From Alloascoidea africana (taxonomy: Eukaryota > Ascomycota > Alloascoideomycetes > Alloascoideales > Alloascoideaceae), in NCBI GenBank assembly GCA_030581615.1, contig JAKTTT010000060.1:1-64000 (forward strand): DNA of 64,000 nucleotides. Reading direction: 5' to 3'. The position numbers and the translations under genes are program-made. The notes beneath the pieces are model-generated. The model was not told the DNA's origin. It did no database searches and saw only the letters and a program-made list of their open reading frames with translations. Shown piece by piece: positions 1 to 64,000 of the stretch (position 1 is the first letter of the stretch; every line of letters starts with the position of its first letter).

Positions 1-1058
1 AGCATGGAGTCATCATTAGTGACGTGGATGGTTGCACCTGAGTCCATGACAAAACCATCATCGTATTTATCAACCAGATACACATCGTCTACGGGAGACG
101 GGGAAGCAATTGTGAGACCAGTAACAGGAGTCGATTCGGCAAGATGGACTACTTCACATCCCTCCTCAGCATACAAGATTTGTTCAGGGGGGCTGGAATC
201 TTCCTTAGAAATAATAACTTCAGAGTTCATGGGCACCTCGATAAGTTGAACGTGTTCAGGCTTGAATTTCCTATTTCTTTGGGGCTTGGGGCAGTCTCGT
301 GAGAAATGTCCGAAGTTTCTGCAATTGTAACAACGGATTTTAGCCATTACGACGTATGATTCTTCTTCGGACGCTGCAGAATTATCAGATGGGGTCGACG
401 ATGAAGTAGAGTCCAAGATCCCTTCAGATCTTAATTCTTTGATTAACGTGATCACTTTTCTGAATTCCAGGCTGCTTAAGTCATTCAATTCTCCCTGTGC
501 TCTCCCATATATGTTGTTATTTCGAAGAAACTTGGACAGGTCGGGTTTCGAAAGGGCAAACATGGCAATAAGTGGACGAAGAGGTTTGATTTCAGGAAAG
601 TAGGCCGTGGTGATTGTTACTTGATCCTTAAATTTTTTTGAATCACCAGAGAAAAAAGACAAATTTGAAACACCAGTAAAGAATTCCTTGAGGATAAGAA
701 TTTTTTGATAATTTGTAATAACTGAAAACTCTTTCTTCATCGCAAAGTAGAGCTGGCATCCATTCAGCTCCTTGTCAAAATCTTGAAGCACAGAGCTAGA
801 AAATCTGGACCTGACCAAGGATTCCAGGACCGAGCAAAATTTAAATGGGTAGTTTTCAACATCGTCAGCAGTGACAAATTCTTCAAGGTCAAAGTCAGCG
901 GTAGAGACCGAGTTGATTAGCTTTTTATCCAACCAAGATTTGAATAAGGGCCAGTAGTAACCTTCAGTGTATTTCTCCTCCTTGGATGCTTTGATCGACT
1001 CCATAACAGAGTGGAAAACGTCAAAGGTGATGTCTCCATTAAATTTGAATTTTGTCAT
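1..1058 (-). mobile_element. Ty1/copia LTR retrotransposon, gag to protease part, runs off left edge
   Basis: A long minus-strand frame opens with an ATG at 1058 and is still open at base 1. Near 280-340 it encodes a retroviral-type zinc knuckle (C-x2-C-x4-H-x4-C, starting CYNCRNFGHF). Near 10-60 it encodes a copia-type protease motif (VMDSGATIHV). The order Gag, knuckle, protease is that of Ty1/copia. Integrase, reverse transcriptase and RNase H would lie beyond the left edge. The visible part looks whole and therefore fairly young, but the full state cannot be judged from this window. Confidence 0.9.
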
Positions 1059-1190
1059 GGTTAAGGATAAAGATTGGAAATCTGTGAAAATTGTAACTTG
1101 AATAGGTAACTTGTTAAATCGTAACTTGTTAATCGATGAAGATCAATATAAAGGAAAAGGATTCCTTTATATAGACTTCAAGTAATATCT
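1059..1190 (-). other. 5' leader of the minus-strand copia element, with palindrome
   Basis: AT-rich DNA upstream of the copia Gag start. It carries a perfect inverted repeat with 11-bp arms (1146-1156 and 1162-1172) around a 5-base loop, overlapping a TATATAAAGG-like TATA box on the minus strand. Three copies of an AAGTTAC-like word lie between the palindrome and the ATG. This may be part of the 5' LTR or leader, but LTR ends could not be fixed because the partner LTR is outside the window. Confidence 0.4.
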
Positions 1191-1450
1191 ATGACTAAGA
1201 ATAATGACTAAGGATAATGACTAATAATAATGACTAATGGATAAGAGTAATAGATAAGAATAATAATAATAGATAAGAATAATAATAGATATGGATAAGG
1301 ATAAGAATAGATAAGAATAAATATAGATAAGGATAAGAATAAGAATAGATAAGGATAAGAATAAGAATAGATAAGGATAAGAATAATAATAGATAAGGAT
1401 AAGAATAATAATAGATAAGGATAAGAATAATAATAGATAAGAATAAAAAA
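1186..1450. repeat. GATAAG/AATAAT satellite
   Basis: Degenerate tandem repeat built from GATAAG, GATAAT and AATAAT words. About 17 GATAAG hexamers fall between 1237 and 1445. The best-ordered part has a unit of about 22 bp. It separates the two oppositely oriented copia fragments. GATAAG is also the core site of GATA-type transcription factors. The predicted minus-strand ORFs here are low-complexity artefacts. Confidence 0.9.
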
Positions 1451-1489
1451 ATTAACTGTCGTGAGATCATAATTTGATAATTTCATAAA

Positions 1490-2039
1490 TCCAGATTCGA
1501 AGCTCAAGTTCAAGGACTTCAGATACGTGGACAAGACCAAAGAAGCCTCAATCCAGGACTATCCAAGCCCTGGAAAATACCGAATTATTGCAGTTTCTGA
1601 TGCAGACTATGCTGGTGATACTCAGGACAGGAAGAGTCAGCTTGGCTTTCTAATCTACATCAACAACAATCTGGTTAGTTGGGCCTCTAAGAAGCAAAAG
1701 TCCGTGGCTCTGAGCACCACCAAATCTGAATATGTTGCCCTCTCCGAATGCGCCAAGTCCACTCTGTTTTTCCAGAACCTTATGAAGGAACTGGACCTCG
1801 ATTCGTCAGTTATTGATCTGTGCGGAGATAATATCTCTGCGACTACTCTGGTTGCCCACAAGACCCAGCACCAGAAGACGAAACACATTGATATTCGCTA
1901 CCATTTTGTTCGAAACCTTGTGAAAGACCGATCCATAAAACTTAACTATATTCAAACCGAAAACAACCCTGCCGATTCACTTACCAAACAGCTTACCCCA
2001 GTTGTGTTTGAACAACTTGTATCTTTATTCTTAAACTAA
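1490..2039 (+). mobile_element. Ty1/copia element, 3' end of pol (RNase H), 5'-truncated
   Basis: The plus-strand frame encodes the C-terminal copia RNase H. It shows DADYAGD near the start, then SKKQKSVALST, KSEYVALSECAK and KTKHIDIRYHFVR, and ends with NNPADSLTKQL just before the stop at 2039. These are canonical copia RNase H landmarks. Only this terminal domain is present, so the copy is a 5'-truncated fossil. It is a second copy, in the opposite direction to the copia element at the left edge. Confidence 0.9.
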
Positions 2040-2520
2040 ATTATCTCGTTTACAATACGCTTATCAAATTATTATTTTATCTCTAGCAATCCTTATCATT
2101 TTTACTCTATTTCATCAGCACTTTATCAGTTTTCATCATTTCTTTATCAATATCACATTCTTTATCAATCTTTATCAGTGCTTTATCTATATTTATTAAT
2201 CATTTACTGCTTCTTCACATTTCTTTATTGATATATTCTTCAGCTCTCATGATGTCTTTCCCGGTTTTATTATGGATTTATGAGAACATGATTTGAGGAG
2301 GAGTTTTGAAAGACAAATCATTTGTTGGCTGAGCCCTAATTTATTGTTGTGCTGGCCTTAAGGAGTTTACCCTCCCACGGCTAGAATATATAAGGAGGTC
2401 GATTCCCACTTCTTGGGTTCGACCTCCATCCCACTTACTTACCACTTTTTTATCTACCTTTACCACTACTTACCAATACAAATTTATAAAAAAATATTCT
2501 TTTCTTGATTTCTTTTCACA
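2040..2520 (+). repeat. Copia 3' untranslated region and probable 3' LTR
   Basis: The stop codon is followed by a pyrimidine-rich tract with many TTTATC words (2059-2210). A purine-rich tract near 2292-2303 (TTGAGGAGGAG) resembles the copia polypurine tract that sits immediately before a 3' LTR. Downstream come a TATA-like box (ATATATAAGG, near 2387) and an inverted repeat (GGAGGTCGA ... TCGACCTCC, about 2392-2419). The LTR probably runs from about 2304 to about 2520, but no second copy exists in the window to confirm the ends. Confidence 0.4.
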
Positions 2521-2684
2521 TTAGGTTGTGGTTTGGTTCGTAAAACTTGTATTAAGGTAACTTGTAGAAAAGAACAAGGAAACTATAGAAACTAACTTTA
2601 AATACACAAAACAGTATTCATTATACACATGTGACCAAATGTGCCATCGAAACAAAGAGTAAGAATTATAATTCTTACAATAAT

Positions 2685-5600
2685 TCAAACAAAATCTTCT
2701 TGAAATACTTGTCGGTTTTGTAGTTTTTCTTGATCTCTTCCATTTCGATTTCCTTTGTTACTTTTTGTGAGTAGTTGATCTTGATAGGCTCGTATTGTGG
2801 GTTTCGGGACAGGCAGTCGCTCAGGTGATTTGTAGCGCCTTGGATGTATCGTATAGTTAATTTGCATGGAAGCAGTTCCGAAAGCCATCTCAGCTGCTTC
2901 GCGCTCAGAGCCTGATTCTAAATATGTCCACTATTGGATGGTGGTCAGTTTCGAGAAGGACTTTCGGGAGCCCATTAATAAAGAATTGGAATTTTCTGAC
3001 TGCGAACAATACTGCATAGAGCTCTTTGTCGATTGTGCTCCAGTTGAATTGCAGTGTGTTCAGCTTGTGGGATCTGAACTCGATTGGCAGCCACGCGTCG
3101 TTGTATTCCTGCCATAACGCTGCACCAATTGCAAACCCCGAGGCGTCAGTGGTAATTTTTGTGGGTCTTCTTGAATCAAAAGTATGTAGACGTACTTTTT
3201 CTTCTGCCTTTTTTTTAATTCTTGAAAGGCTTTGTCTTCTTGGTTAGTCCAATTAAATTTTGCCTCTTTTTTTAAAAGGTCTGACAGCGGTGTCGAAATT
3301 CTTGCAAAATTTGGGATAAAAGTGTTGAGATAGTTCACTGTTCCAAGGAATCTCTGGATTTCCTTTTTCCCCGTTGGGGCGGGAAACTTCGTTATTGCTT
3401 GAATGGTGTCGTCCGAGGGTTGGATCGACACACCTTTTGTCGTTACTTCGATTTCGTGTCCAAGCCAGTTTAGCTTTGTAGCTATAAACTTGCTTTTGTC
3501 GAAGTTGACATGCAAGCTATGGTTCTGAAGGGCTTGTAATACTGCCTGCAGGTGCTCTAAGTGTTCCTGTTGGTTCTGGCTGAAGACTAGGATATCATCC
3601 AAGTATATCCTAGTGAACCTTGTGCAGTCTCGTAAAACATATGTGATGAGCTGCGTGAACACATTGGGACTATTGGTTAGCCCGAATGGCAAGACTCTGA
3701 AACAGAAGTAGCCCAGCGCACACTTAAACGTTGTAAACTGCTCTGTTTCTTCATCAAGTCTGATGTGGTGATAGGCATTCGATAGATCTAAGGACGACAG
3801 AATTGAAGGGTTATTTAGTTTCGCTGGAAGTTCCCGAGGTGGTTTAATTTCTGTTGGAATCTGTACTGTGATGTCGTTCAAGGCACGGTAATCGATCACC
3901 ATGCGGTATTTCGTTGTTGCACTTGCCTTTTTAACCATGAATGCAATGCTGTAATGTACCGTAGGTGGAACCCTTTTTATGAACTTCAGGTTCTCAAGAC
4001 GTTCGATTTCATCTTCAAGGAATTTTTGTTCATCCAGACTCATCTTGATTAGTGGTCTTGGGCGGATTGTCGTTATATCTTGTGTCAGCGAGAACTTTTA
4101 GTTGTATTTTGTGTGTTTTGGAAGTGCGGACCTGGTTTATACGAGTCAAGGATTGTTTGTAATTTTTCGCGGACATGCCTATCGCCCTCAAGAGGTACTG
4201 GTAGGTTGTCTTTGTGGAAGAAGTCCCATCCCAAAAGTGTCTGGTTTCTTCTATTGGGGTCCACAAGGAATGTGTGTGTGTAGCTGGTCGTATTTCCAGT
4301 TTCTACTAGCACGAAGGTAAGTGTAATCGATTGTTTTTTGAAGGTTTGTTGCGTATATTCGCAATCGATTGTTACAGTCTCGTTTTCTTCTTCGACTGTG
4401 AATTGTGGAATGGTTTCTGCTAGGTCGCTGCTTATCAGAGACATTTCCGCTCCAGTATCGAAAATTGCGGTTATCTCTGACCCATCGTCCTGATAGAATA
4501 ATGTAGATAAGGTATTTCCATTGAATTTTTCCCTTTTGGGTTGGTGCGTTTTGTTTGGATGCAGGGCCGTGCGTGTCGGCTGCTTGCGTCTCTCCTTAAC
4601 GAAGTTGCCTAATTTCTCTTGTGTGAGGATGATGTAACATACTTCAGAGAAATCGTGTTTATCAGTGAGCTTTGTGAATTTATCGAAATTCTGTAGACCC
4701 CTGAATGGTCCGTGGAGGTGCAATGACTGTAATGTGATTTTGCAGACCTCGAGGGCCAAGTAGTGCATATTACTGCATTTGTTCAAGATGAGCGCCAAGT
4801 TTTTCGTAGACTGCGGTCCTCGCAGGCTGCTAATTTCCTTGTATTGCAAATCCTGCTTTTTTGTTACAAGGAACCTGGATTGTTGATGGGTGCATAGGAA
4901 GCGTTATAAATCCAGAAGGTTTTCGATTTTTGTTTTTAACATGTGATCGAGCATGTGGTTGTCGTCTTTGCGGCAAAGGCTGAATAAAATTGCTCGAATC
5001 GAAAAGGGCCTGCACGTCGTGCTGTTGAGATGGTGGCTTTCAAGAGTTCGTCTCTGTTGCGCCAGGTCATTTCCTTAAACGCGTAATTGCGCTTAATTGT
5101 GTGGACTGTTTCTTCTTGCTCGCCTTTCTGAAGTATAGACTGAAAGACTGTGAAAAGCTTGTGCCAGTGTGGCCACTCTTCCTTCTGAACGTGGGTATTG
5201 TTCAGGTTGACTTGTACATTGACATTTTGTTTTTTTTCCCTGCTGTTCCCCCTCCTACTCTTGTAAGAGAGGTAGACGATGGTTGGTCCAGTAAGGATGG
5301 GACTGGATAATATTGCGATTCCAATTTTCCAGGTCATACGGAGGAAATCGTATGCCCATGCTTTAGCAGATACCCATTCGTTCACGGTGGCGGCCACTGT
5401 CGCAGTTGTTGCATGATCGTGCCGAAGATTAAGTTTCGCAGAGACATATGCAGCGGCTGACTTGGAGTTGTTGGCGAGGGAGCTCAACATAGGGATACCG
5501 GCGGTAAGTGCGGCGGTTCCCCAGAAACGAATTGAGGAAGTGACATCTTGCGGGAGGAGCTGATTGAACAGGTCCTTAAAAAGTGCAAGTGTCGTTGTCA

Positions 5601-5745
5601 AAGCTTGCATTTCGACTTCGGTGCCAGGCACGGGGTCGATGCAGGCTGCTGGATGGAATAGGGAGAACAGGAGGAAGGCATAAATGACCTTAAGCTTAAG
5701 CTCGGCCCCCATGTAGCGTGTGGCTAGAGTATTGATGGTGAACAT
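2685..5745 (-). mobile_element. Ty3/gypsy LTR retrotransposon, truncated and broken
   Basis: Parts read from right to left on the minus strand: a 5' Gag-position ORF (about 5745-4940), a Gag/protease region with the aspartyl protease motif AIFDTGAEMS (about 4850-4085), a reverse transcriptase (about 4040-3120) with RMVIDYRALND, LPFGLTNSP and the YLDD active site, then RNase H remnants (about 3120-2690). Integrase and the 3' LTR are missing, lost at the copia fragment boundary. The coding part is interrupted by several breaks. No 5' LTR could be delimited in 5750-6300. The state suggests an older insertion than the copia copies. Confidence 0.9.
4936..5745 (-). mobile_element. Gag-position ORF of the Ty3/gypsy element, with secretory-like N-terminus
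   Basis: This 269-codon frame starts at an ATG at 5745 and precedes the protease and RT regions, so by position it should be Gag. Unusually, residues of about 18-36 are strongly hydrophobic (core IYAFLLFSLF, ending AACI), like a signal peptide. A second hydrophobic stretch follows at about 148-166 with basic residues after it. The C-terminal third is charged and helical-looking and could be the real Gag portion. No zinc knuckle was seen. It is treated here as part of the fossil element. Confidence 0.5.
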
Positions 5746-7734
5746 CAGTCAATTGGAAAAGTTTATCGAAGGAGAAAAATGTAGATATGATTTCTTGTTC
5801 TTTCTATCTAAGGAATGAATGCACTATTTAAGTAATTCTACTTGTGCTAACGATAGATTATTCATGATGATCATTCAAGAAGATAGGGGCTTCTTGAATG
5901 ATGCTCAATGAGGTTTAAGAGCATAATGATAGGAAATAGGTTACTTTTAGGTGAATAAAAGTAAATAGGATGTGACCATGTCTGTCACATATTACACATC
6001 AGAGACTAAGGAGTAGGCCTTTTATGTTGACCTGTAGCACTATCCTAAAAGTTGATCTTCCTTCACGCTGGAACTTCTCATCGTCTTGCTTTTCTTGTCG
6101 GATTTTTCACTACAGTGATCAAAGGGAGTTTCCATATTCTTCCCTTTTTATAGTTGTAAGATATTGGCTTCCATGATACGTTAGACATCCTCAATGGCGT
6201 CTAGTCGTTGCTTGATGCTTTTTAGTGAGTCCTCAACGCTAGAAACATCATAATTGATATCCACAACTGCATTAAAAAGCTCTCTTGCTGAATAATAGTA
6301 TGAGTTGTCATCATGTTGATTTAAGGAGTAGAGTCTGTGAATGAATTTTTTGCGTTTCAATTACTCGTATCACAAATGAAAAACGTCCTATATGGATTAG
6401 AATAGATTTTGCTCTTAATTTCAATGAACAAGTTGTATTAAGATTGGATGTGTTAATAGGTCAACAGACTATACTGATCCAAAATCGCATACAGTGCGAT
6501 GCAGAATGCGTTTCGGGGTTCTTGAATTTTTTGCCACCACTCCATTTTTATAGCCAGGAATTTGTTTTTGGTGAGATAGTTTATCCAATGGATCTAAGAT
6601 CAATTGGATATAGCAGGGCTGAAAGGTTTTAGGTATTCCATGGCGACTTGGAAAAAGGTATTCATTAGATGTAACCATTCTGTGGCGGGACAAAATCATA
6701 ATAAATAAAGTCTGTATAAAAATCTCTTCAACAATCAATGTAACTCCAAACTTCTTGTAACTCAGCCTATTTTTTTTTGATATGCCCTTGATAAAGACTT
6801 AACTGAAAAAGGTGGGAATTGTTTTGTAAATGTCAATTCCTGTTCGAAGTTCCATGGTTCCAGAAGGTGGTTCTGAATAATCACCAGACCTTACCTTTAG
6901 AGTATAAAAAGGTTATCGATTGGGCTTGAGTCTGGAAATTGGGATAACTATTGCGACACTTCAGTTCCATTAATTTTCAATCGTTTTCGTGGTTTCATGG
7001 AGGCCGTTATTCTTCAGGTATATGACATCTCCTACTTTCCTTTTTTAATTAGAAAACTCACCAGCATCTTCTTCAAAATATTAACGAAATGATTGGATAG
7101 CATTTTGGTTTAAACCCTGTAATAGAGCCGTACTTCTTCCGCGAACGGCCCCAGATTATAAAGAGACCTTCGCCATATCTGAGCTTCTGATTAGCCACTA
7201 TTTCACTAGCTCTTTTTCACAATAACATTCTCTTTTATCTAAAGCTAGTCTGTTACTCATCTACTCATCAGACTACATCACCTTTTTCCCAGTTGTCTAT
7301 TGGTCAAATTTTAGCCTTTTCCACAAAGCCTCGTATTGCCTGTGATGCGGCCTCGATAGCCCTCTTTTCTTAATAATTTCTCGAATCTAGGCCGCACAAC
7401 ATAGCACAAAAATATTCTGTATAGATAGGTAGGCTACTGGTACTGTCATCAAACAGAGTTATTGAAACCTGAACAGTTTTCTCTGCTTTCCGATCCTGGA
7501 CTGAATATTTTGCAATATTTGACCTTGCTAAAGCTGTTTGTGCACTTTAACACTTTGCCAAATACGTTAACGGCGTTACCAGAGAGTGAGGAATGACTCG
7601 AAATGTTCACCTGTCTATGGGTCAGTCAGAGGATAATAAATAGAGCAGAGAGATGCCTTCAACAAGACATGGCGGTTTGACACCTAAACCAAGTAGAGCA
7701 AGTGGTGCTAGTACATCTTACAGACGGTTGCTCG
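5746..7734. other. Intergenic, no gene supported
   Basis: AT-rich DNA with no recognisable protein family. The minus-strand frame at 6469-6738 has no recognisable domain. The stretch 6818-6960 with a TATAAAAAGG box looks promoter- or LTR-like but has no partner copy. It must contain the promoter of the F-box gene. An ATG at 7653 opens a 42-residue serine-rich upstream frame that ends at 7781, overlapping the F-box start in another frame. Confidence 0.5.
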
Positions 7735-9243
7735 ATGTTGTCAGTTCAAGCTCCCAAATCACAAGTGACAGATATCAATGATCTGCCAGGTGGAATACTG
7801 GCACAGATCTTTGGTTATCTGGACTCCGACTTGCTCCACCAAGCGGGTTGCGTTAGCAGAAAGTGGAAAAGAATTGCTCATAACGACGCTGTTTGGGAAG
7901 TGATTTTTGTTCACGAGTTTGGAACCAAGTCTTTTCCAAGCGTCTTGAAAAGTACAAGTTGGCGAGAGGAATACCGCTACAGAAAGTTTTGTCTTCGAAA
8001 GTGGAGTAAAGGACAATTCACTTCAGACACACTTATCAATCATGATGGAATTATTGAAAACTTCGAAGCTGACTTTAAAAATAATCGGTTGCTAGTATTT
8101 TCAGGACTTACTGGTATAGTTGATATTTTCGACCTACTTAAGAAAAATATTTCTGTAAGTATGCAATTTGAACGTTACAAAATGGATCTTGCTGTCTCTT
8201 CACCTGATGCCTTTGCATTTGAAGTTGACGAATACTCAATTAAGACTGTTTTATTTTCTCGAGACAAATCCACAAACTATCAACGTGGCACTATTTCACT
8301 ACCAATAGACAAGTTTACGGCTCTATGCCTCAACAAGCAGGATATCCACAACAACAAAACTTCGCTTTATACTGGAGACTGGAGGGGAAAGATACATGCT
8401 TGGAATCTCAGAAAAGGTAAACTGCTTGCGGAATGGCAAGTAAGTCCAGACCATGATGCTGTCGTCAATATTTTTGCAGACTTTAAGGGCTCCATCGTGG
8501 CTATAGATGAGTCAGGAAATGTGTATTACAAAGCTCCGCATAGTGACGATTTCATCTTAGCAATCCTCAAATGTATTTTGCCTTATTCTCTTGGGAGGTC
8601 ACATAGAAAGGTCATCTTCAGGATTGACTTTGCCGCAAGATATTGTATATCAGGGATGAGCAACGAGATTATTCGATATGATATGAACCGAAGCCAAGAG
8701 GGGTTGCCCAAATGGCCTTCACAGACTCTAAAGCTAGACGCCGCGTTTGGTAAGGAAAACGAGCAGCACATTGTCGATAGTTCAATTGACGAGAAATCAC
8801 TGCTGACATACGATAAATCAGTGGCTGGTGGAGGTGCCTGTTTGGCAACTGTGGTGGTTGCAACTGGTGAAATTGTCATATTTGACATCCGTCAGCACTC
8901 GGATGACGAATGGCTGAAGCCGACAGCCATCATTAGAGATCATACTGATATGTCAGATAGGGTTCACGAACCAAATAATTTGGACTGGCGCATATCCACC
9001 ATTGCAAACAACTCTCTGATTGTCTTGGTAGGTCTTATTGCTGGAGAGAATGGTGGGAGCATCGTGGCGTATGATACCCTCACTGGTATAAGAATGCTTT
9101 TATTCGGGACTGAAAAGCCCGAACATAGTGCCGAAGCCGGGATATATTGGCCCAGAATAATCATACTGGACGACAATCCCGAGTCGTGTGCTGGAGTAGT
9201 TGTTCTGGGTGCTCATACTCTACGGCACTTTAGTAGGGCCTGA
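7735..9243 (+). CDS. F-box protein with C-terminal beta-propeller-like region
   Basis: A 502-residue protein, counted from the first ATG in the frame (7735). The only upstream in-frame candidate is GTG. An F-box occupies about residues 12-60 (INDLPGGILAQIF ... CVSRKWKRIAHNDAVWE), the Skp1-binding module of SCF ubiquitin ligases. The remainder is beta-rich with WD-like or quinoprotein-like repeats (for example SLYTGDWRGKIHAWNLRKG), likely the substrate-recognition propeller. The inferred role is substrate adaptor of an SCF E3 ligase. The orthologue among yeast F-box proteins could not be settled. The gene is an isolated plus-strand unit, and the overlapping upstream frame 7653-7781 may affect translation. 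Confidence 0.8.
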   Translation: MLSVQAPKSQVTDINDLPGGILAQIFGYLDSDLLHQAGCVSRKWKRIAHNDAVWEVIFVHEFGTKSFPSVLKSTSWREEYRYRKFCLRKWSKGQFTSDTLINHDGIIENFEADFKNNRLLVFSGLTGIVDIFDLLKKNISVSMQFERYKMDLAVSSPDAFAFEVDEYSIKTVLFSRDKSTNYQRGTISLPIDKFTALCLNKQDIHNNKTSLYTGDWRGKIHAWNLRKGKLLAEWQVSPDHDAVVNIFADFKGSIVAIDESGNVYYKAPHSDDFILAILKCILPYSLGRSHRKVIFRIDFAARYCISGMSNEIIRYDMNRSQEGLPKWPSQTLKLDAAFGKENEQHIVDSSIDEKSLLTYDKSVAGGGACLATVVVATGEIVIFDIRQHSDDEWLKPTAIIRDHTDMSDRVHEPNNLDWRISTIANNSLIVLVGLIAGENGGSIVAYDTLTGIRMLLFGTEKPEHSAEAGIYWPRIIILDDNPESCAGVVVLGAHTLRHFSRA

Positions 9244-9349
9244 TTAATCTTTAAACAATCTAACAAAAACCGGAACCTCGACAGCTGAGTACAAGTTATT
9301 TGGCCAGAAAAGATCAATATCAATAGACTAAGACTGAAAAGAGCTAATG

Positions 9350-9815
9350 CTTTCAGAAGAGGCCTGGAGAACAGCTCAGTGAAAAACAGGTTTAAGGCAC
9401 GGTAAACTGTTTTTGTGATAGCGCAGGCCTTAACGCTCCGGGACTATGTTGGAGTTTTTTACCGGATTAAAGACAATACGGCAGTTGAAGGCTACGTCAA
9501 CTTTTTTCAGTAAAATATTTACAGTTCATTGTTGAAAAAATGAAAACAAGTAGTCTGCCAGAAAGATAACAATCCAAAGCACACAACCACCAAGACCAAG
9601 AAAAGACTTAGAACGTATCATATCGAGGCTTTAGCTTGACTACTCAGTTTCCAAATCTAAATGCAATTGATAGTTTTTACCGACATTTGAAAATGGAGCT
9701 CGGAGCATATTCAAAACCTGCAGCTAGCATCACCAAATTTGAAATAATTGAAAATGCTTTGACAGGCATTTCAGTGTCCACTTGCCAAAAGGTGATGATA
9801 ATTATGCCAAAATAG
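9350..9815 (+). pseudogene. Decayed Tc1/mariner transposase
   Basis: Pieces in more than one plus-strand frame follow the order of a Tc1-family transposase. PGEQLSEK near 9370 corresponds to the WRKPGE..SEKN region. VEGYVNFF near 9490 and IYSSLLKK near 9525 come next. QKDNNPKHTTTK near 9560 corresponds to the QDNDPKHTS motif holding the second catalytic Asp. FPNLNAIDSFYRHLK then runs to a stop near 9812, matching SPDLNPIENLW..LK. The expected third acidic residue is Asp (NAID) instead of Glu. In-frame stops and frame changes show it is dead. Terminal inverted repeats were not found by eye. Confidence 0.8.
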
Positions 9816-12373
9816 TACTGAAGCTGTTTTATAAGTGAACTGGTCTTACAACATACTGAAAACGATTATACTGTATTATCCTCTTAGTCTGCACATAACA
9901 CCTGGAGCTTAATAATTCTAGCCATGTTCGGAACTACGCTCAGAAAAACGTTAAAAACTAACAAAGAGTAAATGTGTAACTAGAAAGGTGGACTGGTTAG
10001 GTTGTTCAAAATTTAAAAGTAATTTATGGACTCAGTTTCGGAAGTCACTGTTTATCTTTGTTATGAATTTATGAGGTTAGGTTATATTCAATCTAAAACG
10101 AATGTGATTGAATTTTTGTAAATCATATTTTTCAGTGTGGTTGAGAATCATGCCGTTTGTAAGGGTTCGAGAAGGCGGGAGGCTTCAAACAACACTCCAA
10201 TCGTTGATTCTTCCCCATAAGGAGGAACAGATGGGCTACTTATATAGACCTATCTAAGCCTCACTACTAGAGAGCGAGGAGGATTTCACCCGTCAGAGGC
10301 TAAAACCGCTTTAAAGGATACAATCGTTGCTTGTTATAATGAGATGGATTAACGCACGCGAAGACTGTCTTACTACTTGGGCATACAATCCAGCAACTCT
10401 CTGAGATACCAACCACCTTAATTTTCAACTACATAGTTCGGTCCACATAAGAAGAGTCTTTCTCTCACTTTCTAATAGATCAAGCTTCTATTTAGACCAC
10501 TTTTGCGGATAAAACACCGAACAATCTAGATTATTTCATTTAACAAGTACAACATTGCTGGATGCTCTGGTCTTTGGCTTTCATAATTTGAATCGCGAAA
10601 TTCCATGAGAACCGGATTCATAGTGATGCTGGGAAGGATGAAGAAGATTACTAGTGGAAGGAGAGGTTTCAATTCCTTGGATTAGCATCCAATAATATTA
10701 ATTCTTTCAATGAAGCTGTCAACTTTGGCTTCATAAGCATTGTAATATGAGAGCTCTATCGTACTCCACATTCTTGTTCTCCTACCTAAACCGCCTGGAG
10801 AACATTCCCGACATTAGATATATAACATGCCCTTCTCCTAGATTAGATAGGTTAGACCTTAGACATACTAGAATCACATCTCCTCTTTACAAATGTACTC
10901 CTTCTTGCCGACCATCATACTAGGGAACCCATCATACAAGCATAGATATACATAAACATTTCCAAAGGATCGCTTTCGGCACGAAGTTTAACATCTACTT
11001 CTTTTTAAGCTTGAAAAGAGGATCTGACATGATTTATTGCGAAACAATGTTAGAACAGAAGAGTTTGACGGCAACGATGGAAAGTGTCGGACCAGATTAA
11101 CATTTACACATTTTATTCATAAAACTCATAATCTTGAACTCCAAGATAAGAGTTTCTTGAATAATAATAAGAAGTAATCTATATTTATCATGTCACTTAA
11201 ACCCAGAATTTGGAGGGTTATTGAGATACTCAGTCAATCTACATTAAAAGTCTGAATAAACGGACTACGTGCTAGGGCCGATAATTCTACCAATTTGAAA
11301 TAGTTCACTCTACTAGAAAAGAATGCGCTAAACCTCTCAACCTTGGGAGAATTTTATCCTCAGATCTATAGTGATGAAGGTATGGCCAATCTTCATAAAA
11401 AACAATGGAAAACGCATCGAGAAGCCCTTACAATTGTGGCAATTGATATACATGGTGAAAGCTCCAGCGCTCTTGGATTACCAAGTCTATGGATGGATGA
11501 GCTAAGAACATGAATAATCTTGACTAGACACTTCATCTCCATAAACGTACTGTTGGCCAAGCAAAGCGCTACTATTATTAATCGAAGGGCAGGAGAGACC
11601 AAGTTATGGGTTGCTTCAGTACTACAAATGCTCCATCTCGGTTTTACCTACATTAGAGATTCTCCGACATCAAAGCAACAACACCCCAACACGAATCTAT
11701 GTGCCATGAACTAGATTGTTAAGGAAGCTCAGTCTTTTATACACCAGGTGGACCCCTGGGTAGTAAAATAAATGCAAATAGGAAACACCCAAGGGTCAAA
11801 AGAACAGAACAAGACACACTATATGCTTCAATCTAGGAATAGCATCTTATGAAGAATAAAGTGCTGGCACTTAAAAAACAAAAATATCATTTAATCATTT
11901 TTTTTAGCAGCGTTAATGAAATTTATAACTAAATGTAACTTATATAAAGGTCTTTATTAATAAGAATTATCAATTCAATTCTTTTTTATCTTCAGTCATT
12001 TTTTTTCCTTGGGGGTGTTTGGTGTGTAAAGGCGCCAATTTCCGTTTCCGTTCTTTCTGAAACATTTTTCTCTTCCCAAAATAATAAAACAACCTTCAAA
12101 AGCGGAAAAAAAAAATTAATCAAAAGGATTTGGTGCAGCATGGTGCAATATGAGCATATCAGATACGAATCAAAACAACAAAGAAACCAAACTGGATGAT
12201 GATGGATAAACAAAGTCAAAAAAAGCATTACATATAAATAACACCAAAGAGATTCTTTTTTTCTGTTTTTCGACCGATGGAAAGATTGGCTCATGTCTAT
12301 CCTTATTAGAACATAAAAAATATGGATTGGTAAAGCGTGTTATCTTTTTTTTTTTTTTTTCTTCACTGAAAGT
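9816..12373. other. Long gene-free stretch
   Basis: About 2.5 kb without a credible ORF. Some of it is probably flanking decay of the Tc1/mariner copy. The segment 10136-10560 has a TATATAGACC box and could be an old solo LTR, but no matching copy is present. The small frames at 11393-11714 match nothing recognised. From 12300 the DNA becomes T-rich and forms the 3' flank of the minus-strand gene that ends at 12374. Confidence 0.5.
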
Positions 12374-15300
12374 TCAGGCATAGAAATGAGTAAAAACACG
12401 AGAAGTTTCATGAACATCCATCTCCATCTTAAAATCGTTTATCTCCTGCTTGATCATTTGGGCTACAATTGGGTTCAAGCTGTTGCAGGTGGCCAGTTCA
12501 GGTCTTCGATCATAATCATCTGAATTGTAGGTATCATAAATGATAATCTTTGAAGAGAAGCTAACGGATTTGGGTGCTTCTTGGGTATATTGAGACAACT
12601 GCGATGGATATGGCGCCATGCCTGCATGTGGATAGTTATACATGGGTGGACACCCTGGAGGAAGTCCATGGTTAGAATGTTGGGAGTAAAAAGATGCCCT
12701 CTGCGGCTGATACTGTGGAGGTGCTAAAGGTTGGTGATGCAGTTGAGCAGCGGAGGGATAATGATGTTGGTTGGCAAATTCCAATTGAGAAATGGAAGAG
12801 ACTGAGCTTGATCTTCTTTTGTGATGTTGATAGAGCTGAGGTATTTGTTGTTGTTGCTGTGGTGGCATATCCATTGAACCAGACGCAGAAGATTTATGCA
12901 ATTGATGTCTATAACGCGACTTTGGTTTCTTACTAGGGGTTTGAGCTGGGCCAGAAGAAGAATCCTCGGAAGCAGAGATGGGGTTTGAAAGATTTGAGTC
13001 ATTGCTGGCATTTCTATGATCGTTTAATACCTCTTTCCTATCAATGGGTTGTTGCGATTCATTTTCCTCGGAAATTGTAGGAGTTTGGGACAGTTGCTGT
13101 TGTTCAAGCTTCAGTCTCACCAGTTGCAACGACAAATCATCGTCGGAATAATTCTTTTTTTGCAACTGCAACTGCTGTTGGGCTAAATCTTGTTGTACAG
13201 CTTGCTCTTTGTAATCGTGTGCAACCATTTCATTAAACAACTTTAGATTGTTATCCATTTTCTGGGATTGGAACTTTTCATCATCCATATCTATTGGAAC
13301 GACTTCAACTATCTCCTTATTACCAGTTTTTTTGATGCTTCGTTTTCGCTCCATTTTTTCAGGAGTTCTTTTCTTGAGGGATTTTTTACGATCAATGGAG
13401 GATTTGATTTCAAGAACGTTTGATTTTTCCATTGTGGGGAAGACGGTTTCTCCGGAAGTAATGTCTTCATCAGAATCGGTATCCTTTCTGGGCATGGGAG
13501 GCTTTAACAGATTCCTGCCATGCTGGTTAGGAGGATTAAATTCAATTGGCTTATCAAGGTCGATATCATCGTCATTTGAGTTGTTTGCAGTGGTGGTGGT
13601 GACATTAGACACAGGCTCTGGCTCTGTAGAATTGCTCACTGCGGTTTTTTCAGTGTCATGGCTATTTTTATTACTGGAATTAGAGATTGGCTCTAGGGAA
13701 CGCAACTGTTCCAATGCTCTGGACTTTTGTTGATGGGATTCTTTCCCAGCAGGTGGTAGTATGTCAGCTTCTGCTACAGCCAAGGACACGTTCAGTAAAG
13801 GTGGCTCATTTGTTCCTTCGTTCTCCAAAACTATCTTCATGTCATCTGTTTCTTCTCTATTTATCTTTGAACTGCCACCTCCCAGTCTTTTGAGTCCTGC
13901 TCCGAGTTTCTTACCCACCGAGAACAGGGAACTCCGAGAGCTGACAGAAAACTTTGAACTTACAGAGAGCTTTGAGGTTATAGACATTGTGTCCGAGGAC
14001 TTGTGTTTCCGAGTAGTCCAAGAACGAGGGGTGTAATTTGAATCTTCATCTTCCAATTGCCCTTGGACTGGAGCGGACTTGTAAAAATCTGGGGTTGAGA
14101 TGATACTTAGGCGGCGATTTTTTTTTCTTGCATCTGAAGAGGAAGAAGAAGACACGGAAGGTTTTGAGGTGGAAGTTGAGGAGGGCTGGTCTTCTTTAGA
14201 GCGTCGAGATATTGTAAAAGCTTTTCTGAGCATTGAACCTATTCCTCGTTTGGACTTTTCATGGGGTTTTGGAAATGTATTGTACCGAGGAGTTGGCATT
14301 GTTGACGAAGAGCTGGATTCGTCAGGCTGGCCAAAAGGGGAATCGAGCGGGTCATAAGTTTCTCCGGTTTCCCCATTTTGGCGACGGGCCATGTTGAGAT
14401 CTGGGCTGGCGATACCATTTGTAGGGGGATCAGAGGTCGAGTTGGAAGGGGTCTTTTTGAGTTGGGGCATATGGTATTTATTATTTTGGTCCTGGTGGTT
14501 TTGTATTTGGGGCTCTGAGCGAGGGCTGCTGGGATGAGCCGTAGGCGAAGAAGCCAGATCTGAGGAGCCCGGTAGTAAATGGGAAGAGGAGGCCGGGACG
14601 AGGGACGGGTGCTGATTCAGAAGCATCCTGGGGGTAGAGTATCTGTTTTTCGGCTTTCCGGGAGAAGAAGAGACAGAGACAGAGACAGAGACAGGGGAAG
14701 AGGAAGAGGAAGAGGAAGAGGAAGAGGAACGCGTATGGGTGGAGGAGGAGGATATGGACGGGTGTTTAGGGGTGCGCGAGCAAAAGGTCAAGGCAGTTGC
14801 AGCCGTAGCAGCAGTTGCAGCCGTGGAGGCGTTTGGCGGCGGGCGGGCGAGGGTCTGGGTCTGGTGAAGCTGGCGCTGGTGAAGCTGGTGAAGCTGGAGG
14901 GACCCGGCAGCGTCCCTGGAGCTGGGCCTGGCTCTGCGATGGGGTTCGCCGGGAGGCCTGGGAAGGCTGCCGGGGCCAGAGATGCGATCGTGCAGAGGAG
15001 GTTCCGCAGCACAGGGCGAAACAGCCACGGCCACGGCCACGGCCACGGCGGTCGAGGCGACGGCGGTCGAGGCGACGGCAGTCGAGGCGAACGAGAGGCC
15101 GACGGGGCCTTCTTCGGGCGACGGCGAGGCTCTGGTCGTGGCCGTGGTGGCAGCAGACACAATGGACGAGGCCCGCGAGTGCAGCGACGGCGAGGTCGAG
15201 GACGACGAGGACAGCGACGAGCCAGACCGCCCCAGGCCGTGGTTGCCGTTGCGCCAGGAGCCATGCCAGGAGCCATGCCAGGGGCCTCGCCAGAAGTCCC

Positions 15301-15790
15301 ACGAGCCCAGCGGGCCCCAGATGGCCCACGAGCCGGCGTGGTTGTCCGACACGCTGCGGTGGTGGAGGCTCTGGAGAGGCGGCGTGCGCTTGCTGGCCTG
15401 GTGCTCGTCCACCATCGACACGGGCCTTCTCCGGATGCCCAGTCTGGCACTGGCCACGGCAGCCTGGCGCTGGGCCTGGCGCTGGAGCTGGCCGGCCTGG
15501 CTGTTTCTGGCCCCGGGGACGGCGTATCTGGCTGGAGAAGCGACCGTCCGGGCCGTTCCTTCTCGTGAAGCAGGTCTCGCTCGTTTTCTGACGCACTGGT
15601 CTTGGCTTTGATCTTGGCCTTGGCCTTGATTTCGATCTAGATTTCGATCTTGCTTTCGATCTGGATCTTGCTTTCGATCTGGATCTTGCTTTCGATCTCG
15701 ATCTCGATCTCGATCCTGATCTCGAGGATAGCGGCAGCTGGCGTTATCCAGCGCCTGGTGTTTCATCTCCACCGCCGAACGCTGAGACAT
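12374..15790 (-). CDS. Large Ser-rich protein with Bni4/Afr1-type C-terminal PP1-docking region
   Basis: A 1138-residue protein from the first true ATG (15790); the longer frame to 15871 begins with GTG. Most of it is low-complexity Ser, Gln, Asp/Arg and Pro. The C-terminal 70 residues are ordered: KSVSFSSKIIIYDTYNSDDY, then DRRPELATCNSLNP, AQMIKQEIND and a THFYA end. KSVSF fits the RVxF docking motif for protein phosphatase 1. A conserved tail of this type is known in fungal Bni4/Afr1-like proteins, which bring Glc7 to the bud neck or mating projection. The family call rests on memory of that tail, so it is moderate. The N-terminal half is GC-rich and repeat-expanded (DRDRKQDPDRKQ, STAVA and VAVA runs). 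Confidence 0.65.
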   Translation of the reverse strand: MSQRSAVEMKHQALDNASCRYPRDQDRDRDRDRKQDPDRKQDPDRKQDRNLDRNQGQGQDQSQDQCVRKRARPASREGTARTVASPARYAVPGARNSQAGQLQRQAQRQAAVASARLGIRRRPVSMVDEHQASKRTPPLQSLHHRSVSDNHAGSWAIWGPLGSWDFWRGPWHGSWHGSWRNGNHGLGRSGSSLSSSSSTSPSLHSRASSIVSAATTATTRASPSPEEGPVGLSFASTAVASTAVASTAVAVAVAVAVSPCAAEPPLHDRISGPGSLPRPPGEPHRRARPSSRDAAGSLQLHQLHQRQLHQTQTLARPPPNASTAATAATAATALTFCSRTPKHPSISSSSTHTRSSSSSSSSSSSPVSVSVSVSSSPGKPKNRYSTPRMLLNQHPSLVPASSSHLLPGSSDLASSPTAHPSSPRSEPQIQNHQDQNNKYHMPQLKKTPSNSTSDPPTNGIASPDLNMARRQNGETGETYDPLDSPFGQPDESSSSSTMPTPRYNTFPKPHEKSKRGIGSMLRKAFTISRRSKEDQPSSTSTSKPSVSSSSSSDARKKNRRLSIISTPDFYKSAPVQGQLEDEDSNYTPRSWTTRKHKSSDTMSITSKLSVSSKFSVSSRSSLFSVGKKLGAGLKRLGGGSSKINREETDDMKIVLENEGTNEPPLLNVSLAVAEADILPPAGKESHQQKSRALEQLRSLEPISNSSNKNSHDTEKTAVSNSTEPEPVSNVTTTTANNSNDDDIDLDKPIEFNPPNQHGRNLLKPPMPRKDTDSDEDITSGETVFPTMEKSNVLEIKSSIDRKKSLKKRTPEKMERKRSIKKTGNKEIVEVVPIDMDDEKFQSQKMDNNLKLFNEMVAHDYKEQAVQQDLAQQQLQLQKKNYSDDDLSLQLVRLKLEQQQLSQTPTISEENESQQPIDRKEVLNDHRNASNDSNLSNPISASEDSSSGPAQTPSKKPKSRYRHQLHKSSASGSMDMPPQQQQQIPQLYQHHKRRSSSVSSISQLEFANQHHYPSAAQLHHQPLAPPQYQPQRASFYSQHSNHGLPPGCPPMYNYPHAGMAPYPSQLSQYTQEAPKSVSFSSKIIIYDTYNSDDYDRRPELATCNSLNPIVAQMIKQEINDFKMEMDVHETSRVFTHFYA
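14660..14720. repeat. Trinucleotide and hexanucleotide runs inside the Ser-rich gene
   Basis: AGAGAC repeats followed by GAAGAG repeats on the plus strand. They encode alternating Val-Ser and a poly-Ser run in the minus-strand protein. Confidence 0.9.
15025..15092. repeat. GC-rich minisatellite inside the Ser-rich gene
   Basis: Four GGCCAC-type hexamers are followed by three copies of a 15-bp GGCGGTCGAGGCGAC-like unit. The protein repeats are VAVAVA and STAVA. Sites like these expand by slippage, and they create long antisense frames on the plus strand. Confidence 0.85.
15640..15725. repeat. 18-bp tandem repeat encoding an Arg-Lys-Gln-Asp-Pro-Asp unit
   Basis: TTTCGATCTGGATCTTGC-like units repeat about three times beside GATCTC repeats. 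The minus-strand gene translates them as DRDRDRDR and then repeated RKQDPD near its N-terminus. Confidence 0.85.
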
Positions 15791-16743
15791 GAAAAGCGAG
15801 CGAAGCGTCCGTAGCAGCACACGGGAGAAGAGCAAGCGACCACAATCTCGAACCGGCCGGGGGAAAAACACAGAGCAGGCAGAAAACAGGCTATCCGGCT
15901 CATATAAGAACAGACCGCCAGGCTATCGATCCCTGTGTCTGCGGACCCCTTCCAGAGCTTAAATCTCGAGCACTCCAGCACTCTGTTTTTTGTTCTATTT
16001 GTGTCCGCTGTGCCCTGTCCATGGCTTCAAGAGAAAGTCTTCTACAGACACCAGCCCGGCCAGGTCCGTTTCTTCCTGTCGTGAGCCGTGCCAGACAGCC
16101 GAGGCGGCGTTCGAGACTTGCTTCACTTGCCATACTCGCGCTTCTGACACTGATACTGGTTAGAAGAGCCCCACAGCTCCCAGACCATGCCTGTTCTGGA
16201 CAGCGGCCCTGCCATGGATCAACTTCTGGACTTTCTTCCTTGACGGGCTTCTGACAGGAGCCCAAGATTAGAAAGAATCCTGAAGGGACCAGAATGCCTT
16301 CTCCATCAATTCGGCCTGGATTGCCTTGCGATCTTGCGCTCTTGCGCTCTTACGCTCGTGTTGCTTTGCTCCGTAATTAGCGCTGGCAGCCACTTTGATG
16401 TGTGTCTTCTTACTCTATCAGACCCCAGCATAAGCTCTACTGCAACTTAATCTAGCTCCCTGTTCGAATAAACAAACAAAATCCCGGTCCATTCTTCCTT
16501 TCTCGGCCTCCCAACGGCGCCTACATTCTACAATCCACTGGAAATAACACAAAAGAAAGTTGGTGTCAAACCATATTTCTATTATTATATTCGCCCTCTC
16601 GTCTCGTGTATATGGAGACTGACAAAAGAAGCAGAGCCAGAAAGCCCTAATCTATTATATACAAAATCTTTAATGACGATTAACAAAACTCTTCTCTGCT
16701 GTATACGTCACGGTAGTATAGTATAGTATATCTTCTTCCCGTC
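15791..16743. other. Intergenic, GC-rich then AT-rich
   Basis: This is the upstream region of the Ser-rich gene and the 3' flank of the DUF1279 gene. Antiparallel small frames (plus 16021-16254, minus 15900-16265) match nothing recognised and are likely due to high GC. A CRE-like TACGTCA occurs near 16706, and four GTATA repeats lie near 16713-16732 just past the DUF1279 stop. Confidence 0.5.
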
Positions 16744-17580
16744 CTAGCTCTTTCTTGGAGCCTTCTTATTTGCAGAGGAAATAACCTCTTTCACACCAGA
16801 TTTACTAAACGTCCCCTTGACTCCAACTTCCGAAATCGATCCTTTTGTAACGCTCGCAATGTTTCTGATTTTGGTATGACCAAATTTAAACCCCCACCTT
16901 CGAAGCACCTTCACGACCCAGGGCGTAATGGCAGCAGTTATGGGAATTCTGATGACAATCAAGGCCTTGTGAATTCCATATGCCACGGCAAACTCTGTCC
17001 AGAAAGTAGAGGACTTTTCCGTGTCTTTACTCTCCTCCGTCGAGCCATCTTTCTTGCCCCAACCAATCAATTCTTTCACATAGTCTTGATACTCGCGGAT
17101 CTTGTCCTGTCCAGCGCTGTGCACCAGCATGTAACAAAGAGGCAAATCTATAGCACAAAGAGCAAAATACACCCCAAGAGCAGAATACCCGTACGCCTCC
17201 AGCAGTGCCTTCAGCCCTGTTTTCTTCTTTTTGTCCCCAGCCTTGGCCGAGCCTGAATTGAGAGCCCTTCTCGACGTAGAGAACCCTCTTCTGGCCCCAG
17301 GCGCTCGGGCTACCGACTTGAGCCCTTTCAAACCCGGCCCCTTCAGTCGCGACGAGGAAAGCAAATCTCGGACAGATCCCAGAACACCTTGCGGTGGATT
17401 CCACTTGGTGGCACACAGTGGTCGACGGCCAACCATCGTCACCGCCGATCTCGCCATGCCTGGCACGAGCGAGAGACAGCGACCGGCCCGTGCCGTTCCA
17501 GAGGAGACGGCCGACGACTGCCTCAGCAGCACTCCCAGCGCCCGGAAGGGCCTGGCTCGAGAAACGACCGCAGATACCAT
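16744..17580 (-). CDS. Mitochondrial DUF1279 (FAM210-like) membrane protein
   Basis: A 278-residue protein with an ATG start. The N-terminal 100 residues are rich in Arg, Ser and Ala and almost free of acidic residues, as in a mitochondrial presequence. From about 122 a DUF1279 domain begins: LKALLEAYGYSALGVYFALC is the first membrane helix, followed by an acidic and Lys-rich linker. A second membrane region (FAVAYGIHKALIVIRIPITA) ends with PWVVKVLRRWGF. Family members include S. cerevisiae Nat2/YGR147C and animal FAM210A/B, inner-membrane proteins linked to mitochondrial translation or assembly; the exact function is unclear. It diverges from LEU5 across a 201-bp shared promoter. Confidence 0.8.
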   Translation of the reverse strand: MVSAVVSRARPFRALGVLLRQSSAVSSGTARAGRCLSLVPGMARSAVTMVGRRPLCATKWNPPQGVLGSVRDLLSSSRLKGPGLKGLKSVARAPGARRGFSTSRRALNSGSAKAGDKKKKTGLKALLEAYGYSALGVYFALCAIDLPLCYMLVHSAGQDKIREYQDYVKELIGWGKKDGSTEESKDTEKSSTFWTEFAVAYGIHKALIVIRIPITAAITPWVVKVLRRWGFKFGHTKIRNIASVTKGSISEVGVKGTFSKSGVKEVISSANKKAPRKS

Positions 17581-17781
17581 ATTCGCGAGGACTTGGAGCT
17601 GGAGCCGCTGGTGTCAATCGTCCCGGCGTCTTTCGGCCACTCCCAGCCAAACATCCGTTCGCCCGGGTCCCGATCGATCGTTTTTCGTTGCCGCATATAT
17701 AGTTCCTCCAGCTTTGATCATTTCTCCAGTCCTTCTTCTCCCCGATTCTGCCTCTGCTCCAGCTCCAGCTCCAGTGCGGCG
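17581..17781. promoter_or_regulatory. Divergent promoter between DUF1279 gene and LEU5
   Basis: 201 bp separates the two ATGs. A TATATAG box at about 17696-17702 sits about 80 bp before the LEU5 ATG at 17782, which supports that start. Both products are mitochondrial membrane proteins, so co-regulation is plausible but not shown. Confidence 0.6.
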
Positions 17782-19288
17782 ATGTGGCAGTTTTGGAGTT
17801 TAGCTTCTGGATCCACGTCTGGTTCAGGCCCCAGCGCGGGCCCCAGCGCGGGCCCCAGCTCCACCACCCCCGGCAAGCGTTCCATGGACATAAATGTGGA
17901 CTCGGGTGCGATCCACCGCCACAGGCACCAGCTGCAACTTGACGGCGATGCCGGTAGCACGAGCAGCACGAGCAGCACGGAAACGACACCAGCGTTGCGG
18001 ACAAGGACCCAGCTGGCGACCCAGCAGACGACCCAGCAGGGGCCACCTACAACTTCTGTCGGGGACTCCATCAAGGACTCTCAGACCCAGACCGCGGCTG
18101 GAGGAGCCGCCTTCGATAAGCAGTCGCTGGACTACGTGCTCAAAAGTGGGTTTGCAGGCGGGGTCGCAGGCTCCATGGTAAGTACTAAACTCCAGTAGAA
18201 GAAATAGACACCGCGGGACTAATCTTGACCTTCGTTTCTGAAAACCCCAATAGGCAAAGTCCTTGATTGCACCTCTCGACCGTGTAAAGATTCTATTCCA
18301 AACTTCAAACCCCGACTTTAAACGTTTTTCTGGCTCTTTTTGGGGTTTTGCGAGGGCCGGACGTACTATATACTCCTCTGAAGGCATCCTCGGTCTGTTC
18401 CAGGGCCACTCCGCTACCCTTCTCAGAATATTTCCTTACGCCGCCATTAAATTTGTTGCATATGAACAAATACGCGCGGTTCTGATTCCTGACAAGACCC
18501 GTGAAACAAGTATACGGCGGCTCTTATCCGGTTCTCTGAGCGGTATTGCCAGTGTATTTTGTACCTATCCTTTAGATCTAATCCGTGTCAGACTGGCCTT
18601 TGAAACAAAATCAAATTTCAAGCTGGCCGAATCGATAAAGCACCAAGATCATTATCATAAAGCAGGGCGATTGACTCAAACCGTTTGGCAAATCCTCAAT
18701 GAAACCCCCCCAGTTTCCAAATCAGAACCTTTTCTCATTCGCGTGTTCCGAAACTCTCTGCCAGATTCCCTCGCAAAAATCACAAACTTTTACAGAGGAT
18801 TCGCACCAACGATATTAGGAATGATACCTTATGCTGGCGTATCTTTCTGGACACACGACATAATCCATGATATATTCAGATCTCCGGTTTTCGCTCCTTA
18901 TACCGTCACTATACCCGAGTATTTTAGCTCAATGGAGGACATTGGCGTAAACGAAAACCGTCCCAATCAACAAAATACAAGTAACCACCACCACTCTAGC
19001 CGTGTGCCTCTAAAAGCTTGGGCTCAATTGGTTGCTGGCGGTGTCGCAGGCATGGTCTCCCAAACTGCGTCGTATCCATTCGAAGTGATACGACGTCAGA
19101 TGCAAGTTGGTGGAGTTACCAATAATGGCGAGTTTGTTGGAATCCGTCAAACGTCTGCCCGAATATTCCAAGAAAGAGGGTTAAAAGGATTCTATGTCGG
19201 ACTCACAATTGGTTACATCAAGGTGATTCCAATGGTGGCATGCTCCTTCTTCGTTTATGAGAGAATGAAGTTTTATCTGAACATCTAA
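17782..19288 (+). CDS. LEU5: Mitochondrial coenzyme A carrier Leu5, two exons
   Basis: Exons 17782-18177 and 18254-19288 flank a 76-bp intron (GTAAGT ... CCAATAG, with a GACTAAT branch-like site). The join restores GFAGGVAGSM/AKSLIAPLDRVK, the first carrier repeat. The protein has 476 residues. Carrier signatures are PLDRVKILFQ, YPLDLIRVRLAF and YPFEVIRRQMQ. Leu5-like blocks include FQGHSATLLRIFPYAAIKF and GMIPYAGVSFWTHD, plus the end VACSFFVYERMKFYLNI. Leu5 carries CoA into the mitochondrial matrix. The roughly 110 residues before the first carrier repeat are low-complexity. A second ATG at 17884 is possible, but the TATA box fits 17782. Confidence 0.95.
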
Positions 19289-21434
19289 CCAGAAGGAAAT
19301 GTGATCGGAAATTGCATACATCTTTTTGATTTCCTATTGAAAAAAAGCCTTCTAGTTGTTGTGTTTGTGTTTGTGTTTGTTTTCATTTGGTTTTGTTGTG
19401 TTCTTACTGTTTTTTTTTGATGCAGAAACTGTTGGTGTCCCCATCCTATAGCTTGGGTTATTTATTTCACTATTTTAGACTACATCCACTTCTTCTCTCT
19501 CTGTTGTTTATTTCGGACATCATGTAAATTATTCTTTAGTGGAAGAATTAGAACTCCTTTAAAATTTTATTTCGCCTTAGTCTTTGCTCTTTATGTATAT
19601 ATCTGAAATGTAAGAGACATATGCACTAGGTAAATCTGTTCGTGAAATCAACCCAGGATGACACTAAGGTCGTGAGCTCTATACTGCTTGTAAAGCTTTC
19701 ACCAAGTAACTGAATTGAACGAGTACTGCGGGGTTACACAGCCGATCTTCTTCAATCAAGTGTCAAGTCAGAGGGCGGATTAACTATGAACTTCAACGGT
19801 TTTTCCGAAATTTCAAATACAAGGATAAGTTGGATACAAACTTCTCACCGAGAAGGACCAAATAATAGATGTTGTGACAGCTGAAAAAAGCTCTGCTTTA
19901 GATTGTTTTTAAAAAGTTCTCCCAGTATTGGGCAAAACATTTGTTCACACCGCCACCGCCCGAGGTATAATTTTTGGCCCTTTTCTTGTACCCGGAATCC
20001 CAGCAAAACGTTGAACTTAGTTTCCAATCGAGGTTTCACATTACAAAAGGATAACTGATCAGTTGGTAGATCACATCAAATAAAGACAAGGATAATCATC
20101 ACTACATTGACATTCTTAATTGTTGTTGAACAACTTAACCTTGCCTTGGTCAACGCTCATAACACACAATAAATCACAACACATACAAATCCTCAACTCG
20201 TCGGCCTTGTTAGCCGTTCGTTTAGTGATTGTTTCCCATTGGGCGTAGCATTGTTAAAGCATAACAGTCAAATGCAATTGTCTTAAATGATCATCTGGTG
20301 GGCGGAATCCCAAAACAAAAAAAACACTGACATCATCATCCTTTTACAACACCTATAACCTCAACCTTTTGCTGTGGACAAGACAAGACAAAAAAAAAAG
20401 TGTAAACCGCATCTCCCAAGAATAGAGTATTTTTTTTTAATCTCATAACGCTGACTGGGATAGCCACGGTATAACCGAATGAAGACAAGAGGTGATCCCT
20501 GGTCAGGGTATTAATCTGTTAAAGCTAATGTAATAGAATACTGTTTTAAGTTGTAACCAGAATGGCCAAGAAATGGTAATTAGCTAGCGCTAAGGGAGGC
20601 ATTTTGTGTGTTCTCTCAGGCAGACCACAGACCACAGACCACAGACCCGTCCCCTTGCAGCAGGTCAGCAACACTTTATGGATATTCTGGAACTGGACGA
20701 TGTAGATTCTCGAGAACCAGAACCGGGCGTTTTGTTTTCCCGGCATCTTAGTCCTCAAATCTCCAGCAATGACGGCGCAGAGAAAGAAAGCGAGAGCCAT
20801 TATGTCATCCTGCCCCGGAACGTGACCCGGTCATGCCACTTCCACTTCCACTTCCAAGCTGGAGCATGCGGGTGCCGGGGCGGGTGCCCGGGCGGGTGCC
20901 CGGGCGGGTGTCACTGGATGACATCATCCAGTGCCACATCTCCGACCGCCAGCCATTCACGCCTGGAAAAGAGTCTCGGAGGACTCTTGTGTTCGACACA
21001 CTCGCGAAGCTCTTGGGAACATCAGGGTCTGTCCTCAAGACCAGGCCAGGAAACGTGAACAGAGGGCGCGAGACAGACACCGTGTAGCCGCACTGGCACG
21101 CAGAGGCGAGAGGACTCGGACAGTGCAGCAGCACTCCGGGTCTTTTTCTCGGGTGAATCATACCCGTGCCGCTTTGGGCTGAGAACAACATTCGCTCCTC
21201 TTTTGTACCCTTCCATCTCTCGTTTACTCTCTCTTCTTTTCTTCCCTTCTTAAGTGCTCTACGTGCCCCGTCAGCGGTTAAAGATCCAAATATCCGATCG
21301 CTTTCTCTTAGGCGGGAACGAAGAAGAGGACTTACATGCTTATATATGAAAATATCAAGGCTCTTTCAGGCTCTCTGTCATCTTCACCACCTCACCAACC
21401 ACCTCGGAGCTACAGTACTAAACTTGGAAGCCCG
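19289..21434. other. Intergenic with short tandem repeats
   Basis: 2.1 kb without a supported gene. It holds TGTTTG repeats at about 19364-19385, ACAGACC repeats at about 20622-20648, CCACTT repeats near 20836-20856, and a GC-rich tandem GGGCGGGTGCCC unit at about 20878-20912. The 3' half is the upstream region of the yapsin-like gene. Small frames between 20546 and 21438 overlap these repeats and show no domain. Confidence 0.6.
20878..20912. repeat. GC-rich 12-bp tandem repeat
   Basis: About three copies of GGGCGGGTGCCC in an otherwise moderate-GC promoter region, about 520 bp before the yapsin-like ATG. The unit is partly self-complementary (GGGC ... GCCC). Confidence 0.85.
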
Positions 21435-23078
21435 ATGACGTCTATAACATGGATGATGATATCGTTGCTGGCCGCCTCAGCACTAGGCGACTGGGTCAAT
21501 GAAGAGTATGCCGTGGATACTTTGCCATCATTGCCCATTAAGGTCGATGGCAGAATAGCTATTGCAAACATTACACTGGGGTCCAACTACCAAAAGTTCG
21601 GCCTCATTGTGGATACAGTATCGCCCGACATTTGGGTCCTTGACAATACTGCCTTCCCCAACTGTCCACAGGATGACTCGAACAATGACTCGGAAGTTTG
21701 TGCATCATTTGGAACCTTTAGCGCCTCCAACTCAACTACTTTCCGAGAAAGCGAAATGATAGATGCGGATGGGAATCTCCATGATCATATCATAGTAAAC
21801 ACAACAAGGCTTACTGGTGTGCAATACTCGGGCTACCGTGGATTTGATCAAGCTTCATTTGAATCATACAACTCTAGCTCAAACACGGAGCTAATCAACG
21901 AACGTTTGGGCTCGGTTAGCTTTGTTCTTGTTGACTATTCAAACCGATTGACAGGCTCTTTCGGCCTCGGCCTGAACTCTTTCGGCACCAGTTTCATATC
22001 TGCCTTGAATATCGCCGGCTTATCTCCATCTCTGTCGTATTCTCTTTTTATAGACAACCTCGAGAATTCGGGAGAGATTATCTTTGGAGGCATCAAGCCT
22101 CAACACATTGCCTCCGATTTCTACGAGCTTCAGCTGCTTCCCTTAGAAGGAGAATCATCAGTTCAGTATCCCTTCATAACTCTGACTGGTGTAGGAATGA
22201 CCAGTCCTGTGGGAGAGGTTCTCCCATTAACAAATTCTAGCTTTTCCGAAGGAGTTTTGCTGGATACGAGGGCTAGTTATACCTACCTTCCAGAGTACAT
22301 CATCGTCGGTTTGGCTTATCAACTAAATGCCTTTTACATCTCAGACAAAAATAGATGGCTGCTGAATTGTTCCTATGCAACTATCAATACAACTGTTGAT
22401 TTTTATTTCTATGAGGCCAAAATAAGTGTACCCTTGAGAGAACTTATTTACCCAGCATATGGAGACGACGGCAACCAGTTATTGATAAACAATGAAACGG
22501 CTGCTTGTTACATGGCAATGACCTCCGATTCCTCGACGGGAATATCCATACTGGGCACATCTTTCCTAAGGTCTGCTTACCTAGCTGTTGATACTGTAAA
22601 TCACAAAGTCGCGATAGCTCAGTCAAATGTTAAGAATTTGACATATTACTCGCCAAATATCCAACGACATGGCGATTTAGCCGATGAATCTGAACTGGCA
22701 GAATTTTACAAGATTGATGTTACGAATCGTACTATTCCATTTGCCACTTCTATTCAAGAAACTGCAATCCCAATAGTTTCAGTAAAACCAGCCACAAACT
22801 CGCAAGAAAACGATGAAGGCAACCTAGGATACACGGTCGTTACCACTGAAGGTCAAACTTATACAATATATCGACCAGATAAATTGGGCCGATCAGCATC
22901 ATATGGTGCCGGATCACCGGAATCATCCAGCGCCCGTAGTTCAGCTCTAGCCCCAAGACTGGAGCTTTTGAGTAAGCGACAAGGACCTACCGTCGCAGGA
23001 AATCGGGAATTATTCATATTCAAAGTGCCTGTATTGGCCTTTGGACTGATTTTTGGCGTCATGTTTGTCTTGATATGA
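21435..23078 (+). CDS. GPI-anchored yapsin-like aspartyl protease homologue, altered catalytic motifs
   Basis: A 547-residue protein, with the start chosen at 21435 because it begins a clean signal peptide (MTSITWMMISLLAASALG). An earlier in-frame ATG at 21336 would bury it. The fold is pepsin-like: VDTVSPDIW at residue 60 and LDTRASYTYLP at residue 277 sit where DTGS and DTGT active-site motifs belong. Supporting blocks are SGEIIFGGI and ISILGTSFLRSAYLAVD. Many N-glycosylation sites, a Ser-rich stalk and a hydrophobic tail (VPVLAFGLIFGVMFVLI) indicate a GPI anchor at the plasma membrane or wall. Both catalytic Asp remain, but the motif Gly is replaced by Val and Arg, so activity is doubtful. 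Confidence 0.85.
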   Translation: MTSITWMMISLLAASALGDWVNEEYAVDTLPSLPIKVDGRIAIANITLGSNYQKFGLIVDTVSPDIWVLDNTAFPNCPQDDSNNDSEVCASFGTFSASNSTTFRESEMIDADGNLHDHIIVNTTRLTGVQYSGYRGFDQASFESYNSSSNTELINERLGSVSFVLVDYSNRLTGSFGLGLNSFGTSFISALNIAGLSPSLSYSLFIDNLENSGEIIFGGIKPQHIASDFYELQLLPLEGESSVQYPFITLTGVGMTSPVGEVLPLTNSSFSEGVLLDTRASYTYLPEYIIVGLAYQLNAFYISDKNRWLLNCSYATINTTVDFYFYEAKISVPLRELIYPAYGDDGNQLLINNETAACYMAMTSDSSTGISILGTSFLRSAYLAVDTVNHKVAIAQSNVKNLTYYSPNIQRHGDLADESELAEFYKIDVTNRTIPFATSIQETAIPIVSVKPATNSQENDEGNLGYTVVTTEGQTYTIYRPDKLGRSASYGAGSPESSSARSSALAPRLELLSKRQGPTVAGNRELFIFKVPVLAFGLIFGVMFVLI

Positions 23079-24231
23079 CCAAAAAGTTGGATGGCAACTT
23101 TTCTGTTATCTGCTTTTTGTTTTCCTCTTATTGATTTGCCCTTCTTTTAAAATTGTACGCTTTTTCCCCATTTTTTATGCCGTTTGACCATTAATTGACT
23201 GTACCTGCTTTTTTTTTTACTATGTCTTCTCTGTCTTTATTACCTTGTAATTATCTTTTAACTCTCTTCATTTCAAGTTTCTTTCTTGTGTTACAATCAT
23301 TGACTTCCCGAGCAGTTCTTTTTTATTTGCTTCTCAAAATTTAAAGGAAAAGGAAAAAGAAAATTTAACTTTTTTTTAGTTAACTGATTTGTTTGGTATC
23401 TTGAGCTTGTTGAACCAATTATTATTCTTTTGCTGTCTTATTCCACCAAGATTTATTTTTAGCCCGCTTTCTAATCTGCGGATTAGAATAAAGATTTTCT
23501 TACTGGTCGCGTTCACTATAGCGTTCGAGGAGGAAATCGGGCTTGGCTCTATCCATTTACTGGCCACCAAATTCAAAGAAAAGCAGGGGTTTTTAAGAGA
23601 AAAACTAAATTGACAAAAATTGAGTAGAAGGATAAGCAAAATAGTGTTCAATTCCAAAAGATGCTCTTTTTTTATTGTCTCCGCTTTGTTTGAAAAGAAT
23701 GCTAGAATATTAAAGGAAACTGATATATATGATGGAATTTGCTTGCAAAGATAACGATGATTACAGCATGCCTAAAGCTTTGGTATTAAAAATCATGTTC
23801 ATGTAATTAGTTATAGATCTTTAAGAAAATGCTTTGTTTGAAAAATGAGTAGCTCATTAGAAAGGTAATTATCCAACCGAGCTTTATTAGATTCCGTAAA
23901 ATCTCATTCTGATAACACTTACTTCGGGCAAACTAATGATAGCGTCAAGTCCCGTTATGGTCACAAACTACGTCATTCAAAGATAAAATGCTATCTAAAA
24001 TCTTCGTTTTTGCTTTGGCTGGTACCTGCTAATGATCTGAATAATCAATCCCTAAATAACAAGAAAAAAAAAACAATCAAAAACAGAACTAAAGAAAAAT
24101 TCACCGTGAGGCAATTTTTACTTGATTATTCCCATGTGCACAAATAACCCAAAAAAGAATACAAAGGACAAAATAAAAAGATAAAATTTAAAGACCATGC
24201 TATTTTAAAGCTCTCGCTTATTTCTTGGTGC
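23079..24231. other. Intergenic, convergent 3' flanks
   Basis: 1.15 kb of AT-rich, homopolymer-rich DNA between two convergent genes. The frames at 23376-23657 and 23389-23613 are antiparallel and without domain matches. No gene is supported. Confidence 0.6.
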
Positions 24232-25996
24232 TCAAGCCCACTGACCGGGACGATCATTTTCTCCCTCCTCATTTCTAGATACCATCTCATACTCTTTGTA
24301 CTGCTCCGCATCGTTTTGATCGTCTGAGCTTAGGATGCGTATAACATTGTAGGACATGATTGTGAACAGAGTAAGGATTAATCCCAGCACATTTATAAGC
24401 GATAGCTTGTCCTTAAAGATGATTACCGAAAAGACAATCGTTAGCACCTCTTTCAAAATGCCAAATATGCTTAGCGTCAAAACGCTGCTGACCTTAAGCA
24501 GTTTGAATTCCATAAAAGTCATGCAGAAAGCGAGAAACCCGGGGATCAAGACGAATAGGATAGTCATAAAGGTCCCCATATCGGTCCAAATCGGATGGTT
24601 AGAAAAGTTGTCTAGACCTTCAATTATAGACCCCAGAAAGAAAAGTACGACCGAAATTATCGGAGCAATGTAGAAAATCGTTGCAAATGGGTTTGTGGTG
24701 AAGGCATTTGTCCTCAACAAGATCTGTGTAAGAACCCATCTTAGACCACTTAAAAACGCAGAGCTTAATACTAAGAAGAAACCAACTATAAAGTCGTTTT
24801 CTATTGCACGCTCGTCGCCGCTTGAATCCGAAGACCCGCCATCGTCTCTTTCAAAAATGGCCACTAACGCTCTTTTCATAAGGGCAAGGGAGGCTGATTC
24901 TCCATCAGAATTGTCTCCACTTGGTGCCTTATGGTGGTTGTCACCATAAACCATCATAATGACTCCAACCATCATGACTCCAATTATGGAGATTAATCTT
25001 AAAGATGGTGTTTCTATTCGGAAGATAAAGCTGAAAAATAATACAAATATCAAAGAGGATGACTTGACCATTGCTAAGAGGTAAAGTTAGTTTCACTGAT
25101 AAGCAAGCTCTTTGAGGTTCACATACTGTACAAACTCAGCGAAATAAATCGCAAAGAAGCATTTCCGGCTCCTATATCTCCTCCTGTGGCAAGCGCACAA
25201 GGTGCAATTTGGGTACTTTTGAATCCCTGTGTTAATCCAAAACTCAAAATGATAAAGATTACAGAAAAAGGACTCACAGATAAAATGTCCAACCCGTCAA
25301 TAAGCAATACCACCAAAATCGTTTACTCATAGAGAACCATCCATCTCTCGTTGTCACATCACCATTTGCCGACAGGTCAGTTTCATCCATTTGCGGCCTG
25401 AATCTAGGAGCCAGCCATAGAATTGTACCAGATAAACAAAACTGAACTAGCTGATGTATACTTGTGACAAGAACAGGAAATGAAAAGTCGAGCTCGGTAT
25501 CTGAAAACATCCACTTGTTGTACAATGAGAGAGAAAGTGAAAACGTATACCATCCAAGGACATAAAGCAGTACTTCTATTGAGTGCCTGTTGATAATATC
25601 GCCAAGGTGAATATTTGAAAGCCGAAATGATTCCGAACGACGGCTCAACAGTGATGGAGATTTGGGGTCTTCTTGGGCCGAAAATGGGGACAGAGGTAAG
25701 CTATCGTCATCACTATCATCATTTTCATATGCTTTTGGGACTGCTGGGGTCTCCAGCGATAGTCTCCTTGGTAAACTGTTTGTATCGACGTTGGCTTTAT
25801 TTGGGGAATTTAGTAAGTCGATTTCACTATCGTCGTATTGCTCAAGAGTACTGGAAGCTGGATTTGTAGACGTATTCGTGTTCAATATGGTAGAAGCAGC
25901 GCCGCCTCTAGACGAGTCAATATTGTGTGGAAGGTGTACTGACCCAGAGGAAAAAGACCCAGGGCGGGCCCTCGTACCAGACTTTCTGCTGGCCAT
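24232..25996 (-). CDS. YMD8: Ymd8/SLC35C2-type sugar-nucleotide or triose-phosphate translocator family protein, three exons
   Basis: Exons 25996-25278, 25215-25127 and 25073-24232 give 549 residues. Intron 1 (62 bp) starts GTGAGT; its acceptor was chosen because AAAAG at 25216 is the phase-compatible one. Intron 2 (53 bp, GTATGT ... CTCTTAG) joins ISLSLYT to MVKSSSLIFVLFF, as in the family. About 150 hydrophilic residues precede a multi-helix transporter core with LYNKWMFSD, ALATGGDIGAGNASLRF and SGLRWVLTQILLR. S. cerevisiae Ymd8 and animal SLC35C2 share these blocks; they act in the early secretory pathway and their substrates are poorly known. The GTG-initiated extension to 26107 was rejected. 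Confidence 0.85.
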
Positions 25997-26409
25997 TCTC
26001 AACAACAAGGAAGAGGGAGCGAAAGGAAAAAAGCTTGGAGAAAGATGAAAAAATACCCTAGTTTTCGTCCAAGTACAAAAGCGTAGGTTCCTATTGCTGT
26101 AGAACACAATTCAATTATCAGGACGAGCGCACGTGTAACCGTTTGCCAAAAATCCATACATCCAAACGCAAACATTGTAATTCCTGCCTATTTGAAACTA
26201 AATAAAAATTAATGGTAATAGTAATAGCGGTGTTGGTAGTAATAAAATAAAAAGAAAATGAACAATTGTTCCAAGAAAGAGAAAGAAAAAAAGCAAGAAA
26301 AAACCAGATAAATCATGATGGCTAAGATATCAATAAAAATGGATAGGTATCAGATTATGATGATGATAAATAAAAGAAGAAATACGCCGTCAGAAGGAAA
26401 ACCAGCCCT
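25997..26409. other. Intergenic, promoter of the transporter gene and 3' flank of the acidic gene
   Basis: About 410 bp, AT-rich, with A-rich and AATAAA-type runs near 26220-26390. No gene seen. Confidence 0.6.
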
Positions 26410-28224
26410 CTAAACTCTGAATAGAGGACCCAAAGAATCCACTTCGCCAATGTCCTCAAAAATCTCCTCGAGGCTCGCGACGGTAGACTCACTAAAGAAC
26501 CCACCTCTAGTCTGTCTCATGTTTCCGATTTGAGGAAACCCAAAGTCTGAAGCTGCATTGGCACTGGATCCCCCAGCGCCTGATATTGTCGACGATGCAG
26601 AAGTTGTAGGATTAGTTCCATCAGTGAGCGTGTTCGCTCTTCTTCGCTGCTGCTGCAGTTTCTTTCTCTTTTTCAGTTTCGACCTTATCGACCTCACTGG
26701 CGTCAAGGCAAACTCATCGGCAACCCGACGGTATGGCTTTCGTGTGTTTGTATTGGGTGTCGATGATGACGAGATATTTCCGTATCTCCTGGAAAATCCA
26801 ATTGGGGATGTAAACTGCTGCAGTCCATTTTCGGCGACAAGGCCACGGTTTCTAAAAGCTGATATAGGAACCTTTCTAGCAGTCCAGAGATTGCTAAAGT
26901 TGTTGTTCCCATTGTTACCATTTGGCGTCGCGCTTTCATCTTCTTCTAATTCGCTGGTGTATATCAGGTCGTCAAGCGCCCATTCTCCAATCTCGCTGGA
27001 GCTCTCATCTCCGGAGCTTAGAGTCTTTTCCGTTCCCAGGGTGATATAGGATTGTGATTTTTGATGGTTCTTACGGCTGCTATTGTGGTGGTGGTGGTGG
27101 CCAGATTTTGGCTTCAGTATGCTTCCTCCACCGGAAGATTTTGAGCGGAGGTGGTATGCTCTGGAAGATAAAGACCTCGTGGCCAGGCCATCAATTATTC
27201 CGAAAGGGATCTTCGTCGGAGTTGTCCATGACCCCAGGGGAGGCGGCCTCGATCCATCGGTTGCAAAAGACAAAATCTCTTTTGCAGACTTGGATCCAAT
27301 GATTTTTTTCGTTGAGTTTTTTTTCAGTATGGGTAATGCTAGGTCATCATCAGTGGAGTCACCAGAATCGAATCCATCTTCTAATTCGCCATCTTCTCGG
27401 GCAGTTTTGCTACCGTGGCTCAACGAAAAAGGCGTTGATAATGTTCCTTCATTTTTTCCAGGAGTTTCCGTTAGCTCTTCGTCCTCGTCAGATGTGAAGA
27501 AGTAATCCAGTAGGTACGAGTCGTCATCATCAACATCATCATCTATTTCATTTGAGGCCTCCAAAATTTTGCTGATATAGTCATCTTGATTCATTTCCAC
27601 AAAAGGGTCATCCCAAAAAGGAATATCCTCAAAGTCTTCGTCCTCATCATATTCATAGTAATCGTCTAGTCCAGTTTTTGGAGGTTTTGGTGTGTTCTCT
27701 GCGTTTCTCAGGTCCAGGTCTCCAAGATCTTCTTCTAGTTGTGCCTGTTCAACGTCACTTACTATTTCCTTAAAGTCCTCAACGATAGCTTCCTCTTCTT
27801 CTTTTAACAATTCTCCATCTTCGTCTTCATCATTGTCCTCCGCCTCGATAACCGCTAGCAGGGCATTGTGGTCGAATTCGTCATCTTCATCTTCTTCATC
27901 GTCATCGTCGTCTTCATCTTCATCTTCTTCGTCGTCATTGAAGCCCTCGTCCACCTCTGAAACCTCAATCTGTTCATCGTCATAGTATTCGTATTCGCTT
28001 CCACTGTCTCTGATAGTGGGGATAACAAAATTTTTATCGGGTTCAAAGCCTGAACCAGCTCTGGAATTGGGCACCCTCTCTTTGTAACCTTCAAAAATGG
28101 CCTCACCGATATCTTCTTCTTCCGACTCTTCTAGCCCTTCACTCGGTGCCAGATTTCGATGTAAAAACGAGGATATACTCTTTCCGCCGTGTTCCGGAAA
28201 GTCAAAAGGATCTCTCGCTGCCAT
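26410..28224 (-). CDS. Acidic nuclear-type protein, possibly Ifh1/Crf1-like
   Basis: A 604-residue protein with an ATG start. Residues of about 80-200 are dominated by Asp and Glu, including runs of DDDDEEDEDDE. Blocks outside the low complexity are SYLLDYFFTSDEDEE (about 240), LWTARKVPISAFRNRGL (about 445) and the C-terminal SLEEIFEDIGEVDSLGPLF. Basic KKRKK clusters suggest nuclear import. The combination of an acidic region and a VPI.AFR-type block recalls Ifh1/Crf1, the Fhl1-binding regulators of ribosomal protein genes, but this is recalled similarity only and weak. It diverges from GTB1, and the shared promoter holds a perfect Rap1-type site at 28368-28380. Confidence 0.55.
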   Translation of the reverse strand: MAARDPFDFPEHGGKSISSFLHRNLAPSEGLEESEEEDIGEAIFEGYKERVPNSRAGSGFEPDKNFVIPTIRDSGSEYEYYDDEQIEVSEVDEGFNDDEEDEDEDDDDDEEDEDDEFDHNALLAVIEAEDNDEDEDGELLKEEEEAIVEDFKEIVSDVEQAQLEEDLGDLDLRNAENTPKPPKTGLDDYYEYDEDEDFEDIPFWDDPFVEMNQDDYISKILEASNEIDDDVDDDDSYLLDYFFTSDEDEELTETPGKNEGTLSTPFSLSHGSKTAREDGELEDGFDSGDSTDDDLALPILKKNSTKKIIGSKSAKEILSFATDGSRPPPLGSWTTPTKIPFGIIDGLATRSLSSRAYHLRSKSSGGGSILKPKSGHHHHHNSSRKNHQKSQSYITLGTEKTLSSGDESSSEIGEWALDDLIYTSELEEDESATPNGNNGNNNFSNLWTARKVPISAFRNRGLVAENGLQQFTSPIGFSRRYGNISSSSTPNTNTRKPYRRVADEFALTPVRSIRSKLKKRKKLQQQRRRANTLTDGTNPTTSASSTISGAGGSSANAASDFGFPQIGNMRQTRGGFFSESTVASLEEIFEDIGEVDSLGPLFRV

Positions 28225-28449
28225 CTTAACGCATTTGTGTGTTCCAGATACTGAAAAAAAGAGCTTTTTTTTTCGTTTCTATTACTACGCCTAGAGCATC
28301 GACTTACATAAACATCCGTCCACCCAATGGCACAAAAGCGAAAAACTGAAAAGTCTGTTTGATGCACACACCCGTACACCCCTGTGAATGAGGTGGCCAC
28401 TTTCCTCTGGAGTTGAGCATCACAAGAAGTTTGTCAATTGCAGAAAAGA
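28225..28449. promoter_or_regulatory. Divergent promoter with Rap1-consensus site (28368-28380)
   Basis: 225 bp between the acidic-protein gene and GTB1. The 13-mer ACACCCGTACACC matches the published Rap1 consensus ACACCCRYACAYM at every position. It lies 69 bp before the GTB1 ATG. The identical 13-mer occurs before HUS1. Confidence 0.6.
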
Positions 28450-30476
28450 ATGGTGTCGCTGGCAAGAAATGTAATAGGGCTGGCCCTGTTATCTTTGACT
28501 GGTCCTGTGCTGGCACATTCCGAGCCTGTGGTCGGCGTGGCTCCTAAGGGTAAGGTTTTGTCAGCTCAAGGCTTGCTTCATAGAGCTACTAACGAAGAGT
28601 GCAAGATCATCACAAGTATCAACCAGACGCAAGTAACAAGTGGCATTGCCTTTCAGATCCTACAATTGAGCTGGATTTTGACAAGGTCAATGATGACTAC
28701 TGCGATTGTCCTGATGGTTCAGATGAGCCCGGTACCTCTGCCTGTCGAAATGGGCACTTTTACTGCGAGAACAAGGGGTTCCGCCCAGCTTATATAGACT
28801 CGTTTAAAGTAAACGATGGCATTTGCGATTACGACGTTTGCTGCGATGGGTCAGATGAGTGGTTTGAAGGCTCTGGCGTTGAGTGTCCTAGCATTTGCGA
28901 TCAGGTTGCAAAGCGTTTTAAAGATGATTACGAGAGTGAAAAGAAGAATGTTCTAAAGGGAATTGCGGCGAGAGAAAAGCTCCGCCAAGAGGCATTGAAA
29001 ATCCAGCAGGGTATCATCACTGATCTGAAACTTAAGGAAGAGGAACTGAAAAAGGCCAACGAAGAATTGGCCCAGATTGAGGAAAAGCTGACGAGCGCTC
29101 GGGGATCAGCTGAAAATGTTGCTCATAATAAGCCTATAGCAGAACTTGTCTCAGAGGAATTGGCTCAATTGAAGTTGGAATTCAGTCAGTACAAAACTGA
29201 AGTAGATGCCAATGATGATTTTAAGTATCTCAGCACAATTCTAGATGAATTGGTTGAGAATCACAACCCGAATGTGAATGATGTTGCAGTAGCAAAGGCT
29301 GTTGAAGAATGGGGAATATACTCCGCCGGTTCTTCAAAATTCCCTACATTTTCGTTTGGATATGAATCTTTATTTGACGAGTTGCAAAGTTCTATCGTTG
29401 ACTTAGATTCTCTCAAATCTACAGATGCCATCGAAACTGAAAAGACAAAAATATCACAGCTTTTAAAACAATTGAAGGACAAATCAGAGTCATTTGTGAA
29501 TACCATCGGTAGCCGTAACGAGGAATTGAAACCTATCGAAGCAATATTGGATGCTTTAAGTCTCGATTATAATCCGAACTTTAATGACGGTGCCGTAAAG
29601 AAAGCAGTCAAGTCGTATGAAGAATATCAGGAAGTGAAAGAAAATGAACTGAGAGACAACAACCACGTTCTCGATATTTTGGAGAAGGTAGAAGCACTGG
29701 TACAAGAATTTGTTCCTTCCACCGTAGATGAGTCTGAGTCGCAGGACCAATATCAGGAAGAGGAAGTTGTTTCAGATGTTAACTTAAGCCTTGGTGATAA
29801 GCTTTTAGACTACTTCAACTCATTGCTAGATGCCTTTTTGGGAGTACCAGATACGAAAAAGAGCTCTTCCAAATCTGCTTCAAAAACTAAAAATGCTTTA
29901 GTTGAAAAGCTGGAAAAACAACAGGGAAACTCTCAGAAGACGGTTGACGATTTGAAATCAGATGTTGAAACGCTGAAACAAGATCTGGAAGATGGCGAAG
30001 AGCGATTTGGCCCCGACCAAATTTTCCGCGCTGTTGAAAACAAATGCATCACGAAGAAGATTAGTGGGTATGACTACCAATTTTGCTTCTTGGGCGACTT
30101 GATGCAGATCGGTGGTGGCCATAACTCAAGAATTGGATCCTTCAAAAGTCTTGAGATGGTCAGGTTAGGTCACGGTAATAGCCCTATAGCGAACAAACCC
30201 CGACTCTTTAAACTGAAGTACGAGAATGGTTTGAAGTGTTGGAATGGCCCGGTAAGACGTGGAGACGCGGAAATTGTGTGTGGATTAGAGGATGAAATTA
30301 TCTCTGTCTCAGAACCAGAAAAGTGCGAGTATTTATTCAAGATCAAAAGTCCAATAGCTTGTTTCCCAGAGTTGGGAAACAAGTTTAGAGGAAGCTGGAA
30401 AGACCAGTTGAGCGCACCATTGATACAAGTCCAAGATCAAAAAGTGGATTCAAGGCTTGTACATGATGAGTTATAA
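28450..30476 (+). CDS. GTB1: Glucosidase II beta subunit, two exons
   Basis: Exons 28450-28549 and 28606-30476 give 656 residues. Intron 28550-28605 has GTAAGG, a perfect TACTAAC at 28587-28593, then GCAAG. Exon 1 encodes the signal peptide (MVSLARNVIGLALLSLTG) and VVGVAPK. Exon 2 carries LDL-receptor class A repeats (NDDYCDCPDGSDEPGTSAC, NDGICDYDVCCDGSDEW), a long coiled coil, and an MRH lectin domain (about 500-610, with KCITKKISGYDYQFCFL and YLFKIKSPIACF). The protein ends VHDEL, an ER retrieval signal. It partners the alpha catalytic subunit in trimming N-glycan glucoses. S. cerevisiae Gtb1 has a shorter N-terminal region, so this is the fuller form. Confidence 0.95.
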
Positions 30477-32103
30477 TCCACCTTATGAGAAGTGTAGACG
30501 CTTATGAATTACATAACAAAGAAAGCTAGCATAGTTCACGTTACATTTGATTGTTTGGCATTCGTGGCGCTTAGAGAGAAATGTCGTTCTCTTTTTGGGC
30601 GATATTTACAAACCTAAGTGAATACAATTTTTGTTTTTGATCAAGATAATCACCATTACTTCATTTCTATGGTCACACATGTGCTTTTGATTGGTTTTTT
30701 TGAATTTAGTTTCGAATATAAGTGGAATCATTAGGTATTGTGTGATGACTGAAGATTTTTTTGAGCATAGACTGGGCTTTGTCGCTAGCCAAACTACTTC
30801 ATGTAAAATCTAAATCTTCATTCCTAATGCTCAGCAATACAATACCTGCATCAAGTAATCCTCATGAGAATAGCCGCTATTTGCGAAAAAACCGTGTTTG
30901 ATCTTCGGCAACGGTTGACTACAGTTTTAGAGTCTAGTTTATATTGCTAGCGATAACTAATAGAATAAAACATATATCCAAAACCGAGTTTATTCTCCTT
31001 AAATTGAACATGGTACAAGCATCAATTAAGGGTAACAGCTCGTTGCTCATGAGCAATTGACGGGCTTTAAGTGTTGGTATGAGCAATCTCGGGCAGTAGC
31101 AAGCAGTGAAAAGTAAAGTAACAATAGCTGAAATCTACCATAAAAGAGAAATGAAGATAAACCCGGTGTATCTCTATCAGCTGTGTCAAGAATCGCAAGG
31201 AACATAACTTTTGGGATTGAAGCAAAGGAGGGTAGGCTTTACTAGAGAGCTCAACCATGGAACTAGACTTGTAATTTCTAAGAGAGCGAAAAACATCAAA
31301 CAAGCATAAAACTTTCTGGGTAGTTTAACTAATAAGCAAACATCTACAGATAAAAATAGGAGTCGATTTAAGCGCTGAGAGTTGAAGACTGCCAAGCTGA
31401 AAAGATTCGCGTTGAAACCAGTCCATCGGATTGCCAGGTTAGCCCTCACCCAACGCCATAATCGAACCCTGAACAACTGAGATCCTACATCATAAAATGA
31501 TGGATGTAGCAAACAAAATACTAGTACAAGAAACTATGATAAGGCTCTGTGATGGTATGGTGCTCCGTTCTGGAAAGGTTTTGAGTTTCGCAATAAGACT
31601 AAAAACATACCTACATTTACACACAATATATAAAGCACAATCTTTTGAAATCATCAGTGCAACAAGAAAAATTAGGAGGCTTGTTTGGTTCTCTCTATCT
31701 TCCCATTGAGCATCTTGGGTAACAGCTACAACTAATAGTCCAGAATTTGGAAGCAAGATTAAAACCCGGAAAGACCAACTTCGCTTCCAAAGCTTGATGT
31801 AAGCTATGCCAAAGAGTGCTTTAGAAGCGAATAAAAGTATGGTAATAAAAATGAATCAGTGGAGGCAATTCAGTCTTGAAAGCTACAGCATACATGACAG
31901 TTCTTGAAGTAATGTTCCCAGTAAAGTTGATTAATGTAAAAAACAACCCCAGCCTATGTATTATGTGTGTGAGATAAAGGCACAAAAAAGAAAAAAAGTG
32001 GTGCTCGGAAAAGTTATGAAAATGTGTATCAGTCTATATATGCTGTCGCAACGCAATAGTCGTGGTTAATATAACATTAGTATTAGAATCATGATGACAG
32101 AAG
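30477..32103. other. Intergenic between convergent GTB1 and ABC transporter gene
   Basis: 1.6 kb with no supported gene. Two overlapping minus-strand frames (31756-31490 and 31512-31186) begin only at TTG codons and show no family features, so they are not annotated. Confidence 0.6.
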
Positions 32104-35100
32104 TTAATTCTTTTTGGACTTGAACAGCTTCTTAATGCTAAAGCTCTTGGGCACCCGGAAGCACCAGTACAGAAACATCATTGCGAAAATGTTGAAGATG
32201 ATATAGACCCAGAAGAAGCCAAAGTTTCTCCACCTCTGGTTGAAATTGATGCCCACTGTCCGCAGGTAGTCATCGCCAACGGAGTATTTGCAGTAGGCAC
32301 AATTCGAGGTGTCATTGGGGTTCACCAGATAGCCGCTGTTTGCCTGAATGAACGAATCAGTGTACTCTGCACATGTCTGACCAGAAGGTGGGTTGAAGAG
32401 CGACAATTCCTTATCCTCGCACTCAATCTCAAAGTTGTGCAATACTGTCCCGACAAGCGCCTGGATAAAGTAAGTGAAAGGTGAAACCTTGTACATAAAA
32501 GTCCAAAATTGTGGCATCAGGTTATAGAGCTGGAAAACACCACAGAAGGAAATGGTAAAGTTGAGAAGCAGAGCGCCAATGACGGCGGCCGACGGGAGAT
32601 CGGGTGCCATGTACAAAACCATGAGACCAAAAGTTGTGTAGTATAGAACGAACATGATGGCATAAGAAAGGAAGTAGTAACCTGCGATGGTGGCACTTGT
32701 ATCAATTCGCAACGGGAAGAAGAAACAGAGATATGAGATAGCTGTACCCACAAAGTTGAACGGGATTTCTGCAATAATCTGGGACAAAATCATGATAGAC
32801 CAGTGGAAGGTATTGCTTGCACTCTCTCGGACTTCATACAACTCTCTGGCTGCAATCGCACGTTCCTGGATCTGATTCATCAGAGGAGCAGAGATGATAA
32901 GGGACATGATCACGGCAAACGACACGTTCGCGTTACCAGCAAGGGTGTTGTTAGTGTCGTAGAAGGTGAAGCCGAGGAAAAAGCCTCCAACGACCAAAAG
33001 GGCAAACTTGGAGGAGATATACACGGGGTCCCTCCACATTTGTGTCAAAGCTCTCTTGGAAACAATCAAAAGTTGGTAAAACCAGGTGGTTGCAAACTGT
33101 TTTGTCAAAGATGGATCAACATTGGCTGAAGAACTATCTGCGGCAACTCTGGAAGAAGATTCCGCTTGGATCTGTTGCACTTCTCTTGTCACTGCTGCAA
33201 ACTCGGGGGAATTGTTCCAAATGTCGCTCCAGTCCTCTGCTGTCGATGCCGTTGCGCCAGCACCGATACAGTTGAGAATATATTCCGCTGGATTCTCTAA
33301 ATCATCACATTTCGGGGCTCCGTTTCTTTCAAAATAGTCTATCAAGACTCTGGAGTGTTCGCCAATGTCACCAAAGTAAACGGTTTTGCCTCCCTTTTTC
33401 AATAGTAATAGCCTATCAAACTGCTCAAAAAGTGTAGCCGAAGGTTGGTGAATTGTGCAGAGAATTGCTTGTCCAGCTTTTGCCAACTCTTTCAAAAATT
33501 GAACAATGGCCCAGGCGCTCTGGGAATCAAGACCGGAAGTGGGTTCATCTAAAAACAAAAGCAGAGAAGGCTTTGCAACAAGTTCAACACCAATGGACAA
33601 TTTCTTTCGCTGTTCAACGTTGAGTCCGACACCGGCCTGACCAACAATTGCCTCTGCGTAAGTGCTCATTCCCAACAAGTTAATAATCTTCTCAACGTAG
33701 TCCAATTTCTCTGCAAGAGGAACATGTGCTGGCTGTCTAAGTTTTGCAGAGAACTGCAAAGACTCGCGGACCGTAAGTTCGGCAATGTGTAAATCTTGTT
33801 GTTGGACATAACCAGTACGGCGCTCGAAAGATGCATCGATGGGGAGACCATTAACGAGCATATCGCCAGTAATAACACCAAAGTGGATACGTTGGGATAG
33901 AACATTTAGCAGAGTTGTCTTACCAGCACCGGATTCGCCCATTAAAGCGGTAAGAGTTCCTGGTTTGACATAACCCTGGATGTTATCCAACAACTGTCGA
34001 GTGCCCCCATCCAAGGGAATCACATAGTCCACATTTTGCCACGAAAAAATGTCTTTGCCCTGTAAGCCTGCGCTTGCAATTGCATTTTTCAGTTCCTCTC
34101 CACTAGCGACTTTGCCCTCTGTTGAAAACTCACCACCGGCACCATTTTCGATGTCCTTTTTCCCATGCTTGTCCTGTCTTAACTCCTCAGGTAAATACCC
34201 ACGTTTGAAGATAAGTTTGTCACCTCCTCCAGCAACAGGTCTAACAAACTCGGTTGCAACGACGGAAACACCTATAAAAAAGAACCAAAATGCAAGTGTG
34301 ATGCCAAAGTTCCTCCACAAGTGGCTATACTCGTATGTGTACTGCAGAGAGAGGTACCTATCTCCTCCGACAACAGTACCTTCAGCGCCAACGTAAGCAC
34401 ATACCTGATTGTCAGTGGAGACGCCCTCGTACCCTGGTCCTGATGGTACCAGGGATCCTCCGCATTCCATTTGCCGACCGTGGAACTCGTTTGCCATAAG
34501 ATTTTCAAAAAGATAGTACAACGGGTTTAAGTAAGAAATCCATTTGAACCAGGGGTGCATGTCGGGTCTTTGAAGAACGTAGCCGGTGTAGATATTTGCA
34601 CCCAGGACAACAATTCCTGCAATTGAGTTTGCGGAAGAAACAGTACGAGACAATGCAGAGATCATCTTAAAGTAGGCGGTCATGGTGAAAGAGGACAATG
34701 AGACGAAGAGGAGGAAGAGGAAGAAAACACCAGCGCCAAGCTTCAAGTTTGTCATAAAGTAGATGATGATTGAGAAACAGACAATAGATACCATACGCAG
34801 CGGGATATCACAGAGGAAAGAAGACAGTTGTTCGGCAGCAGGATGGTAAAATATGTAGGATTTTTGTTTCAAAAGAATGGGACGCTGTTCAAAATCATTA
34901 GAAACCTGAGCCAATGCAGAAATACAAAAGTAGATGAGTGAAAAGTTGAGAACACCACCTCTTGAGTAAGCACCGAGACTGGTGTCCGATATGTCGTAAA
35001 ACAGAGAGCCAATAATCAGTGACTGAATGATTGAAGCGACTGTGTCAGTGATGACATAGGCACGATCATTTATAATCCGTTGGAACCCGCGCTTGATACA

Positions 35101-36705
35101 TAATTGAAGCTGGGCTGGGAAAGTCAAGTTGTACTTTGAGTTTTTGCGTTGACCCTTCATTTTTTCCTGGTTGGTTGACAACTTGAACTTTTCATAAGTC
35201 TCTTGGGCGTTGCACTCCTGTTGGTACTCGTTGATTTCCTTCTGGAGTGCTTGGTAATCGGCACTGCTTTTCCAGTACTCAGCAAACTCGTCTGCCGTTT
35301 TGGGGACTCTGTTTTCATAGCCGGGCCTTACGAATCTCCCGTTAGGATCCGTTACGGCGGTTAAGAACTCGGCAGTGGACTGTCTTGGAAGGCACTGGTA
35401 ACCCATCTCTTCAAAATACTGCTTTGCCCTTGTGATGGGGCCAAAGTAGACCTGTCTTCCGAGGTAGAGAACAGTGACTTTGTCAAAAGTTTCGTAAATG
35501 TTCTCACCAGCCTGGTAGATGGCCACAATCGCTACATTGTTGAGCAAGTTGGTAGAGGTACGAATGGCACGGGCGTATTCGAGAGCCGTACTGGCGTCAA
35601 GGCCTCTGGTAGCATTGTCCCAGCAGTAGATAGAAGCGCGGGCGGCTAAAGCTTCGGCAATCGAAACACGTTTTCTCTCTCCTCCAGAAACACCGCGGAC
35701 AAAGTCGTTTCCGACCTTTGTTTTGTACGTATGCCGAAGACCGAAAACAGTAGCAAGAATGTCTCTCTGGGAGGCAATAAACTCCGCGCGAGAAACATTG
35801 TCGTAACGAACATTGGGGGTTCTACATGCGATAGCAAAAGACAGCGTCTCATCGACTGTCAAATGAGGGAAATGGACGTCCACTATACATGCGCAAAGTT
35901 TTGTTAGCATGTCGGATGCCTTTCATATCAACAACCTTAAAAAAAAAATTGAAAACTTACGCTCTGGGTTGTAAATAACGTCGCCTTTAAACTCGCGAAG
36001 CATTTCCTCTTGGTTCAATCCGTCGTAGGAAATGGCCCCCTCGACTTTCTCCAATTGGTCAATCTCGCCCGCTAAACTTTTCAACATTGTGGAGCAGCCT
36101 GCACCTGGTCTGCCCAAGACCAAAAGCATCTCACCCTGCTTCAGCACGCCATCAACATCTCTAATGAGCTTTCTCACAGACTTGTTTCTGATCTGTTTGG
36201 CATTTTGGTACCAGGAAGCTGGGTTCAAATTTCTAAAAAAGTCGGCGACAGTGGGGGCAAAAGACGTGGAGGCATCGATACCCCAACTGGTAAGTCCGTT
36301 CCAGGACAGACCAGAAGACCTTGTATGGATTCCATCTCGCTCGGACTTGTTAACTATGGCGCGAAGGATGTAGTTAAAATCAAAATCTTCGGGATCAATA
36401 ACTATTGGCTGGTCTCTGGTGGTGTGAGTGGAAAGGGTTCTTGCCAGCTTTTCTAGCTTTTGTAACGCATCTCCGTCGGGCTTTGTTACGATCCGTACCA
36501 ACTCGTCGCCATCTCTGTCGAACTCAAGGTTGTCATTAGCGCGTGATGTTATATGGGATAAAGAGTGGATAGAGTTGTTTGTTTGAAGTCTATGCAAAGC
36601 AGCTCCACCGTCTTTCTCTGGATTGTAGGTTTCGGGACTGGAATTGTCATCGCTTTCCTCCGAGCCTGAGCGGAAATGTGAGCGAAGATTATTACTGGAG
36701 CTCAT
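32104..36705 (-). CDS. PDR-type ABC multidrug transporter of the Snq2/Pdr12 subgroup, two exons
   Basis: Exons 36705-35961 and 35882-32104 flank a 78-bp intron (GTAAGT, GCTAAC branch, TATAG) and give 1507 residues, the usual PDR length. The order is NBD1-TMD1-NBD2-TMD2. NBD1 has GRPGAGCST and RGVSGGERKRVSIAEALAA, followed by YCWDNATRGLDASTALEYA, wording typical of Snq2/Pdr12 rather than Pdr5. NBD2 has GESGAGKTTLLNVLSQR and FLDEPTSGLDSQSAW. Such plasma-membrane pumps export xenobiotics or weak acids. The intron falls between VIYNPE and LDVHFPHLTV. ATG 36705 was preferred over 36882 because a TATA stretch at 36804-36816 lies between them. Confidence 0.95.
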
Positions 36706-38020
36706 GCCGATGGGGGGGTATTTAGCAATTCGACAAAGAGACAAGTGAACAGGAGGCGAAGAAAAGGTCTGAGATATGGGAAGACTAACCAGAGGAAGAT
36801 GGACATATATATATACTCGCACGGCGGAACCCGTCGTCTGGCCCGAAACGGAAAGCGCCCAAAAAGCTTTTTTCGGAGGCATTTTTCAGGTTCGAAGGGC
36901 AGGGCATTTCCACCAATCGGAGGAGGCGCAGGGCGCGCACACCCGAGAGCAGAAGGGGCGGACTTTGGCAGGTGGGCGGACCCTTTTTTCATTCGCTTTG
37001 GTCGCTTCGTTCGCTTCGCAGAGCCCAAACTCTGTTGGCCTTGCCCTCGGTCTTTGCGTCTGGGCTGAGCAAAAAGCTTTAAGCATAAACGGAGAAGGTT
37101 GGCTCTCTGCAGTCAATATCAGCAATATGGATTGTTGATGTAAAACTCTTGACACTCTTCAACATCGCCAACGTCGCCTCTTCTCCTCAACCTTGCCGGT
37201 CGGATTCTGAAGCGAGAAAGAGCCCAGAGAGCTGGTGCGCTTGTGGTTCCAAATGCACTGGTGCCTAGCCTATTTTCTATTTTCGCCCGATATTTCCTTC
37301 CGAACGGAAACTCAGGAAACTCGGGCTAGCTTGCCCCAAAAAGCATGTGGAACTAACCCTAATCGGGCCGGGAAGAGGAATGCTAGTGCCATCTCCAGCA
37401 CCCTTAATCTGCCCGTTATCAGGCTCAATATATGGTGCTCACCGTGCAGAGTCAATTGGACCGTCTTCTCAACGCAGAATCGGCGAGCTCTTTAGCGTGC
37501 GAGGTGCGTCTAGCGCTCTTAGCCCTCGCTTAGAACCGCTGTTAGCTGGCGGTGGCTTCAAAGGACTAGCACTGTCATCATCACCCACCAGTGCTTCATT
37601 CCCGCAATAACCACCAATTAGCGTACTTTTGAATCCAGGCAACGGAAACCACAACGCAAAAGCACATTATAATTGCACCTGCTCCGTGATGTGAACCCTT
37701 TTCGTTTCATGGATAATTGCATCGGCGGTGCCGGATCAAAATTAAATCCAAAACGCCACAAGGCTCATTGTTGGCTGACAAACCCGGAGATATCTGGCCT
37801 TATCCGCGATATGTCCTCCAAGCTGGCGTGTTCGTATTCGTATTCGTACCTGGACTTTTTCAGCCCTTTCGTCCCGTGAATCTTGGCCCTGGGGGTCGGG
37901 ACCCAGATGTACTTAGCAGAAGCATTTTGCGCGTAACACGTGGCACAGGGCTCGCCTGGGGTCTTTGATCGCACGCACCACCTCATACTCACCTTCTTCG
38001 TGGGTTCTCTTGAGAACAGA
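36706..38020. other. Divergent intergenic region, ABC transporter and VPS23 promoters
   Basis: 1.3 kb. A TATA stretch (ATATATATATA) at 36804-36816 serves the ABC transporter. The interval 36890-37080 is GC-rich. A CCGAACGG site (everted CGG triplets) near 37298 could bind a zinc-cluster regulator of the type that controls PDR pumps, but no canonical PDRE (TCCGCGGA) was seen. TATTCG repeats lie at about 37829-37846. Frames here show no domains. Confidence 0.5.
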
Positions 38021-39612
38021 ATGTCAGAGTCCCAAATCCCACAGGCCGTGCTGAATTGGCTGTATGGTGTGGTTGCGTCGGTATGTCTGTTGCCACCAAG
38101 AATTATTAGCCTCCCTTTGGAGCCTGTACAAGACTGACATTTCACTCTACCACTGATTGAAGTATAGACACCCTAATACCATTTACAATCACACTGTTCA
38201 GGCCTTACAAAGTGTGTCTTCTATAAGACCGCGCACAAGCGTGTACAGTGAGTTACGGAATACGGATTTTTGAACTTCAGGGGTCAGATGTACTAAGACC
38301 GAATCCAACCAAGCCAATGAGCAGGGTCATGCTCAACTTCTCTTGAAGCTCTACGGGACTATTCCTACCCATATGAACGGTCACACCTATCACATCCCAA
38401 TTGAGATTTGGATACCGAAAGAGTATCCCGATTTCCCCCCGTATGGATTTGTTGTCCCCACAAAACAGATGATGATATGCCCAGGAAACTATGTCGATCC
38501 GAATGGCAAATTCTACCATCCCTATCTCTCATATTGGAACCCCAATGCAAACCCAGATGGACAGGTAAGTCAATCTTCTTTATGCTTTGTATGCAATGTC
38601 TTCACCAGGCCCTAACATGACCGATGTGTAGCAATCGAACCTGGTTTCGTTAATTCATCAATTGATAGAAGCCTTCAGCAAAGAATCGCCAGTGGTCGCA
38701 AAACCGGAATTTCCAGCTTCACCTCCACGACCGCCAAAAGTGTCTGATAATGGAATCCCCACAACTCATGATAGTAGTTTACCCATAAGCCCACCTCCAA
38801 GACCACCATTACCTCCCGAGTTGCAGCAAAGAAAAACAAACGCTGTGCCGTCAGCTTTAACAACATCCAACTCTCACACAGATTACCAAGGTCCTCGTCC
38901 TCCACCACAGATTCCCCCAAATCGTCCTATTGTTGGTCCTCCCGGACCAATACGAGCACCCGTACCTGTGCAACCGTATTCGCCTTCACCGCCCGCTGTT
39001 CAAACGCTAGATATACTAGATAATGATGAGCAAGCGGAGACTGCACCGCCAATTCCACCAAACCCTGAAAAGATGCAACTACTGGAGACGATATCTCAAG
39101 GCCTGAAATCTGCAAATGCTCAGGTCGAATCCGAACTAGTAGCAAACGATAAATCAATAGGGGCTGTTGAGAATGCAATTTTCCAAATTTCCGAAGTTGT
39201 GGAACGGGAACGTGCTCATCTCGAATCGGTTTCTCGGCGTTGTGATCAAAATACAGCAATCCTGACAGATCGCATCTCACAAGCCCGAGTCACGATACTG
39301 GAGGCAAACAGCAAGCCCGAGCCCGATCTTTCCCAAATTCTGGTGGCTGAAACCGCTGTTTACAACCAGCTTTACGACGTTGTCGCTGAGGACAAAGCCA
39401 TTGACGATACTCTATATGCCTTGGGGAAGGCTTTTGAGAACGGTTACATGGATCTAGATATGTTTATGAGGGTATGTCACATAGGCTTTCTTTTCAGCGG
39501 TTTAATCACTAACATCGCATAATGCACATAGAAATCGCGAAGTTTGGCTAGAGAACAGTTCATGAAAAGAGCTTTAACAATCAAGATCGCAAGCCTGACC
39601 GGTCTGGCCTAG
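38021..39612 (+). CDS. VPS23: ESCRT-I subunit Vps23/TSG101, five exons
   Basis: Exons 38021-38080, 38163-38247, 38314-38564, 38632-39471 and 39532-39612 give 438 residues. Every junction has GT-AG ends and restores frame. Introns are 82, 66, 67 and 60 bp, with CTAAC/TACTAAG-like branch sites in the last three. Exons 1-4 make a UEV domain (YRHPNTIYNHTVQAL, GTIPTHMNGHTYHIPIEIW, PNGKFYHPYLSYW). A Pro-rich linker (about 150-270) and a coiled coil follow. The steadiness box (SRSLAREQFMKRALTIKIAS) spans the last junction. Vps23 binds ubiquitinated cargo and starts multivesicular-body sorting. S. cerevisiae calls it STP22. Confidence 0.95.
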
Positions 39613-39757
39613 TAGTTCTAATTATCACATTGTTTCTCTTTTCATATGCGTAGAAAGTAAGATCCCAGTTTCGGGGGTGTCCTGTTGTGTGACACCTCGT
39701 CGTTGTCCAAGCCGGAGATGGTCTCAATCTCTATAACCCAAGGTGACAAATACAAAG

Positions 39758-40231
39758 ATGGCTGTTGACATTCCACCGTATGTAGCCTTGTGGCATGAGC
39801 TTTCCAATAAGGATACAAATGGGTAGACCGGAAAGCACAAAGCTCAAAGTGCAAGCAAAACTGCATAAGCTTGAATGGAGGAACCGAAGGAGAGACACCA
39901 TATCAGGATCAGGAAATCTAAACTAACACTTTCCATCGCCAGATCGGTTATTCGGAAGCTGGTCTATTTTACAGCCGCTATGATAATAGCGCCCCTGGTG
40001 GTTTTCTTTCTGATTCAGGCATTGGGTACGTTCTGACTTTTAGTCCATATCCCTGGACCAAACCGCAGTACTAACCATGGAATTTTGCAAAAAGGTGGTA
40101 ATGCTATAGTTTCCGGTGGAGCGGCCGCTTTCGTTGCAAATGTTGTTTTAATTGGATATATTGTTGTTGCCTTTACCGAGGATATAGGCTCTGAAGAGGA
40201 CGCAGCTTTAAAGGAAAAGAAAAGAGAGTGA
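39758..40231 (+). CDS. VMA21: V-ATPase assembly factor Vma21, three exons
   Basis: Exons 39758-39777 (only 20 nt), 39943-40025 and 40095-40231 join in frame to 79 residues. Intron 1 is 165 bp (GTATGT ... AACTAACAC ... CAG). Intron 2 is 69 bp (GTACGT ... TACTAAC ... AAAAG). The protein begins MAVDIPPSVIRKL. It has two membrane helices ([13 protein letters not shown] and [16 protein letters not shown]) separated by GGNAIVSGG. It ends KKRE, a KKxx-type ER retrieval signal. Vma21 chaperones V0-sector assembly of the vacuolar ATPase in the ER. Length and topology match S. cerevisiae Vma21 (77 residues). Its short exons make it easy to miss in ORF scans. Confidence 0.95.
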
Positions 40232-40637
40232 AAGCAGAGGATGAAGCACTGCACAAATGCGAATCTTGCTACATCTCGACTGTTATTTTGGAACCCAGTC
40301 TCGTCGTAATAACTGTGATGGTTCTTGGGACTGTGACCTGGTCCAGTAAATTTGGTAGTTGAAAAGTGAGTGCTACAGTAGTTACGATGTGAGCATTAAT
40401 AGTGTGGAAGAAAGAAAAACAGAGCATGATTTAAATTTTCTAATCAAACTTGTGAAACAGACCTTGGTAATTCTGATTTCCCTCTCGGCAGATGTAATAC
40501 ATAGCTGAAATCACACTTCTTATCCCTGCTCTCCTATTTACTGGCATGGTGAAATTTGATCTGTGATCGAAAGTGAATAGCCTAACAGCACCATACGAAT
40601 GCTTTTTTTCCGATTGAGCCGAAACACTTGAAATTAT
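40232..40637. other. Intergenic, convergent VMA21 and PEX22 3' flanks
   Basis: About 400 bp without a supported gene. Confidence 0.6.
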
Positions 40638-41342
40638 TTATTCACAGACAAAAGACATCAGTTTTTCTTCAGGATGCTCGTAATCCAGAGCTACAACAGC
40701 ACCCACATATCTTTGTACATCAGCAGGCACAACTCCTCCATCTAGAGCATCCTCATCGATCTTATCGCCTTCTTTGAGCATCAGATATTCCGGTGCAAAC
40801 ACAAGATCCGATGCAAGGTGTTTCAAAACGTGGCCCACTCCTGCTTTTGTGTCGCAGGGTATTACTTTATAGGCATTGCTTTCTGATATCCGCGCAATTC
40901 TTATGATTTCATTCGCGGAAACATCAGGCGTAAGTACCAGAACCGCTTTCTCTATGATTTGCAAGATTTCGCCAAAATCAATGTCAGAGTTGAGGAGCGC
41001 CTAGGCATTTTTCAGATGGTTTAGTACTTGCTTCATAAACAACATTTGTGCTCAAAAGATTACCTGCCAACGACTCCTGGCCCCACTCCAACTTACCTTT
41101 GAAACGACAATAGAAAGCGATTTTCTAAAATTCTTGTTAATCCGCCTTCTCCTTTGTTTTCCCTTTCCGTTGCCAGAAATGGGCGCGGTACTTGTGCCAA
41201 CCGCCCGATCAACCTCCTCTTCGCTTGACCCTGAGCCCGATACATAGCTGTAGGTCTTGTATGCCAGATAGCATGCTGATATGGCTACCAGAGATGTGAG
41301 TCCGAGTCGTGCTTTCTGTGATATCCTTCGTTGTGAAGACAT
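40638..41342 (-). CDS. PEX22: Peroxin-22-like membrane anchor of Pex4, two exons
   Basis: Exons 41342-41097 and 41000-40638 flank a 96-bp intron (GTAAGT, TACTAAAC, CCTAG) and give 202 residues. One N-terminal membrane helix (ARLGLTSLVAISACYLAY) is followed by a short, basic linker (KQRRRRINKNFRKS). A soluble alpha/beta domain begins LSIVVSK/ALLNSDIDFGEIL and contains AVLVLTPD and AGVGHVLKHLASDLVFAPEYL. This layout and the SLSIVVSK/GVGHVLKHL blocks fit Pex22, which holds the ubiquitin-conjugating enzyme Pex4 at the peroxisome for Pex5 recycling. Family sequence identity is low in general, so the call is firm in layout and moderate in detail. A second GTAATC donor 36 nt downstream would also keep frame. 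Confidence 0.75.
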
Positions 41343-43960
41343 TTCCCGCTTGTCAAACTCGTTCTTCCTTGCCTGTGGTAGATTTCTCGAATCTCAGTGT
41401 GAGTGTAAGGATGTGTATGGCCAGGCACTAAAAGGCATGGGCCAGCCACCACGACTTGGACATATGCTTCGGTTCTCCCAAGGAACAGCGCCGAGTACTG
41501 TGAAGGAAAGAACGGGGAAGCCAAGAAGAAAGGAGATTTTCAACTTTTCTGTTCTAGCTGAACGAGGGTCTGAAAGGGACCCCTGAGAAAGGTAAAGAAG
41601 CATGCCAATATGCTCTTTCTTTTTTCACTACATAGTTTAATATCGTGCTCAATCAGATGCATAATCGAGATATCCTATCTTGATAATGCTGTAGAAAGAG
41701 AGAAAAAGTGGTCCAAGGTCCTCTCCTATTATCTACCGAGATCTGGCTGAAGAGGTAACTCTGAACTTTAAAGCCATTCCTAAGTTTCTAAGTTTTTGTT
41801 CTGCAGTCTGGTAGAATGTTTGAAGTGAGGTTCAACGGCCTCTTTTTCACAGCTTGGCAGATGTTAGAAATTGTGATTTACTTCAGTTTGACTGTTGAAG
41901 TATGAAACAGTACTGTAAAGAACACACAAAATTTCAGTGCACTCTGATACTGATACTGATATCTATGGTATATATAAGATAGCACGCAAATTCTCTCCAA
42001 AAGAACAGGACGGTGTTTTTTAGATTAAAGCAGGGCCCGGAAACCTGGAAAAATGCGTGGTTGCCTAGTCTAGCTATTCTTAATAAGCTAGATTATGGAT
42101 TGGAATTGAGTTGGGAAAGGGACTGAGCACTCGGCAAAAATTCAAGGTTAATCAGGCACACCGGTTTTTTTGCACATGCTATTTAGACCCAAAGTGTTCT
42201 GTTAACTTCGATTGCATAGGTTTCCAATTATTTTCTCGAAGAACAACAAAAAAAATGGGTTTTATAGCCGTTTCCATAAACTGGTTTCAAAGTAAAAGTT
42301 TATTAATGTGAGGGCTCAACATTCCGAAAACCTAGGCGCTGGTCTTGCATCTTGGGGGGATCATCGAAACACAGGTGAATTGGGTTGGATAGGGTTTGAT
42401 GCGGTTACGCTCCAAGCGAAGAAAAATAGTACTATTGATCTGTGTTTGGCTTTGAAAATGGCAACAGAGACGGTTTCGTAGAGCATGGTCTCAGATGAGG
42501 CCAAGCATTGGTGACGTTGCAGAGTCAATGGATCCAAAAAATGGAATGATCTAATTATCAGGACATCTACATTGCTTCTTTTCACAAAGAACAGGATAAT
42601 ACATAGTGTAATATTTGCAACTCCATAGAAGTTGATTGAATGCTTCAATTATCCACATTCTGGTTGCTTCTATTCACTTGAGCGGCATCAATTGGTTCTA
42701 CAATCCCAGACGCCCATTAGCAGTTTCGTCCGCTTCGGAGTCATTTCTCTACTGGGAACTAAAACCGGAATAACTCTTTGTTCAGGTGCGCTTAAAAAAG
42801 CAACCTCCTCAGTTTTAGCAAGCAATGTACGTATAACAACTCTTTGACATTTTTCTTCATCATCTTCAACATCACCACCTCGCCATCAGGCATGCATGAA
42901 AAAGGGCCCCCCACATGCCCAACTCTATTTTTCGGTTCTTCACAATGCCCTTGAGCATCCAAATGTTGACCACGAAAATGTGAGAACAAAAGAGGCGCAT
43001 TTTCTGTTCCCATTTGTCAGAATTGGCATCGTCATTTTGAAAAGAGTCATGTCTTTGAATTGCACTAATCCAGAATTTGACTAAGTTATTGCTCTCTTGT
43101 CAAACGATCAAGTGTTTTGAAATTTTGGAAAAATCGACAGAATCTATACCCGAGAAGGGATAAACATATGCCTGACAATGTTCCTTTCCACTTTTAGTTT
43201 TGTGTTGTATTTCATACTTTCCAAGAGTATTTTTTTTATTTATTATTGGGTGACTTACTAGTTTTTAGGGGACCATTTTGCCCTTTTTAGACCTCGGTCT
43301 ATAAGGTTCTCTGATGTCTGAGACGAAGTATATCCTCCTCGAGCTTCGAGGCACGTAGAGTTTGGCGCAACAAACATCGATTCTCGCGGTAACCAGCACG
43401 CGATCCGCAAGTTCGTAAAATGTTTTGACAAACAGATATCCTCACCCATATCCTAATTCCCGTATTTTTTCTACTATTAACCTCTAGGAATGAGTATGAA
43501 AGGTTTTTGATGTCATTGGTCTGCATGGGTGTATACATCTGGCATTAATTCAGCTTTCCACTTTGAGGACCATTCATTCTCTGGGCGCGCAGCGTTAAAC
43601 TGTGAAGCCAGGAACCACAATGTCCTCCCCCAAATACTGTGAGATGGACACCACCAAATCTTTTCTAAAGTGAGACCAAACCGAATGATTAGACTTCGAG
43701 TTCTGAACCATACTCGTATAAAAATAAGGAAAAGGGAGAAAATTGGATGTGAGCTATTGCTGCTCGAAATAGGCTAACTCTAAATCGTTGGAATTAACAG
43801 ATCTATGTATAAACCACAACTTTCCTGCTCCTGACTTTGTATTTATTTAGAACGCCCTGTTTCCTCTTTATTTCTTTTCCTTCGTTAATTTTTGATTTCA
43901 GATTAATATTTAATAGAATCACATTTAACCAGCTGAACAGTGTATCCCCATATAAACAGC
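41343..43960. other. Long intergenic region before EXG1
   Basis: 2.6 kb without a supported gene. Small frames (42361-42648, 42632-42847) start at TTG, and others (42792-43013, 43258-43449) have no recognisable features. The last few hundred bases are the EXG1 promoter and leader. Confidence 0.55.
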
Positions 43961-45250
43961 ATGGTGAAGATATTCAATCAACTGGCCGCGGTTGTGCTTT
44001 GTACAAGCTCCGTCTTGGCAGCTCCAACCAGTGAGGATGGACAAAACATTGACAATGGGTTGCAAAAAGGAAATTTGAACTGGGACTATGAAAAGGACAA
44101 GATTCGCGGTGTGAATTTAGGAGGATGGTTTCTGCTCGAGCCATATATCACCCCTTCTTTATTTGAAGCGTTTGGCCCCGCGGAGGAAAACATACCCGTT
44201 GATGAATGGCATTATACCGAGAAGTTGGGTAAGGAAGAGGCATTGCGACGCCTGGATAACCATTGGAATACTTTCTACACCGAGCACGACTTTGCTGAGA
44301 TGAAGGCCCTTGGGTTGAATCTTGTTCGTATTCCAGTTGGCTACTGGGCGTTTAAGCTCCTCCCCGGCGATCCTTATGTCCAGGGCCAGGAGGTTTATCT
44401 TGACCGTGCCCTTGGCTGGTGTCGCAAATATGGCCTTCGCGCTTGGGTCGACCTGCACGGCGCTCCTGGCTCTCAAAACGGCTTTGATAACTCGGGAAAG
44501 CGAGACGCAATTCTCTTCCAACAAGGTGACAATGTAAACGTCACTCTGGAGGTTATCGATTACATTGGCTCAAAGTATGGTGGCTCTACTTATGATGACG
44601 TTGTCATTGGGATCCAGCTACTTAACGAGCCTCTGGGGCCACTTTTGGATATGGATAAAGTCAAGGATTTTTATTATAAGGGCTATGACAGCGTTCGTCG
44701 ATATGGCGATCAAGCAGTAGTTATCCATGACGCTTTCCAGCAATTGGGATATTGGAACAAGTTTATGACTTTGCCCTCTTACTCGAATGTTGTTTTGGAC
44801 CACCATAACTATCAAGTCTTCTCTGCTGGCGAATTGCAAAGAAATATAGATGAGCATGTGCAAGGCGTTTGTGCCGTGGGCAAGAGTATACAGTCCGAAT
44901 ATCACTGGAGGGTTGGAGGCGAGTGGTCTGCTGCTTTGACAGATTGTACCAAATGGCTCAATGGTGTTGGGCGTGGTGCAAGATATGAAGGCAAGTTTGA
45001 CAATGCACCATTCATTGGATCTTGTGAAGGAATAAACGATATCAGCTCTTGGAGCATCCAGAAAAGAGCAGATACCAGAAGATATATCGAGGCACAGTTG
45101 GAGACTTATGACCAAGGCCATGGCTGGATTTTCTGGGCTTTTAAGACCGAGAATGCTGTGGAGTGGGACTTTAGACGGTTGACATACAACGGTCTCTTCC
45201 CACAGCCTTTTTCTTTGAGATTGTATCCCAACCAATGTGGATTCAAATAA
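43961..45250 (+). CDS. EXG1: Secreted exo-1,3-beta-glucanase (GH5)
   Basis: A 429-residue protein; the frame extends upstream only to a GTG, so ATG 43961 is used. The signal peptide [20 protein letters not shown] is followed by a short propeptide. The catalytic domain opens with [22 protein letters not shown]5 landmarks are [26 protein letters not shown] with the acid/base Glu, HHNYQVFS, and [10 protein letters not shown] with the nucleophile Glu. Exg1-type enzymes cleave terminal glucose from cell-wall 1,3-beta-glucan. Length and motifs match the family. Confidence 0.95.
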
Positions 45251-45431
45251 TTCAAAAACGTTTATCTCTCTACCTCTCCTTTTTGTATCTTGTCTTAATA
45301 TCGCCAAGTATACTTCTTTTTCTAATTGTTTGTGTTCCAAACTGCTGAACTGTATGCTCTTTTGTAGGCTGTTATTAGTATAATGCACAAAAATATGCTT
45401 TTTTTTCTAAACTGTAGCAGTTATAATTACA

Positions 45432-46266
45432 TCAAGCCGTTATATCCTGGGTGTTTGAATTATTCGTTTCTGGATTTCGCTGATAGCCATTCTCCAAATC
45501 CGTTTCATTTTTCTTTTTGTCGTCTGGTTCTTTCCCATCGTTCTTGTCATCTTCATTTTCATTTGTATTTGCTTCAGTCCTCTTTTTCTCATCATCTTTA
45601 TTCTTTTCGCTGTCTCCATTCCAAGCAGTAACGGCGAAGGCATAACCAGTAAAAGACTTTATGCGAACAGGGGCCTTTGTCCATCGTCGGCATGGCTTTC
45701 CCGATCGATCCAGAGCTCTTATTTGAGCATTTATATTAGAGGACAGATTGCTTTTAATGCTGACTTTCACAGCTCCCGTAGATATTGGCACTGGTGTCCC
45801 AGGCGTCGCGGTGGACTCACCACCGCCACTGCCGATTCCTGGAGACATGGCGGTTTCTGGTGCAGGAGATGACATTATCCCTCTATACCATTGAAAAGTT
45901 AGCATTGTTCAAAACGCAGAAATGTAAAATTTCCACCGATAAAGCTTACCTTTGCGGTCGTCGCGATCGCTTCCCTCCCCGAGACTTCTTTTTTAAATTG
46001 TTGCTGCCTACAGCACCTGTTGTAGCACCTCCTTCATGTTCGTCGTCCATCGGAGCCGGACTCGATGGAGGGACAGGAGAAGAAGGAATGTCATCTGAAA
46101 TGCCCAAGCTATGTGCAGCTGGACTCAAAGCGACTTCTTCCGTTGGCAGTCGCTTTTTAACAACGAGTTCTTTTAGCACTGACGGATTTAACCGTAACGT
46201 TACAGGCTTTGTTTTCTTCTTAGAGGAAACAGGTGTTTTGACGTTTATCGCACTCCAACCGGCCAT
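45432..46266 (-). CDS. IES4: INO80 complex subunit Ies4-like, two exons
   Basis: Exons 46266-45950 and 45882-45432 flank a 67-bp intron (GTAAGC, TGCTAAC, TATAG) and give 255 residues. The N-terminal part has VTLRLNPSVLKELV, the middle is Pro/Ser-rich and basic (KKKSRGGKRSRRPQR), and exon 2 has PCRRWTKAPVRIKSFTGYAF, the W..KP..IKSFTG block of Ies4. The C-terminus is highly charged (Lys, Asp, Glu, Asn). Ies4 is a small subunit of the INO80 chromatin remodeller and a checkpoint-kinase target. The call rests on these two short blocks. Confidence 0.65.
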
Positions 46267-46647
46267 TCTAGAGGTTTTGCGTATAGTATAATAGCTTAAC
46301 GAGAAAAAGTTGAAGTTTAAGAACAATGTTGTTGGCTGCTGTGAGAGGTGTAGGTCTGTGACACGCGTACTGAGTTTACGGTCCTGTGCTGAGAATTACA
46401 CACATCATGATTCCTACATTCGGCTCATCTGGATGATTTATCATGTTGGAGTACTGGTAAAGGTGATAAACAAATTTATTTGAAAACAAAACAAATGCTT
46501 CAATCTTTCCAAAAAAGTCATTAGCTCAATGCAAAATTGAGAATTACACAAACAAACAAAAAAACAACTTCATGCTATTAAACTGATGCCTTAAAATCAA
46601 AAATGGATGTAAAAACACAATAGAAACTGGTTTGGAGAGTAACTTCT
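46267..46647. other. Intergenic, IES4 promoter and MSB1 3' flank
   Basis: 380 bp, AT-rich, no gene. Confidence 0.6.
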
Positions 46648-49600
46648 TCATCTCCCTTGATTCTGATGATGACGGGAGATTCTTGTAGCAGGAGCAGTCG
46701 TAGGCATGGGAGATCCGTATGTCGCGGGCTGGAATCGGGGATCCACAGGTGCACCCAGGGGCATTCCATAGGGAGGTCTATACATCGCTGTTGGGTCGCA
46801 GACCATTGGGGGTTGAACAGGCATAGGTAGTCCCATCGTTGGCGGCTGCATCATCATCGGTAGGCCTACTGGTGAACCCATTGGTGAGTAGATAGGTGAG
46901 CTAGCCATTGGAACCCGGTATCCTATCTGTGGAGGTATTGGCATTGCAACTGACATTGGCATGCCAATTGGAATATTAGACTGGGGAATGGGAATTGGCA
47001 TTGGCATGCTCATGGGCATTGAAGGAGAGGGAATAGGAATTTGTGGGTTTGCCATTTGACTTGGCATTCCTGGGGGGCTCATTGGCATAGAAATAGGAAT
47101 CTGGGATGTTGGAGCTTGCATGTCCGACGGGAAACTACACCGGCTAGATGGGACAGGAGATGAAGAAGATGCCGTAGTACGGGGTTTTTGTTGAGAAGCC
47201 AAGGTCAGAGGGTTCTGTACTTGCGTTGACGTTTTCGTGGGTGTATATGGCCTTATTGGAGAAAACCTAGCTGGAAGCTGTTGTTTGCTGTTTGAAATTC
47301 TCGAAACTCCAGAATTCTGAGAAAATATTCTTTTTTCCTTATCTGGTACGGATCGAGATTTGAAAGAAGACGAATCCTCCTTGTATGTATTGTGTGAAGG
47401 CAAAGTAGACTGTGAGGTAGATTCAGAAGCAACATTGTTAGGTTGCCGAAGAGGCATGGCTTTGTCAATTGCATTGTCAACATTAAGAATGGTATAAAGG
47501 CTTTGCTTTTCGGTTGCAATTGCTTGATCACAGTAACGGGGAGTTGATATTTTAGTTTTTGGTGTCTTCATATCATCCTTTGTAAGATCTTCTAGAACAC
47601 TTGCCTTCTGGATCAAAGTTGGTGCCATTAGAGTAGATCTTCTTTCACTCTCAACTGAGATCTTTTCTGTTGATTGAGCAGGCAAACTCTCCCTCTGTCG
47701 AGGTTTTCTCACGCGCAAGCTTAGAGCTTTAGTCTCTTCATCCGACCCAAGTTCTAAAGAATGATTCCATCTCATCTCATGGTCCGTTCGCTCAATTTTG
47801 GATGTAGGAGGGGGGCGGCGAACAGGATGACGACCGGGCTTTGTTGGACTAACGCTAGAGGTGTTTGGACTGCCACCCAGGGTACTGACTTTCAAATCGG
47901 AAACGTTGTCAGTATCTGAACCATGTCTAGACTCAGTTCTTGGCGTATTGTTTTTGCACGGATCAGTCTTATTCTCAGCAGAAAAGTTTGTAGCGGCCTC
48001 ATCGACCAGATTCTTTAAATCATCAAAGCTCGTCATGATTTCTATATCGCTGTCTGTTTTAGAGTTCAAATTCAGGTGTCTTGTAGATGAGGAACAAAAT
48101 GATTGTTCAGTTACACAATTGTCATCTTTCGATATGCTCTCGTGAGATGACATATTCCATTCCCGAGAATCAAGTTCATTCGATATTTTGTGGTTATTAA
48201 CTGCTTCATAAGGACCATTAAAATGACCTAGTAATTCTTCTTCTAATTGATTGTTCTTTCTCTGGGCACTGTTTTGGAACCCACCAAGACTTTCTGAAGG
48301 TAACTGAGCCGAAGTGCTCCTACCTGGAGAACGCTTCTCTTTTGTTTGATTAGTCGATGGATTACATTCGACAGATTTCACGTTTTCTGCCTGAAGTATT
48401 GAATCAGATTCCAGTTGGCTATTGGCGGTCGGGAAGTCTATTAGTGAACTCCGGATATCCGAATTTTTCCCGGCCAATTTAACTTTCAACGGATTAATAA
48501 TTTCGATATCATCTTGAAAGGAAGAATTATGGATATCTGAGAAGGAATTCTTATTAGAGGAAGCTTTTCCCACATTTGATAAAATGGGGCTGTCTTGACG
48601 CTCAAGTGAAAAGTCTGTGGCATTCTGAGTTTCCCTAATCATTTTTCGATCCGAGATTCCTGAAATAAAGGGTTCACCTTTTGGCGATTCGCAATAGGAA
48701 AAGGCTAGGTAATCTTCGCAGTGCCCATCATTGTGCTTACCATCTGCAGGCTGGTTGCTAGACAATAAAGCCAAGTCATTAAAATCCGAGGCAACAGTAC
48801 CTTTAGAGCTCACTGATCTGATAGATTGAACGAATGAAAACTCAGATGAGGAAGATTTTATCCTTTTCTCATTGTCGTTGGAAGCGGAATTTGGAGAAAG
48901 ATGAGCACTTGGTATTGGAATTGGTGTCACATCTGAATAATATGGAGATTGAGCCTCATCAAATCTTTCAAGATCGTCGTTATTGAGAGAAGGCTGGGAT
49001 TTAGTTTCTTGGTTTTGTTTTCTAGTTGGCAAGTGAATGCTAGGCATAGATATTGGTCCTCTTATCTGTGTTCTTCGATATAGGGGCTTGCCATCAACTT
49101 CAGCCTGTGTCTTCCGTCGGTGTTTATCAAATGGAGACCTAGAAGAAGGCTTAATCTCTGCCTGGCCATTTTCCTTATCTTTGTCAATAATGATGGGCAT
49201 ATCATTAGAACCATGATTCGAGTCTAATCCTGAACTATAGTCTGTTGTAAAAGGTTCATGAGTTGGTGATGATAAAGCAGATTGCTGCAAATTGATTGTC
49301 ATTTCAACTGGCGTGTTATGAAAATCAGGTGTTCTTCGTATTTCTTTATCTCTCCTCGCCTCATTAATGTCATCCACAGATCTAGATGTTAGAATATGCA
49401 CATTGGAGAAAGAAGGCTGGGATAAGTCGAGAGCAGAATGCGACAACGGTTTCTGACTCTCTTTCAAAGGGAATTCAGGTACGACCCCCAACTCCAATTG
49501 TTTTTCAATTGAACTACCAGCATCTTTCTTTTGCCCTGCATCAGAAACCTGGGGATTCAAAAGAATATCAGATGCTATCCGTTTGTTACGTCTATTAAGA

Positions 49601-52557
49601 TGTTTCCCTTTAGAGTTCCAGGACAATACTGGAACTGGCTCATCTTTAGGTACAAGCTCAGGAGAAGACTTTGTCTTTCCAACCATTTCTTGTTCGGAGC
49701 ACTCCTCTTCAAAGGTGGAAGCGGATGAAGTAGGTGGGGAGTCTAATAAAATGGCTGTAGGTTGTTTTGATATCTCTGAAAACAAACTCGACTTCCGCGT
49801 TTCTTTCGTTGCGTTTTGGCACCTTTCCTTGGAAGAATTGTCCTCCCCGTGCTCGTCATCTTCATTAGATACTTCGGAAACGGAGCATAACTTCCCAGGA
49901 CTAGTGGATAGAATAGGCGGTTGAGAATTCCTTTGAGCCCTTTTCTTAGCGGGTGGTAAGAACGGCAGATTGGTTTCAAGTGGCTCCATAATAGGAATAT
50001 CTCCTAATAGGGAATCTTCGTCAGAGTCGTTCCCCGAGTGATCATCAAACTCATTATGATCTCTAATTTCCTGGTCGCTATCCTCTTCGTACTCATTATT
50101 GCTCACTACCTGGTCTTCATCGTTGAGGGAGTATTTCATACATGCCAGCCTGGGAAGATTCTTTTCTGACCTTTGAGGGACCTTGTTGATTGGTTCATTG
50201 ATTTCAAAGGCCAGGTTTGGAACGTCTTTTGCGAGTTTATTATTTTTGGCATTTTCTTTCAATACACCAACAAAGGAGCGAGAACTACCGTCATGCTCTT
50301 GTAAAGCCTCGGGATCCATGCCTGATTTCAACGGAAATTGTATCTCACGAGGCTCCAAGTTTTGGCTCATTGTTCGGCGCTTCTCAAATCTTGCAAAAAT
50401 AGATGGAGAAAATGTAGGCTGATTTGAAGATTTTGGGCTTTCAAACTGATTGGAGTTTGAAACTTTTGCCTTTCTGACTGGCCTATGGGATGGAATCTCT
50501 GGAGGAGATAAATTATGTATCGTAGAATCAGCACTACCAATTGGTTCGCACTTTTTGGTATGATTTTTATCTTCTGGTTGTAATACACCCAACTTATCTT
50601 GTGTTAGGTTCACAGATTTGTTCTTTGGTGCAGGTCTGTTGGCTGGAGGTGTAGGTTTTTCTACTTGTTCCGCATTATTCTCTGGTGATTGCTGCCGATT
50701 GCTAACATTATTGATCACATTTTTCCCCCCGAAAGGTATAAGGTCAGGAAGGGCATAGTGGCTATTACTAAAACTTTTATCGATTGGCTTATCGTGGTTT
50801 TCAATATGGGCTTTCTCGTTTCCTGTCTCTAAACCACATAAATTGCTACCTTCAGGAAAGCTGTATCTGACTCGGGCTGTCTTTGTCTTCATATAGCCAT
50901 CTTCTTCATTATTCCCAGGCGTTTTCTGTCCAGGATCTTCAACCGCTACTGGAGTTGGTAGAGGGAAGGATTTTGGCCTTGTTTTGACTTTCAACGCTGA
51001 TTTCAGTTTGACTGGGCTTGGGTCGCGAGGTCCATTTATTCCCGAACCATTCCTTTTCGCTTCCAATAAAGGTCGCGAACCAGCATTGTTCATTGGCGAA
51101 CATCTAATTTTATTTTCAATCGGTGATATCTGAATTCCATTACTAGTGTGTGGTGAAGGCCCCTGTTGACTTGGATTAAATAGACGCTCCTCTATTATAG
51201 CATAGTCTGTCTCTTCCACAAGCTCTACCAACAGAATTCGCCCAAGGAAGCCTTTTTTGATACAGGTTTGTTCCGGCGCCAACAAAGCGCTCCAAGCCCA
51301 GTATATGTAGTCATCAACAAGAGTTTTTGATATTGTCAAGGTTGGCTTGTGTCTGGGATCAGTGTTAATGTTGAGTTTTTGCGAAGATGTCCATGACTCT
51401 GTGTTTGAACCAACTAGACATTGCTTCTTCATTGTTCTCTCAATCCGCTTGAATATTTTGTAAGTGTCGCGAGAAACTTTCTTCATCACGCTATCTGGCT
51501 CTCCAAGGTACCTCAGCAGCGTGCTTTTACTGTAGTCATCTGCTTGTATTACCTCTAATTGCCTCGTGAAGAGCTTAGACACTGTGACCAAAAGCGCCTT
51601 TGGAGTTTTAGATGTCACTCCGGTTTCTAATGTAATCACCGGAATCTCTGCCATCCTAAGTATTTTAGAACTGCTGCTGGATTTAGGCGGATATGATCTA
51701 GACAGTCTCAATAAATCGTTAAGAAACTTGGGAAGCCGTATTATTTCTCTCAGCGACCTTAAAAATGCCAACATAAAGTGACAAATCGCATTGGCATTTA
51801 ATCTTAAAGCGATAAGTTTGTCGCTTAGTTTCTGCTGCAAAAGCGGTTGCGTTGAAGACAGAGGAAAACACCACACTCCTGCCAATTTTATCAGCTTCAT
51901 AGACGATTCTAGACTTGCTTCGTGAAGAATAAGATGCTTTAGAAGCAGCTCCATAAAGTCAAACACTATCGAGGCGTGCGATTCGCTGAGTAAAAACACT
52001 GGCAAAATATCGAAAAAGGAACTTGATCTGTAGTTTCGTTGGTGCTCTTTGGCTATAAAGTCATTGTAAACGGACCATGGTATAATAGCTCGAGAAGGGT
52101 TTATTCGGCACCATATCCATTTGAGTATGGTTACTAAGATATAGACATTAGCAGCTTTGACCACTCGTTTTAGCTCGTGGTTGGATATTGGCGGTTGACC
52201 TCTTGGAAATAACTTTGAGAGAAAATACTCCACATTCTCATAATCCAACTGTGATCGAAAGGGTAAAAATATATCAAAACTTCTGTTTTGCCTGCTATTT
52301 ATTTCTTTAGTGATGACACTGACAATCTCCTGTACTGTTTCCATGGGTATTAGATCCCCATCTTCGCTTAGGCTTCCCCAAGCTATCGTTCTTGGAGTGT
52401 TGTTCCTTTTTGTGTTTCTTGCAGCTAGTGAAACAAACTGATACCTTGTCATAGACAGTGCCTGGGTGAATGGATCAGGCAAAGGTTTGTCGTAGAAAGC
52501 GAATTCATTTTCTTCCTCGATCTCAGATGGAATAGCAGGGAGATTCTTATCGTTCAT
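46648..52557 (-). CDS. MSB1: Very large Msb1/DUF1708 polarity protein
   Basis: A 1969-residue, intron-free frame. Residues of about 25-400 carry the Msb1/Mug8 (DUF1708, RhoGAP-like fold) domain: VQEIVSVITKEI, FDIFLPFR, KWIWCRINPSRAIIPWSVYNDF, VFDFMELLLKHL, KLAGVWCF, CHFMLAFLRSL. About 1400 residues of Ser-, Asn-, Lys- and acid-rich disorder follow. The C-terminal 200 residues are Pro/Met/Ile-rich repeats (PIPIPSPSMPMSMPMPI). Msb1 proteins act with Rho GTPases and formin in bud-site growth and wall integrity. The domain assignment is good; orthology is by domain only. It diverges from HUS1 across 313 bp. Confidence 0.8.
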   Translation of the reverse strand: MNDKNLPAIPSEIEEENEFAFYDKPLPDPFTQALSMTRYQFVSLAARNTKRNNTPRTIAWGSLSEDGDLIPMETVQEIVSVITKEINSRQNRSFDIFLPFRSQLDYENVEYFLSKLFPRGQPPISNHELKRVVKAANVYILVTILKWIWCRINPSRAIIPWSVYNDFIAKEHQRNYRSSSFFDILPVFLLSESHASIVFDFMELLLKHLILHEASLESSMKLIKLAGVWCFPLSSTQPLLQQKLSDKLIALRLNANAICHFMLAFLRSLREIIRLPKFLNDLLRLSRSYPPKSSSSSKILRMAEIPVITLETGVTSKTPKALLVTVSKLFTRQLEVIQADDYSKSTLLRYLGEPDSVMKKVSRDTYKIFKRIERTMKKQCLVGSNTESWTSSQKLNINTDPRHKPTLTISKTLVDDYIYWAWSALLAPEQTCIKKGFLGRILLVELVEETDYAIIEERLFNPSQQGPSPHTSNGIQISPIENKIRCSPMNNAGSRPLLEAKRNGSGINGPRDPSPVKLKSALKVKTRPKSFPLPTPVAVEDPGQKTPGNNEEDGYMKTKTARVRYSFPEGSNLCGLETGNEKAHIENHDKPIDKSFSNSHYALPDLIPFGGKNVINNVSNRQQSPENNAEQVEKPTPPANRPAPKNKSVNLTQDKLGVLQPEDKNHTKKCEPIGSADSTIHNLSPPEIPSHRPVRKAKVSNSNQFESPKSSNQPTFSPSIFARFEKRRTMSQNLEPREIQFPLKSGMDPEALQEHDGSSRSFVGVLKENAKNNKLAKDVPNLAFEINEPINKVPQRSEKNLPRLACMKYSLNDEDQVVSNNEYEEDSDQEIRDHNEFDDHSGNDSDEDSLLGDIPIMEPLETNLPFLPPAKKRAQRNSQPPILSTSPGKLCSVSEVSNEDDEHGEDNSSKERCQNATKETRKSSLFSEISKQPTAILLDSPPTSSASTFEEECSEQEMVGKTKSSPELVPKDEPVPVLSWNSKGKHLNRRNKRIASDILLNPQVSDAGQKKDAGSSIEKQLELGVVPEFPLKESQKPLSHSALDLSQPSFSNVHILTSRSVDDINEARRDKEIRRTPDFHNTPVEMTINLQQSALSSPTHEPFTTDYSSGLDSNHGSNDMPIIIDKDKENGQAEIKPSSRSPFDKHRRKTQAEVDGKPLYRRTQIRGPISMPSIHLPTRKQNQETKSQPSLNNDDLERFDEAQSPYYSDVTPIPIPSAHLSPNSASNDNEKRIKSSSSEFSFVQSIRSVSSKGTVASDFNDLALLSSNQPADGKHNDGHCEDYLAFSYCESPKGEPFISGISDRKMIRETQNATDFSLERQDSPILSNVGKASSNKNSFSDIHNSSFQDDIEIINPLKVKLAGKNSDIRSSLIDFPTANSQLESDSILQAENVKSVECNPSTNQTKEKRSPGRSTSAQLPSESLGGFQNSAQRKNNQLEEELLGHFNGPYEAVNNHKISNELDSREWNMSSHESISKDDNCVTEQSFCSSSTRHLNLNSKTDSDIEIMTSFDDLKNLVDEAATNFSAENKTDPCKNNTPRTESRHGSDTDNVSDLKVSTLGGSPNTSSVSPTKPGRHPVRRPPPTSKIERTDHEMRWNHSLELGSDEETKALSLRVRKPRQRESLPAQSTEKISVESERRSTLMAPTLIQKASVLEDLTKDDMKTPKTKISTPRYCDQAIATEKQSLYTILNVDNAIDKAMPLRQPNNVASESTSQSTLPSHNTYKEDSSSFKSRSVPDKEKRIFSQNSGVSRISNSKQQLPARFSPIRPYTPTKTSTQVQNPLTLASQQKPRTTASSSSPVPSSRCSFPSDMQAPTSQIPISMPMSPPGMPSQMANPQIPIPSPSMPMSMPMPIPIPQSNIPIGMPMSVAMPIPPQIGYRVPMASSPIYSPMGSPVGLPMMMQPPTMGLPMPVQPPMVCDPTAMYRPPYGMPLGAPVDPRFQPATYGSPMPTTAPATRISRHHQNQGR
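46740..47110. repeat. Pro/Met/Ile-coding degenerate repeat at the MSB1 3' end
   Basis: Repeated CATTGGCAT- and GGGCAT-type words encode PMSMPMPIPI-like protein repeats. Slippage here would vary the tail length between strains. Confidence 0.75.
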
Positions 52558-52870
52558 AGTTTCTGTAATTAAGGTTTAACGTTAAGGTTAGTTTTCTCAT
52601 CACTGAAAAGTCCGTGTCCTAGGATGAAAACACTCGAGGAGCAAAGAAAGCCACAAATGTAGTGTGAATACCTCCTAATCGTTGCTCACGTCCAGGGAAG
52701 ACAGTGGTATAGTCGTTAATGAACAATATTTTCTTTGTTTACCTTTTCGAGTGTTTGTTTGGAGCCGCTCAAATCCACACTTATGGAGTACACCCGTACA
52801 CCCGTTGGCTGCTACACGAAAGCAACGCGTATGACGAAAAAAAAATGACTTTCGTGTCTTTGAAAGAGGA
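52558..52870. promoter_or_regulatory. Divergent MSB1/HUS1 promoter with Rap1-consensus site (52790-52802)
   Basis: Contains ACACCCGTACACC, the same 13-mer as before GTB1, 68 bp before the HUS1 ATG and 232 bp from the MSB1 ATG. A further CCCG follows directly. Confidence 0.6.
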
Positions 52871-53825
52871 ATGAAGCTCCGAATTCATCTTACAAGAACT
52901 GACGTCTTGAAAAGTAAGCCATTTTGTGCACCGTCGTTATGAAGGTCTGTACTTCTTATTAACCAGGTTTCTAGCCTCGCTTACTGTTATCCTGGCACTT
53001 CGGAAAACATGTCTTCTACGCTTTCAGCCATCCAAATTGGCAATCATCTCGATGGAGATTGGCGAGCCGCAGGTCTGGTGTGATATTGAGACCTCTACGC
53101 TTTTTGATCAGTATGAATTTCAAACTCGGAGAGATCGGATAACGATGGAAGTAAATCTGGAAAATCTGGTTTCGATTCTAAAGTTTTTTGAGAAATCCAA
53201 TGCGAATGAATTGCTTATCCAGCTTGTGCGACCCAGTTCAGCGTATCAATTGAACATTCAGTACAAGGAGCAACAGGCTAACGGAACACTAAGATCAAGT
53301 CGATTTTGGGTTCCTGTGCAACTTCTTCCAAAAGATGCCGATGATAGCATCGAGGAACCTGCTATAGGGCAGGCCGATATGATTGTGAAGCTACCGGAGA
53401 AAATTGGGTCGTTGTTCAAGCGGGTCGAAAGATACAAGAACAAGCGGAATGACGTCCTTCTATTGACTACTACGTCGGATGGCAACTTATCACTTAGCTT
53501 AGAAAGTGAAGCACGTAAAGTTAGCGTCAGTTTAAGGATGAACTTGCAAGTAGAAATGTTTGACGAAAGAGGAGGAGACGACTCGGAAGCAACCGAAAAT
53601 TCAATCGACGAAAGAGAAGAGCAGAAGAAGAGGGAAGAAGATAAGGTCACAAATGTTCTGATCAAAGTCAAAGATTGGCGATACTCAATGAAGCTTTGCG
53701 AAGTTACGAAAAACGCCGTTGCCATTATATCCAATCAAGAGATGTTGGTGGTACACTGCTTTTTGGATGATGAACAGACTGGTCAAATTATATGTTGTAT
53801 CGGAGCCGTGGCGCAATCTTATTGA
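52871..53825 (+). CDS. HUS1: 9-1-1 checkpoint clamp subunit Hus1/Mec3, two exons
   Basis: Exons 52871-52913 and 52975-53825 give 297 residues. Exon 1 encodes MKLRIHLTRTDVLK, the Hus1 start. The 61-bp intron has GTAAGC and a TATTAAC branch; the CAG 4 nt after the branch A is too close and out of frame, and the next AG (TTTCTAG) restores frame. Downstream blocks are LRKTCLLRFQPSKL, QVWCDIE, VNLENLVSILKFF, DGNLSLSLE and the C-terminal MLVVHCFLDD, as in PCNA-like Hus1. A charged insertion (about residues 205-225) lies before the last strands. With Rad9 (Ddc1) and Rad1 (Rad17) it forms the damage checkpoint clamp. S. cerevisiae calls it MEC3. Confidence 0.85.
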
Positions 53826-54236
53826 CTGGGTTCCAAAGCCATTCAGAATGTGTAAAAGACCAGCCCGACATTCAATAGAAGCACTCGCTCACGATGAAGC
53901 TGCAAATACGACCCACAATAACACCAGTGTCACACTACAAAATGCAAGATTTACGACTCCAGCAATGCAAACACAAGGAATCGTTTGTGTTGTAGAACCA
54001 TGCGAAGTTGGAGGTAAATGGTAAGCAGACATGAAGTACCCCTACTCTCTCCCGAAAAAAGCTCGCTAGTTATGCTGGAGTACATTGACTTCAATTTCGC
54101 ATTGTTTTGCAATGACAATTAACAGCAAATCCATATGCTTTTATTCTAAATAAAAAACGAAAGGGGTTTACACAAATTGTGATCGACTGTGGAAATGCGT
54201 TTTAGTGACGCTCTTAGTGAACCACGGAGTATCTGT

Positions 54237-54523
54237 CTATAGGCTATTATTTTGCAGTTTTGCCAGTGATTGGGCCATCTAATATTAGGAGTGGATTTTC
54301 AGGATAAAATCAGTTTCGGACTCACTTTTTCGACGGGTATCTTAGATCCACTTGCCATTTCGCAGCACAACACAACGAGATGCTTTTTAAGATAATCAAT
54401 ATGTTTTGAAAGAAAACTTGATCCGGCGAATGAGACTATAGTTGTTTGGGCCTCTGGGTGGACTTTGTCAGTGGCATCTACGTTGAGTACAGCCTGGTGA
54501 CGATGGGAGGTTGAGTAGCCGCA
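54237..54523 (-). CDS. Possible small spliced gene, unrecognised
   Basis: A minus-strand frame is open from 54523 to 54326, then a 47-bp candidate intron (54325-54279: GTGAGT ... CTAATATTAG) leads to a 14-codon last exon ending at the stop at 54237. The encoded protein would include HPEAQTTIVSFAGSSFL, HIDYLKKHLVVLCCEMASG and then MAQSLAKLQNNSL at the end. No convincing ATG is present in the open part, so an upstream exon would be needed. I do not recognise the family. It could also be a chance frame or a gene remnant. Confidence 0.3.
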
Positions 54524-55149
54524 TCATTCGGGGTTTGTAGACTTGTCTAATGAATGGAATTAGCATACAAGTCCCTAGATTGAAGTATTCCACTCTAAAT
54601 TTTTCAGCATTTCACTGTTATTTTCTTCTCTACAGCCTTAGAATTTCAACTAAAGTTGATAATGAAAATCTTTAATCAAAGCTTAAGTTTATATAGTGGG
54701 AATGAAAAGTTCCATGCGTTTAAGCCTATCTAATACCGTAAGGCATCAAAATGGAACGTTCAACTACTGATAAGAAGATCATGCCTTGGCGAATTGGAAA
54801 CTTTAATGGAGATGACTATGGAATATGCCGAAGATTAGGTGTCGCACTCAGTAGCAATCCTTTTGGCTTATCAGGAAACATAGTGTGCCAGTCAGTAATT
54901 ACACAAAAGGAAAAGCCTCTACCATATTATCGCCGTTGGAAACAAAAGGACAAGCATGTGTCCAGTACATAAAATAACTGTAGTTCATGTTCATTCTGCC
55001 ATCTATTTTTCTTATCAAATCCCTATTATCCTGACTTTGGTTGAAGCCATCCCATGCTAATGTAGTCCAAGTATCTCGCAGGAGCTAAGATACGGCATCT
55101 ACATGTCAATCTTTGAAATTTGATGGATGGACCTCTCACTATCATCGCC

Positions 55150-55422
55150 ATATTGTCAGGACTGTGTTTCGTCCTACCTATGCCAAGAGCCGTGCAATGA
55201 CAACGGTGCGACTTACATCTTTTGTGACCGCAATGAGCGTCTAAATATGGATATCTATCGCGAATGGAGAAAAACACACTAGTATTCTCAAGGAAAGATT
55301 CCCACATTCGTGGCAGAGTTGCTGAGACCCTATACGAAACCTGGAAAAGTAGCACCACTATACAATCCTCCTTTCAAAATTATCTGGGGAACCTTGTAAT
55401 GGCTGACAATGTTGCACGATGA
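55150..55422 (+). pseudogene. Possible second Tc1/mariner-like transposase remnant
   Basis: The plus-strand frame at 55237-55422 reads MEKNTLVFSRKDSHIRGRVA, then YLGNLVMADNVARH. This resembles the Tc1/mariner pattern GKTPLVFL..D...GRVTA.Y followed by V.MEDNAPVH. Upstream, VFRPTYAKSRAMTTVR resembles the stretch before VMVWG. Stops interrupt it and the SPDLNPIE part was not found. Suggestive only. Confidence 0.4.
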
Positions 55423-56259
55423 CTTGTTTTGGGCAATGTAGGCCAGTGCTTCGATGTCAGGTCCAAACCCGCTTTGTATGGTCGTATCTCTGGTGGTTCC
55501 CTAAATGCAAGGTTGTATGTTTAAGGTTGAGAATGCAGATACGAGTCCCTTACAACTGCTCTCAACGCTACAAGGTAGCGAACAGTTGTCGGAATCTTGA
55601 AAGAATAGCGAGCGTCAAATGCAGTTTTACTGTCCATAATTAAGCCATGATGATAAGGTAAGAGATCCTCATCAAGGCCAAGAAACGGAGCAGCTTCATA
55701 CTGACATTGAGCGACGCCTATCATGAATTCTGAAAATTTTCCATTAAGGTTTGTTGTTCTACCAAAGCTATCTGGCACACTACCTCGCGGCCCCCGTCCC
55801 TAAGAACCATAAATTCTGGGATTCCTATTGGCAGAAAGCTAGAGTACCCGCAAGCCACAAGGGATCCGTTGTGGGATGACTAGCGAACATGGAACATTTT
55901 CCTCGCGCGAGATTTCATTTTTGGCAGTTTTCGCTTTCAAAACTTAAAACCTATCTCTCTGGTTCCAGAGATAAAACTTCCCCTTTTCCTCTTCTTCCTT
56001 TCAAGATATAAACATCAATCTTCCCCGTGTTTTTGTTCGTTTTTTTTTCTCCATCATTGAGTCGATCTTCTTGTTCTCGTTGAACAGCACAACGTGCCTC
56101 TCACTCAACCTTACAGACTAGTTTTGGCTTTATTTTGTTTTTCCGCGAGACCAATTTAAATCCGGCGGCCGTTACCTAATCAAAAGATAAGAAACAGACC
56201 AGAACGCTTGCAATAACCACCTGGGAAACGTCTACCCAAACAGTATTTTAAATCCTGAG

Positions 56260-58059
56260 ATGACGGAACGGGATGAAATAACGAGGTCATCTGCAGAGTC
56301 CAGAGCCGTCTCTAGCTCTTCTATAGATCTGGAGAAAGATACAATGAAAGCGACTTCAGTTGAAAAGCCTTTCCATGAAAATTCTTCATCCAAGGAAGGT
56401 GATATTCTTAACCCATCAGATGAAGATGGAAAGAAAAAGATCGGCATCACGAGAAGGTTGAACCTGCTTCGGAAACGAAATATGTGGGTCACCTGGCTAA
56501 TCATTGGTTTATTCTTTACCTCATGGTGGCTGTCCATCATTATACAAAAGAAGCACCGCCACAAGTGGCTGATTCCAACTATCCTGTATATCTTCATAAT
56601 GGCTAGACTGATTACTTTCTATGTTCCTGCCATCTACGTGTTAAAAGCAGCACAATTCATTTGGGAGAGAACTGTATCTGTGATTGTCAGTTATGTTCCC
56701 GAAAAGCTGAGAATTTATGCTGCTGCACTTGGAACTATTGCCGTTATGCTTGTGGGATCTATGGTACCAGAAGAAACATCGGACTCTCAAAGAAAAGACA
56801 GGGCAGTTTCATTCTTTGGAATTATTGTTTCTTTAGCGGCTCTTTGGCTTACATCACACAGTAGGAAAAGCATCAGATGGCATACCGTGGTGTCTGGCAT
56901 GCTGATCCAGTTTATCATTGCTGTATTCGTCTTGAGAACTAAAGCTGGTTATGATATTTTCAATTTCATTTCATTCTTGGCCAGAAAGCTGTTGGGCTTT
57001 GCAAAAGATGGTACTGCTTTTGTCACAAACGAGGAAACAGCAAACCTTGGAATGTTCTTCTTCACCGTTCTACCTGCTATTCTGTTCTTCATTGCGTTTG
57101 TCTATATCTGGATCTACTGGGAATGGGTTCAATGGGGTGTTGAGAAATTTGCCCACTTTTTCTTCTGGAGTATGAAGGTCAGTGGTGCTGAGGCAGTTGT
57201 TGCGGCTGCTTCACCATTTATTGGACAGGGTGAATCAGCTGTTCTTATCAAGAACTTTATTCCTTTCTTGACCAAGGCAGAGATCCATCAAATTATGTGT
57301 TCTGGTTTTGCTACCATTTCAGGTTCAACTTTGGTCGCTTATATTGGTATGGGTCTTAATCCCCAAGCTTTGGTCAGTGCCTGTGTCATGTCGATTCCTT
57401 GCTCTTTGGCAGTGTCCAAAATGAGATATCCAGAAGAGGAATCCCCATTGACCGGTGAAAAGATTGTTATTCCAAAGGATAAAGACGAACAGGATGATGC
57501 AACAAGGTCGCGCAACGTGCTTCATGCCTTCAGTAAAGGTGCCTGGCTTGGTATCATCGTTTCTTTGACTGTTATGGCCAATCAGTTCTGTATCATTGCG
57601 TTGGTCGCCCTTATCAATGAGTTGCTCACTTGGTTTGGCGGTTTCTGGAATATCAAGGAGCTCACTCTGCAACTCATGTTTGGATACATTTTCTACCCAA
57701 TTGCGTTTTTGCTTGGTGCTCCAAGAGACGAGCTCCTTTCAGTTTCAAAGTTGATTGCAACCAAGGTCATCCAGAACGAGTTTGTTGCTTTTGCTCAATT
57801 GACCACACAAGCCCCTTACAATGAGATGTCAAAGAGAAGTACAATGTTGGTCACCTATGCACTTGCTGGGTTCGCCAACTTTGGATCGGTCGGTACTCAG
57901 ATCGGTGTCCTCAGTCAGCTGGCCCCAGAGAGAGGTGGTGATATTTCCAATCTTGTGATAAGCGCTCTGATTACAGGTGGCTTGAGCACGCTGATGAGCT
58001 CTGCTGTTGCCGGAATGGTCCTGAACGATCTGAGCAACTTTCATGTCACTTTGGACTAG
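56260..58059 (+). CDS. Concentrative nucleoside transporter (CNT/SLC28)
   Basis: A 599-residue protein with an ATG start. About 70 hydrophilic residues precede many membrane helices. The CNT core includes GQGESAVLIKNFIPFLTKAE, IMCSGFATISGSTLVAYIGM, SIPCSLAVSKMRYPEEESP and FGSVGTQIGVLSQLAPERGG. CNT proteins import nucleosides with protons or sodium across the plasma membrane. S. cerevisiae has only the equilibrative type (Fun26), while Candida albicans has a CNT. Length and motifs agree with fungal CNTs. Confidence 0.92.
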   Translation: MTERDEITRSSAESRAVSSSSIDLEKDTMKATSVEKPFHENSSSKEGDILNPSDEDGKKKIGITRRLNLLRKRNMWVTWLIIGLFFTSWWLSIIIQKKHRHKWLIPTILYIFIMARLITFYVPAIYVLKAAQFIWERTVSVIVSYVPEKLRIYAAALGTIAVMLVGSMVPEETSDSQRKDRAVSFFGIIVSLAALWLTSHSRKSIRWHTVVSGMLIQFIIAVFVLRTKAGYDIFNFISFLARKLLGFAKDGTAFVTNEETANLGMFFFTVLPAILFFIAFVYIWIYWEWVQWGVEKFAHFFFWSMKVSGAEAVVAAASPFIGQGESAVLIKNFIPFLTKAEIHQIMCSGFATISGSTLVAYIGMGLNPQALVSACVMSIPCSLAVSKMRYPEEESPLTGEKIVIPKDKDEQDDATRSRNVLHAFSKGAWLGIIVSLTVMANQFCIIALVALINELLTWFGGFWNIKELTLQLMFGYIFYPIAFLLGAPRDELLSVSKLIATKVIQNEFVAFAQLTTQAPYNEMSKRSTMLVTYALAGFANFGSVGTQIGVLSQLAPERGGDISNLVISALITGGLSTLMSSAVAGMVLNDLSNFHVTLD

Positions 58060-58374
58060 ATTATATTTTTGTTTGTGATTTCCTTTGTAATGATGATGAT
58101 ATAGCTTTCTCCGGAGATAAGTACGATAACATGTTCGATGCATGGCAGTTTTTGATCTCCCCGTAAAAATCTCGCCTCGCGCATCTCGTTCCTCGTTCCT
58201 CGTTTAGCTGGACCGCTCCCAAACCAAGCGCCAACATGAAAAACATGCACGGAGCGCTATATAAGACCACATTATTATCCTCCAGATTGGATTTTTTTCA
58301 TCGCTAGTGTCTCTGATTTAAGCGTCCCCAGTTACTCCGCCTAGTCCTAGTCTGCCTTGTGTTTGTGTCCCAAG
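58060..58374. promoter_or_regulatory. ERG2 promoter region
   Basis: 315 bp between the CNT stop and the ERG2 ATG. A clear TATATAAG box lies at 58258-58265, about 110 bp before the ATG. No sterol regulatory element (TCGTATA) was seen. Confidence 0.6.
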
Positions 58375-59043
58375 ATGATTGCCGGAACACCTCTGAAAGG
58401 AGTATTTGGGCTTTTGATTTTTGTCTTCTTTTTCCTGGTAGTATTGTTCAAAGAGGTTTTGCCATCTCGGTACGTTTTTGATCCAGTGGAGCTTCAACGA
58501 ATAAGCCGGAATGCTTTGGAGCGTAATCGCAACAATGATACGTTGAGCGTTTTTCTGGACATCACAGCTGGCCTGAAGGAGCGCTATGGCGATCGATTGA
58601 TTAACGATTACAGCGAAGAGCGCTGGGTCTTCAACAATGCTGGTGGCGCCATGGGTTCAATGATTATTTTGCATGCCTCAGTCACCGAGTATTTGATCTT
58701 TTTTGGAACCGCAGTTGGCAGCGAAGGACATACGGGTGCTCATTTTGCAGACGACTATTTCATCATCCTCCAAGGCCAGGAGCACGCATACTGCCCCGGC
58801 AAGCTCAAACCTGAGATCTACCTACCGGGAGACTGCCATCATTTGAAGGCCGGGACTGTAAAGCAGTATAAAATGGTTCAAGAGTCGTGGGCGTTGGAAT
58901 TGGCCCAGGGGTGGATTCCTGCGATGCTACCGTTTGGGTTCTTGGATACTTTCACTAGCACATTGGATTTTTACACCTTGGGGAAAACGGTCATATTGAC
59001 TGGTTGGGACATGTGCAAGAACTTGCGCTATGGAAAATTTTGA
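58375..59043 (+). CDS. ERG2: Sterol C-8 isomerase Erg2
   Basis: A 222-residue protein; the frame extends to a TTG at 58357, but ATG 58375 starts the conserved N-terminus. One N-terminal membrane helix (GVFGLLIFVFFFLVVLF) is followed by YVFDP, NNAGGAMGSM, EGHTGAHFADDYFIIL and GQEHAYCPG, and then WIPAMLPFGFLDT near the end. These are Erg2/sigma-1-receptor family blocks. Erg2 moves the double bond from C8 to C7 in ergosterol synthesis in the ER and is the morpholine target. Length is typical. Confidence 0.95.
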   Translation: MIAGTPLKGVFGLLIFVFFFLVVLFKEVLPSRYVFDPVELQRISRNALERNRNNDTLSVFLDITAGLKERYGDRLINDYSEERWVFNNAGGAMGSMIILHASVTEYLIFFGTAVGSEGHTGAHFADDYFIILQGQEHAYCPGKLKPEIYLPGDCHHLKAGTVKQYKMVQESWALELAQGWIPAMLPFGFLDTFTSTLDFYTLGKTVILTGWDMCKNLRYGKF

Positions 59044-59212
59044 AAAAAGCTTGCTCGTTCAACAGTTGCTTGGAATTCAGGTACCCATAGTCTCGGTTTT
59101 CTGATAGGTTTCACACAAGTCAAATGTGGTCTCGAATCATATGTTCCGCGGTTTCCGAGGACCAAGTAGATTTAAGTAACTAATCTAATGCTACATAAAA
59201 GCAGACTGTAAG

Positions 59213-60532
59213 TTATACAACGATTTCTACAATATAGTCCAGCCGAATCTGCTCGTCTTTAAAGACAATCAGTTCATCATTGTGCACGCCACTAACTCTC
59301 GCTTTTGCCCAGTAGGAATCATAGCCCGCTGGCGGTTTTTCAGAGGTGGGGCCAGTTGGTGTAAAAGCATTTCCCATGGCCACATTTGCCAAAAACAAGT
59401 AGATTTTGGTATTTGTTACTTGACTCGCAGACCAATATAGTTGGTCGCAATACTGCAAGCTTTTTGAAGATTTATTGGCAAAATACAGTCCTGCACCAAA
59501 CATTGCACCCGTAATGGCACCTGGCGACTGCGAGGGCATGAGCAGCCCTTTCCCAAGGATGGACAGAATGTTTCCAACGCTGGTTCCGTGCCATAGCTGC
59601 TGGACGTTTTTAATCTTTGAACTGCACTTACGAAAAGGACTCTGCTGCGAATTCAACTTGATCCTATAGATGTTTTTCACCCTTGACTTGAAAATCTTCG
59701 GACCGTGATGATCCATTTTGGTATCTTCATAGTACTTTGTGATCTTATTGATTGTTCGCTTGTCTGTGCAATGCTTGATCTCAACATTAAATACCTTTTC
59801 TTTTTCCTTCTGTTTGGAATTATTTTTCTCCTCCTCCTCTCGCCTCTTGTCCAAATCCTCGATCAGTTTCAAAGTGTCGTAAAGTGCGTTACAAATGTTC
59901 ATCTGTTTGTCGTAGTTCTCCTGGCTGAATATAAGATATGCTTTATCCCGAGCAGACTTGACCTTGTTTGGTATAATAAAAAAGTATTCGTTGTTGAGCA
60001 AGAAAAGCTGGCTTTCGTTTTTGTCCGGATCATCCAGTAAAGGCTTTATCTGCTTTAAGATCTCAACTGCCTGGTTTATGCCCATCTTGCTAACAACCCC
60101 CAACGGAGTTTTAAAGATGCCCTCGCTTGCATCATATTCGATATCTGTGTCACTGGTGATAATGTGGATATTCTGTTGCGCAATTTCAGTGACCAGAGTC
60201 TTGCTAGCGTCGTCCATATATTTGATCTGTTCTAGTGCCATTTCAACAACTCCGCTGGGATTGGTTTTCTCACTTGAAAGCTTGGTAGAGACAATTTTAC
60301 CTCCGCTTTCTAAAGTGGCCTTCAGCATCGCTTCGCGATAGCCCTTCCTAATCTTTTGCATGTACAAGGAGTTGTACTGAGATCTCCCTCCTTGTTTCTT
60401 GATGATCCTTCCCTTTGAACCCACTCTCCCATAGCGGATGGAAACCTCTTCCTTGTTCAGGTGCAACTCGTAAAACTTATTGTTGTTCTCATTGGTATCG
60501 AACTTGATCAGCATTGCCTTCTCTTCAGACAT
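59213..60532 (-). CDS. Poly(ADP-ribose) polymerase with WGR domain
   Basis: A 439-residue protein with an ATG start. Residues of about 5-85 form a WGR domain (VSIRYGRVGSKGRI, QKIRKGYREA). About 95-235 is the helical PARP regulatory domain (KTPLGVVSKMGINQAVEIL). A Lys/Glu-rich linker follows. The catalytic domain has LWHGTSVGNILSI (His315), GAMFGAGLYFANKSSKS (Tyr350) and NDELIVF (Glu420). The full H-Y-E triad predicts poly-ADP-ribose transfer from NAD. The layout is that of PARP2/PARP3. No N-terminal zinc fingers or BRCT domain are present. PARPs are absent from S. cerevisiae and S. pombe, so this is unusual for a budding yeast. It is convergent with ERG2 (169 bp between stops). Confidence 0.95.
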   Translation of the reverse strand: MSEEKAMLIKFDTNENNNKFYELHLNKEEVSIRYGRVGSKGRIIKKQGGRSQYNSLYMQKIRKGYREAMLKATLESGGKIVSTKLSSEKTNPSGVVEMALEQIKYMDDASKTLVTEIAQQNIHIITSDTDIEYDASEGIFKTPLGVVSKMGINQAVEILKQIKPLLDDPDKNESQLFLLNNEYFFIIPNKVKSARDKAYLIFSQENYDKQMNICNALYDTLKLIEDLDKRREEEEKNNSKQKEKEKVFNVEIKHCTDKRTINKITKYYEDTKMDHHGPKIFKSRVKNIYRIKLNSQQSPFRKCSSKIKNVQQLWHGTSVGNILSILGKGLLMPSQSPGAITGAMFGAGLYFANKSSKSLQYCDQLYWSASQVTNTKIYLFLANVAMGNAFTPTGPTSEKPPAGYDSYWAKARVSGVHNDELIVFKDEQIRLDYIVEIVV

Positions 60533-62075
60533 GGCGCCGGTTTCCTGTTTGGAAAATAAGGAGTATTCTGTTCTGTAGTGTGTTTGTCCAGATGAATCTC
60601 AATCTTTGTGGTTTAAATACCATAGGGGAGCGTTTGGAATGCGGAGCATGTTTGGTGTGTTGACGACTGCTTTCGAGTCAAAGTTACTGGTCAGGGGGCG
60701 CCTCGTCGTATTTGTTGATGTGCATGTTATTAGAAAGTTGGTGGGCCAGTTAAGAGCCATCCTCCATACTAGTCAGACATATGGCCAGGATGCTTTGCCA
60801 GCAGATTCGCATATTTTTTAAAGCCATGTGTGCTGGAAATGTCCATAAACAGCGCCAAGGGAGCATTTCTGCCTAAATTGGAGTCGTCCATTGGGCATGG
60901 GCAGTCAAGTCTAGGATGAGCCTAGGAGCCCTGTTGCCAGCCCTGTATGACGAATGGGGAGTCATTAGCAGTAAAAATAACCAAACTAGAGAACTGAAAC
61001 GCTTAACAAGAAGTACGGTCGTTGAAAAACCGAATTGATGATGGGAGTGCTGATCTGGGGCTGATCAGATTTCTGTCATGAAGAGTCTGAATGGTGCCAG
61101 ACACCTGATGAACGATATTATTCATGTATGCTGAGAGATAGAGACAGAATAATTTCCGAGCTTGGATGTTAAGGGCAGCTGTTTATTCTTCTGTTTCTTT
61201 TTTAGCTGAGTAGAGTGTAACGTTTGGCCACCTTCTACAACTCTTCAATATTCAGCATTTGTTTAAAAAAAACTAAAAAGCCACTAGTCGATATTAGTCT
61301 CACCGGAATCATTTCCTGTACATATCTGGGCGTTATGTCTTGGCTTTCCCCAAGTTCCCTAGCGCCGAATAGTCGCTGTCGTCTTTCTTGATAAGCCTTC
61401 ACATTGTCGCCTTTCCTGAACTCATCGACGACTTTTTGATTCAGTAGATTTGGGGCATTCTGTACAGTAAAATTTTCTCTTTGCCACATCCTTGTGTCCT
61501 CGATCCTGCGACGTTTATATAGAATGTCAATTGCCAGACAAAGTGATTTGTTTTCATCACATCAATTATCCCAAGCAAGAGACTGTGCTTCTTTGGAAGT
61601 CTAGTTAATAGCATTATAAATTGGTGTTGGAGAGCTGCTTTGATGTAGGGAGATTTTGATCTTTATTGTGAACAGATTTAGATCGAGCTTGGATAGCAGC
61701 TGTAAAGCCAATTAGACACAAGATCAAGCCCTCTTGCGGGCTTCAATTGCCAACCTTCAGTATTTGTCCTTTTCTTGTCCATGGATATAGCATATCAATC
61801 CTAAACCCTACTAAGAGCGGTAGTGGGATTAGCCCCACCATTTTTAATAGGTTTGGTAGTACAAGGACTTGGTAAATTGCGCTTTGTATATCGCTTTCCA
61901 GAGCTTCTGGCACGAGCAGGAGATTGACCATGTCCTCAACAACAGAGAGTCTGGGAAAAACTTTTCAATATAAAAGATTTATAATTTTACTTGAGCTCTT
62001 TCTTCTACTGATGCCAACTTTTTCAAATTATAATGACCAGATTGATGGTTATTCTGCAATATACGATATAGCAAA
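60533..62075. other. Region downstream of the Harbinger-type transposase
   Basis: 1.5 kb. Just upstream of the PARP start lies its promoter. The minus-strand frame 61489-61235 (ATG; WQRENFTVQNAPNLL ... QDITPRYVQEMIP) looks protein-like and follows a TATATAAACG box on the same strand, but has no recognised family. The frame 61931-61743 is weaker. One of these might be the accessory ORF of a Harbinger element. Confidence 0.4.
61235..61489 (-). CDS. Hypothetical 84-residue ORF
   Basis: Hydrophilic N-terminal two-thirds (QKVVDEFRKGDNVKAYQERR, GESQDITPRYVQE). The end may be intron read-through, since GTGAGA follows EMIP. A TATATAAACG box lies about 30 bp upstream of the ATG. It lies in the same orientation as the Harbinger-type transposase to its right. 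Unrecognised. Confidence 0.3.
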   Translation of the reverse strand: MWQRENFTVQNAPNLLNQKVVDEFRKGDNVKAYQERRQRLFGARELGESQDITPRYVQEMIPVRLISTSGFLVFFKQMLNIEEL

Positions 62076-63300
62076 TCAACTTTTTAACAATGGATCAAAA
62101 ATATAATCCTCCAAATTCGGCGCAGATACACGAAACTCGTTTGAGACACGGTTTGGACTGCAACAATTCAGCAAATTAGACAGCATAACGAGGACAAGGT
62201 AACTTTTATCAGTTGAGTTTTTTCGATAGTATTCCATCTCTCTCCAATTAGCGTTGATGAAATCAAATAAATGCTCCACAGAAACCCTAACAGTTTTCAA
62301 GGAATCATTGACCTCTATCAGATCTGGGGTATCTGGCCTTTGAGGAAAAGGCGAAGCAAACACATCGGAATTTTCATATCCAGAATTGCCATAAATGATG
62401 TACTGCGTATCATGGACATTAAATTTTTGCCGTACTTTTCCCTCGATCTCACTAGATAAACACAAACTTTGGTCATGTCTTGGTCCCTCGGTAGGGCCAA
62501 AGCAGTCTAAGATTATTCAGCTAGGCATTACCAAAGCTTATATTTTCAGCACTCAATGACGCTGGGAGTATCTGTCAGAAACAAATCTTTAAGAAAATCG
62601 GAAAGCAATAACTTGCCTTATGACCCGTGATGAGAGTTCTGATCCTCGGGTCACACTCTATGTGACGCATTGATCTATCAATGAATCCAACAACAATGGG
62701 TACTAGGCCATCATTGTGTGCAATTGACCGTTCATAAGTCCTGAGCATGGGTGGGGTGTATAGATTTGGATGGGACTCTAACTTCAGTAGAAGCTTGTAG
62801 TGATCATAGATGTAATTCAACGTTGCTGAATAGATATGGCTCATAGCAGAGTGACTACGCCCAAATAAACCCATGCTATCGAGCCACCTGACTGAAGCGC
62901 GCAATCTCCTCTTACTGGCGGTTAATGAAAGAGAAGGAACTTTTTCTGAAGAGCAAATGCTTTACTGCAAAAGTATACATAGTGCCTCGACTGCATCGAC
63001 CTTGTACACGAAGCGAGGCCTAGTAATATCATCAGGAATATTGAGTGAACGAGCCAACTCTTTAATATTTTCTTTATCAATACAAAAATTTCTCCTGGTA
63101 GTCGCATCATCCATTTGGCCCAGGTTGAAAGCAACATCTGGAACGATTGGATTGGTATCTATAGGTCTGCTAGAACATATTTCCATATTAATTATCAAGC
63201 ATACCATTAAATACACGGAAAGTATAATAAGCTCTTCGATCTGGATAATTGTCACTGCTATTTCTTCGTTGTCGTCTTCATCTTCATCTTCCGTCTTCAT
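62076..63300 (-). pseudogene. Broken PIF/Harbinger-type (DDE_Tnp_4) transposase
   Basis: Three minus-strand frames follow one another. At 63300-62962 comes an N-terminal part ending PRFVYKVDAVEALCILLQ. At 62904-62575 comes FGRSHSAMSHIYSATLNYI, then VPIVVGFIDRSMRHI, matching the first Asp motif (usually FVDGT.R.I), followed by a divergent RTLITGHKASYCF where GHKRYHC is usual. At 62465-62076 comes DTQYIIYGNSGYENSDVF, the second motif with Asp replaced by Asn (YGDSGY), then VRVSVEHLFDFI, the Glu motif, and ENSDVFASPF and SNEFRVSAP nearby. Segments between the frames are lost or shifted. Terminal inverted repeats were not found. Confidence 0.75.
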
Positions 63301-64000
63301 CCTCTTCTTCCTTATTTTCTAGGTCAACAGTATTCGTGTATTCCTCTCTCTGTGCCTGCCATATTTAAGGTTTAGGGTTTTGGTGTGAGGTTTATAACTG
63401 CTAAGGTTCGAAGGATAAAGACAGAAATAAGGGCAAAGGTTGTAGATCTACGCATGCTCTTTGCAAAACGTTCGCAAAACTCCCCAGTTTAGTTTGTATG
63501 CCGAATCTCATCGCGCAAGCGAAGTTTTGTTGCGTTTATGCCAGTTTCTTAAAAAAGTATACAAAAGTGTTGCACATGTGCAAAAAAGGACCTAGTCACA
63601 AAATGCCTTCTTTATGCCCAATTGTTTTTTGGACAACACCAGTTCAATTTTATAGCCACACATCCACTGTGTTTGGTTAAAAAAGTCGGTGTCCTTATTT
63701 AAAGGATAGTCAAAATTTGTATTATTGTTGGATGCTCAAATAGATATTTGGTCAGTGTCACGGGGAATGGAACGTTGGCCGGCTCAAGGAACGTTGAAAC
63801 TCCGGAGATTTTTCATGTTGTCGCGAGATCCGATCTTTTTATCCATCGATAAAAGTCTGACACACTTAAGATTGCACCTAGATTTTTCTTTGAACTGACT
63901 CCAGCGTTTGGGGATTCTGAGAAAACTGCTCTAAGGTTTTTGATCTCTTTTTGCCTTAAATAACACTAGCACATTGATGAAACTGGAAAAGGAAAAGTTT
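63301..64000. other. Right end, no gene supported
   Basis: About 700 bp, AT-rich, with only short frames. An ATG near 63977 opens a frame to the window edge but is too short to judge. Confidence 0.5.

Follow-up and report, generated by a model that had tools for sequence, protein, structure and literature searches.

A compact WGR-PARP in a budding yeast, possibly acquired from a phage-rich gene pool separately from the PARP of Yarrowia

When eukaryotes that do without poly(ADP-ribose) are discussed, yeasts are the usual example. The PARP1, PARP2 and PARP3 enzymes share a WGR domain that binds breaks, a helical domain that first holds the catalytic domain in check and later lets it go, and a His-Tyr-Glu (H-Y-E) triad that supports polymer formation. 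A passage of PMC4245714 states that yeasts have no PARP, and the same source, in part, holds that eukaryotic PARPs never occur without a macrodomain hydrolase. The PARP of Yarrowia lipolytica was described as a retained Clade 1 PARP, with losses elsewhere, in a passage of PMC2964712; its gene, YALI0C17061g, was up 2.07-fold in a telomerase-RNA-deleted strain, according to part of PMC6746865. Thus, a PARP in a budding yeast is not new in itself, and the original prediction, which had presented such a gene as a surprise, was right about its presence and not about its novelty. Phage-to-eukaryote transfers of ADP-ribosyltransferases have been proposed, with phage PARPs mentioned, in passages of PMC9503650 and PMC7824862. 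No title or abstract opening among the matches listed from the open-licence literature joined yeast PARPs to phage PARPs.

The gene described here lies in a window of 64,000 nucleotides (the whole stretch of DNA that was analysed), which is part of a 138,154-base contig in a genome of 23.18 Mb and 138 contigs. Its features and those of its surroundings are as follows:

59213..60532, minus strand: PARP gene, a single uninterrupted open reading frame (ORF) of 439 aa (ORF and Pfam)
60329..60520, minus strand: WGR domain, residues 5-68, motif RYGRVG (Pfam and sequence)
59822..60154, minus strand: PARP regulatory (helical) domain (PRD), residues 127-237 (Pfam)
59216..59791, minus strand: ART catalytic domain, residues 248-439 (Pfam)
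59588-59590, minus strand: catalytic His315 (alignment)
59483-59485, minus strand: catalytic Tyr350 (alignment)
59273-59275, minus strand: catalytic Glu420 (alignment)
58375..59043, plus strand: ERG2 (C-8 sterol isomerase), convergent neighbour of the PARP gene (Pfam)
53052..53825, plus strand: HUS1 checkpoint gene (Pfam)
61227..63310, no strand assigned: transposon-derived patch upstream of the PARP gene (genome repeat search)
62076-62465, minus strand: DDE_Tnp_4-like fragment within the transposon patch (Pfam, 21.7 bits, below the cut-off of 24.8)

The gene was confirmed to encode an intact protein with WGR, PARP-regulatory and PARP-catalytic domains, all three above their Pfam cut-offs (the catalytic domain with 95.4 bits against 26.7), as expected from the PARP2/3-like layout that had been predicted. 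The predicted H315-Y350-E420 triad is likewise complete; it is invariant in all 40 rows of alignment A1, the window included, and the ORF also carries the remaining A1-invariant columns. Tyr replaces Trp in the WGR motif, and the family consensus likewise reads Tyr-Gly-Arg (RYGRVG). Pfam found neither a BRCT domain nor a zinc finger in the protein, whose WGR domain starts already at residue 5, and NCBIfam gave 0 matches for the window PARP and for the phage PARP. No second PF00644 match was found in the 23.2-Mb genome, and genome-wide searches gave a single match each for PARP and WGR and two for Ku. The predicted fold was also shown to agree with the PARP assignment. The enzyme is probably an active, compact ADP-ribosyltransferase of the WGR-PRD-PARP kind. 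Its activity, activation by DNA breaks, targets and localisation are what we infer from the parts present: the WGR domain would dock on broken DNA, the grip of the helical regulatory domain on the catalytic domain would be lost, and His315, Tyr350 and Glu420 would pass ADP-ribose from NAD+ to neighbouring proteins and to the enzyme's own chain, a modification that may report DNA damage in the yeast.

Enzymes that would remove such a modification were searched for in the same genome, as had been proposed along with the gene. Six-frame searches of the assembly, which may be incomplete, gave 0 matches for Macro, ADP-ribosyl-GH (ARH) and NADAR. These families were found in 8, 5 and 3 of the 14 control genomes respectively, none of the positive genomes being fungal. 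Both Pfam models for PARG gave 0 matches in this genome and equally 0 in the 14 control genomes, a result that does not show PARG to be absent. If the absence of erasers is true, this yeast would be an exception to the macrodomain rule as stated in part of PMC4245714.

The PARP gene was said to lie among ordinary yeast genes adjoining ERG2, and its neighbours, the 138-kb contig and its host-like codon usage bear this out. Genes for a CNT nucleoside transporter, for HUS1 and for a protein with an MSB1 domain follow at greater distance on the ERG2 side. HUS1 had been judged to give no functional link to the PARP, and nothing beyond distance was seen. The transposon patch on the other side is decayed; its pieces gave 43 genome matches including itself, with the 42 other places at 64-88% identity. 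Past the patch lies a 1030-aa gene of the Sec23/Sec24 family. Synonymous codon usage of the PARP gene scored -1.113 per codon, within the range of 14 window genes (-1.10 to -1.31), and scored worse (-1.270) under the usage of seven genes from one Klebsiella phage, as did all 14 window genes. Any transfer was therefore not recent. Elsewhere in the window, reverse transcriptase and gag-type aspartic protease ORFs lie side by side as retroelement pieces at 3060-4768 (minus strand), and a PDR/CDR-type ABC transporter at 32104-36882 (minus strand) is present as two same-strand ORFs, 12 bases apart. GC content peaks at 14001-18000 (53-59%, against 37-50% elsewhere in the window); a 1138-aa ORF with no Pfam match, at 12374-15790 (minus strand), lies in or beside that stretch.

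A database search with the window PARP gave 323 matches, of which the best 120 were inspected. The best match, P0001, is a 437-aa protein with 57% identity over 98%, followed by the metagenomic proteins P0002-P0015 (428-442 aa, 49-54% identity). The list went on with Yarrowia PARPs (54-58% identity over 60-67%), and then with proteins from Coemansia, Smittium, Dipsacomyces and Hesseltinella (42-45% identity) and one from Vibrio harveyi (36%). No names of filamentous ascomycetes or basidiomycetes appeared in the best 120 of the 323 matches, although most of the 120 were nameless. Three Klebsiella phages of the Stephanstirmvirinae, FBKp34, KP13-16 and 05F01, encode proteins with 49.9, 49.7 and 48.3% identity respectively over 100% of the query. 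Altogether, the phage search returned 17 records, six with at least 80% coverage, and the megaplasmid search 19 records, of which 17 reached at least 80% coverage. The megaplasmid proteins are less close to the window PARP, as are those of 35 IMG/VR loci and 53 bacterial loci, some of which matched in the catalytic part only. The sequences place the window PARP in a family that is common to large tailed phages, bacteria and megaplasmids. WGR-PARPs were seen to recur on plasmids of 300 kb to 1.2 Mb in Pseudomonas, Variovorax, Vibrio, Paenibacillus and others; every one of the 19 records is typed as non-mobilizable.

The phage family PHROG 23333 matched residues 5-437 of the window PARP with 178 bits; this match is not specific, as Yarrowia P0019 also reached 186 bits, over two stretches. 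Among solved PARP sequences the best was 1efy, with 73.7 bits against the window PARP, and human PARP2 and PARP1 scored 148 and 146 bits against the family profile. Single-protein queries with P0008 and P0003 found no closer IMG/VR phages, and an IMG/VR search with alignment A2 found four loci with 32-42% identity to P0008. Phage searches with P0018 and with Yarrowia P0019 gave the same phage groups. The second-ranked hit of the viral fold search was Bodo saltans virus, which is a giant virus of a protist and not a phage. The three Klebsiella phage genomes (L090, L091, L092) are complete, and in all three the PARP gene lies near anaerobic ribonucleotide reductase genes, a possible clue to its role in the phage. 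Two loci belong to the sister clade of the crown clade defined below: the IMG/VR contig L002, which has RIIB and DNA-polymerase matches, and L037, where the gene is found on a piece of a Sulfurovum chromosome that also has AcrB-family and SurE genes. P0008, P0009, P0015 and P0130 are encoded on 123-145-kb contigs, a length that would suit phage genomes (137-147 kb) but is no proof.

Raw identity does not place either the Klebsiella phages or Yarrowia clearly closer to the window PARP. Against the Klebsiella phages, identity was 42-43% in the WGR domain and linker, 48-49% in the regulatory domain and 57-58% in the catalytic domain; against Yarrowia, the respective values were 46-48, 45-46 and 60-61%. 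The segment after residue 165 measures 43-201 residues in all 15 Yarrowia/Coemansia-type rows (11 with fungal names, four nameless), 12 residues in the window PARP and in P0001, and 11-22 residues in all 48 remaining rows. This trait separates the two fungal types; on its own it does not join the window PARP to the phages, since the short form could be the ancestral one. The nuclear-localisation motif K[KR]x[KR] was rejected as a discriminating trait, being missing from the window PARP and mixed among the phage-type rows.

The host was placed by means of ERG2, in a tree of 34 rows (33 of 120 listed matches and the window). The window grouped with P0185 (99/95), with 68% identity between their ERG2 proteins, then with Trichomonascus ciferrii and one further row (96/82), and then with Yarrowia and Nadsonia (98/87). 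The NCBI taxonomy assigns all three named genera to the Dipodascales and gives T. ciferrii the name Blastobotrys ciferrii; therefore, judged by this one gene, the host most likely groups in the same order with Trichomonascus and Yarrowia.

The PARP proteins gave a different picture. A quick tree of 106 rows was built from 69 of 184 PARP-search proteins, 15 of 35 IMG/VR loci, 14 of 53 bacterial loci, five of 17 phage records, the window and two human PARP1/2 pieces as root. Window and P0001 (100) fell inside a crown clade with other fungi and phage-type rows. Outside the crown were bacteria (14 loci and Vibrio harveyi), 15 IMG/VR contigs, two further phages and nameless rows, with XacN1, Stenotrophomonas RAS14, Variovorax, Pseudomonas and Vibrio rows branching there; apart from the human root, no named eukaryote lay outside the crown of this tree, which is partly a matter of sampling, as the rows outside came mainly from prokaryote and virus collections. 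Crown trees were then made with 49, 47 and 65 rows (the last including eight further proteins), together with a 51-row tree in which 14 rows, mostly near-duplicates, were dropped and the insert columns removed. P0071, P0124, P0138, the long rows P0070 and P0149 and others were left out of the crown trees, and the trees were made without filamentous-fungal or protist Clade 1 PARPs.

Window and P0001 were paired in every crown tree (100/99), and the Yarrowia, Coemansia, Smittium, Hesseltinella and Trichomonascus rows formed one clade every time (100/99 or 100/100). The window pair was joined to phage-type rows with 92/79 in the 49-row tree and 83/52 in the 51-row tree with the insert removed. 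The 65-row tree gave no resolved branch for the pair, and the root within the crown was likewise without resolution. Nesting of the pair inside the phage-type rows was looked for in the crown trees, and no such resolution was obtained. Only three of the 34 phage-type crown rows in the 65-row tree are named phages, and the other 31 are nameless metagenomic proteins that could include eukaryotes. The AU test rejected window, P0001 and Yarrowia as one clade (p 2.9e-5 and 8.6e-4, 47 rows), and rejected the same clade with Trichomonascus added (p 2.6e-6, 49 rows), but did not reject a single PARP clade of all fungi (p 0.171, 0.217 and 0.38 with 49, 47 and 51 rows); these p-values are weakened because the groups were chosen with the first tree already in view. 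An alignment error near the Yarrowia insert was discarded as a cause, since the clade was still rejected after the insert columns were removed (p 8.2e-4, 51 rows). The PARP of P0123 (Trichomonascus vanleenenianus, 5,052-base contig) grouped with Kickxellomycotina and Hesseltinella and not with Yarrowia; the first part of the WGR domain is missing from its gene model. The cause may be hidden paralogy, a gene that moved from one fungus to another, contamination or an imperfect gene model.

On this evidence, the window PARP and the Yarrowia PARP do not appear to be sister genes. The original prediction had left two routes, an ancestral gene that was kept or a gene gained by transfer, and had proposed a phylogeny of the catalytic domain. 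The trees put the window PARP in the crown with fungi and phage-type rows; simple retention lost ground through the AU rejection, and transfer was favoured. Not having descended together with the Yarrowia PARP, the gene was probably acquired sideways rather than simply kept. Its yeast neighbours, host-like codon usage and status as sole copy in the genome do fit simple vertical inheritance of a single Clade 1 PARP within the yeast order. Against this, the AU test rejected a clade with Yarrowia under the model used, the insert trait disagrees, and the phage proteins are about as close as those of other fungi while ERG2 places the host with Yarrowia; such descent is very improbable. Least credible is a contaminating or non-functional sequence. 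The transposon patch directly upstream and the nameless state of its closest relative might suggest one, but ERG2 on one side and the Sec23/Sec24-family gene on the other, within one long contig, and a host codon usage make contamination very unlikely, and it was ruled out on these grounds; the intact ORF with its triad and A1-invariant columns argues against a non-functional gene.

The reading that we favour, at an even balance of belief, is that the window gene would encode a DNA-break-activated ADP-ribosyltransferase that came into the yeast lineage from a gene pool rich in phages, apart from the PARP of Yarrowia. Entry would have been horizontal, from a pool of phages, bacteria and megaplasmids, and independent of the Yarrowia and Coemansia/Smittium/Hesseltinella PARPs; we infer how many transfers took place and in which direction. 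One ancient acquisition by fungi, or an ancestral presence in them, deserves real weight, although we consider it somewhat unlikely. The window and Yarrowia/Coemansia lineages would then be old paralogues, or would have moved between fungi, and most yeasts would have lost both. The single fungal clade survives the AU test, the P0123 grouping makes inter-fungal movement or hidden paralogy seem to occur, and the Yarrowia PARP was read as retained in the passage of PMC2964712. However, the best trees put window and P0001 with phage-type rows or leave them without resolution, the genome has a single PARP, many losses would be required, and the compact regulatory domain is common to window and phage proteins. 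The opposite direction, with fungi as the source of the crown clade and relatives of Klebsiella phage FBKp34 taking the gene from a fungus, is improbable. It would draw on the lack of resolution of the root inside the crown and on a passage of PMC4245714 in which viral PARPs were probably gained from hosts, but the named rows outside the crown are bacterial, IMG/VR and phage (partly through sampling), and contact of bacterial viruses with fungi is hard in either direction.

Tentatively, the favoured entry from a phage-rich pool may be extended to two captures of a bacteriophage-type PARP in one yeast order, with that of Yarrowia, hitherto taken for the last remnant of an ancestral enzyme of fungi, being phage-type too and the window lineage having kept the compact form. 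With no detectable macrodomain, ARH or NADAR eraser in this yeast, ADP-ribosylation might be one-way or otherwise reversed. If yeast PARPs are phage-type and were acquired more than once, the story of loss changes. These yeasts would then serve as natural experiments on how a eukaryotic cell integrates a phage-type PARP when it has no recognisable set of erasers, and as a concrete case for ADP-ribosyltransferases moving between phages and eukaryotes, a view found in passages of PMC9503650 and PMC7824862.

Among known systems, human PARP1, PARP2 and PARP3 (Clade 1) have 20-25% identity to the window PARP in structural alignments. Their WGR Trp is Tyr in the window PARP, and the stretch before the catalytic Glu reads PPxGYDSYWAK, where PARP1 has LPKGKHSV. 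The PrpA/NPO type of filamentous fungi (Clade 1E) carries a BRCT domain N-terminal to WGR, according to part of PMC2964712, unlike the window PARP. The WGR-PARPs of the jumbo phage XacN1 of Xanthomonas (BBA65562.1) and those of Vibrio, Pseudomonas and Variovorax megaplasmids cover 98-100% of the query with 29-32% identity. The PARPs of Yarrowia sp. C11 and B02 have the same domain order and come from the same order of yeasts by ERG2, but are 591-631 aa long with a 165-201-residue regulatory segment, and group with Coemansia, Smittium and Hesseltinella, apart from the window PARP. P0001, the sister of the window PARP in the trees, has the same short loop and is presumed to come from a sister yeast. 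The PARPs of the Klebsiella phages vB_KpM_FBKp34, KP13-16 and 05F01 (QQV91759.1, UYL04435.1 and BBK09217.1) are encoded in phages, where their role is presumably host takeover. They have 426-429 aa against 439 in the window PARP and a regulatory loop of 15 residues against 12, with the same three domains in the same order, and their start, MSEEKAMLI, can be aligned with the MSESKMLI of the yeast protein.
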